64,000 nt of DNA, from assembly GCF_009650765.1 (NCBI RefSeq), contig NZ_CP045740.1:4006001-4070000 (forward strand), written 5' to 3'. Each line of letters opens with the position of its first letter. Position 1 is the first letter of the stretch. The notes beneath the pieces were generated by a model that saw only the letters and a program-made list of their open reading frames with translations, did no database searches and was not told the DNA's origin. Position numbers and translations under genes: made by a program. This document shows, piece after piece, positions 1-64,000 of the stretch. Origin of the DNA: Streptomyces sp. SUK 48 (GTDB taxonomy: Bacteria > Actinomycetota > Actinomycetes > Streptomycetales > Streptomycetaceae).

Positions 1-588
1 GTGAATCTCCGCGACGGGCGGACGGCCCAGGGCTTCGCGCTCGCCGCGGCCCAGGCCGACCGGATCGAGCCGAAGATGTCCGAGCACGATCCAGACCGGC
101 TGTCGGTGTACGGGCAGCTCGTCACGAATGCTGCTGTGGCCGCGTCCCGGGGCGGCGCTTCGCCGGACACCGCGCGGGAGTACCTCTCCCAGGCGCATGC
201 GGTCGGCGCCCGCCTCGGTACGGAGCATGCTCGTGGCCGGCATGCTCAGCCTTTCGGGCCGCTCTACGCTGCCACGCAGGCGATGAGCATCGCCGTCGCC
301 CTCGGCGACACCAGCGGTGCGCTCCGGCTCATGGACACCATCCGGCTGGACGACACGGTGCCGCTCGCCACTCGGGCCCGCTACGGCCTCGACGTGGCGT
401 TGACGCACGTGGAGTGCCGTAGGTGGGATCAGGCTGCCGACACCCTGGAAAAGGTCTGCGGCATGGCGCCCGGGTGGGTGCGGCACCAAATGCTGCCCGG
501 AGTGATCATCTCTCGCCTCGCCGGAGTGTCCGTCGCACGGCTCCGCGGGCTCGCTCACTCGGCCGGTGTGCCCCTCGCCGTGCGCTGA
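1..588 (+). CDS. C-terminal part of a TPR-type regulator-like protein (cut by window start)
   Basis: The frame is open from the first base, so the gene is probably truncated on the left. The 195 residues visible are helical repeats such as 'RRWDQAADTLEKV' and 'ALGDTSGALRLMDTI', resembling the TPR-like C-terminal half of Streptomyces XRE regulators. No helix-turn-helix is visible because that part would lie upstream. It is followed on the same strand by two small genes and the glycosyltransferase operon, so it could be the local regulator of that operon, but this rests on position only. Confidence 0.55.
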   Translation: MNLRDGRTAQGFALAAAQADRIEPKMSEHDPDRLSVYGQLVTNAAVAASRGGASPDTAREYLSQAHAVGARLGTEHARGRHAQPFGPLYAATQAMSIAVALGDTSGALRLMDTIRLDDTVPLATRARYGLDVALTHVECRRWDQAADTLEKVCGMAPGWVRHQMLPGVIISRLAGVSVARLRGLAHSAGVPLAVR

Positions 589-778
589 CCGCTTTCACCA
601 CCACGCCCTGTAGCAGTCCACGAAGCCGCCATCAGCTCCACTGCCACGCTCCATGGCAGTCCTGCCGCAGGACGGCAGCGCAGCAGCACGGTGCGTGGCA
701 GCCCATCGCCGCACGACTTCCTGGCGCCGCCACGAGCCGTGCCTGTCCCGCGCACGGGATCGACAGCACGCTGAGCGC

Positions 779-1222
779 ATGCCGAAATCCCCTTCCGGCG
801 GTATCGGACACGTGCCGGTTGCCGTCTACTCCTGTGCGGCCGAGTCGGCCGCTGTCCGCGAGGCCGAGCGGCGTGCACGCCATTACGCCGACGTCCGGCA
901 CTGGCATGTGGCCGGCACCTGGTCCGATGACGACCCGAGCGTGCCCTTGGACGCCCGCCCGGCTTGGGCCGCTGTCACGAGCGCACTGTCCTCCGGTCTG
1001 GTCCGCGGCATCGTCGTCGCCGCAACCTCCCACCTCGCCGAAGACGCCGGTCAGTTCGCCACGCTCGGTGTCCTCATCCGTGACCGGGGCGGCTTCCTCG
1101 CCGAGGCGACGTCGCCGTCGGCGCGCCAGACCCCGGGGCAGCACGAACGCCGCCGCATCTTGCTCGAAGCCTCTTCGGGCTGGTGGTTGTGGGGAGACCT
1201 CGTGCCGGGAGCCGCCTCGTGA
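779..1222 (+). CDS. Small protein resembling a serine-recombinase N-terminal fold
   Basis: 147 residues starting at ATG 779; a longer upstream reading is low-complexity and lacks coding character. The start 'HVPVAVYSCAAE' and the later 'SALSSGLVRGIVVAAT' recall the beta-strand/helix pattern of the resolvase catalytic domain, but the catalytic Ser context is replaced by Cys-Ala and no DNA-binding domain follows, so recombinase activity is not supported. Its stop overlaps the GTG start of the next gene (GTGA at 1,219-1,222), so the two are translationally coupled. Function unknown. Confidence 0.55.
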   Translation: MPKSPSGGIGHVPVAVYSCAAESAAVREAERRARHYADVRHWHVAGTWSDDDPSVPLDARPAWAAVTSALSSGLVRGIVVAATSHLAEDAGQFATLGVLIRDRGGFLAEATSPSARQTPGQHERRRILLEASSGWWLWGDLVPGAAS

Positions 1223-1626
1223 CCCGGGCACGGGCGGAGGTCGGTGACCTGGTCTCGGACGCTAACGGACGTCACGCCATCGTCACCGACATCAGGCAGG
1301 GCACCGACTGGGTCCTGCGTCCGGAGTCGGGCAGCCCCACGACTGAGCGGGAGACGGACGAGCCCGGCACCCTCGACGTCATCGAGACGCGCAGAACGCC
1401 TGAGCCGAGAGAAGACCACCTGATGCGCAGCCGCCACAAGGCCCGTGGCGGGGCTGTCGATTCCGTCCAGCGGTTCTGCGTCGGCGTGTGGTTCACCGGC
1501 CACCTCGCTGCCGCAGTCACCCTCGGCACGCTGATTACCAACGACCATCAGGACCTCGCCACCAGCCAGCGGCCGACGGTCAGCCAACCGGACGCCAGCC
1601 CGGACGAGGCCGACCGCGCGTTCTAG
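1219..1626 (+). CDS. Hypothetical protein coupled to the preceding gene
   Basis: 135 residues from GTG 1,219, chosen because it overlaps the preceding stop. The N-terminal stretch 'VGDLVSDANGRHAIVTDI' looks like a small beta-barrel. A short hydrophobic stretch near residues 90-110 ('FTGHLAAAVTLGTLITN') may be a membrane segment, and the tail is polar. Nothing identifies an enzyme. It sits about 105 bases before the glycosyltransferase operon on the same strand and could share its transcript. Confidence 0.55.
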   Translation: MTRARAEVGDLVSDANGRHAIVTDIRQGTDWVLRPESGSPTTERETDEPGTLDVIETRRTPEPREDHLMRSRHKARGGAVDSVQRFCVGVWFTGHLAAAVTLGTLITNDHQDLATSQRPTVSQPDASPDEADRAF

Positions 1627-1732
1627 CCCCCTGCGCTTCGCTGCCAGCTCAGCCGCTGGGCGGCGGCAGCTCACGACTCACAGCTCATCACCAGATCACT
1701 TCCCCAGACCACGCCCGGAAGGCGGACCCGCC

Positions 1733-2620
1733 GTGTACGCATTCGGCATCTGCATCGACCGGCACTACCTCACCCCCGGCCTCGCCACGATCACCTCCCT
1801 GGCGGACAGCCTCAGCCCCAGCGCCCGCAAGGCCGCGGCGCTGCGCTTCCTCACCTTCGACCTCGGAGCGTCCCAGGTGCAGCTCCTGGCCCACCTCGCC
1901 AAACGGGTCGGCTTCGGCTCCTTCGCCCTGGCCCGTCGCTCCCCGCTGCGCTCCGCGCGGATGGCGGACGCCTCGTACATCACGGTCACCACCTATCTGC
2001 GCTTCGAGTTCAGTCCCGAGTTCGTCCGCCGCCCGTACTTGATCTACGTGGACGCCGACGTCCTGGTCCGCGGCGACCTGACCGCCCCGCTCGACGCTCT
2101 CCGCCCTGGCGAGGTCGGCGCTGTACGTGACGAGTTCAACCCGGCAGTCGGCCGCTGTCCTGCCCTGCCGGGCGTCGCGGAACGCTGGCCGCGTCTGCGG
2201 GACCGCCCCTACTACAACGCCGGTCTCCTGTGGGCTCACACCGCCGATCTGCCACGGATCCGCCACGGCGTCGAGCAGGCCCTGGCCAGACACCGGCAGC
2301 ACATCCTCCACAACGACCAGGACGCCCTGAACCTGTGGCTCCTCCACGTCGGCCGCGTGCGGGCGGCCGAGGCCGCGTACAACCGGTTCGAGGTGGGCCG
2401 ATACCTCGAACGCGGCGACTGGGTACGCCGCGTCGTCACCCGACCCCTACGCCCGGACCCGGCCGCCCGCCTCATCCACTTCGTCGGCCCGGAAAAGCCC
2501 TGGCAGGCGACGTGTCCCGGTACGGACGACGTGCGGGAGTACCGCACGCTTCTGAAGCGGGCCTTGCGGCATGTCCGTGCGCTGGGCGCTGCCCATCCCG
2601 AGCCGGCGGGGCTTCGATGA
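1733..2620 (+). CDS. GT8-like glycosyltransferase
   Basis: 295 residues from GTG 1,733, with a purine-rich stretch (GGAAGGCGGA) upstream. The protein has the GT-A features of family 8: a metal-binding DxD motif in 'YVDADVLVRGDL' (DAD at about 107-109), 'YYNAGLLW', 'HNDQDALN' and the late 'IHFVGPEKPW', which in GT8 enzymes positions the nucleotide sugar. It should be a cytosolic, metal-dependent, retaining transferase. Acceptor and donor cannot be read from the sequence. It opens a six-gene operon, and its stop overlaps the next ATG (ATGA at 2,617-2,620). Confidence 0.85.
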   Translation: MYAFGICIDRHYLTPGLATITSLADSLSPSARKAAALRFLTFDLGASQVQLLAHLAKRVGFGSFALARRSPLRSARMADASYITVTTYLRFEFSPEFVRRPYLIYVDADVLVRGDLTAPLDALRPGEVGAVRDEFNPAVGRCPALPGVAERWPRLRDRPYYNAGLLWAHTADLPRIRHGVEQALARHRQHILHNDQDALNLWLLHVGRVRAAEAAYNRFEVGRYLERGDWVRRVVTRPLRPDPAARLIHFVGPEKPWQATCPGTDDVREYRTLLKRALRHVRALGAAHPEPAGLR

Positions 2621-3498
2621 CCACGCCGCCCGCCATGGTCTCCCGCGCGTGCAGCACCCTCCTCGGGACACCCGCCCGGACTGCGGGGCGCCTGTCGGCG
2701 GGCTCGCGGACGGCTGTGTTCCGGGTGGGCCTCCGCGATGGCCGAAGCGTGATCGTGAAGCTGTACGACCACACCGCCCGCCGCAACGCACTGACCGAGG
2801 CCGCCGCCATCCGCGCAGCCGGCAGTGCTGTGCCCGCCCCGCAGGTGCTCGGCAGCGGCACTATCTCCCGCGAGGGGGCCACCGCGCTCATCACCTCTGA
2901 CCTCGGCGGACACACACTCGGTGCCGCCGTGCGCTCCGGCCGCATCCCGCATGCCCAAGCCCTCAAAGACCTCGGCGGCCTCCTCGCACGCCTCCACCGA
3001 GCCCCGGTCGAGCAGGCGGTGCCCCGCCGCCCGTTCTTCGACTCGGTCTCCTCCCTGGCCCGCCGCTGCCCACCCGACCTGCTCAACCAGATCGGCCCCG
3101 CCCTCGCCGTCATCGCCGACACGCCGGAGCGAGCACCCACCGTGTGGTGCCACGGCGACATCCACTTCGACAACGTCGTCCTCTCCGGCCCGCACGGCAC
3201 GCGCTACCTGGTCGACTTCACCGATGCCGCCCCGGGTCGGCGAGAGGCAGACGTCGCTCACGCCCTCGTCATGACCGCGGCCCACGCCCCATGGGACCGC
3301 CGCACCCTGCTCGACGCCTACGCGGCGCCCCTGAACGACACCCGGCTCTCGGCGTGGGTGGTCGTCCACACGGCGCGCTGCTGGGTTCACGCCACGCCCG
3401 GCACCAGCCGCCGCTTGTGGTCGGACCGCCTGGCCGACCTGGCCCGTCAGACACCGCACCTCTTCCGCACGCCACGTAGCGAAGGGACACCCCGATGA
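2617..3498 (+). CDS. APH-fold phosphotransferase (small-molecule kinase)
   Basis: 293 residues from ATG 2,617, overlapping the GT8 stop. It has the aminoglycoside/choline kinase fold: a nucleotide-binding Lys in 'VIVKLY' (about residue 48), the catalytic loop 'HGDIHFDN' (179-186) and the metal-binding 'VDFTDA' (199-204). Such proteins phosphorylate hydroxyls of amino sugars, choline, homoserine and similar small molecules. Lying inside a glycosyltransferase/deacetylase operon, it may phosphorylate a sugar intermediate or act as self-resistance; both are inference. It ends in an ATGA overlap with the next gene. Confidence 0.85.
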   Translation: MTTPPAMVSRACSTLLGTPARTAGRLSAGSRTAVFRVGLRDGRSVIVKLYDHTARRNALTEAAAIRAAGSAVPAPQVLGSGTISREGATALITSDLGGHTLGAAVRSGRIPHAQALKDLGGLLARLHRAPVEQAVPRRPFFDSVSSLARRCPPDLLNQIGPALAVIADTPERAPTVWCHGDIHFDNVVLSGPHGTRYLVDFTDAAPGRREADVAHALVMTAAHAPWDRRTLLDAYAAPLNDTRLSAWVVVHTARCWVHATPGTSRRLWSDRLADLARQTPHLFRTPRSEGTPR

Positions 3499-4226
3499 CC
3501 AGCCCTGGACTGACGGTGGTCATTCCTGCCCACAACGAAGCCGCCTACCTGCCCCACTACATGCCCACCGTCCTCGCCTCCCTCGAACGCTGGCAGGAGA
3601 CGAGCGGCGAACGAGGGGAGGTGGTCGTGGTGGACAACGCCTCCACCGACGCCACCGCCGACATGGCCGCCTCGTTCGGCGTCCGGGTGATCAGCGAGAC
3701 CGTCCGCAACATCGGCCGGGCCCGCAACGCCGGAGCGTCTGCCGCCGAGGGCCGCAGGCTGTTCTTCACGGACGCCGACGTCGCCCTGCCCATGGAGGCG
3801 ATCACCGCCGCGGCCACCGCCATGGACAACGGCGCCGTCGGCGGTGCCATCCCGCCCCTGTACACCCCCAAGCGGCTCGGCGCACGGCTGCTGTGCGCCT
3901 ACTGGGACCACTACCGGGAAACGCACGGCGGCGCGCAAGGCGTCGCCCAGTTCGCAACGGCCGCCGCCTTCCGGGCGGTCGGCGGATACCGCGACGACCT
4001 GTTCATGAGCGAAGACGTCGAGTTCTTCCGCCGCCTGACGGCCCACGGCCGCAGCACGAACGCACCGGTCGTGATCCTCGACGAGCTGCGCGTACGCCCC
4101 TCCACCCGCCGTTACGACCAGTGGTCCAGCCTCCGGATGCTGTGGTGGCAGAACCCCGTCACCGCCCGGCTGCGGCTCAACTCCCCACGCATGTGGCGTC
4201 ACTGGTACCAGACCACCGTCCGATGA
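3495..4226 (+). CDS. GT2 family glycosyltransferase
   Basis: 243 residues from ATG 3,495. Family-2 GT-A hallmarks are in order: 'VVIPAHNEAAYL' at the start, 'VVVDNASTDAT' (about 44-54), the metal-binding 'FFTDADVAL' (DAD at 93-95) and 'MSEDVEFFRRL', which holds the catalytic ED pair. No membrane segment is seen, so it is probably a soluble inverting transferase acting on a small or lipid-linked acceptor. It is coupled on both sides by four-base start/stop overlaps, which argues for stoichiometric synthesis with its neighbours. Confidence 0.88.
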   Translation: MTSPGLTVVIPAHNEAAYLPHYMPTVLASLERWQETSGERGEVVVVDNASTDATADMAASFGVRVISETVRNIGRARNAGASAAEGRRLFFTDADVALPMEAITAAATAMDNGAVGGAIPPLYTPKRLGARLLCAYWDHYRETHGGAQGVAQFATAAAFRAVGGYRDDLFMSEDVEFFRRLTAHGRSTNAPVVILDELRVRPSTRRYDQWSSLRMLWWQNPVTARLRLNSPRMWRHWYQTTVR

Positions 4227-5119
4227 CCCCGGAGCCCATCATGACCGCGACGCTGCCCGTACCGGACGCGGAAGGGATCTACACCTTCCCCAACGGCCTC
4301 TTGCACGCCCACCAGCGGTGGACCGAGCACCTGGCCGAGCGCCACCGCGCCCACAACCACCGGATCATCGAGCTCAAGGCCCCGCACAGCAGGCATCGCT
4401 ACCTCATCGAGATGCGCCGCCCGGCCGGCCGCCCGGTGCTTGTCATCGAACCGCACCACGACGACTTCGCCCTGTCCGCCTCCGGCACCTTCCTTGCCCA
4501 TCCCCGACCGCTCACCGTGACCACGGTGTTCACCCGCTCCACCAGCGTCCACCCGACCCTGGAAGGCACCTACGGCACCGAGTCCGCCGTATCCGACCTG
4601 CGCAACCGGGAAGGCGCCGCCGCCCTGGCACCCTTGGCGGCCGACCGGATCCTCCTCGGCCACAGGGACGCCGAACCCCCGTACCGCCCCTTCGACCAGG
4701 ACCGTCTGGACCGGATCACGGACGAGCTCCGCGAGATCGCCGAAGCCCACCCCGACGCCGAACTCCTCGCCCCGGCCTCCGTCACCCGCCACCCCGACCA
4801 CCTCCTCGTACATGCGGCAGCCGTACGACTCGGATGCCGCTGGTTCTGGGAAGACCTCGCTTTCTGGCCCACCTACGCCCTGGCCGGCTGCGACCAGCAC
4901 CTCTTCCGAGCACGCACCCGCTCCTCCCTGCTCCCCGAGCTTGTCGACATCACCGACGTCGTGCTCGACAAGGTCACGTTGCTGCACATGCACGGCTCGC
5001 AGATGCACCCCGCGCGGAAGATGTACCGGCCGATCCGGCACGCCTGGACCACAGCGGCCGACCTCCTGAGCAGCACGGGCGCATTCGCCGAGCGCTTCTA
5101 CCGGACGGAGTCGCTGTGA
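4223..5119 (+). CDS. PIG-L (LmbE-like) N-deacetylase
   Basis: 298 residues from ATG 4,223; an alternative ATG at 4,241 follows. The zinc-binding signature 'PHHDD' is at 77-81 and the second motif 'HPDH' at about 190-193, so both metal-ligand motifs are intact. Family members remove N-acetyl groups from GlcNAc-containing substrates, for example MshB in mycothiol synthesis and the deacetylases of aminoglycoside pathways. In this operon it probably deacetylates an N-acetyl-sugar product of one of the glycosyltransferases. It is coupled to the next gene by GTGA at 5,116-5,119. Confidence 0.85.
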   Translation: MTPEPIMTATLPVPDAEGIYTFPNGLLHAHQRWTEHLAERHRAHNHRIIELKAPHSRHRYLIEMRRPAGRPVLVIEPHHDDFALSASGTFLAHPRPLTVTTVFTRSTSVHPTLEGTYGTESAVSDLRNREGAAALAPLAADRILLGHRDAEPPYRPFDQDRLDRITDELREIAEAHPDAELLAPASVTRHPDHLLVHAAAVRLGCRWFWEDLAFWPTYALAGCDQHLFRARTRSSLLPELVDITDVVLDKVTLLHMHGSQMHPARKMYRPIRHAWTTAADLLSSTGAFAERFYRTESL

Positions 5120-5730
5120 AGATCATCGCGCTCGAAGGGCCGTCGTACGCCGGGAAGTCCACCGCCATTCGCCACCTGTGCACGCGCAGCATCCAGGAGC
5201 GGGCCTTCGTCTCGGACTGCTACGTCCAACACATCGCCCGTCGCACCGACATCCCGCCCGCCCACACCGCATCCGCGGCCGAACAACTCGCCGCGTTCGA
5301 GACCTTCATGGGCATCGAAGGCGCTCGCGTGCGCCAGGCACTCGCCAGCTCCAAGCCCGTCGTCCTCCTCGACCGCTCGGTGGACACCCTCCTGGCCCAC
5401 GCCCACGCGCTCGACGCCCTGTTCGGCTACGACATCCACCACCGCCTGCGCGACCGCCTCCAGGAGCTGCCCTTCCTGCGCCCCCACCACACCCTCTACC
5501 TCGACGTGCCGGCCGAAGAACTGGCCCTGCGCCGCAAGGCAGCCGGGCATACGGCGGCGGAGTCCGAGTACTTCCTCCACGAGCCGGCGTTCCTCACCCA
5601 CACGCGGGACTACTTCGTCTCCGCAGCTCAGCCACCTCTGTCGCGGGAAGTGACCGTCATCCCCGCCGACGCCAGCCCGGATGCCGTCGCGCATGCGGTG
5701 GAAGCCCTCGTAACGTACTGGGCCAGGTGA
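5116..5730 (+). CDS. dTMP-kinase-like P-loop kinase
   Basis: 204 residues from GTG 5,116 overlapping the previous stop. Walker A is 'GPSYAGKST' (about 8-16), followed by the 'LLDRSVDTLL' segment that resembles the DRY/DRS region of thymidylate kinases, and 'LYLDVPAEELALRRKAAG', which matches the lid-side helix. The fold is that of nucleoside monophosphate kinases. Because it sits among sugar-modifying genes, it may phosphorylate a pathway intermediate or supply a nucleotide rather than serve DNA synthesis; that is inference. Seven bases separate it from the next gene. Confidence 0.75.
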   Translation: MKIIALEGPSYAGKSTAIRHLCTRSIQERAFVSDCYVQHIARRTDIPPAHTASAAEQLAAFETFMGIEGARVRQALASSKPVVLLDRSVDTLLAHAHALDALFGYDIHHRLRDRLQELPFLRPHHTLYLDVPAEELALRRKAAGHTAAESEYFLHEPAFLTHTRDYFVSAAQPPLSREVTVIPADASPDAVAHAVEALVTYWAR

Positions 5731-5737
5731 CCGGCCG

Positions 5738-6799
5738 ATGCCCACAGCCCTCTTCGCCTGGCGGCGTACCCCGCCTCCGTTCCTCATCGGCGGAGCCGAG
5801 GTCACCCAGCAACTCCTCGCCGAAGAACTCGCGGCAGCCGGATGGCGCACCGTCTACCTCGGCTCCCACCAAGCGCCCTGGGACCGGGCCCCACAGGTCA
5901 CCCAGGTGCGGACCTTCCTCGACGAGCACGACACCGCGTACGAGGAGTCCCAGGAGGAGCTGCGCTACAGGTGGAACGGAATGGACTGCATCGCAGTGCC
6001 GCAGCAGAAGATCACGTCAGTTCTGCAGCGCCTTCTGGCCCGGGTGCGGCCGGACGTAGTGTTCACCTCACAGGAAGGCGCGGCCGGCATCGCCGCCCAA
6101 GCCCGGCCCAGCGCCCTCGTCGCAGGCATCCTGCACTCAGTCTCCAAGACGGGACTCGGCGTGCTCACCGGGCGCCCGCACCATGGACTGGCCGTCTCCC
6201 AATTCGTTCTCCGACGTGCGCCCCGGACCGACGGCACCCGGCTGTCCGTCCTGTACCCGCCCTTCACACTGCCGGAGCCGGGGCAGCGCCGCCGCGAGCG
6301 AACCAACGCCGTGCTCATGGTCAACCCGATCCCGGCGAAAGGCGCCGACCTCCTTCACCAGCTCATCCGACGCATGCCCGAGCAGCGCTTCACCCTGGTG
6401 GAAGGCTGGTGGAACACCACCGAGGAGTTCGCCAGCTACCCCAACGTGACCTACATGCCCAGGGTCTACGACATGAGTCCCCTCTACCGCAGCCACCGCC
6501 TCCTGCTCGTGCCCTCCACGGTGGAGGACGCCTTCCCCCGCGTGATCATCGAAGCTGCACTGCACGGGACCCCGAGCATCGGCACCGACCGGGGCGGCAT
6601 CCCCGAAGCCCTGGGCAACACGGGGATCGTGCTCTCCGCCAAGGCCGGCGCGGAGGAGTGGGCGGAGGCCCTCCGCGCCGCCGACCACCACACCCTGGGA
6701 AAGGAAGCTCGGCAACGAGCGACCGCCTTCACCCGCCCCCGTCTACCGGACCTCGAACGCCTCGGGATCTACCCTGCGGCGAACGCGCCCTCGACCTGA
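5738..6799 (+). CDS. GT4-like (GT-B fold) glycosyltransferase
   Basis: 353 residues from ATG 5,738. The N-terminal 'FLIGGAEVTQQLLAEEL' matches the glycine-rich acceptor-side loop of GT4 enzymes. The C-terminal half holds 'VPSTVEDAFPRVIIEAAL', the E-x7-E type motif that binds the donor sugar nucleotide, followed by 'GTPSIGTDRGGIPE'. It is expected to be a soluble retaining transferase. It is the last gene of the operon, and its 3' end overlaps the convergent kinase gene by 31 bases (6,769-6,799), which may limit read-through both ways. Confidence 0.85.
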   Translation: MPTALFAWRRTPPPFLIGGAEVTQQLLAEELAAAGWRTVYLGSHQAPWDRAPQVTQVRTFLDEHDTAYEESQEELRYRWNGMDCIAVPQQKITSVLQRLLARVRPDVVFTSQEGAAGIAAQARPSALVAGILHSVSKTGLGVLTGRPHHGLAVSQFVLRRAPRTDGTRLSVLYPPFTLPEPGQRRRERTNAVLMVNPIPAKGADLLHQLIRRMPEQRFTLVEGWWNTTEEFASYPNVTYMPRVYDMSPLYRSHRLLLVPSTVEDAFPRVIIEAALHGTPSIGTDRGGIPEALGNTGIVLSAKAGAEEWAEALRAADHHTLGKEARQRATAFTRPRLPDLERLGIYPAANAPST

Positions 6800-7851
6800 T
6801 CCAGCCGGTCTGTCCACCAGTGCAGCAACGCCTCGTCCGCGGTGAACAGCTCATCGAAGGAGAAGTCACCGCGGTCGTAGTGGAACTCCAGCTGCCAGAA
6901 GTCCGTCATTCGCTTCCACCACAGCCGACGAGCACCATCCACCAGCGCAGACGGCTCCAGCGGCACCACCGACCGATACCCCTCGACGAACGCGGAGACC
7001 CGCGCGAGGTCGAACACCCCGCCCACGCCGAACTGCACCTGCGCTGTCCGTACGACCTCTTCCGCGTACGGGCGCACCGCGATCCGGTCCCAGTCCAGGA
7101 CGCCGGCAAGTTCCCCGCCTTGCCAGAGCAGATTCCGGTACTGCACGTCACCATGCGTCCACCCGTGACCACCTTCAGGCGTCACAGATCGCGGACGATG
7201 ATCGGCGTACTTGAGGACGAGGGCCCGCCGGTGGTCCAAGGCAGCAGCGACTTCCTTGTCGAAGTCGCTGCCTGTGCCCTTGTCGCGTACGGCTGCGGAC
7301 AGCCGCTCGGCCTTCTCCACCGCCCGCTCCGGCGACGTGACGTCTACGGTGATCGTCTCTGGCACCCCGGGCAGCAGCCCTCGACCGCAAGCCCTGCCCA
7401 GGCTCATGTGCAGACGTCCCAGGTGGGTGCCCAGTGCGCTCACCTGGGACAAGATGAGATCAACACCTCGGAGATGAGAACCGGCCACCCACGGGAACAG
7501 ACACCAGGCGGCACCCTCGACCTGCGCCACCAGCGACCCCGAGATCGTGGGGACAGGGGCACTCACCGGAACACCATCAGCACTGAGGGTCGCCAGCACG
7601 CCAAGATTGCGCTGCACCCGCTCCAGCGAGACATCCGTGACCCGCTTCAAAGCGAACTGCCCGACCGGGGTGTCCAGCCTCCAGTTCGCGTTCATCAGCC
7701 CGTCAGCAAGATAGCGGCGCTCTCGCACCTCTCCGAGGCCGAAGGCATCGATCAACTCTCCGAGCACGCTCTCGGCGATATCGCTTCGGGCCGCCACGGT
7801 GGCATCAATCACCCCACGGACGATACGCGAGCACGCCCCATCCGAGCACAA
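6769..7851 (-). CDS. APH-fold phosphotransferase, convergent to the operon
   Basis: Up to 360 residues. The start is uncertain, since no strong ribosome site precedes the 7,851 codon and an in-frame GTG near 7,812 is possible. The domain resembles APH/ThrB-type kinases: 'FALKRVTDVS' supplies the nucleotide-binding Lys, the catalytic loop is 'THGDVQYRN' and the metal site 'GVLDWDRI'. It is the second kinase of this fold in the locus and lies on the opposite strand, so it may serve a separate role such as resistance to the operon's product. This is position-based inference. Confidence 0.8.
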   Translation of the reverse strand: MCSDGACSRIVRGVIDATVAARSDIAESVLGELIDAFGLGEVRERRYLADGLMNANWRLDTPVGQFALKRVTDVSLERVQRNLGVLATLSADGVPVSAPVPTISGSLVAQVEGAAWCLFPWVAGSHLRGVDLILSQVSALGTHLGRLHMSLGRACGRGLLPGVPETITVDVTSPERAVEKAERLSAAVRDKGTGSDFDKEVAAALDHRRALVLKYADHRPRSVTPEGGHGWTHGDVQYRNLLWQGGELAGVLDWDRIAVRPYAEEVVRTAQVQFGVGGVFDLARVSAFVEGYRSVVPLEPSALVDGARRLWWKRMTDFWQLEFHYDRGDFSFDELFTADEALLHWWTDRLDQVEGAFAAG

Positions 7852-8006
7852 CGATCACTCGGACGCCTGCAGCTCTTCCTGGCACTTCCACCCTCTTCGT
7901 CAACAGAGCGGACCTCGGTCACTCTTTTCGGTGATCACTGGGCTGGTCAGCGCCGTCGAGGCCAAGGGGCCCTGCGTGCTGGGCAGCGACGGCGACGGCC
8001 GCGACT

Positions 8007-8366
8007 TTGTGCGGCATCGCCGGCACCTTCACCGTCCTCGACGACCTGGCTGTCTTCCTGCGCTACCTGCTCAACCCCACCACCGCGCCGCAGAGGCCGG
8101 CTTCGGCGCCAGAGTGGAGCGCCTACTCCCTGACCGTGCAGACCGGCGACCTGCAGCCCGAGCGCGGCCTGTTCTGGCACCCAGCCCTCGGCACCACCCA
8201 CGGGCACCGGCATGTGGGTCTCCCCCGCCCAGGACAGGTGGCGGACCTGCTGACCAACAAGCTCCATTACACCCGCGCCCGCCAGCCACTGACGGTCATC
8301 CGCAACAAGTTTCGTGGTCTGGCTTTCTGTAAGGGGGCTAAACCGCCGTTGGCGGTCAGCCGGTGA
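8007..8366 (+). CDS. Short hypothetical protein or gene remnant
   Basis: 119 residues from a TTG codon, with no convincing ribosome site. Residues such as 'EWSAYSLTVQTGDLQPERG' look protein-like, but no domain is recognised and the sequence after about residue 100 loses coding character. It may be a decayed gene of the element. The surrounding 450 bases also lack clear genes. Confidence 0.25.
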   Translation: MCGIAGTFTVLDDLAVFLRYLLNPTTAPQRPASAPEWSAYSLTVQTGDLQPERGLFWHPALGTTHGHRHVGLPRPGQVADLLTNKLHYTRARQPLTVIRNKFRGLAFCKGAKPPLAVSR

Positions 8367-8385
8367 TCGTGCCACGGCAGCCGCC

Positions 8386-8414
8386 AGGCCCTCGTCCTAT
8401 CAGGACGGGGGCCT
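8386..8414 (+). terminator. Strong hairpin (13-bp stem, 3-base loop)
   Basis: Arms at 8,386-8,398 and 8,402-8,414 pair along their full length with one G-T wobble. There is no clean T tract afterwards ('cgggttgttct'), so it may be a factor-assisted terminator or an RNA processing site downstream of the small reading frame. Confidence 0.45.
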
Positions 8415-8823
8415 CGGGTTGTTCTAAGGCCGCTTTCACCACATCACCGGCCAGCATGTCAGGGGTCACCTCACCGGCATGGTTGTGTGCCCGCAGCAGC
8501 GCGCCAGCCAAGTAGGGCCAGTGGCCGGGCCCTCGCCGCGACGCTTGAACTGAACCACTCTCGACTCACCGGTTGCGCTCTCTGGCTGTGGTGATCGTGA
8601 GGGCCTGCGATTGCCCGGCGACTTCGGCCTGGGTGCGATCGACCGGAGCACAGCCGGCGGGAGCCCGCCACTTGACTACTCAAAGCGACAGATCAGCCGT
8701 GTCAGTGACGGCTGGTAAGCCTGTCCTTCAACCAACAAGCCCAGCGCTGCCCAGCCCCGCCCGCTCAGCGCAGGGCGTCCGCCCATACTGATCGACACCG
8801 CACTTCACTGACAGGGAGCACCC
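8415..8823. other. About 400 bases without a recognisable gene
   Basis: Only short mutually overlapping reading frames occur here on both strands. None has a good start site or recognisable composition. The last 30 bases carry 'cactgacagggagcaccc', which includes the AGGGAG ribosome site of the nuclease gene at 8,824. Confidence 0.4.
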
Positions 8824-9741
8824 ATGCTCGACTTTCGCGAGTTGGCGCCAGATGGCGAGGGCTTGGAGCAACTAGTCCGAGAGCTCGCCCTGGCTCTCGG
8901 CTACAGAGCCAAGTGGTCCGGTCGGGGAGCCGACGGCGGACGCGATCTCCTCCTGGAAGAACCAGGTGATGCCCTGCTCGGGGCGAAGACACGGAGATGG
9001 GTGATCTCCTGCAAGCACATGGCCCACGCCAAGGATGGTGCCGGACGTTCGGTCAACGGTGAGGACGTTGGGAGCATTGGCGGCATCGTGGATGCCGTTT
9101 CTCAGCATGACGCTGATGGGTTCCTCCTCGTCTGCTCCACCCAACCTTCAAGCGCTCTGGTAACGAGGCTGGAATCGATCGAGCGAACCAAGGGCGTGCA
9201 CACCCACGTGTGGGACGGGGTGGAGCTCGAACGAATGCTCGCGAGTCCCCGAGGCTGGGCGGTGGCCCAGCGGTTCTTCCCGGTGAGCGCCGAAGCCAGC
9301 GGTTGGAAGGTCTTCGCCACCAGTGAGCCGAACCGGTTCATTGGCATCACCCGGGGCTTCTACCTCCGTGTCGCCAACCGACACGGGAGCGCGGTCGGAT
9401 TCCCGCTCAGCTGGATCGACGAACGCCTGGACAGGGTCGCCTCGATCTCACTGCCCGTTGGGCACGAGATTCGCCCGCGGGGTGTCTTCTACGACGACAA
9501 GCACGGCGGATTCGTCTGGTATCTCGACTACCTGTACGGCTACCGCAGTTGGCAGCCTGAGGAGATCGAGCGGCCGATGGACGAGTACACGTTGCGTCAG
9601 CGGCTCGGCGACGATGGCGTCTCCTATGACGACGGCCAGTACGACAACTTCGAGATCACCTTCAGGAAGGTCAACAGAGGTCACGACGCCTATGACGCGG
9701 ATCACTACCGGTACTACGAGAGTGTCCCCAGCTACGTCTAG
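8824..9741 (+). CDS. Mrr-type PD-(D/E)xK nuclease-domain protein
   Basis: 305 residues from ATG 8,824 with AGGGAG upstream. The N-terminal 120 residues match the Mrr catalytic fold: a conserved Glu helix ('GEGLEQLVRELA'), 'GRGADGGRDLL' carrying the metal-binding Asp, and 'RRWVISCKHM' carrying the xCK catalytic half. The rest (about 160-305) is unfamiliar, rich in Trp, Tyr and Asp, and may recognise a target or bind a partner. Such proteins cut DNA, often modified or invading DNA, in restriction and other defence systems. It is convergent with the large STAND gene at 9,961, and the two could be one defence locus. Confidence 0.8.
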   Translation: MLDFRELAPDGEGLEQLVRELALALGYRAKWSGRGADGGRDLLLEEPGDALLGAKTRRWVISCKHMAHAKDGAGRSVNGEDVGSIGGIVDAVSQHDADGFLLVCSTQPSSALVTRLESIERTKGVHTHVWDGVELERMLASPRGWAVAQRFFPVSAEASGWKVFATSEPNRFIGITRGFYLRVANRHGSAVGFPLSWIDERLDRVASISLPVGHEIRPRGVFYDDKHGGFVWYLDYLYGYRSWQPEEIERPMDEYTLRQRLGDDGVSYDDGQYDNFEITFRKVNRGHDAYDADHYRYYESVPSYV

Positions 9742-9960
9742 GGCGCTGGTAGCCGACGATCCGCCCCCAAGCGACGCCCCCGAAGCAGCACAGGCGAGGC
9801 GGACCATGCCGAAACGCTGAGCTTGACCGACAGGCTCAGCGTCCCAGCCTGATCACTTGCCGCTGCCCTCGGCGAGGGTTTGGGCGACGAGGACGTTGGC
9901 GTGGCCGTGGCCGTGCCGACTGCTCATGCCAACCATGCCTGGAACCAATTCAGAGCAGTT

Positions 9961-12900
9961 TTAGCCGAGTTGGCGTTGCATGTCCCGTGCAGATGCCAAC
10001 AGCCCGTCCGGGGCGCGACAACCATTCTCGTACACCATCACGACATCGATCAGTTGCCGATCTGCCGCTGCGGGTTCGCCAAGGAGCAGATACGCGTAGG
10101 CCAAGTTCAGCCGGGCGCTCAGGGTTTCCTCGTCGTCGCTGCCGAGGTGCGAGGCCAGTGGGTCGACCAGGGCATCCAGTTCGCGAGCGGCAAGGCCTAC
10201 TCGGCCCTGACGCAGAGCGACCGCCGCCGCCTGACTGAGCGTTCTCAAGGTATCAGGGTGCCTCGCGCCCAGGACGTCGCTTTGCGCCTCAGCCAAGAGC
10301 CGCAGCTGATGCTCGGCGGCGGTGTCCTGCTCTAGCTCGAAGTACAGGTCCGCCAGGCGTCGACGCACCGAGAGCAGAATGGGGTGGCCGGTGCCGTGGG
10401 AGGCAAGGAGATAGGTCGACAGGGACTGCAGCACGGCCTGGGCCTCGACGTGTCTGTCGAGCAGACGAAGCGTGTCGGCGTGGCCCAGGCGAGCGTCGAC
10501 TGTCTCAGGGTGAGTGGGACCAAGCGCTGCTGCCAATGCCTCGGCCGCAGCACGGAAATGTTCCTCGGCCTCGGCGGGCCTTCCCGTCTCGGCGAGCAAC
10601 CCAGCGAGAGTACCCCGGGCCCGGTGGGAGGACGTATGCCCTCGGGGGGCAATACGGGCCCACGTCGCGTGGATATCGCGCAGCTCTGCCTCCGCCTCGT
10701 CGAACCGACCGAGATGCAGAAACGCGTAGCAGACGTTGTGCCGGGTAACCAGAGTGCTCGGATGATCGTGGCCCAGCGTCTGTCCTTCCAGGCGGAGAGT
10801 CGCCTCGAACTCGACGAGGGCCTGCTCGACCTCACCGAGTTCGAGCAGCAGGTCCGCCAGTTCGTGGCGGGCGATGAGCGTGGTGGGAGAGGTGTCGCCC
10901 AGCGCGTTCGCCATGTCGGGGAGCAGTTGCTCGAACGAGCTGCGGGCCTCGGCGAGGTTTCCTTGGCCACGCAGCGCTCTGGCAAGTTCGTGGCGCGCCG
11001 CGAGGGTGGTCGAATGCTCGGGGCCCAGGACGGCGGTCAGATGCGGAACGAGTCCAGAGAACTCCGCGTGCGCGCCCTCGACGTCTCCCCGCTGGAGGCG
11101 AATCCGGACCAATTCGTGGCGAACGGTCAACGTGTTCTCGTGATCCGGACCGAGGACCTGCGTCGCTGTGCGCAGAACGTCACCGAAGTCTGCCTCCGCT
11201 TCGTCGAGACGACCTTGATCGCGTTTCAGCAGGGCGAAGTTGTGCCGTGCCGCCAGGACGGTTCTGGGACCGTCATCGGGAGCGGTGCGTGCGTACGCGG
11301 TCAGGGCATGGCTGAACTGCTCCTCCGCCACTGACCACTGGCCTGACTGCTGCGCGTACACCGCCGCCCGGTTCGCGAGATCGCCTCGCATCCGGTGCTC
11401 CAGCCAGGCAGCGTGCGTCGTGTCTGCCGCCACGTGGACGCAGTGCGGCAGCAGCAGCCGCCACATAGGCCAGTTCGCCGGGGCTACCGGGTCGAGCCCC
11501 TTCGCCACCATCGCGAGCAGGGCGGTCGACAGCGTCGTGTACAACGGTGCCGCCTCGACGGCGGCCGGCTGGGTACGGGTGATCTCCCGGACGAGCGGGT
11601 GGACGATCAAAGTTTCGGCCGTCGAACCGAGCCCCTCGAAGCGCCGACGGTGCAGCAGTCCGCACCCCAGCAGACCGCGTACCGCAGCTTCGAGCCCGGG
11701 AGAGGACAAGTCCTTGAAGTCGTTTGCGGTAGCGAGCACGCTCCTACGAAGCAGGGCGACCGGCAGCGGCTCAGGTGCGAAGAACGAGATCAGCCGGAAC
11801 AGTGGCCGCGCGGCCATTATGCCCCGCATCTCCAGTAGATCCAGCGACATCTCCCATGTACGGGCAAGCGGGCCGTGTGGATCGTGTGGCAGCGCTGCGA
11901 CCGCCTCGGCGAACTCCGCGTCCAGTGCGTCCCGATACGCAGTGAATGTCCGAGGAACCTCCGACTCGGGGAGCACCAGGTCGCCGCTGGTCATCGCCAG
12001 ATACTTGCCCACGAGTAGCAGAGCGAGAGGGAGGCCGCCGAGTCGCCGCGCCAGGTGTACTGCATCGCGCTCAGAGCCGGCGTCCGGCGCCAGTTCACGG
12101 AGCATCTCGGCGCCTTCGGCCTCGGAGATCGGGGCAACGGCATGGACCGCCGCCGACGTCCACCAAGAGCCGGAGTTCTGGTCGCGGCTCGTCACCACCA
12201 CCATGTTGCCCGCGACCGGCTGCCTGATCCAGTCCCGCACCACGGCCGGGTCGTCGGCGTTGTCGACGACCAGCAGCCAGGGCCCAGCGGTCGAGCTGTT
12301 CAGAGCGTCCCACAGCACATCCCGGGCCGCCTCGTGGTTGCGCCACACCTCACGCGCTTCGGCGCGCTCCACCCCTGCTTGTACGGCGACCTCTCGCAAC
12401 GCCGCCACGAAGGCAGACGGGGTCGCGGCGTCGACCCACCACACTGTCCGCTGTGCGGCGACCCGTCGAGCGAGCGCCAGCGCGACCGTGCTTTTGCCGG
12501 TGCCGCCCATCCCGCATAGGACCAATCGCCCGCCAGCATTCGCCACCCGCTCCTCCAACGCGGTCAGCAGCACCTCCCGCCCTCGGATCCGGTGCTCGAC
12601 CAAGTCCTCGGGCACCGCCACCGACAGGTCGCCGACGGACGCGGTGCTCATACCCGGCAGCGGCGGAAGACTCAGATATCGCTCGGCCAGGAAGTAGAGC
12701 TCGGGCCTGGTCAGGAGATCTGTCAGAGCAACTGCATCGAAGATCTCCAGCTTGACCTGGTGGACATCGCGCGCCTCGTCCTCCAGCGTGTGTCGTGTGC
12801 TGACCGGCACCGGGGCCACTGTGAAGTACAACACGCGGTGTACGGGACTGCCTTGACCGCAGATTGAGGCCAAATCCCGTCTGATCTTGGCGGGGACGCG

Positions 12901-13185
12901 GTCCTTCTGGATCGTGCAGGCCAAGACGACCTTCTCCCTGGAAGCCAGGCGCGCGAAAGCCGAGACCGGCGACGGTGACGCGACAAGGTTCGTCCAGAAA
13001 CTCTCGGCGTCCCGACCCTGATCGCCCCCGCTGCTCACGGGGCCGGTCGCCGGCACCAAATTGCTCACGAGCACCAGACGGGCCACGTCGAGACAGAGCT
13101 GTTCGAACTCGTGATGCGCGTTACGCTCCCCGAGAGTATCCAGGGCGTACCGGATCAACAGGCCAGACTGCCTGGGGGTGTTCAC
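9961..13185 (-). CDS. Nuclease-like / NB-ARC STAND ATPase / TPR protein, candidate antiphage sensor
   Basis: 1,074 residues from GTG 13,185, with GAGGAG upstream. N-terminal 150 residues: 'GGDQGRDAESF' then 'KVVLACTIQKD', the spacing and residues of a PD-(D/E)xK nuclease with a Q-x-K style active site. Residues of about 200-500: NB-ARC ATPase with Walker A 'GMGGTGKST', Walker B 'WLLVVDNADD' and 'VVVTSRDQ'. Residues of about 600-1,074: kinesin-light-chain-type TPRs repeating 'LGPDHENTLTVRHEL'. The effector-switch-sensor order is that of Avs/NLR-like immune proteins. It lies beside an element boundary and opposite another nuclease gene. A regulatory role is less likely given the effector domain. 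Confidence 0.8.
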   Translation of the reverse strand: MNTPRQSGLLIRYALDTLGERNAHHEFEQLCLDVARLVLVSNLVPATGPVSSGGDQGRDAESFWTNLVASPSPVSAFARLASREKVVLACTIQKDRVPAKIRRDLASICGQGSPVHRVLYFTVAPVPVSTRHTLEDEARDVHQVKLEIFDAVALTDLLTRPELYFLAERYLSLPPLPGMSTASVGDLSVAVPEDLVEHRIRGREVLLTALEERVANAGGRLVLCGMGGTGKSTVALALARRVAAQRTVWWVDAATPSAFVAALREVAVQAGVERAEAREVWRNHEAARDVLWDALNSSTAGPWLLVVDNADDPAVVRDWIRQPVAGNMVVVTSRDQNSGSWWTSAAVHAVAPISEAEGAEMLRELAPDAGSERDAVHLARRLGGLPLALLLVGKYLAMTSGDLVLPESEVPRTFTAYRDALDAEFAEAVAALPHDPHGPLARTWEMSLDLLEMRGIMAARPLFRLISFFAPEPLPVALLRRSVLATANDFKDLSSPGLEAAVRGLLGCGLLHRRRFEGLGSTAETLIVHPLVREITRTQPAAVEAAPLYTTLSTALLAMVAKGLDPVAPANWPMWRLLLPHCVHVAADTTHAAWLEHRMRGDLANRAAVYAQQSGQWSVAEEQFSHALTAYARTAPDDGPRTVLAARHNFALLKRDQGRLDEAEADFGDVLRTATQVLGPDHENTLTVRHELVRIRLQRGDVEGAHAEFSGLVPHLTAVLGPEHSTTLAARHELARALRGQGNLAEARSSFEQLLPDMANALGDTSPTTLIARHELADLLLELGEVEQALVEFEATLRLEGQTLGHDHPSTLVTRHNVCYAFLHLGRFDEAEAELRDIHATWARIAPRGHTSSHRARGTLAGLLAETGRPAEAEEHFRAAAEALAAALGPTHPETVDARLGHADTLRLLDRHVEAQAVLQSLSTYLLASHGTGHPILLSVRRRLADLYFELEQDTAAEHQLRLLAEAQSDVLGARHPDTLRTLSQAAAVALRQGRVGLAARELDALVDPLASHLGSDDEETLSARLNLAYAYLLLGEPAAADRQLIDVVMVYENGCRAPDGLLASARDMQRQLG

Positions 13186-13638
13186 CAGTCAGCTCCTCAC
13201 CTCGGCTCCCACAGGAATCACCGACAGTCTGCCGCACCCCTCTGACAATGGTGCTGATCAAACCGCGAACACCCGGGACCGGCTGAGGAGTTGCTGTACC
13301 GTCGCACCCCCTCGCGGCCGTTCGCGTCGGGAACATCGGCTGCATGGACACCCTGCTCGTCGGCGAAATGGTCACCGTCGACGGGTGCCGGGACCGACAA
13401 CTTCCTGCGACATGTGCAATCGCGACCGAGGCTGTCGAGCCGCCCGGGAAACAGCGGTGATCGGCCGACGCAAGCACCACCCACGCCCCTAGCCAGACAG
13501 CTCAGCGACGTCGTGCCCATAGCGTGCCCTTAAGAGCGGAAAGCAGCGGTCAACAGCGGCGCAAACCGACCCGCACGACCACCCGAAGAGATGACGTATG
13601 CCCAGGTCAGAGGCATAGCACCCGCCCAAGCGCCGTCG
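13186..13638. other. About 450 bases without a gene, next to the attachment site
   Basis: No convincing gene. It holds the ribosome site and presumably the promoter of the STAND gene (left end). It also holds a short direct repeat around 13,541-13,560 (AGCAGCGGTCAACAGCGGC) and an inverted repeat TATGCC/GGCATA at 13,597-13,602 and 13,612-13,617. These might be integrase arm or excisionase sites, given their place inside the element end; this is speculative. Confidence 0.35.
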
Positions 13639-13683
13639 CTTCCCAAGCTGAGAGCGCGAGTTCGATTCTCGTCACCCGCTCCA
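13639..13683 (+). other. Attachment site: 3' part of tRNA-Gly(CCC)
   Basis: These 45 bases read as the anticodon loop with CCC (CTTCCCAAG), the 3' anticodon arm, variable loop, T arm (GCGAG/TTCGATT/CTCGT), 3' acceptor strand CACCCGC, discriminator T and encoded CCA. The sequence upstream (CGCCGTCG...) does not pair to close the anticodon stem and supplies no D arm or 5' acceptor strand, so no functional tRNA can be made here. The bases are followed at once by a perfect terminator. This is the structure left at the far end of an element that integrated into the 3' end of a tRNA gene. Confidence 0.82.
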
Positions 13684-13690
13684 TGATTGA

Positions 13691-13718
13691 GGCCCAGGTC
13701 GGAGACCTGGGCCTTTTT
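13691..13718 (+). terminator. Rho-independent terminator of the tRNA-Gly gene
   Basis: A perfect 10-bp stem (13,691-13,700 with 13,704-13,713), loop GGA, and a run of five T. It belongs to the chromosomal tRNA gene whose 3' fragment precedes it. Confidence 0.9.
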
Positions 13719-13830
13719 GCTGTTCCTGCCCGTGAAGCGGCGCGGGCCGGAAAAGTTTCCGATGCGATGCAACCCGGTGCCGAGCCCGTGCGTAGAGGAG
13801 TCGACAACCACAGCTCACGGGGAGTTCCTC

Positions 13831-14844
13831 ATGCACTCGAACCGTTCGGCCGGGCGGGCCGTCGGCCGTCTCGGGGCCGCTGTCGCGGCCTGTGTCGCTC
13901 TGCTCTCGGCCGTCGGCTGCTCGGCGGACGCGGGTACCGGCGTTCGGACGGCCGGCACACCGGACGCCGAGGCGTCCGCCGCGGCGGCCGCGAAGGCCGG
14001 GGGCGGCCACAAGGACGGCAAGGGCGACCCGTCCGGCGGCCGGTCCGCCCCGTCCGTGCCGGAGCCCGCCGTGCTCGCGCGGGCGCAGGTGCACATATCC
14101 GACGGGGACACGGTCGGTGTGGGCATGCCGATCTCCGTCACCTTCCCCCGGCCGGTCCCCACCGCCGATCGCAAGGCCGTGGAGAGCTGGCTGCGCGTGC
14201 AGACCTCCTCCGGCACCACCGGCGCCTGGAGTTGGGTGCGGGACAGGAACCTCCTGGACGGGCAGCGGGTGGACTTCCGCCCCAGTGGCACGTACTGGAA
14301 GCCGGGCACCAAGGTCACTCTGCGCCGGGGCTCGCACGGCGTGAGCCGCTTCACCATCGGCCGCTCGCTGATCGCCACCGTCGACACGAAGACGGACATG
14401 ATGACCGTCGACACCGGCGGGAGGACGAACCGCGTCCCGATCACCGCGGGGAAGCCGGGGCTGGACACCTGGAAGGGGACGATGGTCGTGATGGACAAGC
14501 AGCCCAAGGTGTTCATGGACTCCCGCACCGTGGGCATGGGCCCGAACGACACGTACCACGGCTACTACTACTGGGCCCTGCACCTGACGACGTCCGGTAC
14601 CTACGTGCACCAGAACCCGCACGCCGACACGGCGGCCGGGCACAGCAACGTCACCCACGGCTGCGTCGGCCTCGCCACCACCACCGCCAAGGGCTTCTAC
14701 GGCCAGGTCATGGTCGGCGACGTCATCAAGGTCACCGGGTCGGACAAGGACACGGTCGCCGCCGGGAACGGCTACGGTGACTGGAACCTGACCTGGCAGC
14801 AGTGGCTCGACCACAGCGCCGCGGGCGCCACCACGACCGCATGA
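13831..14844 (+). CDS. L,D-transpeptidase lipoprotein (Ig-like plus YkuD domains)
   Basis: 337 residues from ATG 13,831, with GGGGAG upstream. A signal peptide ends in a lipobox-like 'LLSAVGC' (Cys30), so it is probably exported and lipid-anchored. A Gly/Lys/Ser-rich linker leads to an Ig-like domain (about 90-190, 'VGMPISVTFPRPV'). The YkuD catalytic domain follows, with 'HGYYYWALHL' and the active-site 'VTHGCVGL'. It makes 3-3 crosslinks in peptidoglycan or attaches proteins to it. The stop overlaps the start of the ECF sigma gene (ATGA), an unusual coupling that suggests co-regulation of envelope stress genes. Confidence 0.9.
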   Translation: MHSNRSAGRAVGRLGAAVAACVALLSAVGCSADAGTGVRTAGTPDAEASAAAAAKAGGGHKDGKGDPSGGRSAPSVPEPAVLARAQVHISDGDTVGVGMPISVTFPRPVPTADRKAVESWLRVQTSSGTTGAWSWVRDRNLLDGQRVDFRPSGTYWKPGTKVTLRRGSHGVSRFTIGRSLIATVDTKTDMMTVDTGGRTNRVPITAGKPGLDTWKGTMVVMDKQPKVFMDSRTVGMGPNDTYHGYYYWALHLTTSGTYVHQNPHADTAAGHSNVTHGCVGLATTTAKGFYGQVMVGDVIKVTGSDKDTVAAGNGYGDWNLTWQQWLDHSAAGATTTA

Positions 14845-15413
14845 CCCCCGTCGCAACGGCGGCGGTACACCACCCGCCCCGCGCCGCAGCGAGAGAGCAC
14901 CACCAGGTGACCGAAGCCGAGTTCGACCTCTTCTACACGGCTGCCTATCCGCGGCTGGTCGGCCAGCTGTACGCCCTGACGGGCGACCAGGCAGAGGCCC
15001 AGGACGTGGTCCAGGAGGCGTTCATCCGCGCCTGGGACAGGCGGGCGTCCGTCCTGAACGGCGACCGGGATCCCGAGGCATGGCTCCGCACGGTCGCACA
15101 CCGCCTGGCGATGAGCCGGTGGCGGCGAGCGCGCCACTGGTGGCAGCTGGTCCGGGGCGAGCACGCCCCGCGGCCGGTGGCCGAACCGAGCCCGGACCAC
15201 GTGGCGTTGGTCGCCGCTCTGCGGTGCCTGCCGGAAGCCCAGCGGACCGCCGTCGTGCTGCATCACCTGTGCGATCTGAGCGTGGAGCAGATCGCCGCCG
15301 AGACCGGCGCGGCTCCCGGCACCATAAAGGCGCGCCTCTCACGCGGCCGCACCGCACTCGCCGCTCACCTCGTGAGCGAAGCACCGCACCCGACGGAGGA
15401 AGCCTGTGCCTGA
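14841..15413 (+). CDS. ECF RNA polymerase sigma factor (SigE family)
   Basis: 190 residues if ATG 14,841 is used. A GTG at 14,907 starts exactly where similarity begins ('VTEAEFDLFYTAAYPRLV') and may be the real start. Region 2 contains 'DQAEAQDVVQEAFIRAWDR'; region 4 contains 'LSVEQIAAETGAAPGTIKA', the -35-binding helix-turn-helix. It directs polymerase to a small regulon, probably cell-envelope genes given its L,D-transpeptidase neighbour. The following membrane protein may act as its anti-sigma factor. Confidence 0.9.
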   Translation: MTPVATAAVHHPPRAAAREHHQVTEAEFDLFYTAAYPRLVGQLYALTGDQAEAQDVVQEAFIRAWDRRASVLNGDRDPEAWLRTVAHRLAMSRWRRARHWWQLVRGEHAPRPVAEPSPDHVALVAALRCLPEAQRTAVVLHHLCDLSVEQIAAETGAAPGTIKARLSRGRTALAAHLVSEAPHPTEEACA

Positions 15414-16125
15414 GCAGCAGCCCCCGCAGTCGCTGACCGAGTCGGAACTGTCCGCCCGCTTCCGCCGCTTGGCCGAAGACGGCAGGGCACCGGTCCCGAC
15501 CTCGGGCGCGCAGGTCAGAGACCAGGCGGTACGCCGGCGCCGCAACCGACGCGCCGCGCTCTCCGTCACCGTCGTCGCGGCGGCGGCCCTCACCGTCGTC
15601 ACCACCGGCGTCCTCGACTCCCCCGCCAAGCCGGCCGCGCCTCCCGTGACGTCCGTGTCCCACACCCCCCGGCCCGTCCCGTCCCCTCCGCCCGTCCAGC
15701 GGGTGACGGTCGACCTGAACTCCCAATCCGTGGAGGTCAAGGGGACGCCGTACGGCATCGCCGTGCCCGTGCCCGTCTGCCCGATCGGCGAGACGAGGGT
15801 CACGGTCACCGCCAAGTACCGCACGCTGGCCATGCCCGGTCCGGCCGGCAGCGGCATGGCATCGCCGCTCAAGCGGTGGGCGGTCACCTTCACCGACCGC
15901 GATCACCACGAGCGGCTGCTGTTCTGGGCCCTGGACCCCTCCGAGACCTTCCTCAGCGTCGCCCGCAACACCTCCGGCTCCCTCGTCCTCCCGTACGAGA
16001 CCGGCAAGGAGCTGTACGACGCCGTCGGGCCCGGCACGCGGGTGGACATCAAGGGCTGGCAGGCCGCGAACGCACAGCCCGACTCCATGTGCTCCGACCG
16101 CCGACCGGTCACCGGCACCCACTGA
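15406..16125 (+). CDS. Single-pass membrane protein, possible anti-sigma partner
   Basis: 239 residues from GTG 15,406, overlapping the sigma factor stop by eight bases. The first ~45 residues are cytosolic and helical ('LTESELSARFRRLAEDG'), then Arg-rich 'RRRRNRRAAL', one membrane helix at about 50-69, a Pro-rich linker and an extracytoplasmic domain with three Cys. The layout of short cytosolic helix, membrane segment and sensor domain is that of anti-sigma factors, but no ZAS zinc motif is present. The anti-sigma role is inferred from gene order. Confidence 0.7.
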   Translation: MPEQQPPQSLTESELSARFRRLAEDGRAPVPTSGAQVRDQAVRRRRNRRAALSVTVVAAAALTVVTTGVLDSPAKPAAPPVTSVSHTPRPVPSPPPVQRVTVDLNSQSVEVKGTPYGIAVPVPVCPIGETRVTVTAKYRTLAMPGPAGSGMASPLKRWAVTFTDRDHHERLLFWALDPSETFLSVARNTSGSLVLPYETGKELYDAVGPGTRVDIKGWQAANAQPDSMCSDRRPVTGTH

Positions 16126-16324
16126 CCACGTCATGTCAGCCGGTCGGGCAGTGCCCGGCAGCCTCGTCAGCGAGAGCACAAAGCTCACCGATGAATTCTC
16201 GGTACCGGCCGGGGGCCTCTCGGTCCGGGCGGGGGTGCGGGGGCTGCGGGCATGTGGGGGTTTCCTTTGTCGCTGCGGCCTGACGGGGCGTCAGCACCTC
16301 AGGTACTACGACGACTCCGCGGCC

Positions 16325-16852
16325 TCACTCTCCCTGCCCGGTGGGCTCGTCGTGGTCGTCGAGCAGGGGGCTGTGGCGTTCCGTGAGGGGGCCGACGCCG
16401 AGGTCCTCGCGCATGAGCTTGCGCATCCTGGCCGCGGCCAGGCCGCGTGCCTCCCAGCGGGCGCGGTCCTCCGGGCTGCTGACCGCGGTGCCGGCGACGT
16501 AACCGTCGCAGATGCGGCGCAGGCAGTGGAAGACGCCGTTGGACGCCTTGACGACAGGCTGGGGGGCGATGAGCCACATCCGTTCCGAGGCGATGCCTAT
16601 GCCCGAGTCCCGGAACGCCTCGCGCAGCGCGAGGGCCCGCTCGTCGTCGGACGGGTGCTCCCGCTGGGCCAGGGCGCGCAGGGTCTCGCCGAGGACCTTC
16701 ACGGTGGTGGTGTACTGCGTGTAGATGTCGAGCCGCAGCCGAAGGGCTTCCTTGGCGTCGTCGTGCTTCCACCGGTTCCGGTCGGCGACGACGGTGGCGA
16801 CGATGCCGATCGCGGCACCGGCCAGGGTGGAGAGCAGTGGCAGCGAGTCCAT
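16325..16852 (-). CDS. Small membrane-anchored hypothetical protein
   Basis: 175 residues from ATG 16,852; upstream reading is Arg-rich noise. An N-terminal helix (about 5-27, 'LLSTLAGAAIGIVATVVAD') is followed by a soluble helical domain ('RLDIYTQYTTTVKVLGETL'). This is a common Streptomyces architecture of unknown role. It lies downstream of the toxin/immunity operon on the same strand but is separated from it by about 150 bases. Confidence 0.65.
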   Translation of the reverse strand: MDSLPLLSTLAGAAIGIVATVVADRNRWKHDDAKEALRLRLDIYTQYTTTVKVLGETLRALAQREHPSDDERALALREAFRDSGIGIASERMWLIAPQPVVKASNGVFHCLRRICDGYVAGTAVSSPEDRARWEARGLAAARMRKLMREDLGVGPLTERHSPLLDDHDEPTGQGE

Positions 16853-16998
16853 GCGGGTCAGCTTGGGGCATCGGGCGGCGGGGGCACCAGGGGGGCGCCA
16901 GGCTGACCGGTGCCGGGGCGGGGTTGGTAAGGCCGGTCTGCTGTTTGCCAGTTGAGGTCGCCGGCGATGAGAGGGGAGGGTCAGGCCGAGGGCTTGGC

Positions 16999-17712
16999 CT
17001 ACAGCAGCCAGAGCGAGCTGCCGCCCGACTCGGTGAGTTCGCGCAGGGCGCGATCGCCGGGGTGGGCGGCCGACAGGCGGTCGCGGGCGCCGGCGGCCCA
17101 GGACGGCCGGGACGCGGCAAGCGCGTTGATGAACAGGGCGAGTTGCAGGCCGAGGTCCCAGTCGGGCGGGTTGCCTGCCGCGAGGCGGTCGATGCCACGG
17201 TCGACGGCGGCGACCAGGTCGTCGTCGCACGCCGAGACGATCTCCGGGTAGAGCAGGTCGTTCGCCCCCCGGTCGAGCTGGACACGGTCCGCGATCCGGA
17301 TCAGTGCGCGCGCGGCCTCGACGCGCTCGGCCGCGGTGCCCCGTTCGTCGACCATGTCACGGCTGCGGCCCACCGCCTCGGCCAGCTGCGCGAACGTGTC
17401 GTCCTGGCTGTGGAAACGGTCGTACGACTGACCGCGCCACGCCGGTTCGTCCGGCGCGCGGGCCGCGTCCACGACCGTCGCGTAGCCGATCGGGTCGGCC
17501 CATGAGGCGAGCGCGCAGCAGGAGAGGAAGCGCGCGGCGGGGTCGGCGTGCTCGTCGCGCAGGATCGTCACCAGGCCCGCCGTGCGCTCCCGGTAACCGC
17601 CGTCGAGGGCGTCCGCGATGACGTCGTCCGGGTCGGCGGGCGCGCCGTCGAAGTCGGTGAACAGGAGATCCCTCAGCACGGGATCCGGCTCCCAGGGGGC
17701 GTCGTCGGGCAC
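16999..17712 (-). CDS. Putative immunity protein of the toxin operon
   Basis: 237 residues from GTG 17,712, chosen for the GGAAAGGAG site upstream; the frame extends further but with poor coding character. It is acidic, all-alpha looking and soluble ('DPVLRDLLFTDFDGAP', 'ADALDGGYRERTAGLVTILRDEH'), typical of small immunity proteins. It follows the toxin-like gene by 20 bases on the same strand. The assignment rests on position and composition; the family is not recognised. Confidence 0.6.
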   Translation of the reverse strand: MPDDAPWEPDPVLRDLLFTDFDGAPADPDDVIADALDGGYRERTAGLVTILRDEHADPAARFLSCCALASWADPIGYATVVDAARAPDEPAWRGQSYDRFHSQDDTFAQLAEAVGRSRDMVDERGTAAERVEAARALIRIADRVQLDRGANDLLYPEIVSACDDDLVAAVDRGIDRLAAGNPPDWDLGLQLALFINALAASRPSWAAGARDRLSAAHPGDRALRELTESGGSSLWLL

Positions 17713-17732
17713 GGGGGCGCTCCTTTCCGGGG

Positions 17733-19079
17733 TCAGGGTCGCGAGGTGGCGTAGGGACCGGTGACGTACTCCTTCGGTACGACACCGCTGATCAGCCACT
17801 CGCCGTCCCGGCGGGTGTTGAGCAGGGCCATCACCCTGTCGGTCACCTTACGTGACTTGCCCCTGCTCAGACCGAGGCCGTCGACGAAGTCGGGGACCTC
17901 GTGCGGCTTGAGCGTGGGCGGCACCTCGACAGGGTGTCCGGCGGCCCGGTCGATCTCGTCGCCGATGGATCGCTGGACCTGTGCTGGAGGGAGGACCTCG
18001 ACGCCGTGCACATGCCCCGCGTCGATGTCTTTCTGGAGCCGCTGGTAGTCGAGGTCGATCTCCTGGCTCCCGTACACCTTGCCGGTGCCGTCCTTCGGCG
18101 CGAAGGAGGTGTACTGGCTGGATTCCTTGGCGGCCCTGTTCTTGCCGCCGAGCACATGCTGGAGAGGGGTGATCCCGCCGTCCGGGTCCGCCGGGACGAT
18201 TCCGCTGTCCGGATCGAAGCGGGACTTCCTCAGCCCCACGGAGTTGTGGGTGCCGCCGAAGTCGTCGTCCTGGCGGATCAGGCGCAGTTGGTCCGGACCG
18301 AGCGCGTCGAGTTCGCCGGGAAGCCCGGCACCCGGCCGGGAGGACCCGGCCGGACCGGCGAAGAAGGAGCCGAGGTCACCGGCTTCCGTCGCCGCCCTGA
18401 CCGTGCCCGCCCCGGCGCCGAACAGCCCGCCGAAGGCCATGCCGTAGAGACCGGCGTCGGCGGCTTCGTCGAGGCTGAAGCCCTTGCTCTCGCCCAGCGC
18501 GACGGAGACGGGCTGGGCGACGGCCAGGTCCACGGTGACGGATTCGACACCGGCGAAGGCCGCGGTGGCCAATGTGGTGCCCGCGATGGCGGCGATCTCC
18601 TCGGTCACGGCCACGCCGAGACCGGCGGCCACGTCCGCGACGGTGGCCGCGGCGGCGACCGCGGCGCCCTCCGAGATGCCCGCGGTGAACAGGGCCAGCG
18701 CGGTGCCGGCGACGAGGGTCGCCCCGACGATCTCCAGTTCGTGTTCCAGCTTCTTCCGCGCGCTGTGTACGGAGTCGGCATAGGTGTCGAGTGCCTTCGC
18801 CATGGCGCGGGCGGCCTCGGCCAGGTCCTTCAGCCAGCCGCTGCCGTCCCGGTGGTAGCGGCGCCAGAACGGATCGGCGAAGGCGGAGACGGCCTCCCCC
18901 TTGTTGTGCTCGATGAGCGACCGGGCCGCTCTGTCGGCGGCCACGGTGACATCGTCGACGTCGTCGGCGAAGCCCCGCCACGCCCTCGCCGCGTCCCGCA
19001 GTCCGCCCTCGTCGGCGGCGGGCCACCACGTGCCGGTGAGGTCCTGTACGACCTCACGGGCCTTGTCCGCGGCGCTCAC
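17733..19079 (-). CDS. Polymorphic-toxin-like protein with WXG/LXG-type N-terminus
   Basis: 448 residues from GTG 19,079, overlapping the WXG100 stop (GTGA). Residues 1-120 are helical with Trp residues, like the export-guiding part of WXG/LXG toxins. Residues of about 125-235 are Ala/Gly-rich and hydrophobic (glycine-zipper-like, possibly membrane-crossing). The C-terminal ~170 residues are polar and include 'SSQYTSFAPKDGTGKVYGSQEIDLD', whose Ser-Gln-Tyr-Thr-Ser-Phe stretch faintly recalls the STS region of ADP-ribosyltransferases. That guess is weak. An immunity-like gene follows. Probably a type VII secretion substrate used against competitors. Confidence 0.65.
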   Translation of the reverse strand: MSAADKAREVVQDLTGTWWPAADEGGLRDAARAWRGFADDVDDVTVAADRAARSLIEHNKGEAVSAFADPFWRRYHRDGSGWLKDLAEAARAMAKALDTYADSVHSARKKLEHELEIVGATLVAGTALALFTAGISEGAAVAAAATVADVAAGLGVAVTEEIAAIAGTTLATAAFAGVESVTVDLAVAQPVSVALGESKGFSLDEAADAGLYGMAFGGLFGAGAGTVRAATEAGDLGSFFAGPAGSSRPGAGLPGELDALGPDQLRLIRQDDDFGGTHNSVGLRKSRFDPDSGIVPADPDGGITPLQHVLGGKNRAAKESSQYTSFAPKDGTGKVYGSQEIDLDYQRLQKDIDAGHVHGVEVLPPAQVQRSIGDEIDRAAGHPVEVPPTLKPHEVPDFVDGLGLSRGKSRKVTDRVMALLNTRRDGEWLISGVVPKEYVTGPYATSRP

Positions 19080-19429
19080 CCGCCGTCGCCCGTGCCGCCG
19101 TGCCCGATGCGGACGCCGCGGAACATGTCCCGGATCAACTCCTCGTTGGCGATATGGCCGTCGGCCATGTCGGTCATCGCCTCGTGGATGCCGGCCAGGC
19201 CATCGGCCAGGATCCGCGTCGCATGCTCGATCCGCTGGACGTGCGGGCCGTACGCCTGGTGGAACTTCTCGCCCTGCTCATCGCCGCCCCACGGCGAACC
19301 GGCTGTCTCCAGGCCCTGCTTCAGCTTCGCCAGGGCATGCGCGAGGGCGACGCTCTGATGGTGGAACCGGGGTGCAGTCGCCTTGATGTCGGCAATCTTG
19401 ATGTCCAGGACCTCACCGCGGTCGGTCAT
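19076..19429 (-). CDS. WXG100-family partner protein
   Basis: 117 residues from ATG 19,429. It is a helical hairpin with 'GSPWGGDEQGEKF' at the turn (the WxG motif) and 'HVQRIEHATRILADGL' in the second helix. Family members are small type VII (ESX) export partners, usually paired with a larger toxin. It heads the operon and its stop overlaps the toxin start. Confidence 0.82.
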   Translation of the reverse strand: MTDRGEVLDIKIADIKATAPRFHHQSVALAHALAKLKQGLETAGSPWGGDEQGEKFHQAYGPHVQRIEHATRILADGLAGIHEAMTDMADGHIANEELIRDMFRGVRIGHGGTGDGG

Positions 19430-19633
19430 GACGTGCCGCTGTTCCCCTCGACTGACAGACAGTGGAGCCGCCTTGATCGGCCGCCACCACGTCACGACCG
19501 ACAGCTGCCGCGCGAGAGCCGAACAAGGTCTGCGGAGTGTATAGGGACTTTGTCCCCTCATGGGAAGTTCGCGTCAACTCTGCGATGACTGACTCACCTT
19601 GTCGGGAAAGCTCCGCGCACCACGGAGTCCCCC

Positions 19634-20065
19634 TCAGCCGATGGTGACCACCCGCGCCCAGGACGGTGGGGTGTCCGGGGTGTGGTCGGGGTCCTCGTCG
19701 TCCGTGGGGTGGGTCGGGCGGGGGAAGAGGCCGATGACGGTGCGGCAGGGGGTGGGGCGGAGGGTCAGGCCGGGGCGGAGAAGTCCGTCGGGGGCGATCC
19801 GGGGCATGTGCCAGCGCAGCAGATCGGGGGCCAGCCGGCGCAGGTCCGCGCGCAATCGGGCGGTGAGTTCGGTGCCGTGGCGGTGGCGCACGGCGCGCAG
19901 ATCGAGATCGGTGTCGATCCGGGCGGCGGCGCAGGCCCCCGCCCAGTCGCCGGCCGCACGGCGTGCGGTCGCGGTCTCGATCATGGACGGCGGCACGGCG
20001 TACTCGCGCACGCGCTGCCACATCAGCAGGTGGGGCGGAAGGTCGTCCGCGAGGTGAGGTGCCAT
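19634..20065 (-). CDS. Conserved-looking hypothetical protein, possibly truncated
   Basis: 143 residues from ATG 20,065. The N-terminal block 'APHLADDLPPHLLMWQRV' through 'LLRWHMPRIAPDGLLRPG' is well-formed protein sequence. The last ~30 residues are Pro/Asp/Thr-rich and end abruptly, so the gene may be a shortened copy of a longer family member. Function unknown. Confidence 0.5.
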   Translation of the reverse strand: MAPHLADDLPPHLLMWQRVREYAVPPSMIETATARRAAGDWAGACAAARIDTDLDLRAVRHRHGTELTARLRADLRRLAPDLLRWHMPRIAPDGLLRPGLTLRPTPCRTVIGLFPRPTHPTDDEDPDHTPDTPPSWARVVTIG

Positions 20066-20284
20066 CAGCACTCACCCTGAGCGAACGATTCCCCCAATCC
20101 GTACGAGGAGAAGTTCTTCATCGCGAGCAACATAAGCACCGCTTTGGCGATCTGTCAGTCGCGATTCCGGCGGGCGGGGCAGCCGCTCCCGTGGGCCGGG
20201 GCGCGATGACGGCGGCGGGAAATACCGTGTCGGCGCGTGGAGTTGCACCTGAGGTACTCGGCCGTACGCACTCGGGGGGTTCAC

Positions 20285-20872
20285 GTGGACCGTTCGTTTC
20301 TCTTCCTTCTCGCCAGCGCCCGGCAGGGCGGCAACAGCGAGCTGCTGGCCCGGGCCGCGGCCGAGCAGCTGCCGGCGGCGACCGAGCGGCGCTGGCTGGA
20401 TCTGACGCGGCTGCCGCTGCCCGACTTCGTGGACACCCGGCACGCCGACATGCCCTGGCCGGAGCAGGAGAACGAGGAGACGCTGCGGCAGGCGACGCTC
20501 GCCGCCACCGACATCGTGATCGTCTCCCCGCTGTACTGGTACTCCGTGTCCTCGTACGCCAAGCGCTATCTCGACTACTGGTCGAAGTGGCTGTCCACGC
20601 CGGACCCGGGCTTCAAGGCGGCGATGGCCGGGCGCACCCTGTGGGGCGTGACGGCGATGGCGCACCGCGAGGAGAACGTGGCCCGGCCGCTGGAGCTCAC
20701 CCTGCACCACTCGGCCGCCTATCTGGGGATGAACTTCGGCGGCGTGCTGCTCGGCAACGGCACCGAGCCGGGGCAGGTGCTCGACGACGAGCGGGCGGTC
20801 GTACGGGCCAAGACGTTCTTCGCCCGTGAGGCCCGGCCGGCCCTCTACCCGGACTACCCGGAAGGGGACTAG
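20285..20872 (+). CDS. Flavodoxin-fold NAD(P)H-dependent FMN reductase
   Basis: 195 residues from GTG 20,285. The N-terminal 'FLLASARQGGNSELL' is the FMN phosphate-binding loop, and 'DIVIVSPLYWYSVSSYAKRYLDYW' (starting near residue 77) is the second flavin-binding segment of the WrbA/NQO-like fold. It likely reduces quinones or FMN with NAD(P)H in the cytosol. It stands alone between oppositely oriented genes. Confidence 0.82.
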   Translation: MDRSFLFLLASARQGGNSELLARAAAEQLPAATERRWLDLTRLPLPDFVDTRHADMPWPEQENEETLRQATLAATDIVIVSPLYWYSVSSYAKRYLDYWSKWLSTPDPGFKAAMAGRTLWGVTAMAHREENVARPLELTLHHSAAYLGMNFGGVLLGNGTEPGQVLDDERAVVRAKTFFAREARPALYPDYPEGD

Positions 20873-20919
20873 GGCGACGGCTGTACGCCGGGCTTCGGGG
20901 CCGGGCCGCCGGGAGCGGC

Positions 20920-21745
20920 TCAGTCGCCGTCCCCCTGACACCGCGGGCACCACACCGTCCCCCGGCCTCCCATGCGCGTGCGGCGCAGCGGGGTGCCGCA
21001 GCGCGGGCACACCGGGTCCGGGTCGTCGCGGTGGCCGGTGAGCCAGGAGGCGCTGGGCGGGACCCGGCCGGCGGGCACCGCGGAGCGCAGGGTGGCGCGC
21101 ATCCGGGCGTGCAGGCGGCGCAGTTCGGCCGGGGTGAGATCGCGGGCCCGGCGGTCGGGGCGCAGCCGGGCCCGCCACAGGATCTCGTCGGCGAGCAGGT
21201 TGCCGAGGCCGGCGAGGACGGACTGGTCGGTGAGCGTGGTCTTGAGCCGGCCGCGGCGGGTGGCGAGGGCGGCCGCGAGGTCGTCCCGGCCGACCGTCAG
21301 CGCGTCGGGGCCCTGGCGCGCGAGCAGCCGGTCGAGGTCCGACTCGTCGTGGGCCAGCCACAGGCCGCGGAGTTTGCGCTGGTCGCGGTAGCGGAGGCGG
21401 TGGCCGTCGTCCAGCGTGAACAGGACGCGGTCATGGGCCTGGGGCGGGGTGGCCGGGGCGTCCGGCGCGGCGTCCGGGCCAGCGGCCGGGGCGTCCGGGT
21501 CGTCGCACAGCAGCAGGCCGGTCATGCCGAAGTGCAGCAGCAGGGTGGGTCCGTCGGTCCGGGCCAGCAGCCACTTGCCGCTCCGGCTCGGCGAACCGCC
21601 GCCCCTCCAGCGCGTCACGCAGCCCGCGCGCGCCGACGCCGTGCAGGACACCGGTGTCGCGGACCTCGACCCGCCGTACGACGCGGCCCCGGGCGCAGGA
21701 CTCCAGCACCCGGCGGAACCCCTCGACGTCCGGCAGCTCAGGCAT
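20920..21745 (-). pseudogene. Fpg/Nei DNA glycosylase with a frameshift near 21,580
   Basis: The N-terminus starts 'MPELPDVEGFRRVLESCARG' at 21,745, with the catalytic Pro and Glu of the family. About 55 codons later the frame changes, and the rest ('GKWLLARTDGPTLLLHFGMTG' onward, about 220 residues, with the C-terminal zinc finger 'CPRCG...WCPRC') continues in another frame. The break lies around 21,575-21,585. Between Arg and Gly-Lys-Trp the sequence GAGCGGCAAGTGG can be explained by loss of one copy of a CGGCA tandem repeat. As it stands only a 104-residue non-functional peptide is made from the start codon. Whether it is a real mutation or a sequence error is open. Confidence 0.75.
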
Positions 21746-21894
21746 GACGCGGGCGGGCGCGCGGACCGGTCCGCGGGGCGGGGATGCCAGGGTTCATGGG
21801 AACCTCCCTCGATCCGGGCCGGACCCGCCGAACGGGGCGGCCCCGTCCCCCTCGCCGCTCCCGCCGCCCTCTCGGCTTTCCCGGCTCTCTCCCC

Positions 21895-22556
21895 CTACGC
21901 CTTCCCCGCCGACGCCGCCGGCACCACCGCCGCGAGGATCTCCCGCACCCGCTCGGCGATGTCGGCGCGGTCGTTGAGCACCCAGGACATGTGCTGGGCG
22001 CCGAAGAAGGCGGAGACGAGGACCCGGGCGGTGGCCTCGGGGTTCACGGACCCGGGGAGCTGCCCCGCCTCATGGGCCTGGCGGAGCCAGCCGGTCACGG
22101 ACTCGGTGTAGCCGAGGTACGGCATCGGCAGCTCGGCGCCGATCAGCGAGCGCTCGATCTGGAGCCGCGCGCCCGCCTGCACCATCGTCTCGTCGCGGAA
22201 GGCGACCGCGGTGCGCGTCAGCAGCTGTGCCACCGCGGCCAGCGGGGGCAGGCCGGCGTCCTTCACCTCCTGCCCGATGATCCCGAGCAGGTGGTAGAAC
22301 TCCTCGGCGACCGCCAGGGCGAGCGCCTCCTTGTTGGCGAAGTGGAAGTAGACCGCGCCCTTGGTCACCCCCGCCAGCTCGGCCACGTCCTGCACGGTCA
22401 CGGTGGGAAAGCCCCGGGTGGCGAACGCCTCCGCCGCGGCGTCGAGCACCTGCCCCGGGTCCGCACGGCACGCTGCTGCTTGAGGCCCGTGTCCCGGTGC
22501 CGGGGGGCGGTGCCCCGGTCGGGCAGGGGCCTGGGGGCACTGGGTTCCACGGCCAT
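21895..22556 (-). pseudogene. ScbR-like TetR regulator with a frameshift near 22,455
   Basis: Start ATG 22,556, with GGAGG nine bases upstream, gives a frame reading 'TGLKQQRAVRTRG'. The DNA-binding domain continues in another frame as 'VLDAAAEAFATRGFPTVTV' and 'AGVTKGAVYFHFANKEAL', typical of gamma-butyrolactone-receptor-like TetR proteins. One extra base in the CCCC/GGG run at 22,453-22,459 would join them into a normal ~220-residue protein ending 'AAVVPAASAGKA'. The upstream palindrome 22,586-22,605 is its likely operator. Probably intact in the organism if the run is miscounted. Confidence 0.72.
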
Positions 22557-22585
22557 GCTGTCCATCCTCCGGGCGCTCCTTGAAA

Positions 22586-22605
22586 GATACCTTCGGGAAT
22601 GTATT
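22586..22605. promoter_or_regulatory. Palindromic operator upstream of the TetR gene
   Basis: GATACCTTCG GGAATGTATT is an imperfect 20-bp palindrome with half-site RATACMTTC. A second copy lies upstream of the HAD gene at 23,314-23,333. It sits 30-50 bases before the TetR start, as expected for an autoregulatory site. Confidence 0.65.
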
Positions 22606-22623
22606 GTAAGCGGCGGTCCGACG

Positions 22624-23265
22624 TCAGGAAGAGTCGTGCCGGTGTTGCTCGTCCGAGGGGTGGTCGCCGTAGGCGTAGCAGTCGCGCGGGTCGACGCCGG
22701 GATACCCGGCGAGCAGCCGCAGTGCCGCCGCCCGCTTGCCCTCGCCGATCACCGGCTCGGTCAGCTCGCCGGTGTAGCGGCCCTCGCGCACGACGGGCGC
22801 GCTGCACAGGACGTGCCGGGCGCCGATGTGCTCCGCGAGGGGGTCGAGGCAGGGCGCGAAGGACCCCGAGACCAGCGCGATCTCGGCGCCGGCGGCCCGG
22901 TGCCGGGCCAGTTCGGCCGCAGTGGAGGCGATGAAGAACCCGGGGTCCGCGGCGGCGAGGGAGAACCACTCCCTGCCGAGGGCGGCCGTCTCGGCCACGC
23001 CCTCCCCGGCGTAGGCGCGGTAGTAGGCCCGGTTCACGTCCTCGCGGCGCGCGCCCCGCGCGGCCCGCTCCCGCAGTTCCCCGGCGATCCGCTGGTACCG
23101 CTCCTCCCCCGCGTCCCCGTGCCGCCGCACCAGCCGGAAGCGCAGGAAGTCGAACATGCTCTTGCGGTCGATCAGCGTCTCGTCGACATCGCAGAAGACC
23201 AGGTGGGCGGGTTGCCCCCGGTCCTCGGCCAGCGCCGTGCTCCCCGTTCCTGCCAGCACCGTCAT
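22624..23265 (-). CDS. HAD-IB family phosphatase, short C-terminus
   Basis: 213 residues from ATG 23,265. HAD motifs: I 'VFCDVDETLIDRKSMFDF' (two Asp), II 'IALVSGSF', III Lys in 'GEGKRAAAL', IV 'YAYGDHPSD'. HAD-IB enzymes hydrolyse phosphate monoesters (SerB-like). The protein ends 7 residues after motif IV, shorter than usual by about 25-30 residues, but the catalytic set is complete. It is preceded by the same operator as the TetR gene, so it is likely part of the same regulon. Confidence 0.8.
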   Translation of the reverse strand: MTVLAGTGSTALAEDRGQPAHLVFCDVDETLIDRKSMFDFLRFRLVRRHGDAGEERYQRIAGELRERAARGARREDVNRAYYRAYAGEGVAETAALGREWFSLAAADPGFFIASTAAELARHRAAGAEIALVSGSFAPCLDPLAEHIGARHVLCSAPVVREGRYTGELTEPVIGEGKRAAALRLLAGYPGVDPRDCYAYGDHPSDEQHRHDSS

Positions 23266-23313
23266 CGTCGGAACCTCCCCTCGGGGCCCGGCGGGGTGCC
23301 GGGCGCTGATAAA

Positions 23314-23333
23314 AATTCCTTCGCGAAGGTATC
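23314..23333. promoter_or_regulatory. Palindromic operator upstream of the HAD gene
   Basis: AATTCCTTCGCGAAGGTATC is a near-perfect 20-bp palindrome whose core CCTTCGCGAAGG is fully symmetric. Half-sites match the operator at 22,586-22,605. It lies about 50-70 bases before the HAD start. Confidence 0.65.
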
Positions 23334-23547
23334 ACCTCGGCTTGTGCACCAGAAGGGTGTTTTCCCGAGCCGGTCCCCGCGGCGGGGCCGTGCGGCCCGG
23401 CCGGTCCGGCACGCGCGAAAAAGTGCAGCGGCCGGGACACATCTCCTCGTACGGCGGCACTAATGTGGTCCTACGAGGTGAACGGCGCCGGATCCATGGT
23501 GGGCGGGCGTCGGGCCCCTCGCCGCAGTCCCTGGAACGAAGGTGTCA

Positions 23548-23886
23548 ATGCCCGCTGAGAGCGCCCCCGGCGTCGGCAATCTCGACGACGACGACTACCC
23601 CGCCTACACCATGGGGCGGGCCGCCGCCGTCCTCGGCATCACCCCCGCCTTCCTGCGGGCCGTGGGCCGGACCGGACTGATCGTCCCGCTGCGTTCGGAG
23701 GGCGGGCACCGCCGTTACTCCCGTCGGCAGCTGCGCGTCGCCGCCCGCGCCCGGGAGCTGGTCGACCAGGGCACTCCGGTGGAGGCCGCGTGCCGCATCG
23801 TCTCGCTGGAGGACCAGCTGACGGACGCCCGCCGGCTGAACCAGGAACTGCGTCGGAAGCTGGACGCGCGCGGTACCGATATCTAG
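23548..23886 (+). CDS. MerR-like DNA-binding protein
   Basis: 112 residues from ATG 23,548 (an in-frame GTG six bases earlier is too close to the GGAACGAAGG site). The winged-helix pattern 'AYTMGRAAAVLGITPAFLRA' followed by 'SEGGHRRYSRRQL' is the MerR N-terminal DNA-binding domain. A C-terminal coiled coil ('LEDQLTDARRLNQELRRKL') would dimerise it. No ligand domain is present. It precedes the cold-shock gene by about 230 bases. Confidence 0.82.
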   Translation: MPAESAPGVGNLDDDDYPAYTMGRAAAVLGITPAFLRAVGRTGLIVPLRSEGGHRRYSRRQLRVAARARELVDQGTPVEAACRIVSLEDQLTDARRLNQELRRKLDARGTDI

Positions 23887-23951
23887 TCCCGCCGGTGCAG
23901 AATTGCTGAGCACGGTGGGACGAGAATCGGCCGGACCGCCGGAAAACCCCA

Positions 23952-24116
23952 CGGTGCCGCCAGGGGACGTGTGTTAGCGTGATACGCGTTGCAGTTTTGG
24001 TTGCCAGAGAATTTTTTCTTTGCAGAGCTTTCCGGATCTTTCCGGAGGGGTGATCACAGCGGCGACTCGGCTTCGCAAGGTGCGAAGTCCGGCACTGCCC
24101 CCAAAGGGAGATTCAC
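23952..24116 (+). other. Long untranslated leader of the cold-shock gene
   Basis: The 230 bases before the cold-shock gene carry no reading frame. Its right part is unusually T-rich for this genome ('ttttggttgccagagaattttttctttg') and contains short inverted repeats such as TCCGGA/TCCGGA. Long structured leaders of this kind are known from cspA-type genes, where they act in cold-induced mRNA folding. A -10-like TAGCGT/GATACG lies near 23,975-23,985. The AAGGGAG ribosome site is at about 24,102. Confidence 0.45.
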
Positions 24117-24323
24117 ATGGCAACTGGCACCGTGAAGTGGTTCAACTCGGAAAAGGGTTTCGGCTTCATCGAGCAGGACGGCGGCGGCGCTGACGTGTTC
24201 GCCCACTACTCGAACATCGCCACCTCCGGCTTCCGTGAGCTTCAGGAAGGCCAGAAGGTCAGCTTCGACGTCACGCAGGGCCAGAAGGGCCCGCAGGCCG
24301 AGAACATCGTTCCGGTCGCCTGA
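24117..24323 (+). CDS. cspA: CspA-family cold-shock protein
   Basis: 68 residues, the usual length. It carries the RNA-binding motifs RNP1 'KGFGFI' and RNP2 'VFAHY' within an OB fold ('[12 protein letters not shown]' start). It binds single-stranded RNA/DNA and melts mRNA structure. The gene is monocistronic, ended by the hairpin at 24,369, and is followed by a DEAD-box helicase, a functionally related neighbour. Confidence 0.95.
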
Positions 24324-24368
24324 CGCTGACACGCGTCGTCGCGAGCCGAGCGGCTCGCACATCATGAG

Positions 24369-24412
24369 GCTGGGGCCCGCGCTCTCGGGGTGCGGGCCCC
24401 AGCTCATTGTCT
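24369..24412 (+). terminator. Rho-independent terminator after the cold-shock gene
   Basis: A perfect 12-bp GC stem (24,369-24,380 with 24,392-24,403), an 11-base loop, then 'tcattgtcttttt'. It separates the cold-shock gene from the helicase. Confidence 0.88.
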
Positions 24413-24583
24413 TTTTCCGGGCCCCGGCCTTTTCCTGGACGACTCCAGTGCCAAGGCGGACGTCTCCAGCGCCAAGAGCGGCCCGGCTCTTCACCATTTC
24501 TTCGGCTCATTCTTGCGAATCCTCACGCGGTCGGCACCGCCGGACGGAATTCCTCGATACGCCGCATCGAGGAGGGTTCCCCC

Positions 24584-26215
24584 ATGAACCGCACCCGTCG
24601 CACCAACGGCACCACCGGTGACCTCCGCGCCCCCCGCAGGTCCGCGCGCCCCCGTCCCGGCACCGGCGGCCGCAAGACCGGCCAGAGCGCCCGGCCCGCC
24701 GCGCGCCGGCAGGAGTTCGCCCTGCCCACCACGGTCACCGAACCGCTGCCCGCGGTCGAGGCGTTCGCCGATCTCGACATGTCCGAGCAGCTGCTGAAGG
24801 CACTGGTCGACGAGGGCGTGACCGAGCCCTTCCCGATCCAGGCGGCCACCCTGCCGAACGCGCTCGCGGGCCGCGACGTCCTGGGCCGGGGCCGTACCGG
24901 CTCGGGCAAGACGCTCGCCTTCGGCCTGCCCGTGCTGGCCCGGCTGCAGGGGCAGCGGGCCCAGCCCAAGCAGCCCCTCGCCCTGGTCCTCGTACCGACC
25001 CGGGAACTGGCCACGCAGGTCACCGACTCGCTCGCCCCGTACGCCCGCGCCCTGCACGTGCGGTTCGCCACGGTGGTGGGCGGTGTGTCGATCGGCCGCC
25101 AGACCAGCGCGCTGCGCGCCGGCGCGGAGGTCGTGGTCGCCACCCCCGGCCGCCTCAAGGACCTGATCGACCGCGGTGCCTGCCGTCTCGACCACGTCGC
25201 CGTCACCGTCCTCGACGAGGCGGACCAGATGGCCGACATGGGCTTCATGCCGCAGGTGACCGCACTGCTCGACCAGGTCCCGGCCCGTGGTCAGCGGCTG
25301 CTGTTCTCGGCCACCCTGGACCGCAACATCGACCTCCTGGTGCGGCGTTACCTGCACGACCCGGTCGTGCACTCGGTCGACCCGTCCGCCGGCGCGGTCA
25401 CCACGATGGAGCACCACCTGCTCCAGGTGCGGGACACCGAGAAGCACGACGCCGTGACCGAGATCGCCGCCCGCGACGGCCGCGTGATCATGTTCCTGGA
25501 CACCAAGCACGCGGCGGACCGGCTGGCCAAGCACCTGCTGTCCGTCGGGGTGCGCGCGGCGGCCCTGCACGGCGGCAAGTCCCAGCCGCAGCGTGACCGT
25601 ACGCTGGCGCAGTTCAAGAACGGCCAGGTCACGGCGCTGGTGGCGACCAACGTCGCCGCCCGCGGCATCCATGTCGAGGGCCTCGACCTCGTCGTGAACG
25701 TCGACCCCCCGGCCGACCACAAGGACTACCTGCACCGCGGCGGCCGTACCGCCCGCGCGGGCGAGTCCGGCACCGTCGTCACCCTGGTGCTGCCGCACCA
25801 GCGGCGCGCGATGGACCGGCTGATGACCGACGCCGACATCACCCCGCGCACCGCCCGGGTGCGCCCCGGCGAGGACGAGCTCCAGCGCATCACCGGCGCC
25901 CGGACGCCCTCCGGCATACCGGTCGTCCTCGCCGTACCGGCCGACGACCGCCGCGAGAGCGGCGAGGGTTCCACCGGCCGTCGCCGGGGCCGTGGCCGGG
26001 GCCGCGGCGGCCAGGGCGGCGCCGGACGCGCCACGGGCCAGGCGACCGGCCGCGGCGGCGCGAACGGGCAGGGCGCGGGCCGGAGCAGGAGCGGCCAGGG
26101 TGCCGCCGTGCGCGGCGAGAGCGGTGGCGGCCAGGGCGGTCAGGGTGCCGCCGGCCGCGGCGGGAACGGCCGGGGCGGGGCGCAGGCGCGCCGGCCCCGC
26201 AGGACCAACCCGTAG
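24584..26215 (+). CDS. DEAD-box RNA helicase with Arg/Gly-rich tail
   Basis: 543 residues from ATG 24,584 (GAGGAGG upstream). Motifs in order: Q-motif 'PFPIQAATLP', I 'GRTGSGKT', Ia 'PTRELATQ', II 'VLDEADQM' (DEAD), III 'FSATL', IV-VI with 'ARGIHVEGLDLVVNVD' and 'HRGGRTARAG'. The last ~85 residues are Gly/Arg/Gln-rich, an RNA-binding disordered tail typical of cold-associated helicases. Cytosolic, RNA unwinding in ribosome assembly or mRNA decay. Confidence 0.93.
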   Translation: MNRTRRTNGTTGDLRAPRRSARPRPGTGGRKTGQSARPAARRQEFALPTTVTEPLPAVEAFADLDMSEQLLKALVDEGVTEPFPIQAATLPNALAGRDVLGRGRTGSGKTLAFGLPVLARLQGQRAQPKQPLALVLVPTRELATQVTDSLAPYARALHVRFATVVGGVSIGRQTSALRAGAEVVVATPGRLKDLIDRGACRLDHVAVTVLDEADQMADMGFMPQVTALLDQVPARGQRLLFSATLDRNIDLLVRRYLHDPVVHSVDPSAGAVTTMEHHLLQVRDTEKHDAVTEIAARDGRVIMFLDTKHAADRLAKHLLSVGVRAAALHGGKSQPQRDRTLAQFKNGQVTALVATNVAARGIHVEGLDLVVNVDPPADHKDYLHRGGRTARAGESGTVVTLVLPHQRRAMDRLMTDADITPRTARVRPGEDELQRITGARTPSGIPVVLAVPADDRRESGEGSTGRRRGRGRGRGGQGGAGRATGQATGRGGANGQGAGRSRSGQGAAVRGESGGGQGGQGAAGRGGNGRGGAQARRPRRTNP

Positions 26216-26284
26216 CCGGTACGCGCTGACGGGACGGGCCTTGGAGTGCCGACCCGTGGCGGGAACACGCTGACGAGACGAGTG

Positions 26285-26329
26285 GACGCGTTCTCGGGCC
26301 TTCGACAGGTCCGAGGACGCGTCTTTTTT
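26285..26329 (+). terminator. Rho-independent terminator after the helicase gene
   Basis: Stem arms 26,285-26,297 and 26,311-26,323 (13 bp, one mismatch), followed by six T. Confidence 0.85.
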
Positions 26330-26433
26330 GGCATCGGTGGTGACGAGGCCGCGGCGGGGAGGGGCATCGCGCGGCCGGGCGCGGCGGGGGAGGGGCGCCG
26401 CGCGGCCGGGCGCGCCAGGCGGCATGCCCTGGA

Positions 26434-27462
26434 TCACGGCGGGCCCGGTCGGGCGTGGGCGCGGGACGTCAGCCGCTCGGCGAACTCCGCCATGAGGGCG
26501 CGCAGTTCGTCCGGGCCCTCGATCACGAAGGGGCGGTCCAGGGAGGCGAGGAGCGGGGGGAGCCAGTCGAGGCGTTCGGCGCGCAGCTCGACGCGCAGCC
26601 AGCGTTCGGTCCCCGGGTCCGCGTCCGGGTCCGCGCCCGCGTCCGCTGCCGGGTCGTTCAAGGTGGCGACGGTGGCGGGGAGCCGGGTGCGGATCCGGGC
26701 CGGGGCGCCGTGGACGCGCAGGGTGACCCGGTGGCGGTACTCGGCCGTGGCGAAGGCGGCCCTGACGCGCTCGGCCGGGTCGGGGCCCGAGGGCGCCTCG
26801 AAGGTGCCGGGCAGGGTGCGCGTGGCGGTGATGCGGTCCAGGCGGAAGGTGCGGTCCTCGGTCAGTGCGGCGTCCTCGCCGGTGACGTACCAGCGGCCCG
26901 CGTGGGCGACGATCCCGTACGGGTGCAGGGTGCGTTCGCTGCGGCGGTCCTCGCGGTCGGTGTAGCGGATCGAGACCGGCCTGCGGTGGCGCACCGCGTC
27001 GGCGAGGCCGAGGAGGACGGCGCTGTCCGGGGGGTCCGGGGCCCTGGACGTGCCGGGCTCGTCCGTGAAGGCCAAAGCGTCCAGGAGGGTGTCCAGGCGG
27101 GCGGCGACGTGCCGGGGCAGGACGCGCCGGATCTTCGCCGCGGCGGTCTCGTTCGCCGTGCGCTGCGCCGTCGTCAGCCCCGCCCGGCGCCCGGCGATCA
27201 GGCCGAGCAGGACGGCCAGCGCCTCCTCGTCGCTGAGCATGAGCGGCGGCAGCCGGTACCCGGGGGCGAGCCGGTAGCCGCCGTAGCGGCCGCGCACCGA
27301 CTCCACCGGCACGTCCAGGTCGATCAGCTGGTTCACGTACCGGCGCACGGTCCGGCCCTCGACGCCGAGGCGGTCGGCCAGTTCGGCCACCGTCCGGGTG
27401 CCGCCCGACTGGAGCAGGTCGAGCAGGGTCAGGACGCGGCCGGTGGGTCGGGGCATGCGCAC
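26434..27462 (-). CDS. WYL-domain transcriptional regulator
   Basis: 342 residues. N-terminal HTH_11 winged helix ('RVLTLLDLLQSGGTRTVAEL', 'GVEGRTVRRYVNQL'), then 'GGYRLAPGYRLPPLMLSDEE', and a WYL domain with 'IRYTDREDRRSERTLHPYGIV' and 'RWYVTG'. WYL regulators sense nucleic acid or small ligands. An alternative start is ATG 27,456. It is divergent from the VOC gene at 27,561 with about 100 bases between them, so that gene is a likely target. Confidence 0.9.
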   Translation of the reverse strand: MRMPRPTGRVLTLLDLLQSGGTRTVAELADRLGVEGRTVRRYVNQLIDLDVPVESVRGRYGGYRLAPGYRLPPLMLSDEEALAVLLGLIAGRRAGLTTAQRTANETAAAKIRRVLPRHVAARLDTLLDALAFTDEPGTSRAPDPPDSAVLLGLADAVRHRRPVSIRYTDREDRRSERTLHPYGIVAHAGRWYVTGEDAALTEDRTFRLDRITATRTLPGTFEAPSGPDPAERVRAAFATAEYRHRVTLRVHGAPARIRTRLPATVATLNDPAADAGADPDADPGTERWLRVELRAERLDWLPPLLASLDRPFVIEGPDELRALMAEFAERLTSRAHARPGPP

Positions 27463-27560
27463 AATCTAACGCCGTGAAACCCGATAGCGGACCGATTCTG
27501 TCCCCTATTTCTCCTAGCCTGCGGGACGCAGCACGCCTCCAGCCCAGCCAGGGAGAACCC

Positions 27561-28004
27561 ATGGACTTCGTCTCGATCCGCATCATCACCGGCGACGTGG
27601 CACGTCTCGTCGCCTTCTACGAACGCGCCCTGGGGGTGCGGGCGGACTGGGCCACCGAGGACTTCGCCGAACTGAGGCCCGCGGGCGCCACGCTCGCGAT
27701 CGCCGGCACCCGCACCGTCCCGCTGTTCGCGCCCGGCTCGGCCCGCCCGGCCGACAACCACAGCGTGATCACGGAATTCCTGGTCGACGACGTGGACCGC
27801 GTCCACCGGGACCTGTCCGGCTTCGTCACCGAGTTCGTCACCGAGCCGACCACGATGCCCTGGGGCAACCGTTCACTGCTGCTGCGCGACCCCGACGGCA
27901 ACCTCGTCAACTTCTTCACGCCCGTCACCCCGGCGGCCGTGAAGAAGTTCGCGGGCCGCGGGTCCGCGCGGCCGGTCACCCCCGCCCACGACCGCTCGCG
28001 ATAG
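27561..28004 (+). CDS. VOC (glyoxalase/bleomycin-resistance fold) protein
   Basis: 147 residues from ATG 27,561 with GGGAG upstream. Paired beta-alpha-beta modules ('VRLVAFYERALGV'-like start, 'LLLRDPDGNLVNFFTP' end) are typical of the vicinal oxygen chelate fold. Members are metal-dependent dioxygenases, isomerases or antibiotic-binding proteins; substrate unknown. Divergent from a WYL regulator. Confidence 0.85.
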   Translation: MDFVSIRIITGDVARLVAFYERALGVRADWATEDFAELRPAGATLAIAGTRTVPLFAPGSARPADNHSVITEFLVDDVDRVHRDLSGFVTEFVTEPTTMPWGNRSLLLRDPDGNLVNFFTPVTPAAVKKFAGRGSARPVTPAHDRSR

Positions 28005-28227
28005 TCCCCGGGGGCCGTTTCGGAGGGACGCGAGGGGCCTGCGGGACGGACGGGGGGACCGGTCGCGCGGCGGTTCCACCGATTCACCGTGCGCCGGAAC
28101 GGCCGGTGAGCGGACGGGAGTTGTGCGGGGCGACCGATGCACGGCACGAGGAACGGATGCCGGCCCCGGAGCCCCGGTCTGGGGCGGGCGGGTGGCGGAC
28201 CGAGGCTGGCGGCTGGCGGCAGTTCCC

Positions 28228-28860
28228 ATGATGGTCTTCGAGAACATGTCCCGGGAGACCTTGCCCGTCCTCGACACCGGGCGTCGGCGCAGCGCGGCGG
28301 ACACCCTGTCACTCAGCGGTGAGAAGGACGCGGCGCTGCTCGCCTCCACCGTGCGCCACGTCCACCTCTATCTGAACCTGCCGAACGCTCCGTGGACGGG
28401 CCCCAAGTCCCGGATGTCGAACGATCAGATGCTCGAGGCACTCGCGAAGGACCCGGACGGGTACCGGCGCGCAGCCGCCGTCGGGCGCCGGCTCGGAGCC
28501 GAAATTCATATCCTGCCCACCGCCGATGCCGTTGGGTACTGCGTCACCGTGGACGGGAGCACCTCGGCGACACAGGTCGAGGAGTCGTTGTCCGGGCTCG
28601 CCTCCGGAGCTGACCTCTCGCAGGGCGACGCGGGCGACGCTCGCCTCGCCCTGCGCAACGCGATGAGCGTTCCCGGTCGCTCCAGCCGTCGCCGAAGGAC
28701 GACCCGCCCCCAGACCGGTCTCTATGTGAAGGCGTGGAATTACTGGGTCGAGGGCAGCGCCGTACACAAGCTGTCGATGCCGAAGAACGGCAAACTGCCA
28801 GGGCCCGTCCGCCTGCGCGACCTTGAGATCACTCCTGACTCCAGTCGATGGCGCTCGTAA
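28228..28860 (+). CDS. Hypothetical protein convergent with the ATPase cassette
   Basis: 210 residues from ATG 28,228 (another ATG follows directly). The upstream reading is low-complexity. Recognisable only as soluble, mixed alpha/beta ('ASTVRHVHLYLNLPNAPW', 'LGAEIHILPTADAVGYCVTV'). Its 3' end overlaps the ATPase gene by 32 bases in convergent orientation. It could belong to the same accessory unit, but no domain supports this. Confidence 0.5.
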   Translation: MMVFENMSRETLPVLDTGRRRSAADTLSLSGEKDAALLASTVRHVHLYLNLPNAPWTGPKSRMSNDQMLEALAKDPDGYRRAAAVGRRLGAEIHILPTADAVGYCVTVDGSTSATQVEESLSGLASGADLSQGDAGDARLALRNAMSVPGRSSRRRRTTRPQTGLYVKAWNYWVEGSAVHKLSMPKNGKLPGPVRLRDLEITPDSSRWRS

Positions 28861-30157
28861 TCCCCGTGAGACCGGCCTCATGGGGCTGAGGCGGCACCGG
28901 TGTGTCCAGATACCTCAGGACGTCCGCGGTATCGATGCGAGACAGGTTCTCGGCCGCTGCCGCAGAAGTGACGATGTGCGCTTTGCGCAGGACATCACGC
29001 GGCTTGCGCGTGGAACGGTCGAAGAGGCAGGCGATGGCGTCGGGGGTGAACGGGAAAAGCTCGTCCCCCTCTTCCCTGACCGTTCCCTCCTTGGTGGCCG
29101 CTGTCAGATAGGGCCTGAGGAGCTGAGCGGCCTGGGCGGCGTTTCGCAGGGCGGGCAACCTGACGGTGCTTTGCCTGTTGGCCTCGGTCAGTTCGAAAGG
29201 GGGCAGATCGGCGAGGGCCCAGGCCGTGCCGATCGCCAGGGAGGCCCGGGGATGCATGGTCACTACCATGGTGACCATGTCGGCCATCGGCAGTGTCTCC
29301 ACGAGTACGTCGCGGAACTTCTCGACCTCCAGAATGCGCTTCGCCCTGGCCGTCGTCGTGCTCGCCAGATCCTCCAGCTGATCGCAGAAGACCAGCACGT
29401 GTTTCATTCCGGCCGCCGCCGCGAAGAGGAGGAACGTGGCCATGCAGGAGGCGCCGTTGCGGCTGCGTGACACCGGTGTGACCAGCCGCAGGTGCTCGGC
29501 TGCGGCTTCCCCGCCGTCCTCGCACAGCGCGACAATGAGCTTGTCGTCGGGCGGCCCGAGCGTACGGCCCTTGATCGACCGGTGCTCGTCCGTGACCGCC
29601 TTCACCAGATCGCGTACGTCGTCGCTGCCCACCCGCTGGACCAGCTGCTCCCGCAGCCGTTCGGCCAACGGCCGTTCCTCCCCGCCTGCGGAATAGGTGA
29701 CGGCGTACTCCACCGCGGCGAACAGCGCGGCCCCGAGGGACCGCACATTGGCCGTGTCGAAGCCGGTGACCAGACAGCAGACCGGTACCTCGGAGGCGTC
29801 CTCCTCATCCAGGCCGGCTTGAAGATAGGCCCATTCTCCGAAATCTTTGTTGACCTCCCTCGCCAGATGCTGCATGAGGACGGACTTTCCAAATCCGCGT
29901 GCGTCGGAGTCACCCGGTACGATGCCGACCGACCACAAGTAGCCGAATTTGAGACCGGAGTACGACATGCCGAGGATAAACTTCTCGACTGCCTCCTGCA
30001 GTTGCTCGGCATGCACTCCGGGTTCATAGAGAAGCCCGTTCTCACGATCGTCCTGACGGCCGAACCCGGCCATCCCCGTAGACGGAAACGGATTCTTCCG
30101 CATACGCCATTCGCGTTTGATCCACACGATCCCGGGAGCTGTGCGCGCTGTGGTCAC
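28829..30157 (-). CDS. P-loop ATPase of a two-gene accessory cassette
   Basis: 442 residues from GTG 30,157, overlapping the previous stop (GTGA); an internal ATG at 30,103 begins 'MRKNPFPSTGMAGFGRQDD'. Walker A lies in 'GDSDARGFGKSVLMQHL', Walker B in 'HVLVFCDQLEDLAS', and 'MVVTMHPRASLAI' looks like sensor 1. The 'NPF' start plus this order resembles ORC/ExeA-type AAA proteins used in transposition and conflict systems. The C-terminal 'FDRSTRKPRDVLRKAHIV' suits a winged-helix or lid region. Exact family not recognised. It probably acts with its upstream partner. Confidence 0.65.
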   Translation of the reverse strand: MTTARTAPGIVWIKREWRMRKNPFPSTGMAGFGRQDDRENGLLYEPGVHAEQLQEAVEKFILGMSYSGLKFGYLWSVGIVPGDSDARGFGKSVLMQHLAREVNKDFGEWAYLQAGLDEEDASEVPVCCLVTGFDTANVRSLGAALFAAVEYAVTYSAGGEERPLAERLREQLVQRVGSDDVRDLVKAVTDEHRSIKGRTLGPPDDKLIVALCEDGGEAAAEHLRLVTPVSRSRNGASCMATFLLFAAAAGMKHVLVFCDQLEDLASTTTARAKRILEVEKFRDVLVETLPMADMVTMVVTMHPRASLAIGTAWALADLPPFELTEANRQSTVRLPALRNAAQAAQLLRPYLTAATKEGTVREEGDELFPFTPDAIACLFDRSTRKPRDVLRKAHIVTSAAAAENLSRIDTADVLRYLDTPVPPQPHEAGLTGITSAIDWSQE

Positions 30158-31491
30158 GGGGCCGCGACCTCCCGCTGCTTCTCGAAGAGGCGCATGACGT
30201 GGAAGACCCGGCGAACCCCCGGATGGGTCTTCACCACGAGCGGCCGGGTGGACCCCGGGGTCCTGGTAGCGGACGCCTCGTCCAGATGCAGCCGGAAGGG
30301 AAGACCCTCGACATGACCGCGGTAGGCGTCACAGACCGCGGCGTCGAACTCGGCGTTGCTGATGCGCTGTTGCCAGCAGGCGGCTGCCCGGACGCGCCAC
30401 ACCGCGCAGTACCCGGTTGCTTCTGCGGAGCGTTCCGCCTCCTCCTGGCAGATGCGCGGCAGGGCCGTCAGCAGAGCGCTCCGCACAGGCTGCCCGACCG
30501 ACCGCCGGAACTCGGCCTGTGGACCGCTGCCCGTGACGCTCCCGGTGGCCCAGAGCCGCAAGGCGGACGGGCCGGGCGCGTAGTAGCTGAAGTTGGCCAG
30601 GCCCATGAAACCACTCCAGCGACGCAGCAGTTCATGGCTGATGTAGTCCATCGGGCAGCCCGCCGCCGCGAAAGCGAACCGGACCGCCGCCTCCTCGCAG
30701 AACGAGGCGATCCGCTTGCGCGTCAGCGCCGGCGGCGCCTTGGCCGTCCTCCCCTGCTCCCGCTCTTCGAGCGCTCCGGCAGCTCGTTTCCTCTCCTCGG
30801 CGAGGCGCTGGGCCTCCCACCGCTTGATCCGCGTCTCGACCCGCCGCATGGCCGTCGTCGCATAGTCGAGTACGGCGGTCTCGACAGCTTCCGGCTCTGC
30901 GGTCCACCCCAGTCCGCCGCGCCGCAGGCAGTCGACCATGTGCGCCACGAAGGCCGGCAAGAACTCGTCGACGTTGCGATGGACTCCCTCCTCCCAGCGC
31001 AGGAGCGGAACCGTCAGCTGGTCCGACACACTGTCCGGCCGTGCCCCGACCACTCGCAGGAACCCCTCGAACTGTGGGTGCGCGGCGAGGAGTTCACCGA
31101 CCAAGGTGTTGTAGCCAGCCCGCTTGTCCTGGGTGACGGCCGCAGTCCACTCCCAGCCCCGCTCGGTCAGCTCGAAGACCACATGGCCATGCGCGAAGGC
31201 GGACTGCGGCGTGGAGGGCAGCACATGATGCTTCACCCAGCCGAGGCGCATCAGCTCTTTCAGGACGTCGACCGTGTTGTGGACATGTGACCGGTGATCC
31301 GAGCGCATCGCATCCCATTTCGCGGTGACGAACGAACCGTCCAGATCCGCTTCCCGGGCGACGTTCTCGGCCTGGTTCACCATGGCCACCCGGATCTGCT
31401 CGAACGAGTCGCCTCGGGCCACCGCGAGCGCCGCCGTCTCGATGTAAGAGAGTTCCTGAAGTCGTGGAATTCCCATCCCACCGACGCTCAT
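30154..31491 (-). CDS. Winged-helix-like partner of the ATPase
   Basis: 445 residues from ATG 31,491 (or ATG 31,476, which has GGTGGG upstream). The N-terminal ~125 residues read as a winged helix: 'NTVDVLKELMRLGWVKHHV', then a hairpin 'GHVVFELTERGWEWTAAV'. The middle carries a charged helix ('RIKRWEAQRLAEERKRAAG'), probably coiled coil. The C-terminal part is unfamiliar. The four-base overlap with the ATPase start shows the two are made together. Suggested role: DNA-binding or target-recognition subunit of an ATPase complex; inference only. Confidence 0.6.
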   Translation of the reverse strand: MSVGGMGIPRLQELSYIETAALAVARGDSFEQIRVAMVNQAENVAREADLDGSFVTAKWDAMRSDHRSHVHNTVDVLKELMRLGWVKHHVLPSTPQSAFAHGHVVFELTERGWEWTAAVTQDKRAGYNTLVGELLAAHPQFEGFLRVVGARPDSVSDQLTVPLLRWEEGVHRNVDEFLPAFVAHMVDCLRRGGLGWTAEPEAVETAVLDYATTAMRRVETRIKRWEAQRLAEERKRAAGALEEREQGRTAKAPPALTRKRIASFCEEAAVRFAFAAAGCPMDYISHELLRRWSGFMGLANFSYYAPGPSALRLWATGSVTGSGPQAEFRRSVGQPVRSALLTALPRICQEEAERSAEATGYCAVWRVRAAACWQQRISNAEFDAAVCDAYRGHVEGLPFRLHLDEASATRTPGSTRPLVVKTHPGVRRVFHVMRLFEKQREVAAP

Positions 31492-31613
31492 GACGGCGAC
31501 ACGTTCTGATTAGGCCATCCGAGTGGTCTGCGCACGATCCGTCCTCCCAGAATTGCCGTTCATGGGCCATGAGAGCCCGACGGGTAGGAACCCTACTGGT
31601 CCAGCTGCTGTCG

Positions 31614-31638
31614 AATGCGCGGTGAAACGCCGCGCATT
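31614..31638. repeat. 9-bp inverted repeat in the divergent intergenic region
   Basis: AATGCGCGG (31,614-31,622) and CCGCGCATT (31,630-31,638) are perfect complements around a 7-base centre. It lies between the divergent cassette (start 31,491) and the GT-B gene (start 31,806), so it is a candidate operator. A smaller GTAGG/CCTAC pair is at about 31,584-31,596. The rest of the 310-base gap holds no gene. Confidence 0.5.
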
Positions 31639-31805
31639 TACTTAGAGTGACCAAGCGTTCGACCGGTCACCGAAACGGGAGCGAGCGGCGGGACTTCGCC
31701 GCGGCCCGGTCCCAGTGGCCGACGCGCGCACCGACGGAGCAGTTCGCCTGCCGTCAGCACACGCCCGGGCCCCGGACCGTACAACGAACCTCCCTGGAGC
31801 CGACC

Positions 31806-33172
31806 ATGATCGACAGAGCTTCCCCGCGCCGCGTGCCCCTCCGCTGGGCCCGGCCGGTGGACCCGTTGCCCGCGCCACGACCGTCCGGCCGGCGGGTGTG
31901 TCCACCGGCGCACGTCGAAGAGAAACGTGTGGCCCTCCGCACCACGGGACCCGCGCTGATCGAGCAGGGTCACTGGCCGACCGTGCCGCGCTGCAAAAGG
32001 GTGCTGGTCGTGGTGCACACCCTGACGTTCGGCCAACGGCTGAAGGAGGTCTACTGCCTTCTGGAGCGCGACATCCGTGTCCAGATGGTCTTCACGATCG
32101 CGCCGCATGCGTTCAGCAGCGGGGTCTCCCGTCATCTGGAGCGCCAGGGCATCACCGCGCTGGACTGGGACGAGGCGCGGCGCGCCGAGTTCGATCTGGC
32201 ACTGGCGGCGGGTTCCCGCGGGTTGCATGAACTCCAGGCACCGGTCGTCCGCATCTCGCACGGAGCAGGACACATCAAGCCGCTGACCGATACCTCCGTT
32301 CTCGAACCCGGCGAGCGACGGTGGCCCGGGATGCTGAATCCCCGGCATCTGGTGCACGAAGGCCGCGTGGTCCCCACCGCGATCGCCTACGCACACAGGC
32401 GCGATCTGAAGGAACTGGGGAGTTCCTGCCCCACGGCACTGCCCTTCGCGCATGTGGTCGGCGACCCCTGCGTGGACCGGATCACGGCCGCCCTGCCGCG
32501 TCGGGAGCACTACCGCCGTGCGCTTGGGCTCCAGCCCGGCCAGCGACTCGTGGCGGTCAATTCGACCTGGGGCACCACCTCCACGTTCGGTCGGCTCGGC
32601 TCGCTGCTGCCACAGCTGCTGGAGCAGTCTCAGGATGACCGCTACCGGATCGCTCTGCTGATCCATCCCAATGTGTTCGCCGGGCACGGCGACCGACAGG
32701 TACACGCCTGGCTGGCTTCGTGCAGCGAGCGGGGAATCGCGATCCTCCCCCGGAGGCGGACTGGCAACCCCTGCTGGTCGCGGCCGACTGGATCATCGGC
32801 GACCACGGCTCCCTGACCGCGTACGGCTCCCTCACCGAGGCGACCCTTCTGCTCACCCAGGACCCGGAGCGCGAGGTGGCACCGTCCTCACCGGTGGCGC
32901 TCCTGGCCGCCGTCGCGCCCGTGCTCTCCCCCATGGATCCGCTGGGCGTGCAGCTGGAGTACGCGGCCGGTCGGCGCCGTCCGGACCAGTACCGCGCAGT
33001 GGCCGCGTCGCTCTCCTCGGTACCCGGGGAGTTCCACCGGCGTATGCGCTCGCTCGTCTACCGTCTGTTGCACCTGGGTGAGCCCGCCTTGCCGCCTGCT
33101 GTCGGCCCGTTGGCCGCGCCTCCGCCGCTGGAGCGGTGGGTGGTCTCCCCGGACTCGGCGGAGTGGTTGTAG
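31806..33172 (+). pseudogene. GT-B fold, CDP-glycerol-transferase-like protein with a frameshift at 32,747-32,751
   Basis: Start ATG 31,806 with GGAG upstream. The first ~313 residues include 'RVLVVVHTLTFGQRLKEV', 'RISHGAGHIKPLTD' and 'HVVGDPCVDRI'. After 'CSERGIAIL' the frame breaks, and in another frame the reading resumes at once as 'PPEADWQPLLVAADWIIGD', 'HGSLTAYGSLTEATLLL' and so on for ~145 residues. One more C in the run of five would join them into a ~455-residue protein. The HG and GDHGS elements fit the GT-B fold of teichoic-acid polymerases and UDP-GlcNAc epimerases. Probably intact if the run is miscounted. Confidence 0.7.
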
Positions 33173-33248
33173 CCGGTCGGGACGTGGCGCCGGTCGCGCA
33201 CGGATGGCGTCCGGCGCCGCTGTCGCGGTGTACCCCGCACGGCGTTCA

Positions 33249-35711
33249 TCACAGGTGACGCAGCCTCTCGTCGAGACGCCCCGCGTCGGTGAGGTCCAGC
33301 CTCCGGAAGAGCCTTCGGGCGGCCTTGTAGAGCAGGGCCGCTTCCGCGCGGTCGCCCTGCGACTCGGCCGCCGCACCGAGCCATTCCAGGCAGCGCCCCT
33401 CCCAGTGTTCCGAGTGGGTCGCTCCGTCGGCGTGAAATCCCGACTGAGCCTGCCGCAGCAGTCGTACGCCCCCCTTGTGGTCCTCGGCGAGGCAGCGCGC
33501 GTGGCCGAGAAGGGCGAGGGCCCGGGTCATTTCGTAGTCCTCGCCGAGCGACCGCAGCTCTTCCAGTGCGTGGCGGAGGCAGCGGGCAGCGCCCGGCAGG
33601 TCCCCGCCGGCCAAAAGCGCTTCCCCGAGGCGACGCCGGGAGAGCGCGGCCCCACGCCGGTAGCCGATCGCTTCTCGCAGGCTCAGTGCCGTCTCGAAGT
33701 ACGCGCGGGCCTCGTCCAGCCGGTGGGTGAGAAGGCAGAGGTGCCCGAGCCCGTTGACCGCCTGTGCCTGTAGCCGCGCATCGCCGTCGGCGGTTGCCAT
33801 GTCCAGCGCCTGCTGATACCACTGGGCGGCCTCCGCGTACTGACCGGCCGCCCGCAGGCCGATGGCGCCCGAGGTGAGCATGCGGCCCTCGCCCGCTCGT
33901 GCGCCGCACCGCCGGGCCGCGTCGAGGCCAAGGCGATGGGCCTCGATCCACAACCCCGAAGGGCGGAAGCGGAGGAACAGGGGCCACATGACGTCCGTCA
34001 GACGCCAGCAGTGTGCGTGCCGCCCCTCCCGGGCACAGTGCCGCACAGCCTCCATCAAGGCGCTTCGCCGGGTGTCCAGCCATCTCAGCGCCCCCTGCGG
34101 GCCGTTGAGCACGGTAGGGGCAACGGCCAGCAGAAGGTCGTCGTACCCCGGCAGCCGGTGGCCAGGGACGAGGATGTCCTCCGCCACGGCGGCAGTGGCC
34201 AGGCACCAGTCCGCGAGCCGGTTCAGAACATCGCGTCGTTCGGCGTCCGCACTCGTCTCGCCGAGCCGACGCGCGTGTGATCGTACGAGGGTAGGGAACT
34301 CGTACACGTCCGGGCCGGTCTCCTCAAGGAGGTTCGCCTCCACCAGTGTGTGCACAGCGGCATCGGCCACCCGGACCGCGGACTCGTGCCGGTGCCCGGG
34401 GACAGCCGACAGCACATCCTCGGGAAGGAGCGCGGCCAGCAGGACGAAGTCGTAGCGATCCGTCGGCAGCAGGCCCATCCTGCGGTAGAGCCTTGCCGGG
34501 TCCGGTGGCAGCAGGCGGTACGACATGTCCAGCGCGGTTCGGATCACGGACTCACCGTTCACTCGGAGGGTGTCGACGGCGCCAGGCTCCTGGGACAGAT
34601 ACCGGGCGAGCGTGGACACGGACCGGTGAGGTCTCAGCGCGAGATGGGCGGAGGCGAGGCCGACTGCGAGCGGAAGTCGACCACACAGCCGGACGACTTC
34701 GCGTGCGGCTCGGCGTTCCCGACGCACGCGCGCGCCGCCACCCTGGGCCAGCAGTTCGAGGGCCGGACCCATCGAGAGACCCTCCAGCCGGTACCCCCGG
34801 GCGCCTTCGGCACACAGTGCGGTGAGGCTGGTCCTACTGGTCACCACGGTGAGTACGGAAGGACCAGCCGACAGAAGAGGACGTACCTGGGCCGCCGAAG
34901 CGGCGTCTTCCAGCAGCACCGCCAGCTCCAGCTTCTCGGTCAGCGAACGCCACAGGGCGGACCGCTGTGCCGTGCCGGACGGTATCGAGGGCACCCCGAG
35001 CGCGACGAGGAAGGCTTCCAGGACCGCGTCGGCGGACACGGGACCACATCCGTCGCCCACGGAGTGTCCACCCAGGTCGGCATGGAGATGGCCGTCGGGG
35101 AAGGAGTCGATCTGCCGACGCAGCCAACGTACGGCGAGAGCCGTCTTCCCCACGCCGGCGAGTCCGCTGACCACCAGTACTTGAGGAACGCGGGCAGGGT
35201 AGCGGGCGCGCAGTGCGTCGAGCCGCCGCAGGTCGGCATCCCGCCCCAGGAAACTCGCGGTCATCGGCGGGAGTTGACGCGGCCGGGGACGCCGCCAGTC
35301 GGTCGGCCTGGGCTCCGGATGGATGTGGACCCCGCCGGAGATGTCACGTGCCTGCACACTGGACCCGTGCAGTACGGCGTCGCCGCCGATGGTGTTCACC
35401 ATGGGCGGCGAGCCGATCCTGGGGACCGTATGCTCCGCGTGCCGCGTCAACCAGTCCCTCACCGCCCCGTCGGTCTCGGCATCACAGCGAGCGAGCCTGT
35501 CCAGTTCGCGGGCAAGACGGTGGCATGCGGCGCGCAGGGAGGCGTGTCCGGAATCCTGTGGCGGCCAGAACGACTCCAGGCCCTCGTCGAAACGATCGGC
35601 GATCCGAACGACTTGAGCCAACTCCCGCCAAGCGAGGGAGCCCTGACTTCCCGCGCACGCGGCCAACGCCGACCGCAGTACCTCGTCCCTGCTCCACCCG
35701 GGATTTCGCAT
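33249..35711 (-). CDS. NB-ARC STAND ATPase with TPR sensor and small N-terminal adaptor
   Basis: 820 residues from ATG 35,711, chosen over 35,735 because GGGGAGG lies eight bases upstream. N-terminal ~95 residues: helical adaptor ('SLAWRELAQVVRIADRFDEG'). Then a beta-helical 'DAVLHGSSVQARDISGGVHI' linker seen in Streptomyces STAND proteins. NB-ARC: Walker A 'GLAGVGKTAL', Walker B 'LAVLLEDAASA', 'LTVVTSRTSL', then 'LCGRLPLAVGLASAHLAL'. TPRs from about 600 ('AAQWYQQALDMATADGDARL'). No enzymatic effector is fused, so the adaptor may recruit one in trans, as in multi-gene conflict systems, or it is a transcription-linked sensor. Confidence 0.82.
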   Translation of the reverse strand: MRNPGWSRDEVLRSALAACAGSQGSLAWRELAQVVRIADRFDEGLESFWPPQDSGHASLRAACHRLARELDRLARCDAETDGAVRDWLTRHAEHTVPRIGSPPMVNTIGGDAVLHGSSVQARDISGGVHIHPEPRPTDWRRPRPRQLPPMTASFLGRDADLRRLDALRARYPARVPQVLVVSGLAGVGKTALAVRWLRRQIDSFPDGHLHADLGGHSVGDGCGPVSADAVLEAFLVALGVPSIPSGTAQRSALWRSLTEKLELAVLLEDAASAAQVRPLLSAGPSVLTVVTSRTSLTALCAEGARGYRLEGLSMGPALELLAQGGGARVRRERRAAREVVRLCGRLPLAVGLASAHLALRPHRSVSTLARYLSQEPGAVDTLRVNGESVIRTALDMSYRLLPPDPARLYRRMGLLPTDRYDFVLLAALLPEDVLSAVPGHRHESAVRVADAAVHTLVEANLLEETGPDVYEFPTLVRSHARRLGETSADAERRDVLNRLADWCLATAAVAEDILVPGHRLPGYDDLLLAVAPTVLNGPQGALRWLDTRRSALMEAVRHCAREGRHAHCWRLTDVMWPLFLRFRPSGLWIEAHRLGLDAARRCGARAGEGRMLTSGAIGLRAAGQYAEAAQWYQQALDMATADGDARLQAQAVNGLGHLCLLTHRLDEARAYFETALSLREAIGYRRGAALSRRRLGEALLAGGDLPGAARCLRHALEELRSLGEDYEMTRALALLGHARCLAEDHKGGVRLLRQAQSGFHADGATHSEHWEGRCLEWLGAAAESQGDRAEAALLYKAARRLFRRLDLTDAGRLDERLRHL

Positions 35712-35879
35712 GCCGACCGCCTCCCCTAGAAGCATCTGTTCCCGGGCGCCGGGCCGGGGAAAAAATCTTGTTTATCGGTCAAATTCGGGATCGCGCGGCG
35801 TACGCATAGCCAGCGTTATCAGGGTCATGACACCCTCGTAGGCCCGGCCCGTACAGGTCCTACCGGCGGGAGGACTCTG

Positions 35880-38800
35880 GTGGAGTTCGAGATACGGCTT
35901 TCGGGCACCGTGGAGGTCCTCGTCGACGGGCGGCGCGGGCCGCTGGGCCCCACGAAGACGCGCCTGCTCCTCGCCTCCCTCGCCTGGGACGCGGGGCGGT
36001 CCGTGAGCGTGGACAGCCTGGTCCACCGCATCTGGGACGACCATCCGCCGGCCACCGCCCGCGAGACCCTGCACACCCATATCTCCCGGGTGCGCCGCGC
36101 CCTGCGGACCGCCGCCCCCGACGCGCCGACCATCACCAGCGGGACCAACTCGTACGTCCTGCACGTCGACCCCGACCGGGTGGACCTGCGCGCCTACACC
36201 AGCTGTGTCGAACAGGCCCGCGCGCTCAAGGGCAGCGACGACGACGCGGCCCTCAGGCTGCTGGAGCGGGCGGAGGCCCACCGGTACGGCGAGCCGCTCG
36301 CCGGGATGACCGGCTCCTGGCCGGAGCATCTGCGCGGCGCGGTGGGCGAGACGACGCTCGTCGCCGCCATGACGCGCGCCGAACTCCTCATGAACGCGCA
36401 GCAGTTCACCGAGGCGGTGCCGGTCCTCGCGCCCCTGGTCGCCGACCACCCCGTGGACGAGGCCCTGGTGGGGCTGCTGGCCGTCGCGCTGCACGGCGGC
36501 GGCCGTACGGCGGAGGCGACCAGGCTGCTGCAACGCACCCGGCAGCGCGTCATCCGGGACATCGGCCTGGACGGGGGCCGGCGCCTGCGCCGCATCCAGG
36601 AGGGAATCCTGGCCGGCACCCCGGCCGGCGCCCTCCACGGCCAGGACCCCCGCCGCCCCGCCACCCGGCCGAGCCGTCCCGCGCCGGACAACCTCCCCCG
36701 GGACGTCCCCTGGATCGGCCGCCGCGAGGAGTTGCGGCGGCTCACCTCGGCACTGTGCGAGGGCGGGGGCGAGCCGGGGGCGGTGGTGACGGTCGAGGGG
36801 ATGGGGGGCGTCGGCAAGACCGCCCTGGCCGTGCACCTCGGATACGAGGTGGCGGACCGCTATCCCGACGGCCGCTGCTTCGTACGGCTCGGCGGCCATG
36901 ACGCGGACGGGGCGGCCGGCGCCCCGGTGCGCGCGCTCACCACGCTGCTGCGGGTGCTCGGCCCCGAGGGCAGGGAGCTGCCGCAGGACATCGAGGAACT
37001 CACCGCGCTGTGGCGGTCGTCGGCGCGGGACCGGCGGATGCTGGTGATCCTGGACGACGCCGTCTGCTCGGAGCAGGTACGGCAGCTGCTCCCCGGGGCC
37101 TCGCCGACGGCGGTCGTGGTGACCAGCCGCCGCCGGCTCACGGGTCTGCCGGGCGCGCGGCAGGTCTCGCTCGACGTCCTGCCCCACGCCGACGCGATCG
37201 CCCTCTTCGAGCGGCGCCTCGGCACGGGCGGGCGGTCCCGGGCGGCGGAGATCGCGGACATCGTACGGATCTGCGGGCATCTGCCGCTGGCGGTGGAGAT
37301 CGCGGCGAGCCGGCTGCTGACCAGGTCGTCGTGGACCGCGGCGGACCTGCTGCACCAGCTGACCGCGGGGGCGGGCGGTCTGGACGAACTCCGTGACGGG
37401 GAACGGACTTTGGAGCATGTGTTCGCTCTGTCCTATCGGGCGCTGAATGCCGAGGAACAACTCGTGTTCCGGCGGATCAGCCTCCACACCGGAATGGAGT
37501 TCGGAGCGCACGCGGTCGCGGCACTGACAGGTCTCTCCCTCGGCGCGACGGAACGGGCACTGGAGCAGCTGCTCACCCAGCATCTGGTTTCCGAACCGGC
37601 CCCGCACCGCTTCACCCTGCACGATCTTCTGCGCAAGTACGCCCGCTCGCTGACCGACGCGGAAGGAACGCGGTCACGGGCGGCGACGCAACGGCTGGCG
37701 GCGTTCTATATGAGGGCGGCTGACCGCGCGGACCGTCTAGTGCATCCCTACCGTTCCCGTACCAGTCTGGACGCCGACGATTTCATTACCCTTCCCGCGA
37801 TCGATGACGTACCCGCGGCCGAGCAATGGCTGATCACCGAAAGCGGCAACCTGGCGGACACGCTGGGCTGGATCAGTACGCAGGGGACCGAGCGGCAACT
37901 CGCCTTGTCCGTGCATGTATTGATGGGACTCCTCTACATGCGGGGGCACCTGGCCACCTCGGAGTCACTGCTGCGGCGGGCGGTCGACCACTGGTCCACC
38001 AGCGGGGACAGCGGGGCACAGGCGCGCGCCCTGCTCGACCTCAGCGTCGCGCACAGTCATCACTCCCGTTACGAGGAGGCGATCTCGGTGGCGGGCGAGG
38101 CGCGGGAGCTGGCCCGTGCGCTGGGAGACGCGGAACTGGAGATCGAATGCGTCGACCAGATGTGCATATCGCTGTGGCAGCTGGGCCGGTACGGGGTGAT
38201 CAAGTCCCTGCAAGAAGGCGTATCGGATTCCCTGATGCAAACAGGCAATGTGCTCCAGATCGCGCGCAGCCATAACATCCTGGGCGTCACCCATCTCCAC
38301 CTCTCGGAAATCGACTCGGCCCGCGATTATTTCGACTCCGCCCTGAGGCAATTCACGGCCATCAATCATGAGCGTGGAATTTTCAGCACACTCAACAACA
38401 TGGCCGAACTCGCCACGAGAACAGGGGATCCACAGGGCGCCGAACACGCCTACCGTAAAGCCATCCGACTGGCACTGAGAAGGTCCGACAGAAGAGAGCT
38501 GGCCACGCTTCGGATGAACCTGGCCAACGCCCTGATCGACCTGGGGAAAGCCGACGAGGCGCTGACTCTCTCGCATCACAGCCTGGACTTCTTCCGCAGC
38601 GTGGGCGACCGGCGCAGGGAGGCCATCGCCCTCAACCGGATCGGCCGGGCGCATCGCACGGCCGGCCGCAGCGAGCAGGCCATACCGCTGCATGTCGCCG
38701 CTCTCGCGCTGGCCAGGCGCATCGACGCCGCGGGCGAGGTGGTCGACGCGGCCCATGACGCCGCCCTGGCCCATATGGACACCGGCCGCGCGGCGCAGGC

Positions 38801-38921
38801 TTTGGCATATGCCAAAGAAAGTTTCCAATTGAGTATGCGGATCGGCGCTCACGCCGAAGCGGACCGCGCCTCGCGCACTCTCGCCGTCCTGCGCGCCAAT
38901 GGGCGAACCGCCGCGAACTGA
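35880..38921 (+). CDS. AfsR-type SARP / NB-ARC / TPR regulator
   Basis: 1,013 residues from GTG 35,880 with GGGAGG upstream. Residues 1-95: OmpR-like winged helix of SARPs ('TARETLHTHISRVRRAL'). About 95-245: bacterial transcriptional activation domain. About 275-560: NB-ARC with 'EGMGGVGKTALAVHL' and 'RMLVILDDAV'. About 650-1,013: TPRs ('AEHAYRKAIRLALRRSDRREL'). This is the layout of AfsR, a pleiotropic activator of antibiotic pathways. No kinase or AfsS gene is adjacent and no biosynthetic cluster follows, so it may be a paralogue with other targets. Confidence 0.92.
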   Translation: MEFEIRLSGTVEVLVDGRRGPLGPTKTRLLLASLAWDAGRSVSVDSLVHRIWDDHPPATARETLHTHISRVRRALRTAAPDAPTITSGTNSYVLHVDPDRVDLRAYTSCVEQARALKGSDDDAALRLLERAEAHRYGEPLAGMTGSWPEHLRGAVGETTLVAAMTRAELLMNAQQFTEAVPVLAPLVADHPVDEALVGLLAVALHGGGRTAEATRLLQRTRQRVIRDIGLDGGRRLRRIQEGILAGTPAGALHGQDPRRPATRPSRPAPDNLPRDVPWIGRREELRRLTSALCEGGGEPGAVVTVEGMGGVGKTALAVHLGYEVADRYPDGRCFVRLGGHDADGAAGAPVRALTTLLRVLGPEGRELPQDIEELTALWRSSARDRRMLVILDDAVCSEQVRQLLPGASPTAVVVTSRRRLTGLPGARQVSLDVLPHADAIALFERRLGTGGRSRAAEIADIVRICGHLPLAVEIAASRLLTRSSWTAADLLHQLTAGAGGLDELRDGERTLEHVFALSYRALNAEEQLVFRRISLHTGMEFGAHAVAALTGLSLGATERALEQLLTQHLVSEPAPHRFTLHDLLRKYARSLTDAEGTRSRAATQRLAAFYMRAADRADRLVHPYRSRTSLDADDFITLPAIDDVPAAEQWLITESGNLADTLGWISTQGTERQLALSVHVLMGLLYMRGHLATSESLLRRAVDHWSTSGDSGAQARALLDLSVAHSHHSRYEEAISVAGEARELARALGDAELEIECVDQMCISLWQLGRYGVIKSLQEGVSDSLMQTGNVLQIARSHNILGVTHLHLSEIDSARDYFDSALRQFTAINHERGIFSTLNNMAELATRTGDPQGAEHAYRKAIRLALRRSDRRELATLRMNLANALIDLGKADEALTLSHHSLDFFRSVGDRRREAIALNRIGRAHRTAGRSEQAIPLHVAALALARRIDAAGEVVDAAHDAALAHMDTGRAAQALAYAKESFQLSMRIGAHAEADRASRTLAVLRANGRTAAN

Positions 38922-39232
38922 CCGGCCCTTTCAGAGCACCGCACGCGCGCGTTGATCCAGAGCCCTTCCGTGGGATATGAATGGCGTCCCCCGCTCCTGC
39001 GGAGCGCCCCTCTCGGCCGCTCTTACGCAGCGCGGTTCACCCTGCACAGCCACTTAGAAAGAAACCCTCTTGAGCAAACTTTTTTACGTGGCCATGACAT
39101 GCATGCTCTTTGCGATAGCATTCCACCCGCCGACGTTCCCGCCCTCGTAAGCAGTCGCAGCGCCACGCAGGCCGCCCTTCCCCGCTCGTGGAGGCGGGGC
39201 GGCCCCTCTTGAGCCCCTCGGGCCTGAACCTC
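38922..39232. other. 310-base gap after the SARP gene
   Basis: Relatively A/T-rich for this genome, especially 39,050-39,120. It holds a possible 26-residue hydrophobic reading frame (39,070-39,150) and no other feature. No terminator hairpin with T tract was recognised. Confidence 0.4.
39070..39150 (+). CDS. Possible 26-residue hydrophobic peptide
   Basis: Read from TTG 39,070, preceded by AGAAAG, it gives a peptide starting 'SKLFYVAMTCMLFAIAFHP' after the initiator and ending in a Pro-rich tail. It is signal- or membrane-like, in a locally low-GC stretch with codons (TTT, GCA, ATA) rare elsewhere in the window. Internal ATG codons could also start it. It lies 150 bases behind an afsR-like gene, where S. 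coelicolor has the small gene afsS, but it is shorter and unlike AfsS. Weak call. Confidence 0.25.
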   Translation: MSKLFYVAMTCMLFAIAFHPPTFPPS

Positions 39233-39961
39233 TCAGGCCCGCACCAGGTGCAGCCGCCCCGGGTCCACCTCCATCCGCAGCGGTGCCCGCACCTCCCGCA
39301 CCGGGACCCCGTCCACGTCCAACCGGTGCGTGCCCCAGGCCCGTTCGAAGCGCAGGCGGCGTACCCGGCGCACCCCGAAGGACTCTCCCCGCACCTCCAG
39401 CAGCCCCGCCCCGGTGGTCGTGACGCCGAGGCGGCGGCCGTCCGGCACGGTGATCTTCTCGTTGTCGAGGATGAGACGGACGGGACCCGGATCGGCGTTC
39501 TGGGACGCCAGGTCGACCTGCCGCAGGGCGAGTTCGTAGCCGCGGCCCGCGAGGTGGATACCGATGACGTCCTGGTGGCAGGCCCCCGCGCCCGCCACCC
39601 CGTCCGGCCGGTCGATCAGCAGCGGCAGCCGCCATAACGCCGCCGCCCGCATCGCCTGCTCCGGCCGCACCCCCGGTGTGTGCACCAGCAGCCCCACCGA
39701 CCGCGGCGGCAGCCCGTGCTGGACGCCGCCCCGCTCGCCCGGCTCCGGCACCGGGTTCAACTCCACGCTGGGGACGCCCCGTTCGGACAGCCGGGCCCGC
39801 AAGGCGGTCGTACGTTCGTGTTCGGAGCGGTGCCGGCCCCGGACCACCCCGAGGGTGGAGCGGGTCGCCGGAAGGGTGCCGGACAGCCGCACGGCGGCGG
39901 TCAGCAGTCGGTCGACACCCGTGACATGGCGGGCGGTCGGTGGCGAGGACGAGGGCAGCAT
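39233..39961 (-). CDS. Conserved-type hypothetical protein
   Basis: 242 residues from ATG 39,961. The N-terminal 'TARHVTGVDRLLTAAVRL' is followed by an alpha/beta stretch ('VGLLVHTPGVRPEQAMRAAA') and a beta-rich C-terminal part ('VRLILDNEKITVPDGRRLGV', 'HRLDVDGVPVREV'). The C-terminal strands vaguely resemble the beta-sandwich of lipid kinases of the diacylglycerol kinase fold, without their catalytic GGDG motif. Function not assigned. Confidence 0.6.
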   Translation of the reverse strand: MLPSSSPPTARHVTGVDRLLTAAVRLSGTLPATRSTLGVVRGRHRSEHERTTALRARLSERGVPSVELNPVPEPGERGGVQHGLPPRSVGLLVHTPGVRPEQAMRAAALWRLPLLIDRPDGVAGAGACHQDVIGIHLAGRGYELALRQVDLASQNADPGPVRLILDNEKITVPDGRRLGVTTTGAGLLEVRGESFGVRRVRRLRFERAWGTHRLDVDGVPVREVRAPLRMEVDPGRLHLVRA

Positions 39962-40180
39962 GCGGCTCCTTGCGCGCTCGGGACGGAACGCACGCGGCCG
40001 CCTCTCCACGGCTCGGCCCAGGGTGGCACCGGTCGTTCAATCTCTAACGTAGTGCGCGAGTGCGGCCGGTGTGAAGCCGCGTCAAGGGCCGGTGAACCAG
40101 GGCCGGCCGCCGTGTGACGGCAGGCTTTCCGGGCGCCCCCGGTGCGGCTCGGGCCGCGACGACCGCCACCCCCGTACGAC

Positions 40181-40963
40181 TCAGGCCGCGACGACCGCCA
40201 CCCCGGTCCGGCCCCCGTCGACGTCCACCACCGCCCCGTGCACGAACGCCGCCTCGTCGCTCGCCAGCCACACCACGGCATGCGCGATCGCGTCCGGCGT
40301 CCCGACCGAGCCCGCCGGGGTACCCCGCATCATGAGCTCGCCGGGATGCGGCGCGGTGCCCGCCGGGGACGGCGGCAGGATCACCCCCGGCGACACCGCG
40401 TTCACCCGCACGCCCCGCGGCCCGAACTCCGCCGCCCACGCCCGCGTCAGCGTCTCCATCGCGCCCTTGGTCGAGCTGTAGAGCGCGCCGACCGGGACAC
40501 CGAGACGGGCGATCCAGGAACCGAGGTTGACGATCGCCCCGCCGCCCGCCTCCGCCATCCACGGGGCGACGGCGGCGGTGAGGAAGAAGGGCGCCTTGAC
40601 GTTCACCCCGTAGACCTGGTCGAACGTCTTCTCGTCGGTGCCGGCGGTGTCCCGGCCCGGGTAGACGCCGGCGTTGTTCACCAGGATGTCGATCCGGCCG
40701 CCCAGCGCCGCGCGGGCCCGCTCGGCCAGGTCGCGGGACGCCTCCGCGCCGCCGTCCAGGTCCGCCGCCAGGAAGTCGGCCCGGCCACCCGCGGCCCGGA
40801 TGCCCTCGACCACCTCCGCGCCCCGCACCCGGTCCCGGCCGGAGACGATCACCTGCGCGCCCTGCGCCGCGAACGCCTCCGCGATCGCCCGCCCGATATT
40901 GCTGGTCGAGCCCGTGACCAGCGCGGTCCTGCCGGCCAGCCGGCCGCCTGTGGTGTCGTTCAT
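40181..40963 (-). CDS. Short-chain dehydrogenase/reductase
   Basis: 260 residues from ATG 40,963. Rossmann motif 'TGSTSNIGRAIAEAF' (TGxxxxIG), 'NNAG', the catalytic Ser and 'YSSTK' (YxxxK), and 'PGVILPP' are all present. It is a classical NAD(P)-dependent oxidoreductase. Divergent from the TetR gene at 41,074 with a shared palindrome between them, so it is probably the TetR target. Confidence 0.9.
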   Translation of the reverse strand: MNDTTGGRLAGRTALVTGSTSNIGRAIAEAFAAQGAQVIVSGRDRVRGAEVVEGIRAAGGRADFLAADLDGGAEASRDLAERARAALGGRIDILVNNAGVYPGRDTAGTDEKTFDQVYGVNVKAPFFLTAAVAPWMAEAGGGAIVNLGSWIARLGVPVGALYSSTKGAMETLTRAWAAEFGPRGVRVNAVSPGVILPPSPAGTAPHPGELMMRGTPAGSVGTPDAIAHAVVWLASDEAAFVHGAVVDVDGGRTGVAVVAA

Positions 40964-41015
40964 GACGCGGTCTCCCTTGTCTCGCGGTGTGCCGCCCACT
41001 GTGCGCCGCCAAAAT

Positions 41016-41031
41016 TGGACCAGCAAGTCCA
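41016..41031. promoter_or_regulatory. Operator shared by the SDR and TetR genes
   Basis: TGGAC N6 GTCCA, a symmetric 16-bp site (with flanking A/T pairs) in the 110-base divergent gap. The TTGGAC at its left edge could double as a -35 element toward the TetR gene. Confidence 0.6.
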
Positions 41032-41073
41032 GAATGGGCGGGGCTACGGTGGCCTCAGCGGAAGGAGCCGAAG

Positions 41074-41670
41074 GTGCCGGAGACACTCACCACGAAGGGC
41101 CGGGCCACCCGCGCCCGCATCATCGAGGGCGCCGCCGGGCTGCTGCGCGAGCAGGGCCCCGCCGCCACCCTGGACGACATCCGTGCCCGCACCGGCACCA
41201 GCAAGAGCCAGCTCTTCCACTACTTCCCCGAGGGGAAGGACGAACTGCTGCTCGCCGTCGCCCGGTTCGAGGCCGACCGCGTCCTCGCCGACCAGCAGCC
41301 GCATCTGAGCTGTCTCGACTCCTGGGAGTCCTGGCAGCGCTGGCGCGACGTGGTCGTGGAGCGGTACGAACGCCAGGGCGACACCTGCCCGTTGGGCTCG
41401 CTCTTCCTCCAGGTCGGCCGCCGGGGGCCCGGCGCCCGCGCGATCGTCACCGAGCTGATGCGCCAGTGGCAGCACCACCTCGCCGAGGGCATGCGAGCCC
41501 TCCGGGCGGCCGGCCTGGTCTCCCTGGGCCTCGACGTCGACCGGGCCTCCGCCGCCCTGCTCGCGGGTATCCAGGGCGGCGTCTCCCTCATGATGTCCAC
41601 CGGCGACTCGACCCACCTCAGAGCGGCGATCGACACCGGGATCGACTACCTCCGTACGGCCGGGAAGTAG
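41074..41670 (+). CDS. TetR-family regulator
   Basis: 198 residues from GTG 41,074 (GGAAGGAG upstream). The N-terminal HTH 'ATRARIIEGAAGLLREQG' to 'TGTSKSQLFHYFPEGKDELL' is the family signature. The ligand domain is of the YcdC/TetR_C type ('GDTCPLGSLFLQVG', where a Cys could sense electrophiles). It is likely a repressor of the divergent SDR gene and of itself through the 41,016 palindrome. Confidence 0.88.
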   Translation: MPETLTTKGRATRARIIEGAAGLLREQGPAATLDDIRARTGTSKSQLFHYFPEGKDELLLAVARFEADRVLADQQPHLSCLDSWESWQRWRDVVVERYERQGDTCPLGSLFLQVGRRGPGARAIVTELMRQWQHHLAEGMRALRAAGLVSLGLDVDRASAALLAGIQGGVSLMMSTGDSTHLRAAIDTGIDYLRTAGK

Positions 41671-41716
41671 CGCCGACTCCCGCGCTCACAGGCGCGGTTC
41701 GCGGGGAACGGGACGC

Positions 41717-42916
41717 TCAGACCACCGTCCCGACGGCCTCCGCGCCGGCCGCGCCCGCCTCCGGCACCACCCGCCGCGCCCGGCCCGGCACCAGCAGCGG
41801 GTGGGCGACGCCCCAGGTCGCGGCCTTGCAGACCGCCTCCTTGTAGCGGGCGGCGAGGCGGCCGGTCAGGGCGCGGTCGACCGCGCGGTCGTCGGCGGTG
41901 ACGAACTGGATCAGACCGTCCCGGCGGCCCAGGGAGACGCACTGCTGGAAGTACCGCACCGGCGTCACCGGCACCTTCCCGCCGCTGAGCCGTGCCGCGA
42001 TCGCGTCGGCCGCCTGCCAGGCGACGGGCACCCCCGAGGCGCAGGACATCCGCAGCGGCTTGCCGCCGGGGCCCAGGGCGAGAGCCGCGTCGCCGATGGC
42101 GTACACCCGCGGGTGCGAGACGGAGCGCATCGAGCGGTCGACGACGATCTGACCGTTCGCGCCGGTCTCCAGGGTGGTGGCCCGCGCGATCGGGTGCACG
42201 GCGAAGCCGGCGGTCCACACGGTGGCCGCGGCCGGGAGCGTGGTGCCGTCGGCGGTGGTGACGTGGTCGGCGGCCACCGCAGTCACGGCGGTGTGCTCGC
42301 GCACGGTGATGCCGAGCCGGTCGCACACCGCGCGCAGATGGCGGCGGCCCTTGACCGAGAGCCGGTCGCCCAGCTCACCGCGGACGAGGAGGGCGACGTC
42401 CAGGTCGGGGCGGGCCTCGGCGAGTTCGGTCGCGGCCTCCAGGCCGGTGAGCCCGCCGCCGACCACGACCACGGGGGCGCCGGCCGCCAGTTGGGCCAGC
42501 CGGGCGCGCAGCCGCAGCGCGCCGGGGCGGCCCGCGATGTCGTGGGCGTGCTCGGCGACACCGGGGACGCCCTGGTCGTGCCATCCGCTGCCGAGGGCGT
42601 ACACGAGGGTGTCGTACGGTAGTTCCTCGGCCGTGCCCCGGGTCCCGGTGACGGTCACGGTGTGGCGGTCGGCGTCCACGGCGGTGACCCGGGCGAGCTT
42701 CAGGGTGACGCCGGTGCCCGTGAACATGGCGGCGAGGGGCCGGGCCGGGAGTTCCTGTCCGGCGGCGAGCTGGTGCATCCGGACGCGCTCGACGAAGTCC
42801 GCTTCGGCGTTGACGAGGGTGAGGGCGACGTCCTCGCGGCGCAGCCGGCGGGCGAGGCGGCCGGCGGCGATGGCTCCGGTGTATCCGGCGCCGAGGACGA
42901 TGACGCGGTGCTGCAT
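41717..42916 (-). CDS. NDH-2-like FAD/NAD(P) oxidoreductase
   Basis: 399 residues from ATG 42,916. The FAD site 'IVLGAGYTGAIAAGRL' is at the N-terminus, the second Rossmann motif is 'VVVGGGLTGLEAATEL', then 'TVWTAGF' and 'VYAIGDAAL'. It has no C-terminal membrane helix. It lies just downstream of an ECF41 sigma gene on the same strand. ECF41 factors are regularly found beside oxidoreductases of the COE group, so it is probably a member of that sigma factor's regulon. Confidence 0.88.
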   Translation of the reverse strand: MQHRVIVLGAGYTGAIAAGRLARRLRREDVALTLVNAEADFVERVRMHQLAAGQELPARPLAAMFTGTGVTLKLARVTAVDADRHTVTVTGTRGTAEELPYDTLVYALGSGWHDQGVPGVAEHAHDIAGRPGALRLRARLAQLAAGAPVVVVGGGLTGLEAATELAEARPDLDVALLVRGELGDRLSVKGRRHLRAVCDRLGITVREHTAVTAVAADHVTTADGTTLPAAATVWTAGFAVHPIARATTLETGANGQIVVDRSMRSVSHPRVYAIGDAALALGPGGKPLRMSCASGVPVAWQAADAIAARLSGGKVPVTPVRYFQQCVSLGRRDGLIQFVTADDRAVDRALTGRLAARYKEAVCKAATWGVAHPLLVPGRARRVVPEAGAAGAEAVGTVV

Positions 42917-43033
42917 GGCCTGCTCCTGTCGCTCATGGGAGGGATCCCAAGCGGTTCGCCCCTTGAACCGGGCGGCCCGCCGTTTCCTGACAGGAGCAGG
43001 GCGTGACCCGCGTCACATGCTCATCGCGGAGTG

Positions 43034-43978
43034 TCAGAAGACCTTCAGCACGGGGTCGCCGTGCTCGCAGGCCGCCCAGCGCCGACTCGCGCGCACGAGC
43101 TTGTCGGGGTTGACCTGGCTGCGGAAGGCGGCGATGCCCTGCCCGGTGATCTCCAGGCAGGTGATGCCGATGACCCGTGCGTCGAGCACCACGACGAGCG
43201 CGGGGGCGCCGTTGACCAGGGAGACATGGAGGTCGGGCGAGCCGCCGGCCAGATCGCGCTTGGCCTTGCCGGGCTTGAACAGGCCCCGCATGAAGGTCGC
43301 GACCGCGCGGGCCCCCTCGAACGCCCTGGCGCGGGCCGGGACCTTGCCGCCGCCGTCGCCGACCGCGATGGCGTTCTCGGTGAGCAGCCGTACCAGCGGT
43401 TCGGTGCGGCCGCTGGTGGCGGCGGCGAGGAACTCGTCCACGATCCGCCGCGCGGCCGCCTCGTCGATCTCGGCGCGGGCCCGGCCGGTGGCGACGTGCT
43501 TCTTCGCGCGGTGGAAGATCTGCTGGCTGGCGGTCTCGGTGAGGTCGAGGATCGCCGCGATCTCCCGGTGCGGGTAGTCGAACGCCTCGCGCAGCACGTA
43601 CACCGCGCGCTCGTTCGGGGTGAGGCGCTCCAGCAGGGTGAGGACGGCGTACGACACCGACTCGCGCTGTTCCGCGGTGTCGGCGGGGCCCAGCATCGGG
43701 TCCCCGGCGAGCAGCGGCTCGGGCAGCCAGGCGCCGACGTAGGTCTCGCGGCGGGCGCGGGCGGAGGTGAGCTGGTTGAGGCACAGGTTGGTGAGCACCT
43801 TGGTCAGCCATGCCTCGGGCACCTCGACGCGCCCGGTGTCGGCGGCCTGCCAGCGCAGGTACGTCTCCTGTACCGCGTCCTCCGCCTCGCTCGCGGAGCC
43901 GAGCAGGCGATAGGCGATGGCCTCCAGACGGTGCCTGGACGCCTCGAACCGCTCCACGTCGTCCACCGTCAGGGCCAT
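43034..43978 (-). CDS. ECF41-type sigma factor (SigJ-like) with SnoaL-like tail
   Basis: 314 residues from ATG 43,978. Region 2 'LLGSASEAEDAVQETYLRWQ', region 4 'LDLTETASQQIFHRAKKHV', then a ~110-residue SnoaL/NTF2-like C-terminal extension carrying the two signatures of the ECF41 group, 'DGGGK' and 'NPDKL'. In ECF41 proteins this tail controls activity in place of a separate anti-sigma factor. The adjacent flavoprotein gene fits the known ECF41 gene context. Confidence 0.92.
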   Translation of the reverse strand: MALTVDDVERFEASRHRLEAIAYRLLGSASEAEDAVQETYLRWQAADTGRVEVPEAWLTKVLTNLCLNQLTSARARRETYVGAWLPEPLLAGDPMLGPADTAEQRESVSYAVLTLLERLTPNERAVYVLREAFDYPHREIAAILDLTETASQQIFHRAKKHVATGRARAEIDEAAARRIVDEFLAAATSGRTEPLVRLLTENAIAVGDGGGKVPARARAFEGARAVATFMRGLFKPGKAKRDLAGGSPDLHVSLVNGAPALVVVLDARVIGITCLEITGQGIAAFRSQVNPDKLVRASRRWAACEHGDPVLKVF

Positions 43979-44042
43979 GACCGGGATCCTAGCCCGCGGA
44001 ACCGGTCGGCCGCCCTGGAGAAAGGGGGCCGATGCGCCCCGG

Positions 44043-44083
44043 GGAAAAGGCCGGTGGCCCACCGGGACGGGGTAGGCCACCGG
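44043..44083 (-). terminator. Rho-independent terminator on the minus strand
   Basis: Arms 44,051-44,059 and 44,075-44,083 pair perfectly (9 bp). Read on the minus strand, the second arm is followed by TTTT. It should end transcription of the phosphodiesterase gene before the sigma factor gene. Confidence 0.75.
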
Positions 44084-44098
44084 TTCTCCGGTGAGTGA

Positions 44099-44137
44099 TG
44101 CGCGGTGTTGCGGTGCGCGGTGTTGCGGTGCGCGGTG
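44099..44137 (+). repeat. 15-bp tandem repeat, 2.6 copies
   Basis: The unit TGCGCGGTGTTGCGG is repeated exactly at 44,099, 44,114 and (partial) 44,129. Noncoding, between two minus-strand genes. Confidence 0.85.
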
Positions 44138-44181
44138 GGGCAGGCGACCGAGGCCGCCGACGCGGCGGAGGGCCGGACCCG

Positions 44182-44235
44182 CCGCTCTTCCCGGTCCGCT
44201 CTTCCCGTCCGCTCTTCCCGTCCGCTCTTCCCGGT
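44182..44235 (+). repeat. 13/14-bp tandem repeat, 4 copies
   Basis: Units CCGCTCTTCCC(G)GT at 44,182, 44,196, 44,209 and 44,222. The array ends on the stop codon of the phosphodiesterase gene (44,235-44,237). On the minus strand it is purine-rich. Confidence 0.88.
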
Positions 44236-45278
44236 CAGCCGAGCTGGAACGTCGTCTCGATCGGGTAGTGGTCGCTGGGCGCGTTGGTGTCGGTCTGGCC
44301 GGTGGTCCAGCCGGACTGGGGGTCGAAGTCGACCTTCACCGGGGAGACGGCCGAAGGGACCGGGCGACCCGGGGCGTTGAGGTAGCCGAGGTAGTCGATG
44401 TCGTCGCGGTAGTCCGTGGGGTATCCCTGGGCCACGGCCGTGCGCTGGCACCAGGCGGAGACCGGGCAGTCCATGGTGCGCAGGGTCTGGCCCGGGTCGG
44501 TGGCGGGGGTGCCGAGGACGCCGTTCACCGCGGTCTGCGCGTTGGCGTAGTCGCCGCGGGCCCGGCCGCCGTAGTACTCCACGTTCAGGTCGCCGCCGAT
44601 CAGCACCGGGCCGCTCGTGCCGGCGACGGAGTCCGCCCAGGAGCGGAGCTCGCGGAGCTGGGCGAGCCGGGTGGCCTGGGTGGTGTCGGTGGAGGTGCCG
44701 GACTCGTCGGCCTGGAGGTGGGTGCCGACCACCCAGCTCTGCGTGCCGCCCTTGGCGATCCGGACCAGCGCCGCGCCCTTGTTGGCGCGGTAGTCCCAGG
44801 TGCCGGACGCGGAGTTGGCGAAGACGTGCGCGTACTGGGCGGTGATCGGGTACTTGGACAGGATCATCGTGCCGCCGTTGATGACGAACGGCGAGCTGGA
44901 GCAGTCGCCGCTGACGCCGGTCCAGCCGCCGCCGGAGCAGGTCTGGCCGACCACCGGGGTGTGGTACGGGTACAGGTCCGACAGCTTGCCGGCGATATCG
45001 GCGGCCGAGGTGTTGTTGAAGACCTCGTCCAGCACCACCACGTCCGCGCCGTGCCCCCGGACGATCGACTCGATGACCGGCGTGCGCTGGGCGGCCTTCT
45101 GGTTCTGGGTGCTGTCCACGATCGCGGTGGGGAGGTCGACGTTCCAGGCGAACACCGACAGGCCGGTGCCGGTGCCGGTACCCGTCGCGCCGGCCGCGGG
45201 GGCCGTGTATCCGGCGAACCCGAGGAGCGTGGCGGCCGCGGTGGTGGCGAGGGCGGTAGCGGTACGACGCGAGACCAT
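44235..45278 (-). CDS. Secreted endonuclease/exonuclease/phosphatase-family phosphodiesterase (sphingomyelinase C-like)
   Basis: 347 residues from ATG 45,278. Signal peptide 'RRTATALATTAAATLLGFAG' with a cleavage region near 'APAAGATG'. The mature domain has the DNase I-like order: 'LSVFAWNVDLP', 'VVVLDEVFNN' (metal Glu), 'WVVGTHLQADE' (His), 'VLIGGDLNVEYY' (Asp, Asn), 'RDDIDYLGY' and 'PSDHYPIETTF' (catalytic Asp-His). Four Cys suggest disulphides. It resembles bacterial neutral sphingomyelinases; the substrate may be phospholipid or nucleic acid. Confidence 0.88.
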   Translation of the reverse strand: MVSRRTATALATTAAATLLGFAGYTAPAAGATGTGTGTGLSVFAWNVDLPTAIVDSTQNQKAAQRTPVIESIVRGHGADVVVLDEVFNNTSAADIAGKLSDLYPYHTPVVGQTCSGGGWTGVSGDCSSSPFVINGGTMILSKYPITAQYAHVFANSASGTWDYRANKGAALVRIAKGGTQSWVVGTHLQADESGTSTDTTQATRLAQLRELRSWADSVAGTSGPVLIGGDLNVEYYGGRARGDYANAQTAVNGVLGTPATDPGQTLRTMDCPVSAWCQRTAVAQGYPTDYRDDIDYLGYLNAPGRPVPSAVSPVKVDFDPQSGWTTGQTDTNAPSDHYPIETTFQLG

Positions 45279-45515
45279 GCGCTCTCCTGCTGGAAGTGAG
45301 CCCCTGACCGTAACCGGGGCGCGTACATGACAGCAGGAATCTAGGGGCGCGCGGGTACGCCCGGAAGAACGCCGGTGGAGCGGACCATGGAGGGAAGGTG
45401 AGGGAAGGTGTCTGGACAAGTCGGCTTCCGGAGCCCTCGGTTCAGCTTGTAGAGGGGTGATCTTCCTCGGTCGGCTGTGCGCAGCGGGGTGGCCGGCGCC
45501 CCCGAAGCCGATGGG

Positions 45516-47500
45516 TCAGGAACGCGGTGCGGGGCTCTCCCTCGGAAGTCGGTGCGGGGAATCCGCCGCCAGGAACTCGACCACCGCCAGCGCGCACAGC
45601 AGGCACAGGGCGATCCCGAGGATCACCCAGCCCGTGGGGTACGGCCACAGCAGGCAGACCAGCGCCGCCACGGCGACCAGGATCCAGGTGAGCCAGGCGC
45701 GGTGCCGGCGCGTGAACGGGCCGACCGGGCCGGTGCGCAGCCCCGCGTGGTCGGCGGTGCCGCGGGCCGCGCCGATGCCGTCGCTCCACAGGCCCCGCAC
45801 CAGACCGGCCCGCCGCCCCGGCCCGCTGAGCCAGGCGCCCAGGGCGATCACGACACCGAGCACGATCACCATCCGTACCGCGGTCTCCAGGAAGCGGGTC
45901 AGGGTGTCGTAGACCGCGCCGGCCGCGCCCGGGGAGACGTCGGCGGGCAGCCGGCCCAGGTAGAACACGCGGAAGACGCGCAGCCCGATGCCGAGCAGGG
46001 CGGTGGCGACGGCCGCGCCGAGGCAGCCCGCGACGAGGGCGCGGCGGCGGCGCAGCGACAGCAGGACACCGGCGGCGATCAGCAGGACGGCGAGCACCGG
46101 GAGCCAGTTGCCGGCGATCCGCAGCAGCCGTACGTACGTCTTCACCTTGCCGACCTGCTGGGACTCCAGGAGCGTGAACTGGGCGTGGATGACCGGGATA
46201 TGGCTCGCGAAGGTCATCCCCGCGTCGACCATGCGCTTCTTCACGTCCTCGATCAGCGGGGCGAGGTCGAGGGTGACGGTGTCGTCCTTCAGCTGCACCG
46301 CGCCGCCGCCGGTGCCGGTCAGCGCCTTGTCCAGGGAGGCGTGGATCCGGCGGTTGGCGTCGGTCCAGACCGTGGCGAAGGCCGGGGACGCGACGGCCTT
46401 GCGGGCCTGGTCGTGCACGAACCCCCGTACGGCGTTCTCCAGCCCCCCGCCCAGCCCGCCGAGCGCCTTCTCCAGCAGGGGCCGGTCCTTGGGCGCCACG
46501 TCGGAGAGCAGGGTGGGCAGCTGGATCCGGTCCATCAGCGCGTCGGTGGCCCGGTTCGCGGCGGCGTCCTGCACGGCGGGGTTGCGGGCGAGCGGGGCGA
46601 CGGTGGCGACATAGCGGTCGGTGTCGCCGACCAGGTCGGCGGCCCAGGTGGCGACGACGGCGAGCGGGGCGAGCAGGCAGCCGATGACGAGGAGCACGGC
46701 GGCGAGCGCGGAGAGGGGCCGGCGCCGGGCCCGCGCCCCCTCCCCTTGCCGCGCGTGCCGCTCCGCTTCCAGCGCGGCGAGCCGGGCCCGGAGATCCTCC
46801 AGCTCGGAGGGGTGGGAGCGGCCGGGCCGGTCCGGACCGCCGGGCCGGTCGTGTCGTTCCGGGGGCTCGGAGCGGGCCGGTTGGTGGGGGCGCCGGGGCG
46901 GTCGGGATCGGCAGGGCGGCCTGAGTCGCCAGACCGGCTCGGTCGGTCGGAGTCACCGGGGCCGCCGGAGTCGCCAGGGCGGGTAAAGCGATCCGGGTCA
47001 CCGGGGCGGTCGGGATCGGCAGGGCGGCCCGGCCGGCCGGGGCCACCGGGACGCTTCGGGCGGCCGGATTCACCGGAGCCGCCGAGATCGCCAGGGCGGC
47101 CGGAGTCGCCAGGCCGGCTCGGTCGGCCGGAGTCACCAGGGCCGCCGGAGTCGCCAGGGCGGGTGGAGCGATCCGGGTCACCGGGGCGGTCGGGGACGCC
47201 GGACCGGTCGGGGACGCCGGATCGATCAGGGGCATCGGGGTCGTCGAGGCGACCGGAATCACCGGGCCCACCGGGCCGGTTCGGGCGGTCCGGGTCGCCG
47301 GGGCGGTCGGGATCGGCAGGGCGGCCCGGCCGGCCGGGGCCACCGGGCCGGTTCGGGCGGCCGGAGTCACCGGAGCCGTCGGAATCGCCAGAGCGGCCGG
47401 AGTCACCGGGCCCGCTCGGTCGGCCGGGGTCGCCGGAGTCGCCAGGGCGGGTGGAGCGGTCCGGGTCGTCGGGGTGGTCGGGGGTCGCACCGTTCGTCAC
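45516..47500 (-). CDS. Membrane protein with Pro/Gly/Asp-rich repetitive N-terminus; apparent frameshift at 46,861-46,865
   Basis: GTG 47,500 with GAGGAGG upstream starts 'TNGATPDHPDDPDRSTRPGD', about 200 residues of near-repeating Pro/Gly/Asp/Arg sequence (for example 'GRPADPDRPGDPDR' twice). The frame then breaks at a run of five G (C on the coding strand). In the next frame comes 'SHPSELEDLRARLAALEAER' and a membrane domain: helix 'ALAAVLLVIGCLLAPLAVVA', a large extracytoplasmic loop, then at least four more helices ending 'LCLLCALAVVEFLAAD'. One added base restores a ~660-residue protein. Function unknown; the disordered basic/acidic N-terminus would be cytosolic. Confidence 0.65.
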
Positions 47501-47671
47501 TGGCACCTCCTCGCCGTACAGATCACCAGCGCACCGCCTCGCGCACGCGGGCGCGAGCAGGGCGGGGCCGTTCGGGTCAGGCGGGACGGATGGGGCGGCA
47601 CGGGTGCGCGCCGGGGGCGGCATCCGCGGGCGGCAAGGGTGGGGCGGCACCCCGCGCGGTCACCTGATATC

Positions 47672-47689
47672 GTCTACATACTTGTAGAC
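47672..47689. promoter_or_regulatory. Perfect palindrome upstream of the PAP2 gene
   Basis: GTCTACA TACT TGTAGAC: perfect 7-bp arms around 4 bases, about 100 bases before ATG 47,792. Core TACA...TGTA is like BlaI/CopY-type and PadR-type sites; the cognate regulator is not adjacent. The rest of the 290-base divergent gap holds no gene. Confidence 0.6.
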
Positions 47690-47791
47690 GTTCACCTCGG
47701 GGACGTCCGCGCTTCATCCGTACGTCCGATCGGTGCCCGCGCCCGTTTCCCGGAGCCCGCGGCACAGCAGCACGGCCCGGAGACCCATTTG

Positions 47792-48421
47792 ATGACGACT
47801 TCCGCCCCGACCACCCAGGCGCTCGACGGCGCGGCGATAGACGGCGGCCTGTACACCGACGTCACCGACTTCGCCCGGCACACGCACTGGCTGAACGAAC
47901 CGGTGTCGGTGTTCAGCGCCATCGGCATCGGCCTGTTCGCGGTGTACCTGCTGGTGGCGTGGTGGCGGGCCAGAGGCCAGGGCAGCACCGTGATGGCCGC
48001 CGTACTGGCGACACCCGTCGCCGTCGTCCTCGCCTACGTGGTCAACAGCGGCATCAAGAACGTCTTCGACGAGCCCCGCCCGTGCCGCGCGCTCCCCCAT
48101 GACTTCCTGCTGGAGGCGTGTCCCGCGCCGGACGACTACGCCTTCCCCAGCAACCACACCACCGTCGCCTTCGCCTTCACGGTGGCCCTGCTGCTGATCA
48201 GCCGCCGCCTCGGCGGCCTCGCGCTGGTCACCGCCATCGCGATGGGCGCCTCCCGGGTGTACGTCGGCGCGCACTACCCGCACGACGTCGCCGTGGGCGC
48301 CCTGGTCGGCAGCGTCGTCTCCCTCGTCACCGTCCTGGTGCTGCGCCGGATCGCCCCGCCCCTGGTGGAACGGCTGCGCACGGGCGCCCTGCGCCCCCTG
48401 CTGACGTCCCAGCCCTCCTGA
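47792..48421 (+). CDS. PAP2-family membrane phosphatase
   Basis: 209 residues from ATG 47,792. About five membrane helices and the three catalytic motifs: C1 'KNVFDEPRP', C2 'YAFPSNHTT', C3 'ASRVYVGAHYPHDV'. It dephosphorylates lipid phosphates such as undecaprenyl pyrophosphate or phosphatidic acid at the outer membrane face; undecaprenyl recycling would also give bacitracin tolerance. Divergent from the repeat membrane protein. Confidence 0.9.
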   Translation: MTTSAPTTQALDGAAIDGGLYTDVTDFARHTHWLNEPVSVFSAIGIGLFAVYLLVAWWRARGQGSTVMAAVLATPVAVVLAYVVNSGIKNVFDEPRPCRALPHDFLLEACPAPDDYAFPSNHTTVAFAFTVALLLISRRLGGLALVTAIAMGASRVYVGAHYPHDVAVGALVGSVVSLVTVLVLRRIAPPLVERLRTGALRPLLTSQPS

Positions 48422-48462
48422 CCCCTCCGGCACCCCGCGCGGGGCGGCTACGGTTGCCCCGC

Positions 48463-49431
48463 ATGACCCCCGACGGCCCCGAACTCACCGCGGACACGGT
48501 CCGCGACCTCCTGCGCGCCCAGCACCCGGACCTCGCCGAGCGGTCCCTGCGGCTGGGCGCGCGCGGCTGGGACAACCAGCTGTGGCGGCTCGGCGACGAC
48601 CTCGCGGTGCGGCTGCCCTGGGCGACCCCGACCGCGGACGCGCTGCTCCTCAAGGAGCACACCTGGCTCCCCGTCCTCGCCCCGCGCCTCCCCCTGCCGG
48701 TCCCCGTCCCGCAGCGCCTCGGCGCCCCCTCGGCGCGGTTTCCCCGGCCCTGGATCGTCACCACCTGGGTGCCGGGCGCACCCGGTGACCAGGCCCCCGC
48801 GACGCGTGGCCCGGCGGCGGCCGACGCGCTGGGCGCCTTCCTGACCGCCCTGCACCGGCCCGCCCCCGAGGACGCGCCCACCGGCCGGGAGCGCGGAGGC
48901 CCGCTGGCGCCGCTGGCCGGGCGGTTCGAGCACGGGCTGGCCTCGGCGGTCGAACAGGGCCTGCTGCCCGATCCGGAGACGGTCCGGGCGATGCGCTCGC
49001 TCTGGGCGGACGCCGTCGCCGCCCCCGCCTGGTCAGGGCCCGCGGTCTGGCTGCACGGCGACCTCCACCCGGCCAACGTGCTCACCGCGGACGGCACCTT
49101 CTGCGGCGTGATCGACTTCGGGGACCTCTGCGCGGGCGACCCCGCGTGCGATCTCGCCGCCGCCTGGACCCTGCTGCCGGACGGCGCCCTCGACCGCTTC
49201 CACACCGCGTACCGGCCCGGGTACCGGGCGGCGCGAGATCCCGGGCACGTTCCCGCACCGGGGCCCGCTCCGGACACCGCGACCCTGCGCCGCGCCCGGG
49301 GCTGGGCCCTCCTGCGCGCCCTCGGCTGTCTCCTCATCGGCGAGGCGGGCCGCCGCGGCCGCCCCGGCGGCAAGCCCAGCTGGGCCCCGCCGGCCCGCGC
49401 GGCACTGCGCCGGATCGTGCCGGCTCGCTGA
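48463..49431 (+). CDS. Aminoglycoside-phosphotransferase-fold protein
   Basis: 322 residues from ATG 48,463. 'RLGARGWDNQLWRLGDDLAV' is the ATP loop, 'LHGDLHPANVL' the catalytic loop and 'GVIDFGDLCAGDPACDLA' the metal site. All are intact, so it should be an active small-molecule kinase. It follows the PAP2 gene by about 40 bases and may share its transcript. Substrate not predictable. Confidence 0.87.
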   Translation: MTPDGPELTADTVRDLLRAQHPDLAERSLRLGARGWDNQLWRLGDDLAVRLPWATPTADALLLKEHTWLPVLAPRLPLPVPVPQRLGAPSARFPRPWIVTTWVPGAPGDQAPATRGPAAADALGAFLTALHRPAPEDAPTGRERGGPLAPLAGRFEHGLASAVEQGLLPDPETVRAMRSLWADAVAAPAWSGPAVWLHGDLHPANVLTADGTFCGVIDFGDLCAGDPACDLAAAWTLLPDGALDRFHTAYRPGYRAARDPGHVPAPGPAPDTATLRRARGWALLRALGCLLIGEAGRRGRPGGKPSWAPPARAALRRIVPAR

Positions 49432-49466
49432 CACGGGCGGGCCGTTCGCGCCGGAGCGGCGGCCGC

Positions 49467-49898
49467 CTACTCGCCGAGCCGGAACACCGTGGACTCCCGC
49501 GCCCGGAAGCCGATCCGCTCGTAGAGGCGGTTCGCGGAGGCGCGGTCCGGGCGGGAGGTGAGGTCGAGCGTGCGCGCGCCGGCCTTGCGGGCGAGCCGGA
49601 CCGCCTCCTCGATCAGCAGCCCCGCGACACCCCGGCCGCGCGCCGCGCCGTCGACCACCACGTCCTCGATCCGGCCGCGCAGCCCGGACGGCAGGGGCAG
49701 CAGGACCAGGACCAGGGTGCCGACGATCGCCTCGGCGGTGCGGGCGACCAGCACCGTGTTGGCGTCACAGGCCACCAGCCGCTCGATCGCGGCGCGGTCC
49801 AGCGGCGCGGCGGCCGAGGACAACTGTGGAAGCAGCCTCCCGAAGGCGTCGACCAGTTCCTCGGACGGCTCCCGTACGACCTCTACCCGGATCTCCAT
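49467..49898 (-). CDS. GNAT-family acetyltransferase
   Basis: 143 residues from ATG 49,898. The acetyl-CoA loop is in 'VVDGAARGRGVAGLLIEEAV' (R-G-x-G-V), with a C-terminal 'SANRLYERIGFRARES'. Small N-acetyltransferase of unknown acceptor. Divergent from the permease gene, with the CsoR-like palindrome between them. Confidence 0.87.
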   Translation of the reverse strand: MEIRVEVVREPSEELVDAFGRLLPQLSSAAAPLDRAAIERLVACDANTVLVARTAEAIVGTLVLVLLPLPSGLRGRIEDVVVDGAARGRGVAGLLIEEAVRLARKAGARTLDLTSRPDRASANRLYERIGFRARESTVFRLGE

Positions 49899-49945
49899 GC
49901 CGGGAGGATACCGATCGCCGAACGGGACCTTCCCCGCGTTTCGGA

Positions 49946-49962
49946 ATACCCCATGGGGGTAC
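49946..49962. promoter_or_regulatory. CsoR-like palindrome upstream of the permease
   Basis: ATACCCCATGGGGGTAC has the A/T-TACCCC...GGGGGTA pattern of CsoR/RcnR metal-sensor operators, in the gap between the divergent GNAT and permease genes, about 55 bases before ATG 50,017. Confidence 0.55.
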
Positions 49963-50016
49963 TCTCGCCCGAGTGGCGGGACCACACCACCGTGAAGCGT
50001 GAAGGAAGTGCGCCGC

Positions 50017-51210
50017 ATGCACGCGATCGGACACGCGTTGTTCATCACCGGATCGATGACCTGGGAGATCACCTGGGCGCTGATCCTCGGCTTCACCCTC
50101 TCGGCCGTCGTCCAGGCGGTGGTGCGCCGCGAGACGGTCGTACGGCTGCTCGGCGACGACCGCCCGCGCACGCTCGCCCTGTCCGCGGGCCTCGGCGCCG
50201 CCTCGTCCTCCTGCTCCTACGCCGCCGTCGCCCTCGCCCGCTCCCTGTTCCGCAAGGGCGCGAACTTCACGGCGGCGATGGCCTTCGAGATCGCCTCGAC
50301 CAACCTCGTCATCGAACTCGGCGTGATCCTCGCCCTGTTGATGGGCTGGCAGTTCACGGCGGCGGAGTTCACCGGCGGTCCGATCATGATCGTCGTCCTC
50401 GCGGCGCTGTTCCGCGTGTTCCTGCGCGAACGGCTGCTGCGCACGGCCAGGGAGCAGGCCGAGCGCGGTGTCGCCGGGTCCATGGAGGGCCACGCGGCGA
50501 TGGACATGTCGGTCCGCGGCGAGGGCGGCTTCCTGCGCCGGCTCCTCTCGCGCGCGGGGCTGACCTCCGTGTCGCACATCTTCGTCATGGAGTGGGCCGC
50601 GATCCTGCGGGACCTGGTGGCCGGGCTGCTGATCGCCGGCGCCATCGCCGCCTGGGTGCCGGAGGACTTCTGGCACACCTTCTTCCTGGCCGGCCACCCC
50701 CTCGCGGCCAAGCTGGTCGGCCCGCTGATCGGCCCCCTCGTCGCCGTCGCCACGTTCGTCTGCTCCATCGGCAACGTGCCGCTGGCGGTGGTCCTGTGGA
50801 AGGGCGGCATCAGCTTCGGCGGAGTGATCGCCTTCATCTACGCCGACCTGCTGATCCTGCCGATCCTCAACATCTACCGGAAGTACTACGGCGCCCGCAT
50901 GGCCGGCTTCCTGCTCGCCACCTTCTTCGCCGCCATCGTGGTGGCCGGCTACGTGGTGGAGTTCCTCTTCGGCGGCCTCGGCCTCATCCCCGACCAGGCG
51001 GCGGCGAGGCTCCCCGAGGAGGGCATCCGCTGGAACTACACGACCTGGCTCAACATCGCCTTCCTCCTCCTCGCCGCCTCCCTCCTCCTCCGCTTCCTGC
51101 GCACGGGCGGCACGGCGATGCTGCGGACGATGGGCGGGGCGCCGGAGAGCGGCGGAGACGGTGGGCGCGGGAGCGGCGGGCGCGGGGAGCCCGACCATCA
51201 CCACGCCTGA
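50017..51210 (+). CDS. DUF318/ArsP-type permease
   Basis: 397 residues from ATG 50,017 (GAAGGAAG upstream; an in-frame ATG/GTG six codons earlier is possible). About eight membrane helices. The two half-motifs of the family are present: 'AASSSCSYAAVALARSLF' and 'VCSIGNVPLAVVLWKGG', each with a Cys in the membrane. A central cytosolic loop has His/Met ('SMEGHAAMDMSV'), and the C-terminus ends 'EPDHHHA', both possible metal ligands. Related permeases export organoarsenicals or move copper. The CsoR-like operator favours copper. Confidence 0.82.
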   Translation: MHAIGHALFITGSMTWEITWALILGFTLSAVVQAVVRRETVVRLLGDDRPRTLALSAGLGAASSSCSYAAVALARSLFRKGANFTAAMAFEIASTNLVIELGVILALLMGWQFTAAEFTGGPIMIVVLAALFRVFLRERLLRTAREQAERGVAGSMEGHAAMDMSVRGEGGFLRRLLSRAGLTSVSHIFVMEWAAILRDLVAGLLIAGAIAAWVPEDFWHTFFLAGHPLAAKLVGPLIGPLVAVATFVCSIGNVPLAVVLWKGGISFGGVIAFIYADLLILPILNIYRKYYGARMAGFLLATFFAAIVVAGYVVEFLFGGLGLIPDQAAARLPEEGIRWNYTTWLNIAFLLLAASLLLRFLRTGGTAMLRTMGGAPESGGDGGRGSGGRGEPDHHHA

Positions 51211-51236
51211 GGCCACCCGCTGGACTCCCGGGGGCT

Positions 51237-51671
51237 TCACACCGGACTCAGCGCGACGGACGCCCTGAAACCGAGTTCACACCACACGAACTTGCCCCGC
51301 TCCCCGAACCGCGCCGACGGCTGCCACCCCCAGCGGTCGGCACACGCCATGACGAGCCCGAGCCCCCGGCCACCTTCCAATTCGGCTACCTCGGCGCGCG
51401 ATTGCGCCACGGGCGGCGACTGCGGATCCGTGTCCCACGCCCCGATCCACACCGCCCCCTCCGGGGTACGGCGCACCCGAAGCGCCGCCGGTCCCTTCGT
51501 GTGACGGACCGCGTTCGAGACCAGCTCCGCCGCCAGCAGCTCCGCGATGTCCACCAGGCCGATCAGACCGTGGAGGGTCAGGATCAGGCGGAGAGTTCGA
51601 CGGGAAACCGTGACCGCCCTTGGGTCGTTGGGGATGCAAAGGGTGTAGTCCCAGGACTCGCCTTCGGGCAT
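51237..51671 (-). CDS. HATPase_c anti-sigma-like regulator (WhiJ-type module)
   Basis: 144 residues. The GHKL ATP site includes the N box 'AELVSNAVRHTKGP' and 'GGRGLGLVMACADRWG'. Proteins of this type act as serine kinases/anti-sigma factors or regulators of partner proteins. In Streptomyces, copies occur beside WhiJ-like XRE genes and DUF397 genes, as here, with divergent orientation to the XRE gene. Confidence 0.85.
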   Translation of the reverse strand: MPEGESWDYTLCIPNDPRAVTVSRRTLRLILTLHGLIGLVDIAELLAAELVSNAVRHTKGPAALRVRRTPEGAVWIGAWDTDPQSPPVAQSRAEVAELEGGRGLGLVMACADRWGWQPSARFGERGKFVWCELGFRASVALSPV

Positions 51672-51867
51672 GGGTGATCAACTCCGGGGAGTAAGTGGGG
51701 GGTTGAAACGCGCGCAGGGTGGCATTGCCGCAGGGTGCGGTGCACTTCCGCTGCGTGTGCGGTACGTCACCGAAGGTAGGGCTAACGCGTAAGCCGGAGC
51801 AAGCGAATCGCGTAATCTGCCCCCGAACGAGCGGTATCAGCAGATGCGTTGAAGCAAGGAGAACCCG

Positions 51868-52704
51868 ATGGTTCTGAGGCGCGAACCAACCGCACGCCAG
51901 TTGCGCCTGGGGCTGGAACTGCGCAGGCTTCGCGAGGCCGCGGGGCTCGCGGTCCGGGAAGCGGCCGCGCTACTCGGGGTCTCCGGTCCGGCCATCAGTC
52001 AGATCGAGTCCGGTGTCGCGGGCGTGGGGGAACAGCGTCTCCGGCGCCTGGCCTCGCACTATGCCTGCACCGATCACGAGTTCATCGACGCGCTGGTGGC
52101 GATGGCCACCGAACGGACGCACGGCTGGTGGGAGGAGTATGAGGGGCTGCTGCCGACGTCGTTCCTGGACCTCGCCGAACTGGAGCACCACGCCCGCCTC
52201 CTGCGCGAGGTGTCGGTCCTTTACGTACCGGGATTGCTTCAGACAGAGGACTACGCTCGCGCGGTCTTCTCCGCCCGAGTTCCCGAGCTCACCCAAGAAG
52301 AGCTGGATGTGCGTGTCAGCCACCGCATGCGGCGCCAGCAACACGCCCAACCGTACGAGACGGTGATCCACGAGGCTGCTCTGCGCATCAGGGTCAGCGA
52401 CCGCGCCGCCTCACGACACCAACTTCAACAACTCCTGGAGTTGTCCGAGTCGAACCATGTCACCGTGCGGGTCATCCCCTTCGACCTGGACGACTTCGCC
52501 AGAGCCTCCAGCACGATGACGCACGTTTGCGGCCCTCTACCCAAGCTGGATACGGTGCTCCGCGACACGCTGCACGGCTCGGCCTTCATCGACTCCGAGG
52601 CTCAACTCAACGCCTACCGAACGAGTTTCCGTAAGGTGGAAACCGCGTCCCTCGACCCCTCTCGGTCACGTGACTTCATCAACCGGCTGGCGAAGGAGCT
52701 GTGA
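51868..52704 (+). CDS. XRE-family regulator with DUF5753 (WhiJ-like)
   Basis: 278 residues from ATG 51,868 (AAGGAG upstream). HTH at about 10-65 ('LGLELRRLREAAGLAVREAA', 'GVSGPAISQIESGVAGV'). The DUF5753 part follows with 'LYVPGLLQTEDYARAVF' and 'NHVTVRVIPFD'. WhiJ-like proteins repress development or secondary metabolism and are antagonised by small DUF397 partners. The stop overlaps the next gene. Direct repeats of CGCGTAA in the upstream gap (about 51,788-51,817) may be its operator. Confidence 0.9.
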   Translation: MVLRREPTARQLRLGLELRRLREAAGLAVREAAALLGVSGPAISQIESGVAGVGEQRLRRLASHYACTDHEFIDALVAMATERTHGWWEEYEGLLPTSFLDLAELEHHARLLREVSVLYVPGLLQTEDYARAVFSARVPELTQEELDVRVSHRMRRQQHAQPYETVIHEAALRIRVSDRAASRHQLQQLLELSESNHVTVRVIPFDLDDFARASSTMTHVCGPLPKLDTVLRDTLHGSAFIDSEAQLNAYRTSFRKVETASLDPSRSRDFINRLAKEL

Positions 52705-52910
52705 TGCCCCCTATGGAGAACTGGCGAAAGTCGTCCTACTCGGGCCCGGGCGACGGCAACGCGTGTGTGGAGATCACCGACACCCCCACCCACGTATCCG
52801 TCCGCGACTCCAAGACCCCCACCCGAGCCACCCTCACCTTCCCCCTCCCCGTCTTCACCTCCTTCATCGAGACCCTGAAGGGTGCGCGCTCGGGCGGGCT
52901 GCGACCCTGA
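52704..52910 (+). CDS. DUF397 small regulator partner
   Basis: 68 residues from ATG 52,704, which overlaps the preceding stop; ATG 52,713 is an alternative. The family signature 'WRKSSYSGPGDGNACVEI' and 'VRDSKTP' are complete. Such proteins act as antagonists or co-factors of the neighbouring WhiJ-like repressor. Confidence 0.9.
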   Translation: MPPMENWRKSSYSGPGDGNACVEITDTPTHVSVRDSKTPTRATLTFPLPVFTSFIETLKGARSGGLRP

Positions 52911-53017
52911 ATCCAACCGAGCCCCAGCTCACGAACTCTTGACCCCGCCGCCGGGACACGCGGGAGTCTTCCCACGCGCTCTGAGATCCTGGAGGCCGAT
53001 CGAGAGGGGTCGCAGGT

Positions 53018-53551
53018 ATGGAATGGAAGACGCACGGTGAGCGACAGATCTACACGAACCCCTGGGTAAATCTATGCCTCGTCGATGTCCAACAGCCTGA
53101 CGGGCGCAGGTGGGAGTACCACGTCGTCCGGCTTCGGCACCTGGCCGTGGCCGCCGTCGTCAATGAACGCCAAGAGATTCTCATGATGTGGCGACACCGC
53201 TTCATCACGGACTCGTGGGCCTGGGAGCTGCCCATGGGTCTGGTCGAAGAGGGCGAGACCCCGGAAGAAGCCGCGGCTCGCGAAGTATTGGAAGAGACGG
53301 GATGGCGTCCTGGTTCCATCAAGCCCCTTATCTACGCCGAGCCGGCCAACGGCATCACCGACTCCCAGCACCATGTCTTCCGGGCCGACGGAGCAACGTA
53401 TGAAGGACCACCGACCGAGAAGAACGAGTCGGACCGGATCGAGTGGATCCCGCTGGCCGACGTGCGGGGCATGATCGACCGCCGCGAGATCGTCAGCAGC
53501 GGCTCCCTCGTCGGCCTGCTCTACGTGCTCATGGATGAGGCCACCCGCTGA
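53018..53551 (+). CDS. NUDIX hydrolase
   Basis: 177 residues from ATG 53,018. The NUDIX box starts 'GLVEEGETPEEAAAREVLEE' and ends with Thr-Gly-Trp, matching Gx5Ex7REUxEExGU. The N-terminal 'WVNLCLVDVQQPDGRRWEYH' resembles ADP-ribose pyrophosphatases. It hydrolyses a nucleoside diphosphate linked to another moiety. Its 3' end overlaps the remnant of the convergent regulator. Confidence 0.9.
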   Translation: MEWKTHGERQIYTNPWVNLCLVDVQQPDGRRWEYHVVRLRHLAVAAVVNERQEILMMWRHRFITDSWAWELPMGLVEEGETPEEAAAREVLEETGWRPGSIKPLIYAEPANGITDSQHHVFRADGATYEGPPTEKNESDRIEWIPLADVRGMIDRREIVSSGSLVGLLYVLMDEATR

Positions 53552-54818
53552 CCTGGCACGACAGCATCTCCCGAAGCCGGGACTCGAACGCCATCGCGGT
53601 CGGCTCCCGACGGAAGGGCTCCAGCTGCTCGTAGAACTCCCGGAGGTGGCCGACGACTCGTTGCGAGCTGACGGCCGCCGCCGGGACGAGGGCACCGATG
53701 GCTGTGTGGCAGGCTTCGTCAAGCTTGCCACGCTGAAGCTGAGTGCGGGCGAGCCAGAAGGCGTGGAAGGCACGGCCCCGGTGGTTCGATCAATGGCCAT
53801 GTGCGATACCCGTGTCCACGATCAGCTTCGGCTCGTCGAAGTAGGTGGCCCAGGCCGGATCTGGATCGTCGGCGCTGATCCGGCCGAAGTGAGTGTGGGC
53901 CTCCGAGATCGCGGCATGGGTGGCACTGTGGTTCCCGAGGGTGGCGTGCGCGAACGATTCGCGCATCGCGAGCATGGCCAGCACGCGCGGTGTCGTCTCC
54001 TCCGCTCCTCGGGCTTGGTCCTGGGCTGCTGCGACGAGGGCGAGAGCGTCCCCAGGCTTGTCCTGATATGTGGCCTGGAGGCTCATGCAGGCGAGGACAT
54101 TGGCCGTGAACTGACGGTCGTCGATGGTCTTGGCCAACCCGAGGGCTTCCGTGAAGTAGGCGCGTGCCTGGTTGTACTGGCGAGCGTCGAAGTAGGTCCA
54201 CCCGGTGAGCCGGGCCAGCTCAGCCTCGATGCTGTGCAGGCCGTCCCGCATGGGTGCGGGTCGCTGCTCTTTGAGCAGGCCGATGACATAGCGGAGTTGG
54301 CCGACGACCGCCGGCCGTAAGGTCTCGCCGCCGTGCTCGTCGTCCCGGCGCCAATAATCCGAGATCGACGAATGCAGCGCGTCCAGCATCGACGGGCTGA
54401 GGTCCCGCTCGGCTGCCAGGGCGAGGATGCTGTCCACGTCAGCCCCGGGTAGCCTCGCGGCCGACCGCACATTGACGGACGTCGGCTCCTCGAAGGGTTC
54501 TCGTGGTGTGACGGTCAGGGTCTGTGGGGTCTCCCACGAACGCCGGGCCAGACCGAGCAGATGGCCCGGGATGCGCAGTCCGTCAGAGATCCGTTCGACC
54601 ACGTCCATGTGCAGCAGCTGTCGCCGCCCGGTAATAACCTCGCCGACGCGGCTCGGGGTGAGATCGCAACGTCGCGCAATCATCGACGGGTAGATGCCTG
54701 CCCGTACTTTGACCAGCCAAAAGATGCGGCTGAAGTCTCTGGCCTGGCATGCCTCGATCATCGCCGGGTCCGTGAGCAGGCTGGCCGGGAGTTCCTTCGA
54801 ACGGCGGGGCTCAGGCAT
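53529..54818 (-). pseudogene. XRE-TPR regulator with premature stop at 53,790
   Basis: Start ATG 54,818. HTH at about 35-90 ('IARRCDLTPSRVGEVITGRR'), then TPR-like repeats. Translation stops at 53,790 after 'IVDTGIAHGH'. In the same frame, beyond the TGA, coding sequence resumes after a few codons ('RGRAFHAFWLARTQLQRGKL' to 'HLREFYEQLEPFRREP') and runs to a stop at 53,529. A deletion of around 20 codons that fused two ends and created the stop would explain this. The 342-residue product lacks its last repeats, so activity is doubtful. The family normally regulates a divergent neighbour. Confidence 0.65.
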
Positions 54819-54877
54819 CGGGCACGCTCCGGCGTGAGAACTACGGACCGCTGTGCTTGGTCAACCGTTGGTGATGC

Positions 54878-54892
54878 TACCCAAGTTGGGTA
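54878..54892. promoter_or_regulatory. Palindromic operator TACCCAA-G-TTGGGTA
   Basis: A perfect 7-bp inverted repeat around one base, in the gap between the XRE-TPR gene (start 54,818) and the divergent small gene (54,930). Likely binding site of the XRE-TPR protein or a paralogue. Confidence 0.6.
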
Positions 54893-54929
54893 TCCCGCTT
54901 GGCCTTTCTCGTCCAGCCTGTGGATCGGG

Positions 54930-55136
54930 ATGCTCCTGACCATGGCGAACGGACAGGACGAGGTACGGATGACGCTGCGGGTCTCGCACGACTCCGGCCG
55001 GACGTGGGGACCTACCACGGAGGTACGCGTGGGCAACGACCCGGTGGTGCCGGACGACTCCGGCCGCTTGCCACCATGCGCGTGCCCCATGTGCGCGGAG
55101 CAGAACTCCAGCGGATCTCGGCGGGTGATGTCGTGA
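54930..55136 (+). CDS. Small hypothetical protein with a Cys-rich end
   Basis: 68 residues from ATG 54,930 (ATG 54,942 possible). 'VRMTLRVSHDSGRTWGPTTE' is beta-rich, and the C-terminal part contains 'CACPMCAEQN', a possible metal-binding cluster. The stop overlaps the GTG of the next gene (GTGA at 55,133-55,136). Divergent from the XRE-TPR regulator; function unknown. Confidence 0.5.
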   Translation: MLLTMANGQDEVRMTLRVSHDSGRTWGPTTEVRVGNDPVVPDDSGRLPPCACPMCAEQNSSGSRRVMS

Positions 55137-55457
55137 CGCGGTGCAGGCACTCGCGCCGGGTGCCCTTGGACCTGGTGCAGGAAGCGTGGGAGAAGTCCGC
55201 CACTGAACACGTCGACATGGCGGTGCAGTGCCAGTTGTCCTCGCACGACGGCGGTGAGCACTACGGCTTGTTCAGCGACACCGGCGAATACGGGACCGCG
55301 ACGTGGCTTCGCTGGCGCGAAAGGGCCGAAGCGGAGCTGGTCGCCCTGCCGGACTGCCCGGTGGTCGCAACAGGGTCCGACGGTGAAGCCTGCTGTCTGT
55401 TTCGACGGTCACGCCGAACACCACACCTGGGAAGCCGTGAAGAACGCGCGTTCCTGA
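55133..55457 (+). pseudogene. Small hypothetical gene with a frame break at about 55,400
   Basis: From GTG 55,133: 'DLVQEAWEKSATEHVDMAVQ' through 'VATGSDGEACCLF', then the sequence continues in another frame as 'DGHAEHHTWEAVKNARS'. The difference is a net gain of one base near the TTT at 55,400-55,402, or a short CTGT duplication. Intact, it would be about 107 residues. It ends one base before the convergent HD gene. No function known. Confidence 0.5.
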
Positions 55458-56039
55458 TCAGCCGTGCTCGCCCATGGCCGCGCGCAGCCAGTCGAGCGGG
55501 GCCTGGGCCAGCAGTTGGTCGGCGAGCAGCCGGCCGGACTCGGTGACGATCCGGGACCGGCTGTTGTCGACCCACCGCTGAGCCGCCTCGTACCCCTGCC
55601 CCTTGTACTCCAGGCCCTGGAGCATGCACTCCAGCTTGTCCGCGTCGCGGGCGCAGACGGCCTCCGGTGTCTCACGCGCCTCGTACTCGGCGACGACGGC
55701 ACGGATCGCGGAGCGGAGGACCTCGGGCATGCCCGCCGTCTGGTCAGCCGTCACCGCGGCCGGGTCCCCCGGGGGCGCGTACTTCTTCCCCAGGTGGTTC
55801 ACGTCACCGGTACGCGTCTCCTGCGAGTCGTGCCACACCGCCAGGTGCGCGGCGCGCGCGGCGTCGGCGCCCTCCAGCGTGGCGATGACCGAGGCGATGA
55901 CCGACGTACGCCACGCGTGCTCGGCGACGCTCTCGGGATCGCGAACACCCGCCATCCACCAGCCTGTTCGCCGGGCTGCCTTCAACGTCCCCGCCTCCCA
56001 CAGGAAGTGGGCCACGTCCGCCAGGTCCTGGTCATCCAC
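55458..56039 (-). CDS. HD-domain hydrolase (YfbR/HDDC2-like)
   Basis: 193 residues from GTG 56,039 (GAAAGGGG upstream). 'ESVAEHAWRTSVIASVIA' and 'AAHLAVWHDSQETRTGDVNH' supply the H...HD...D metal site. Related proteins are 5'-deoxynucleotidases. Preceded by a coding-like stretch (56,052-56,285) on the same strand. Confidence 0.85.
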   Translation of the reverse strand: MDDQDLADVAHFLWEAGTLKAARRTGWWMAGVRDPESVAEHAWRTSVIASVIATLEGADAARAAHLAVWHDSQETRTGDVNHLGKKYAPPGDPAAVTADQTAGMPEVLRSAIRAVVAEYEARETPEAVCARDADKLECMLQGLEYKGQGYEAAQRWVDNSRSRIVTESGRLLADQLLAQAPLDWLRAAMGEHG

Positions 56040-56051
56040 GGGTGTCCCCTT

Positions 56052-56285
56052 TCACGCCTCGGAGAGGCGGATCGCGTACCGGATGCCCTCCAGCTCCCGC
56101 CGAGTCTGCGGCGAAAGCCGGGAGTCATCCAACATCACCGGCAGGCGTTCACGCAGGATCGCCCCGGCCGCCGACCGGGCGCGCAGCAAGTTCGGGCGGA
56201 CGGCGAGCAGCGCCCACAGGGAGTGGACGTCGAGGCCGAAAAAGGCACCGCCACCGGTGGCGCGAGCCGACGCCGGCCGGACGCG
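56052..56285 (-). pseudogene. Coding-like stretch with no start, in frame after the ATPase stop
   Basis: Directly behind the TGA of the AAA ATPase (56,286-56,288), and in the same frame, 77 sense codons follow. They read like a protein C-terminus ('FFGLDVHSLWALLAVRPN', 'DDSRLSPQTRRELEGIRY') and end 12 bases before the HD gene. No ATG or GTG with a ribosome site opens it. It may be a gene remnant joined by a deletion, or a stop-codon read-through extension. Not resolved. Confidence 0.3.
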
Positions 56286-59200
56286 TCAGCCGGGGGCGTT
56301 GCCGGTCGCCCGGATGATCGCCGATTCCACCGCCGCCACCCGGTCCGCCAGTACCGTCAGCGCGGCGACCGCGCGGGTCAGGGGGTCCTGGTCGGGGCCG
56401 CCGAGGGTGCGGGTGCGGAGGTGGGCGGCTTTGATGTCCGACCAGCGGGAGGACTGGGCGGGGTCCAACGCGTGCCGTAGTTCGGCGAGTTTGAGGAGGT
56501 TGGCCTCGGCGCCCGTGGTCAGGGTCTGGGCCTCGGCCGTGTAGTGGTCCTGGACGACGGCCTCGCGCTCGGCGGTGTTCATGACCGGGCGCAGCCGCTG
56601 GGCGATCTTGTTCATGTCGCGGTACGAGCCCTGGAGGCGGAACGGCGGCTCGGTGCGCGCGTCGGCGGACTGGGCGGCGGAGGCGATGTAGGCCGCGTTG
56701 ACGGTGAGGATCGTGTCGCGGACGGCGAGGACGTGGCGCAACAACGCGAGCACGGTGTCGAGTTCGGCCGGTGGCAGGGCGGTGGACAGCCGGTCGGGGC
56801 GGGCCGTCGGGTCGCCCGCGGCCAGCCGGACCAGCAGCTCCAGGTCGGCGCGCTCGCGGGCCGCGAGGGGGGCGAGGACCGGGTTGGCGGTCAGGGCGTT
56901 CTCCACGAAGCTCAGCGCGAAGGCGTCCTCCTTGCCGGTCAGGACGTCGCCCAGGTTCCATACGTCGGCGCGGTTGGCGAGCATGTCGGGGATGCGGAAC
57001 CGCTCCCCGGACTCCGTGTACGGGTTGCCCGCCATGCACACCGCGAACCGCTTGCCGCGCAGGTCGTAGGTGCGCGGCTCGCCGTCCCACACGCCGTCCA
57101 CGCGCCGGGTCGCATCGCACAACGGGATGAACTTCTGGAGGAGTTCGGGCGACGTGTGCTGGATGTCGTCCAGGTGGAGCAGGGTGTTGTTGCCCGCCGC
57201 GAGCGCGAAGTTGATCTTCTCGATCTCGCGGCGCGCGGTGGCGTTCGGGGCGTCCGCCGGGTCCAGCGAGGTGACGGAGTGGCCGAGCGCCGGGCCGCTG
57301 ATCTTGACCAGCATCAGGCCGAGCCGGTCGGCGACGTACTCCAGGAGCGTCGTCTTGCCGTAGCCGGGCGGCGAGACCAGCAGGAGCAGGCCGCCGGTGT
57401 CGGTGCGCTTTGTGGCGCCGGTGGTGCCCAGCTGGCGGGCGAGGCTGTCGCCGATCAGCGGGAGGTAGACCTCGTCCACGAGGCGGTTGCGGACGAACGC
57501 CGGCATCACCCGGGGCCGGTGGTCGGCCAGGCGCAGCCGTTCGCGTTCGGCGTCGAGCAGCGCTCCGCGGCGGCGCTGGTAGGCGCGGAAGCCGGGTACG
57601 TCGTGCGCGGTGTGCCGGGCGGTGCGGGCCAGGAACTCGTCCAGGCGCAGCTCCAGCCGGCCGCCCGCCACCCGGGGGTGGGCGCCGAGGAGGCCGTCCA
57701 CGGTCGCGGTGAGCGGGGCGTCGCCGTCGTAGCGCGGCAGCGCGGGGCACAGTTCGGCGGCGACCGCCTCCGCGAGTTCGCCCGGGGCGGCGTCGCTGCC
57801 GCTCGCGGTGGCGTACGCGGTGAGCCATGCCTCGACCGCCTGGCGGCGCGCGCGCAGGTCGGTCAGCCCCTCCAGGTCCCGGCCGTAGTCCGAACCGCCG
57901 AGCGCCCGGCGGAACTTGTCGAGCAGGGCGCGGGCGGCGGCGCCGAGCACGAAGTCCTCGGGGCCGGTGCCGCCGGTCAGTTCGTCGAGGAGGTAGGCGG
58001 CGGCCGCCTCGGCGGACCACCGGTCGAAGCCCCCGCCCGCCCCCTCGCGGGCATCAGCCGCCCCCGCGCGGGCGCCGGCCGCCTCCCATTCCGCGAGGGC
58101 CGCCGCGAGCTCCGCCACCAGGTCTCCCAGGGCCGCCGTCGGCCCGAAGGCGTCCCGGGCGCGGGCCAGGGACACGGCGCGGCGGGTCCAGGCGGCGCGG
58201 GCCGGCTCCGTGGTGCCGTGGGCCCAGAAGAGCTGGGCCCGGGCGCGGGCGGCGGGCTCGTGGCGCAGCGGGCCCGCGGCGTCGTACAGGGGCAGCAGCG
58301 CGGTCAGGATCAGGGTCGCGTCATGGTCGTGGACGCCGCGCTCGTAGCCCTCGTCGTACGACTCCTGCGCGACCCGGCGGACCAGGCCCGGCAGGTCGTC
58401 GGCGGCGGCGAGGGCGGCCGGGCCGTGCGCCGTGAGGAGGCGGGCGGCGAGGTGTTCGGCGCGGTAGACGTCGGGGGACTCGGAGGGCAGGTGCCGGTCC
58501 CAGTAGGGGCGGGTGGCGGCGAAGCCGGGGTCGGTGACCGGGGCGCGGTAGTCGGTGCCGGTGACCGCGAGGGCGAGGCCGTCGCCGGCCGGGACGAGGG
58601 CGAGGTCCAGCGGCTGGGTGTTGACGGCGAAGCGGTGGCCGCCGAGCAGCAGGGTGCGGCCGTCGTCGGCGTACAGGTCGCCGCGGTCGCGCAGGGCGCG
58701 CGCGGCCTCCTGGCGGGCGGCCTTGAGACGCCCGTCGAGTTCCTCGGCGCGCACGCTGTCGCCGAGGTCGCGCAGTTCGCCGGCGGTGCGGACGATCTTG
58801 GCGACCAGCGGGTCGGAGGCGAAGTAGGCGGTGACCGCGTCGGCGTCGGCGAGCTGGGCCGCGCGCCGGGCGACCGTCTCCAGCATCCGCCCGGCCGACA
58901 CGGCGAGTTGCTCGGCCCGGCGGGCCCGGACGTCGGCGAGGGACTGCTTGCGGGCGGCGAACGCCTCGTAGATCTCGGTGCGTCGGCCGGCGAGTTCGGT
59001 CAGGAAGTCGTCGAACTCGGCGAACCGGCCGTCCAGGTCCTCCAACCGGGCCAGCACAGAGGCGAGTTGGTCGTCACACGTCTCGGGGGTGGTGGCGCCG
59101 GCGAGGGCGGCGGTGACGGCCTGGGCGAGCAGGGCGGTCTCGGCGGCGAACTCCGCGCGGCCCTCCCGGTCCTTGAGGGAGCGGCGGCGGGCGTCGAGGG

Positions 59201-61150
59201 TGGCGCGCGCCCGGTTGACGCCGCCCAGGACGTCGGCGATCCGCTCCAGTACGGCGGTGCGCACGGTGGCGTCGGCGATGTCGAGGCCGGTGACCACCTC
59301 GGTGACGGTGCGCAGCCCGTCGGCCAGCTCGTCCAGGCGCTCGGCGACGGGCCCGGCGTCGGCGACCGTGCCGATCGCGTCCGCGTCGGCCACCAGCCGC
59401 TCCACCTCGGCGCGCTGGGCGGTGAAGGCGTCCTCGCGGGACAGGAAGGTCACCGCGCGCCTGCCGAAGGCGGCCAGGTCGGACTCCGCCTCGGCGGCGA
59501 GCGCGGCCACCCGCTCGGTGTCCACGTGGCGCAGCTCGCGCAGGGTGAGCAAGTGGCCGTGGGCGTGGCGGAGTTCGGTCAGCCCCCGCACCCAGGCGGC
59601 GGCCTCGCGCGGGGCCTCTCCGCGCAGCCGGCGCACCACGGACGCGATCCGCTCCGCGGCCTCGTCCAGCGCCTCGGCGGCCTGCCGGGTCAGCTCGCGG
59701 ACGGTCTCGAACTCGGCCAGCACCTGCTCGCCGGTCTCGCGCAGGGCGGCCAGCGGCTCGTGGACGGAGCCGAGTTCGGGGTCGGTGAGCCAGTGGTGGG
59801 TGTCGGCGGCGCGGACGCACGCGGCGGTGAGCGCGCGGTAGCCCTCGCCGGTGGTGATGCCGTCGGCCACCAGCCGGGCCACGGACAGGCAGTCGGCGAG
59901 GCCGCGCACGAGGTCGGCGTTGCCGACGCGGGCGAGCGGGCCGGTGCCGGTGCGCAGGGCGGCGGCGTGGGTGTCGGAGACGTACGGCGAGGTCCACCAC
60001 TGGAGGGGGTGCGTGTGCGCGGGCTCGTCGCCCCCGGCGCGCAGCACGGCCAGCGCGCCGTCCTCGAACAACGCCCAGCCCTGGCAGGGCAGCGGGGTCG
60101 CGACCTCCTTGCGCAGGGTGTTGTACGACAGCAGCAGCGTGCCGCCGCCGGCCCGGTCCCGGAACGCGTAGAGCACGTCCTCGCCGTTGGGCGCGCGGAC
60201 CTCCTGCTCGAACTCGAGGCCCGTCACGTCGAGTTCGTACGTCTTGTGCTGGCCGCTCGCCAGGCAGTACCCGCCGGGGAAGACGACGCCCTGCTCCTCG
60301 GGCAGCCGGCGGCACGCCTGGCCGAGGCCGTCGAGGCGGACGACCGTCCGGGTCAGGGCGTTGAAGACCAGGTGGCGATCGGTGTCCTCCTTGTACGGCC
60401 GTACGCGCAGCAGCGTCAGGGGGCCGACGCTCGCGTACGCCACGGCGGCGTCGGCGAGGGACTGGAGGGGTTCCGCGACGGGCTCGGCGTACAGCCGCGC
60501 GCCGTCCTCGGCGCGGACGGTGAGGGTGCCGCCGAGGGCCGCGACGCCGAGCCCGCCGGGTACGGCGACGTACGGCTCCCGGCCCAGCACGTGATCGGCG
60601 CGGCCGGTGCCGGTCCAGGTCACGTCCTGGGCCGGCGGTACGGCGTCGTCGCGCTCGCCGCGGGCGTCCAGGAACTCGGCGCGGCCGTCCTCGGTCAGGT
60701 TCCAGCGCAGGGCGCGGATGTCGTCGGCCTTCTCGCCGGTGCGGAACACCGCGAGGAGACGGCCGTCGGTGCGGCGCAGGCGCAGGAGGTGGGCGTCGCG
60801 GTAGTAGCGGGTCAGGGCGGTGAACTCGCGGACGAACGCGGGGTCGTCGAGGAAGCCGTCTCTCTCGGGGAGGCGGTTGCCCGCGCGGTCGTAGAGGGCG
60901 AGGACGGGTTCGCTGCCGCGGGTCCGGCTGCCGAGGAGGAGTCGGTCGCCGACCGCCACGATGTCCTGCCGGAGGCTCGCGTGGGGGTCCTGAGGCTGGT
61001 GGTGGAGGCGAGTTCGAGGGGGGGCGAGCCGAACTCCCGCGCACGGCGGGCGTTCAGTTCCTCGGCCCGCCGGGCCAGTTCGGCGGCGTGTGCGGCCAGC
61101 CGGTCGCGGAGGACGTCGTACGTTCCGGCGTCGACGGTCTCGGTGGCCAT
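56286..61150 (-). CDS. Large coiled-coil AAA ATPase ('DNA repair ATPase' type); apparent frameshift at 60,983-60,987
   Basis: The start ATG 61,150 gives 'ATETVDAGTYDVLRDRLAAH'. After about 50 codons the frame breaks at a run of five G (C on the coding strand) and resumes as 'HASLRQDIVAVGDRLLLGSR'; one added base joins them into a ~1,620-residue protein. N-terminal third: beta-propeller-like (DUF3686). Middle: long helical coiled coil. C-terminus: AAA domain with Walker A 'SPPGYGKTTLL' and Walker B 'LLHLDDIQ', plus 'AVCMAGNPYTESG'. Usually co-located with a flotillin-like gene, as here. Cellular role poorly known; the name reflects annotation custom only. Confidence 0.8.
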
Positions 61151-61298
61151 GGTCGCCTTTCGTGGTTCGGGGGTGGGCCGCGGGTTCGCCGTCAGGGGCG
61201 CGGGGTTCGCCGCGGGGTGCGGGTGCGTCGTGGCCGCTCGCGCCCACGCGGCGGGGCCGCGTGCCGATGCGGCGGCCCCGCGCCCCCGACGGGGCACC

Positions 61299-63485
61299 TC
61301 AGTTGCGGGCAGCGCCGTTCAGCGACGCGACCGGCGTGTCCGCCAGCCCCAGTTCCCCGGCCTTCTCCAGCAGCTGGCGGAACTGGGTCGCCTCCGCGCC
61401 GCCGCCGTTCACGAGCTTCATCAGCAGGGCCGACACCGTCAGGTTCTGGACATCGGCCGTGCCCACCGACCCGAGCACCCGGCCCAGGTCCTCCGTGAAG
61501 CTCCCCGACCCGTCCAGCCAGGGCTTGGCCAGGGTCTGGGCGGTGCGGGAGCTGGCCACGAAGCCGTCGACGCCCTTGCCGAAGGACACCGCCGAGACGA
61601 GCCGGTCGAAGAAGACGGACTCCCCGCCGACGATGTCGATGTCGGCGTTCTCCAGGCCGGTGGCCAGCACCGTCGCCTGCGCCTCGGCCACCTGCCGCTG
61701 CGTCTCCAGGCCGGCCAGCCGGATCTCCTTCTCCGCCTGGAGCCGCAGCCGGTACTCCTCGTGCCCGCGCGACGCCTCGTCCAGCGCGGCCATCGCCGCC
61801 GCCTTCTCGGTGAGGCCCGCCGCCTCGGCCTTCAGCTTCTCGCCGATACCGGCGGCCTCCGCGAGCGCCGCCGCCTTGGCGCCCTCGGCCTCGGCCAGCG
61901 CCTTCGCCCGCGCGCCCTCCGCCTCGGCCCGCAGCCGCGCCTCCGTCGCCGCGGCCGCCGCCTGCGCGCCCTCGGCCTCCGCCAGCCCCCTGGCCCGGGC
62001 GCCCTCGGCCTCCGCGAGCGCCTTCGCCTGGGTGCCCTCGGCCTCCGCCCGCAGCCGCGCCTCGGTGGCCTCCGCCTGGGCGCGCCCGGCCTTGACCGTG
62101 ACCTCGGCCTCCTTGTCCCGCACCTGCACCGCGGCGAGGCCCTCGGCGGCCGACTCGGCCTGCACGCCCTCGGCGAGCCGCAGCTTGGCCCGCGCGTCGA
62201 GGTCGGCGGTCTTCAACCGGGCCTCGGCCAGGGTGAGTTCCTCGGCGGCCCGGTGCGTCGCGGCCTGCTCGGCGGCCTCCGCGGCCTTGATGTCCTTGAC
62301 GAGCTTCTCCTGCGCCTGTGCCTCGGCGGCGATGACGAGGGCCTGCCGCTCGCGCTCGGCCTCCTCGACCAGGCGCAGCTTCTTGATGGACTCCTCCTGC
62401 TCGGCGACCGTACGGTCCACCGCGACCCGCTCCCGGATGACCTCGGCGATCTCCCGCTTCTCCGCCTCGACCTCCTTCTCGGCGGAGATCTGGGTCAGCC
62501 GCGTCTCCCGCTCCCGGGCGATGACCTCCAGCAGGCGGTCCTTCTCGATGCGCTCGTTCTCCACGGCGATGACCCGCTCGCGGTTCTTCGCGGCGACCGC
62601 GATCTCCCGGGCCTGGTTCTCCCGCTGCACGCCCAGCTGCTCCTCGGTGCGCAGGAACGCGGTCTGCGCGCGCAGCCGCTCCTCCTCCATCACCCGGGCG
62701 GTCTCGGCCTCCTCGCGGGCGCGGGACGTGTCGATCTCCCGCCGCTGCTTGATCTCGGCGTCCGCCTGCCGGCGCTCCAGCTCCAGGATGGCCTCGCGGG
62801 CGTCGACGTCCTGGCGGGTGATCTCCTTCTGCTCCGTGCGCTTCGCCTCGTTGGTGCGCACATGCTCGACGGCGGTCAGCTCGGTGATCTTGCGGATGCC
62901 CTGCGCGTCGAGGACGTTGGCCGGGTCCAGCTGGGTCAGCGGCGTCTGCTCCAGGTAGTCGATCGCGGCGTCCTCCAGGTGGTAGCCGTTGAGGTCGACT
63001 CCGATCAACTCGATGATGTGGTACCGCAGTTCCTCGCGCTTGGTGTACAGGTCGGTGAAGTCCATCTGCTTGCCGACGGTCTTCAGCGCCTCGGAGAACT
63101 TCGCGTGGAACAGCTCCTGGAGCGTGTCCTGGTGGCTGGCCCGCTCGGTGCCCACGGACTGGGCGACCTTGATGACGTCCTGGACGGTCTTGTTGACCTT
63201 GACGAAGAACAGGATGCGGATGTCGGCCCGGATGTTGTCCCGGCAGATCAGCCCGTCCCGGCCGGAGCGGCTGATCTCGATGGTCTTCACCGAGATGTCC
63301 ATGACCTCGGCCTTGTGCAGGATCGGCAGCACGACCTGTCCGGTGAAGGACACGTCCACCCGCCGCGTCCTGGACACGATCAGGGCCTGGCTCTGGTCGA
63401 CCTTGCGGTACAGCCGGGAGAACCCGAGCAGCAACAGCACGGCGATGATCACACAGGCGGCGACGAGCACGCCGAGGGCTTCCAT
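61299..63485 (-). CDS. SPFH/flotillin-like membrane protein
   Basis: 728 residues from ATG 63,485. One N-terminal membrane helix ('LGVLVAACVIIAVLLLLGF'), an SPFH domain (about 30-190, 'YRKVDQSQALIVSRTRRVDV', 'DGLICRDNIRADIRILFFVK'), then about 400 residues of Glu/Ala-rich coiled coil with near-repeats ('ATEARLRAEAEG', 'AKALAEAEGA'), and a globular end. Flotillins scaffold membrane microdomains. It sits upstream of the AAA ATPase on the same strand with a 148-base gap, and the two probably work together. Confidence 0.9.
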   Translation of the reverse strand: MEALGVLVAACVIIAVLLLLGFSRLYRKVDQSQALIVSRTRRVDVSFTGQVVLPILHKAEVMDISVKTIEISRSGRDGLICRDNIRADIRILFFVKVNKTVQDVIKVAQSVGTERASHQDTLQELFHAKFSEALKTVGKQMDFTDLYTKREELRYHIIELIGVDLNGYHLEDAAIDYLEQTPLTQLDPANVLDAQGIRKITELTAVEHVRTNEAKRTEQKEITRQDVDAREAILELERRQADAEIKQRREIDTSRAREEAETARVMEEERLRAQTAFLRTEEQLGVQRENQAREIAVAAKNRERVIAVENERIEKDRLLEVIARERETRLTQISAEKEVEAEKREIAEVIRERVAVDRTVAEQEESIKKLRLVEEAERERQALVIAAEAQAQEKLVKDIKAAEAAEQAATHRAAEELTLAEARLKTADLDARAKLRLAEGVQAESAAEGLAAVQVRDKEAEVTVKAGRAQAEATEARLRAEAEGTQAKALAEAEGARARGLAEAEGAQAAAAATEARLRAEAEGARAKALAEAEGAKAAALAEAAGIGEKLKAEAAGLTEKAAAMAALDEASRGHEEYRLRLQAEKEIRLAGLETQRQVAEAQATVLATGLENADIDIVGGESVFFDRLVSAVSFGKGVDGFVASSRTAQTLAKPWLDGSGSFTEDLGRVLGSVGTADVQNLTVSALLMKLVNGGGAEATQFRQLLEKAGELGLADTPVASLNGAARN

Positions 63486-63721
63486 GGCATACGTCCTTGC
63501 GTCAGACGGTGGGTCGGAGCTCCCCCGAGGCGCCGGTGCCGGGCATCCCCCCGCGATGCCCGGCACCGGAACCCTCCGTAGTGCTCCCCGCAGAGGATGG
63601 TGCGGCCGGGAGGACCGTTTCCGCATTGCCGGTTTCCGGCAGTGTTCACTACTGTCTTCATGCCGGAAATGCGCTAGGAAAGCGTCACCGGCGCGTCAAG
63701 ATCACGGGGGAACGGGGCAGG

Positions 63722-64000
63722 GTGAGCGAGCAGGGGATATCCGGGCGCTATCTGGAGGGCTTCGCGGGGGTGCTGGCCGAGGTCGCGAGCACCGGCCGGC
63801 GGCTGACCCGCGAGGAGCTGAAGTCCCGCCGGACGCTGGGCGAACAGGCCGCCGAGGCGGGGCTCGGACTGCGCGCCTTGGTCGTCGCGCATCTGGCCGC
63901 CGCCCGCGCCGCCTGGCCGGTGGGACCCGGTTCGACCGAGAGCACCCTCGCGGCACTGGCCGCCGTGGAACAGGCCGTCGACGTGTTCGCCGAAGGGTAC
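63722..64000 (+). CDS. N-terminus of a PucR/sensor-type regulator (cut by window end)
   Basis: 93 residues from GTG 63,722: 'GRYLEGFAGVLAEVASTGRR', 'EELKSRRTLGEQAAEAGLGL', 'LRALVVAHLAAARAAWP'. This helical N-terminal region resembles the RsbR-type/PucR sensor domains of Streptomyces regulators. The rest lies beyond the window. Confidence 0.55.
   Translation, partial: MSEQGISGRYLEGFAGVLAEVASTGRRLTREELKSRRTLGEQAAEAGLGLRALVVAHLAAARAAWPVGPGSTESTLAALAAVEQAVDVFAEGY

Follow-up and report, generated by a model that had tools for sequence, protein, structure and literature searches.

The window analysed here is a stretch of 64,000 nucleotides, positions 4006001-4070000 of the Streptomyces sp. SUK 48 genome, which is a single contig of 8,341,671 bases. 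Its features and those of the adjoining DNA on the left are given below, the latter in "own" coordinates, which equal the genome position minus 3,990,000 or the window position plus 16,000. The functions of the cargo products are predicted from their domains.

Window 1..13637: right half of a very probable integrated element of 28,285 bp, delimited by a repeat pair; the left half lies outside the window, at genome 3991353-4006000
Leftmost in the element: 424-aa ORF, no family (Pfam scan)
After the 424-aa ORF: ASCH protein (Pfam scan)
After the ASCH protein: 703-aa GNAT protein (Pfam scan)
Own 5556-6809, minus strand: 417-aa tyrosine integrase, open frame (PF00589, 6.1e-11)
After the integrase: 85-aa HTH protein, then ORFs without assignment (Pfam scan)
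Before the relaxase: NikA/MobC-like protein (match below the Pfam cut-off)
Own 11152-12888: 578-aa relaxase, open frame (PF03432, 1.8e-9, above cut-off)
Window 1..588, plus strand: 3' part of the gene for a 400-aa HTH protein, which starts 614 bases before the window
Window 1733..2620, plus strand: family 8 glycosyltransferase, cargo (PF01501, 4.5e-14)
Window 2230..3498, plus strand: APH-fold kinase, cargo (PF01636, 4.1e-23)
Window 3893..5119, plus strand: PIG-L type deacetylase, cargo (PF02585, 1.1e-8)
Window 5738..6799, plus strand: group 1 glycosyltransferase, cargo (PF13692, 4.1e-15)
Window 6769..7851, minus strand: second APH-fold kinase, cargo (PF01636, 1.9e-22)
Window 8824..9741, plus strand: Mrr-type restriction endonuclease, cargo (PF04471, 1.3e-7)
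Window 9961..13185, minus strand: 1074-aa AAA/NB-ARC-like (STAND-like) NTPase with TPR repeats, cargo (Pfam)
Window 13500..13637, plus strand: putative element-side attachment arm, with CGTGCCC repeats at 13512-13518 and 13523-13529 (att consensus and profile)
Window 13638..13685, plus strand: very probable attR core, a 48-bp repeat of the tRNA-Gly(CCC) 3' part (whole-genome 45-mer search and base-by-base comparison)
Window 13689..13715, plus strand: intrinsic terminator hairpin after the tRNA fragment (folding versus shuffles)
Window 13831..14844, plus strand: L,D-transpeptidase (YkuD), first gene of the right flank, outside the element (Pfam and flank comparison)

The kinase ORF at 2230..3498 overlaps the preceding ORF and its true start is probably further in, and the ORF at 5842-8133 is unlikely to be a gene, matching no family and overlapping others. 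PADLOC, run on ten element ORFs, gave its best candidate for the Mrr-type protein (E 1.5e-6) and none for the 1074-aa NTPase. The integrase was recognised by general phage-integrase models; Xer models also matched it, though weakly and under their cut-off. The relaxase contains a HADDHIHI stretch, which we take to be an HUH-like motif.

The sequence-only reading had described the 45 bases at window 13639-13683 as the 3' part of a tRNA-Gly(CCC) gene that lacks its 5' part and is followed by a terminator, and had taken them for the junction of an integrated element. The match is exact from the anticodon loop to CCA, and the hairpin at 13689-13715 folds with -23.4 kcal/mol (z -5.5, 0 of 200 shuffles as good). 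The 5' half of the tRNA is indeed missing, and the upstream bases fail to rebuild the anticodon stem. ARAGORN places no tRNA gene in the window, and Rfam gives no match in the window at gathering score; at a loose threshold over 13480-13760 it gives two weak matches far under their gathering scores. Searching the whole genome with the 45-mer (up to 3 mismatches) returned two matches, both exact and both on the plus strand, and none for the reversed 45-mer used as a control. The left copy, at genome 3991354-3991398, belongs to an intact, same-strand tRNA-Gly(CCC) gene (3991325-3991398, ARAGORN). Full identity between the copies extends over 48 bp (window 13638-13685, which is genome 4019638-4019685, versus 3991353-3991400), the copies are 28,285 bp apart, and the terminator hairpin stands 3' of both.

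A chance tRNA-like stretch is ruled out by the exact second copy in the intact tRNA-Gly(CCC), and a chance origin of the repeat at 13639-13683 is excluded. The broader alternative, in which there is no integration junction and the fragment is a tRNA duplicate in decay or resembles a tRNA by chance, is favoured by nothing except that an empty site was not found (see below), and the exact 48-bp repeat, the integrase and relaxase genes between the copies and a conserved attachment arm make it extremely improbable. This arm lies on the element side of the fragment and recurs at such copies in relatives; a profile of arm and core, built from 61 copies with the window copy among them, matches the window copy at E 2.1e-59. 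The second exact copy within an intact tRNA-Gly(CCC) on the left, the integrase gene between the copies and the arm all bear out the junction claimed earlier. For an integrated element whose right end lies in the window, the support is the strongest that sequence can give, and window 13500-13722 is almost certainly the attR of a 28,285-bp integrative and mobilizable element (IME) in the tRNA-Gly(CCC) gene. The companion claim that everything to the left is cargo holds only as far as genome 3991353, about 14.6 kb past the left edge of the window, and fails within that limit for much of the element, where backbone genes (those for integrase, relaxase and others) take the place of cargo.

In the proposed mechanism, the circular element would bring along its arm as well as its own copy of the 3' part of the tRNA. 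The tyrosine integrase would recombine the site of the element with the tRNA gene at the start of the repeat, close to the anticodon loop, so that the tRNA would be rebuilt at the left end of the element and the 3' fragment of the chromosome's own tRNA would be left at the right end, in the window.

Two classes of element were compared. An IME has an integrase between matching att sites and a relaxase, both of which are present, and no conjugation channel of its own, while an AICE carries a Rep gene together with a transfer gene of the TraB/FtsK type. In the 19 element ORFs scanned with Pfam, a set that left out some short ORFs and the 400-aa HTH protein, there was no domain of TraB, Rep or type IV secretion, and hence neither an own channel nor the AICE genes; the element is therefore filed as an IME, which appears to be its best reading. 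The relaxase and the NikA/MobC-like protein suggest transfer via the conjugation channel of another element. Like the IMEs outlined in the accessible text of PMC5704250, the element has an integrase and a relaxase, att sites at both ends, a tRNA target and no channel of its own seen; unlike them, it has a cargo of glycosyltransferases, kinases and defence-like genes. At 28,285 bp it is also smaller than the two IMEs/ICE whose sizes are given for Streptomyces in the available part of PMC9513070 (86.0-99.7 kb). The position of the integrase, 4.2 kb from the left att and not beside it, counts against this explanation, as do the sub-threshold NikA-like match and the failure to find an empty site (see below); in several relatives the integrase lies a few hundred bases from the tRNA, hence genes were acquired or relocated between the two. 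Taken by itself, the element is a tRNA island of an ordinary type.

Related elements at the same tRNA occur in G136, G117 and G104, with which the element shares 78-93% aa identity in the ASCH, GNAT, integrase and HTH proteins. With the element's own relaxase as the sole query in relatives' loci, relaxase identity is 75% in G136, 49% in G204 and 45% in G104 and G166, and the MobC-like protein has no match among these loci at E ≤ 1e-15. The cargo in the window finds matches in 29 other loci only for a 99-aa kinase piece (G080, 83%) and for the NTPase (G239, 30%). The left flank with the tRNA has some match in 150 of 150 same-genus genomes. The right flank is matched in 13 of 391 other genomes at E ≤ 1e-40 and lies within 1.5 kb of the tRNA in 0 of 29 relatives' loci, matches stopping at the terminator. 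The empty site that the sequence-only reading had proposed for comparison was not found with these flanks, either at the 29 tRNA loci or, via the right flank, in sets of 150 and 392 genomes (own included), and the nearest substitute is G327, the closest relative with both flanks (left 94.3% over 1446 bases, right 91.6% from window 13747). The 22 kb between tRNA and right flank in G327 are mostly different DNA, so that in two near relatives the same site is filled differently. An integrase relative (68.8% DNA identity) lies beside the tRNA in G327, further att copies follow (two strong, one partial and one doubtful at E 0.02), and some interior stretches resemble positions 23.6-26 kb of the SUK 48 window. 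Four loci (L016, L022, L024 and L039) have a tRNA-Gly(CCC) gene without encoded CCA, and their bases past CGCTC differ.

The association between integrase and site was examined through a relaxase scan of GTDB species genomes, which gave at least 595 stretches, at least 560 of them confirmed, and from which 80 loci, all titled Streptomyces, were kept. Integrases at least 55% identical to the element's own occur in 8 of the 80. The tRNA-Gly(CCC) or its att lies in the stretch in 6 of these 8, as against 0 of the other 72, five of which have tRNA-Pro(CGG) instead. Five of the six site-bearing loci have the intact tRNA-Gly(CCC) (Streptomyces sp. CCM_MD2014, S. albogriseolus, S. olivaceus, S. spinosisporus and S. 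sp. ASQP_92) and one an att copy (L219); the remaining two of the eight have no site in the stretch, the integrase of L265 being near the stretch end. This is unlike the AICEs, whose integrase sequence and site are given as uncorrelated in the available part of PMC9513070, a discrepancy that weighs against the IME explanation. The relaxase family, with its at least 560 confirmed stretches, is very common in Streptomyces and stands mostly with other integrases.

In related genomes tRNA-Gly(CCC) is followed by head-to-tail rows of units, up to 11 in the stretches read. The 30 loci compared, which include our own and two with the tRNA only, were chosen partly for high copy number, so that the unit sizes are biased; they hold 118 units, of which 29 are below 2 kb, 34 of 2-4 kb, 26 of 4-8 kb, 22 of 8-20 kb and 7 of at least 20 kb, placing 63 of the 118 below 4 kb. 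No reverse-strand att match was found in the 30 loci at E ≤ 1e-8. Many units of 1-4 kb are without an integrase and carry toxin-antitoxin, restriction or effector-like genes. The 108 proteins of units below 8 kb from 16 loci gave 88 Pfam families, including PIN (5), CcdA (4), AbiEii (2), RHS repeats (2) and reverse transcriptase with group II intron maturase (2). Three small units are recurrent, with AbiEii, with CcdA and PIN, and with Phd/YefM beside a DUF6247 match, respectively; in another copy of the Phd/YefM unit, a 218-aa ORF with no assignment was called.

Two explanations of these rows have to be weighed. The rows may be an accretion of successive elements that decayed to CIMEs and were reshuffled by homologous recombination between att repeats, with no cassette system, and the chances of this are about even. 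They may instead reflect an integron-like cassette system anchored in tRNA-Gly(CCC), which would add to the IME explanation and not compete with it. Elements like our own would bring the integrase, and small integrase-free cassettes with a one-sided att would be gained, lost and shuffled singly; this is quite possible, if not quite probable. Accretion is already known in Streptomyces, and CIMEs are known as well (PMC9513070 and PMC5704250, in the parts available); integrase fragments at unit left ends in G187, G166, G279, G075, G065, G101, G067 and G057 fit decay. The head-to-tail rows, the 63 small units and the single orientation of units argue for cassettes, with the reservation that the arrays were partly picked for high copy number.

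The distribution of integrases bears on both explanations. Integrase matches occur in 17 of the 30 loci, and the first unit has one in 13 of the 17; in the multi-unit loci with any match, unit 1 has one in 10 of 14, which speaks for cassettes, the exceptions being G187 (whose tRNA is outside the stretch), G166, G142 and G279. Against cassettes, many of these matches are fragments, and 14 of 18 genomes searched whole have no integrase match at E ≤ 1e-60; of the four with a match, that of G075 and that of G166 have an internal stop. No tblastn match to the integrases was found in 13 of the 30 loci, and many units elsewhere are also without one. Unless an integrase, perhaps a more distant one, acts on them in trans, most integrase-less arrays would be frozen.

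The attachment site of the units is well conserved. The consensus of 61 copies outside intact tRNAs (18 loci) consists of an arm of ~165 bp, the core and the terminator, the blocks of the arm being two CGTGCCC repeats, GAGCGGACAACA and CGGTCA blocks and a CAGGTCAG block before the core. The arm is present at 113 of 121 non-tRNA copies in the 30 loci, a count that leaves out a G101 copy shown by ARAGORN to be the tRNA, and is absent in whole or in part at 8; this conservation speaks for cassettes. CGTGCCC stands twice, without mismatch, in 64 of 118 arm regions versus 28 of 2960 random 80-mers, and at least one occurs at 14 of 118 unit left ends versus 103 of 2960 random 80-mers, so that the site is one-sided in most units. 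Our own element has one CGTGCCC on the left too (own 1460).

The copy number of the site was compared with that of a control tRNA. A 34-mer of the tRNA 3' part (2 mismatches) is absent from 85 of 295 same-genus genomes, single in 60 and double in 72, and has at least 3 copies in 78, at least 5 in 28 and at least 10 in 4; some of these copies lie elsewhere in the genome. Among genomes with a match, out of the same 150 genomes, at least 3 copies are found in 41 of 110 for tRNA-Gly(CCC) versus 14 of 126 for tRNA-Thr(CGT). Among the intervals listed, the median spacing of neighbours is 6.2 kb for tRNA-Gly(CCC) (n=83) versus 16.2 kb for tRNA-Thr(CGT) (n=46), and spacing is below 4 kb in 30 of 83 versus 3 of 46 (Fisher p 1.3e-4), a comparison with one control tRNA, with within-genome intervals that are not independent and with Gly intervals from the 295-genome search, yet less biased than the unit sizes of loci picked for high copy number. 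Spacing and copy counts together imply that tRNA-Thr also collects elements, but fewer small ones. The more numerous and closer copies at tRNA-Gly(CCC) support cassettes, and the rarity of close spacing at tRNA-Thr(CGT), where copies are also repeated, argues against accretion. Other genera of the family have several copies of the tRNA 3' part too (copies only, arms aside).

The recurrence of units provides further insight. Pairing units across genomes gave 38 pairs with similarity over more than half the unit length; in the 23 best, the interiors are alike over 0.89-1.00 and 0 of 34 comparisons of their neighbours are homologous over more than half (highest 0.36). Whole units thus recur beside unrelated neighbours, and single units appear to move between genomes. 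Units 5 and 6 of G203 match units 2 and 1 of G029, in swapped order. Both observations agree with cassettes, and accretion is hard to reconcile with units of 1.0-1.4 kb that recur full-length with independent neighbours; however, the 23 pairs come from only 8 unit families and so are not independent. Unit movement and the enzyme responsible are inferred from sequence comparison, a limit that also weighs against the cassette explanation.

The boundaries of eight pairs were profiled. On the left, identity is at least 0.88 past the core (+40 to +80) and lower before it in 6 of the 8, and gradual or unclear in the other 2. On the right, the 2 closest pairs keep identity up to the core, and in the other 6 it falls from about -220 to -140, before the core, as exchange within the arm would give under accretion. 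The left boundaries, and the change at the core on both ends in the two closest pairs, count against accretion, while sharp right boundaries in only 2 of 8 count against cassettes. Mean arm identity is 0.72 for the unit's own arm (23 pairs), 0.62 for that of the previous unit (18 pairs) and 0.60 for random arms (193). The arm seems to travel with its unit, yet is less alike than the interior, which may reflect faster change or exchange within the arm, both equally compatible.

Known systems resemble these rows in different respects. AICE accretion at tRNA-Arg in Streptomyces, described in the available part of PMC9513070 as one to three TraB-type elements and a remnant, and the tandem AICEs known from PMC3218068, in the portion available, share with them head-to-tail, repeat-flanked elements in one tRNA. 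The rows differ from the accretion of PMC9513070, as far as its text was available, in having up to 11 units, many of 1-4 kb, and our own element lacks a TraB domain. Many small units, like the CIMEs of the accessible text of PMC5704250, are att-flanked and appear to be without integrase or transfer genes, judged by searches with the integrases and our own relaxase as queries. Unlike CIMEs, homologous whole units recur with unrelated neighbours in different genomes, and the conserved one-sided arm is kept in most. With integrons and CALINs, as outlined in the available part of PMC11389934, the rows appear to share small cassette-like units in one orientation, a putative recombination site at one end of each and an integrase mostly at the anchored end. 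In contrast to the integrons of that text, a tRNA gene serves as anchor, the site is a tRNA 3' part with double-stranded direct arm repeats instead of an attC hairpin, and the integrase was found by general phage-integrase models. Accretion, tandem AICEs and CIMEs cover part of what is seen, and integrons and CALINs are nearest in behaviour. Integrons too carry toxin-antitoxin genes among their cassettes.

No description of tRNA-Gly(CCC) cassette arrays was found in the literature (titles and abstract beginnings, most subscription journals being outside coverage). We tentatively propose, at somewhat less than even odds, an integron-like system at tRNA-Gly(CCC) in Streptomyces and relatives, in which an integrase lying mostly beside the tRNA captures and shuffles cassettes with a one-sided att and elements of our own type are the conjugally mobilised carriers of the integrase. 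The cassette att would consist of the arm of ~165 bp with its CGTGCCC repeats, followed by the tRNA 3' part and the terminator, and the cassettes would carry toxin-antitoxin, restriction and effector-like genes. If this is true, these soil bacteria gather small genes for defence and competition at one fixed, readily located site and rearrange them there without a classical integron, and the flow of such genes could be followed from strain to strain.

Beyond the element, the right flank begins with a module at 13747-15844 that comprises the L,D-transpeptidase, a sigma factor and a neighbour. In G388, G326 and G304 this module has no att match or tRNA within the 60 kb fetched from each, and in other genomes its two genes are arranged differently. 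At window 19630-19861, two adjoining short stretches with an 8-base overlap lie ~4 kb apart in G003, G092, G016, G109 and G117, as if ~4 kb were missing here. The segment at window 23429-26233 has several homologous copies in relatives near the same tRNA, including G117, G080, G049, G067 and G327, and is found at two places in G003.
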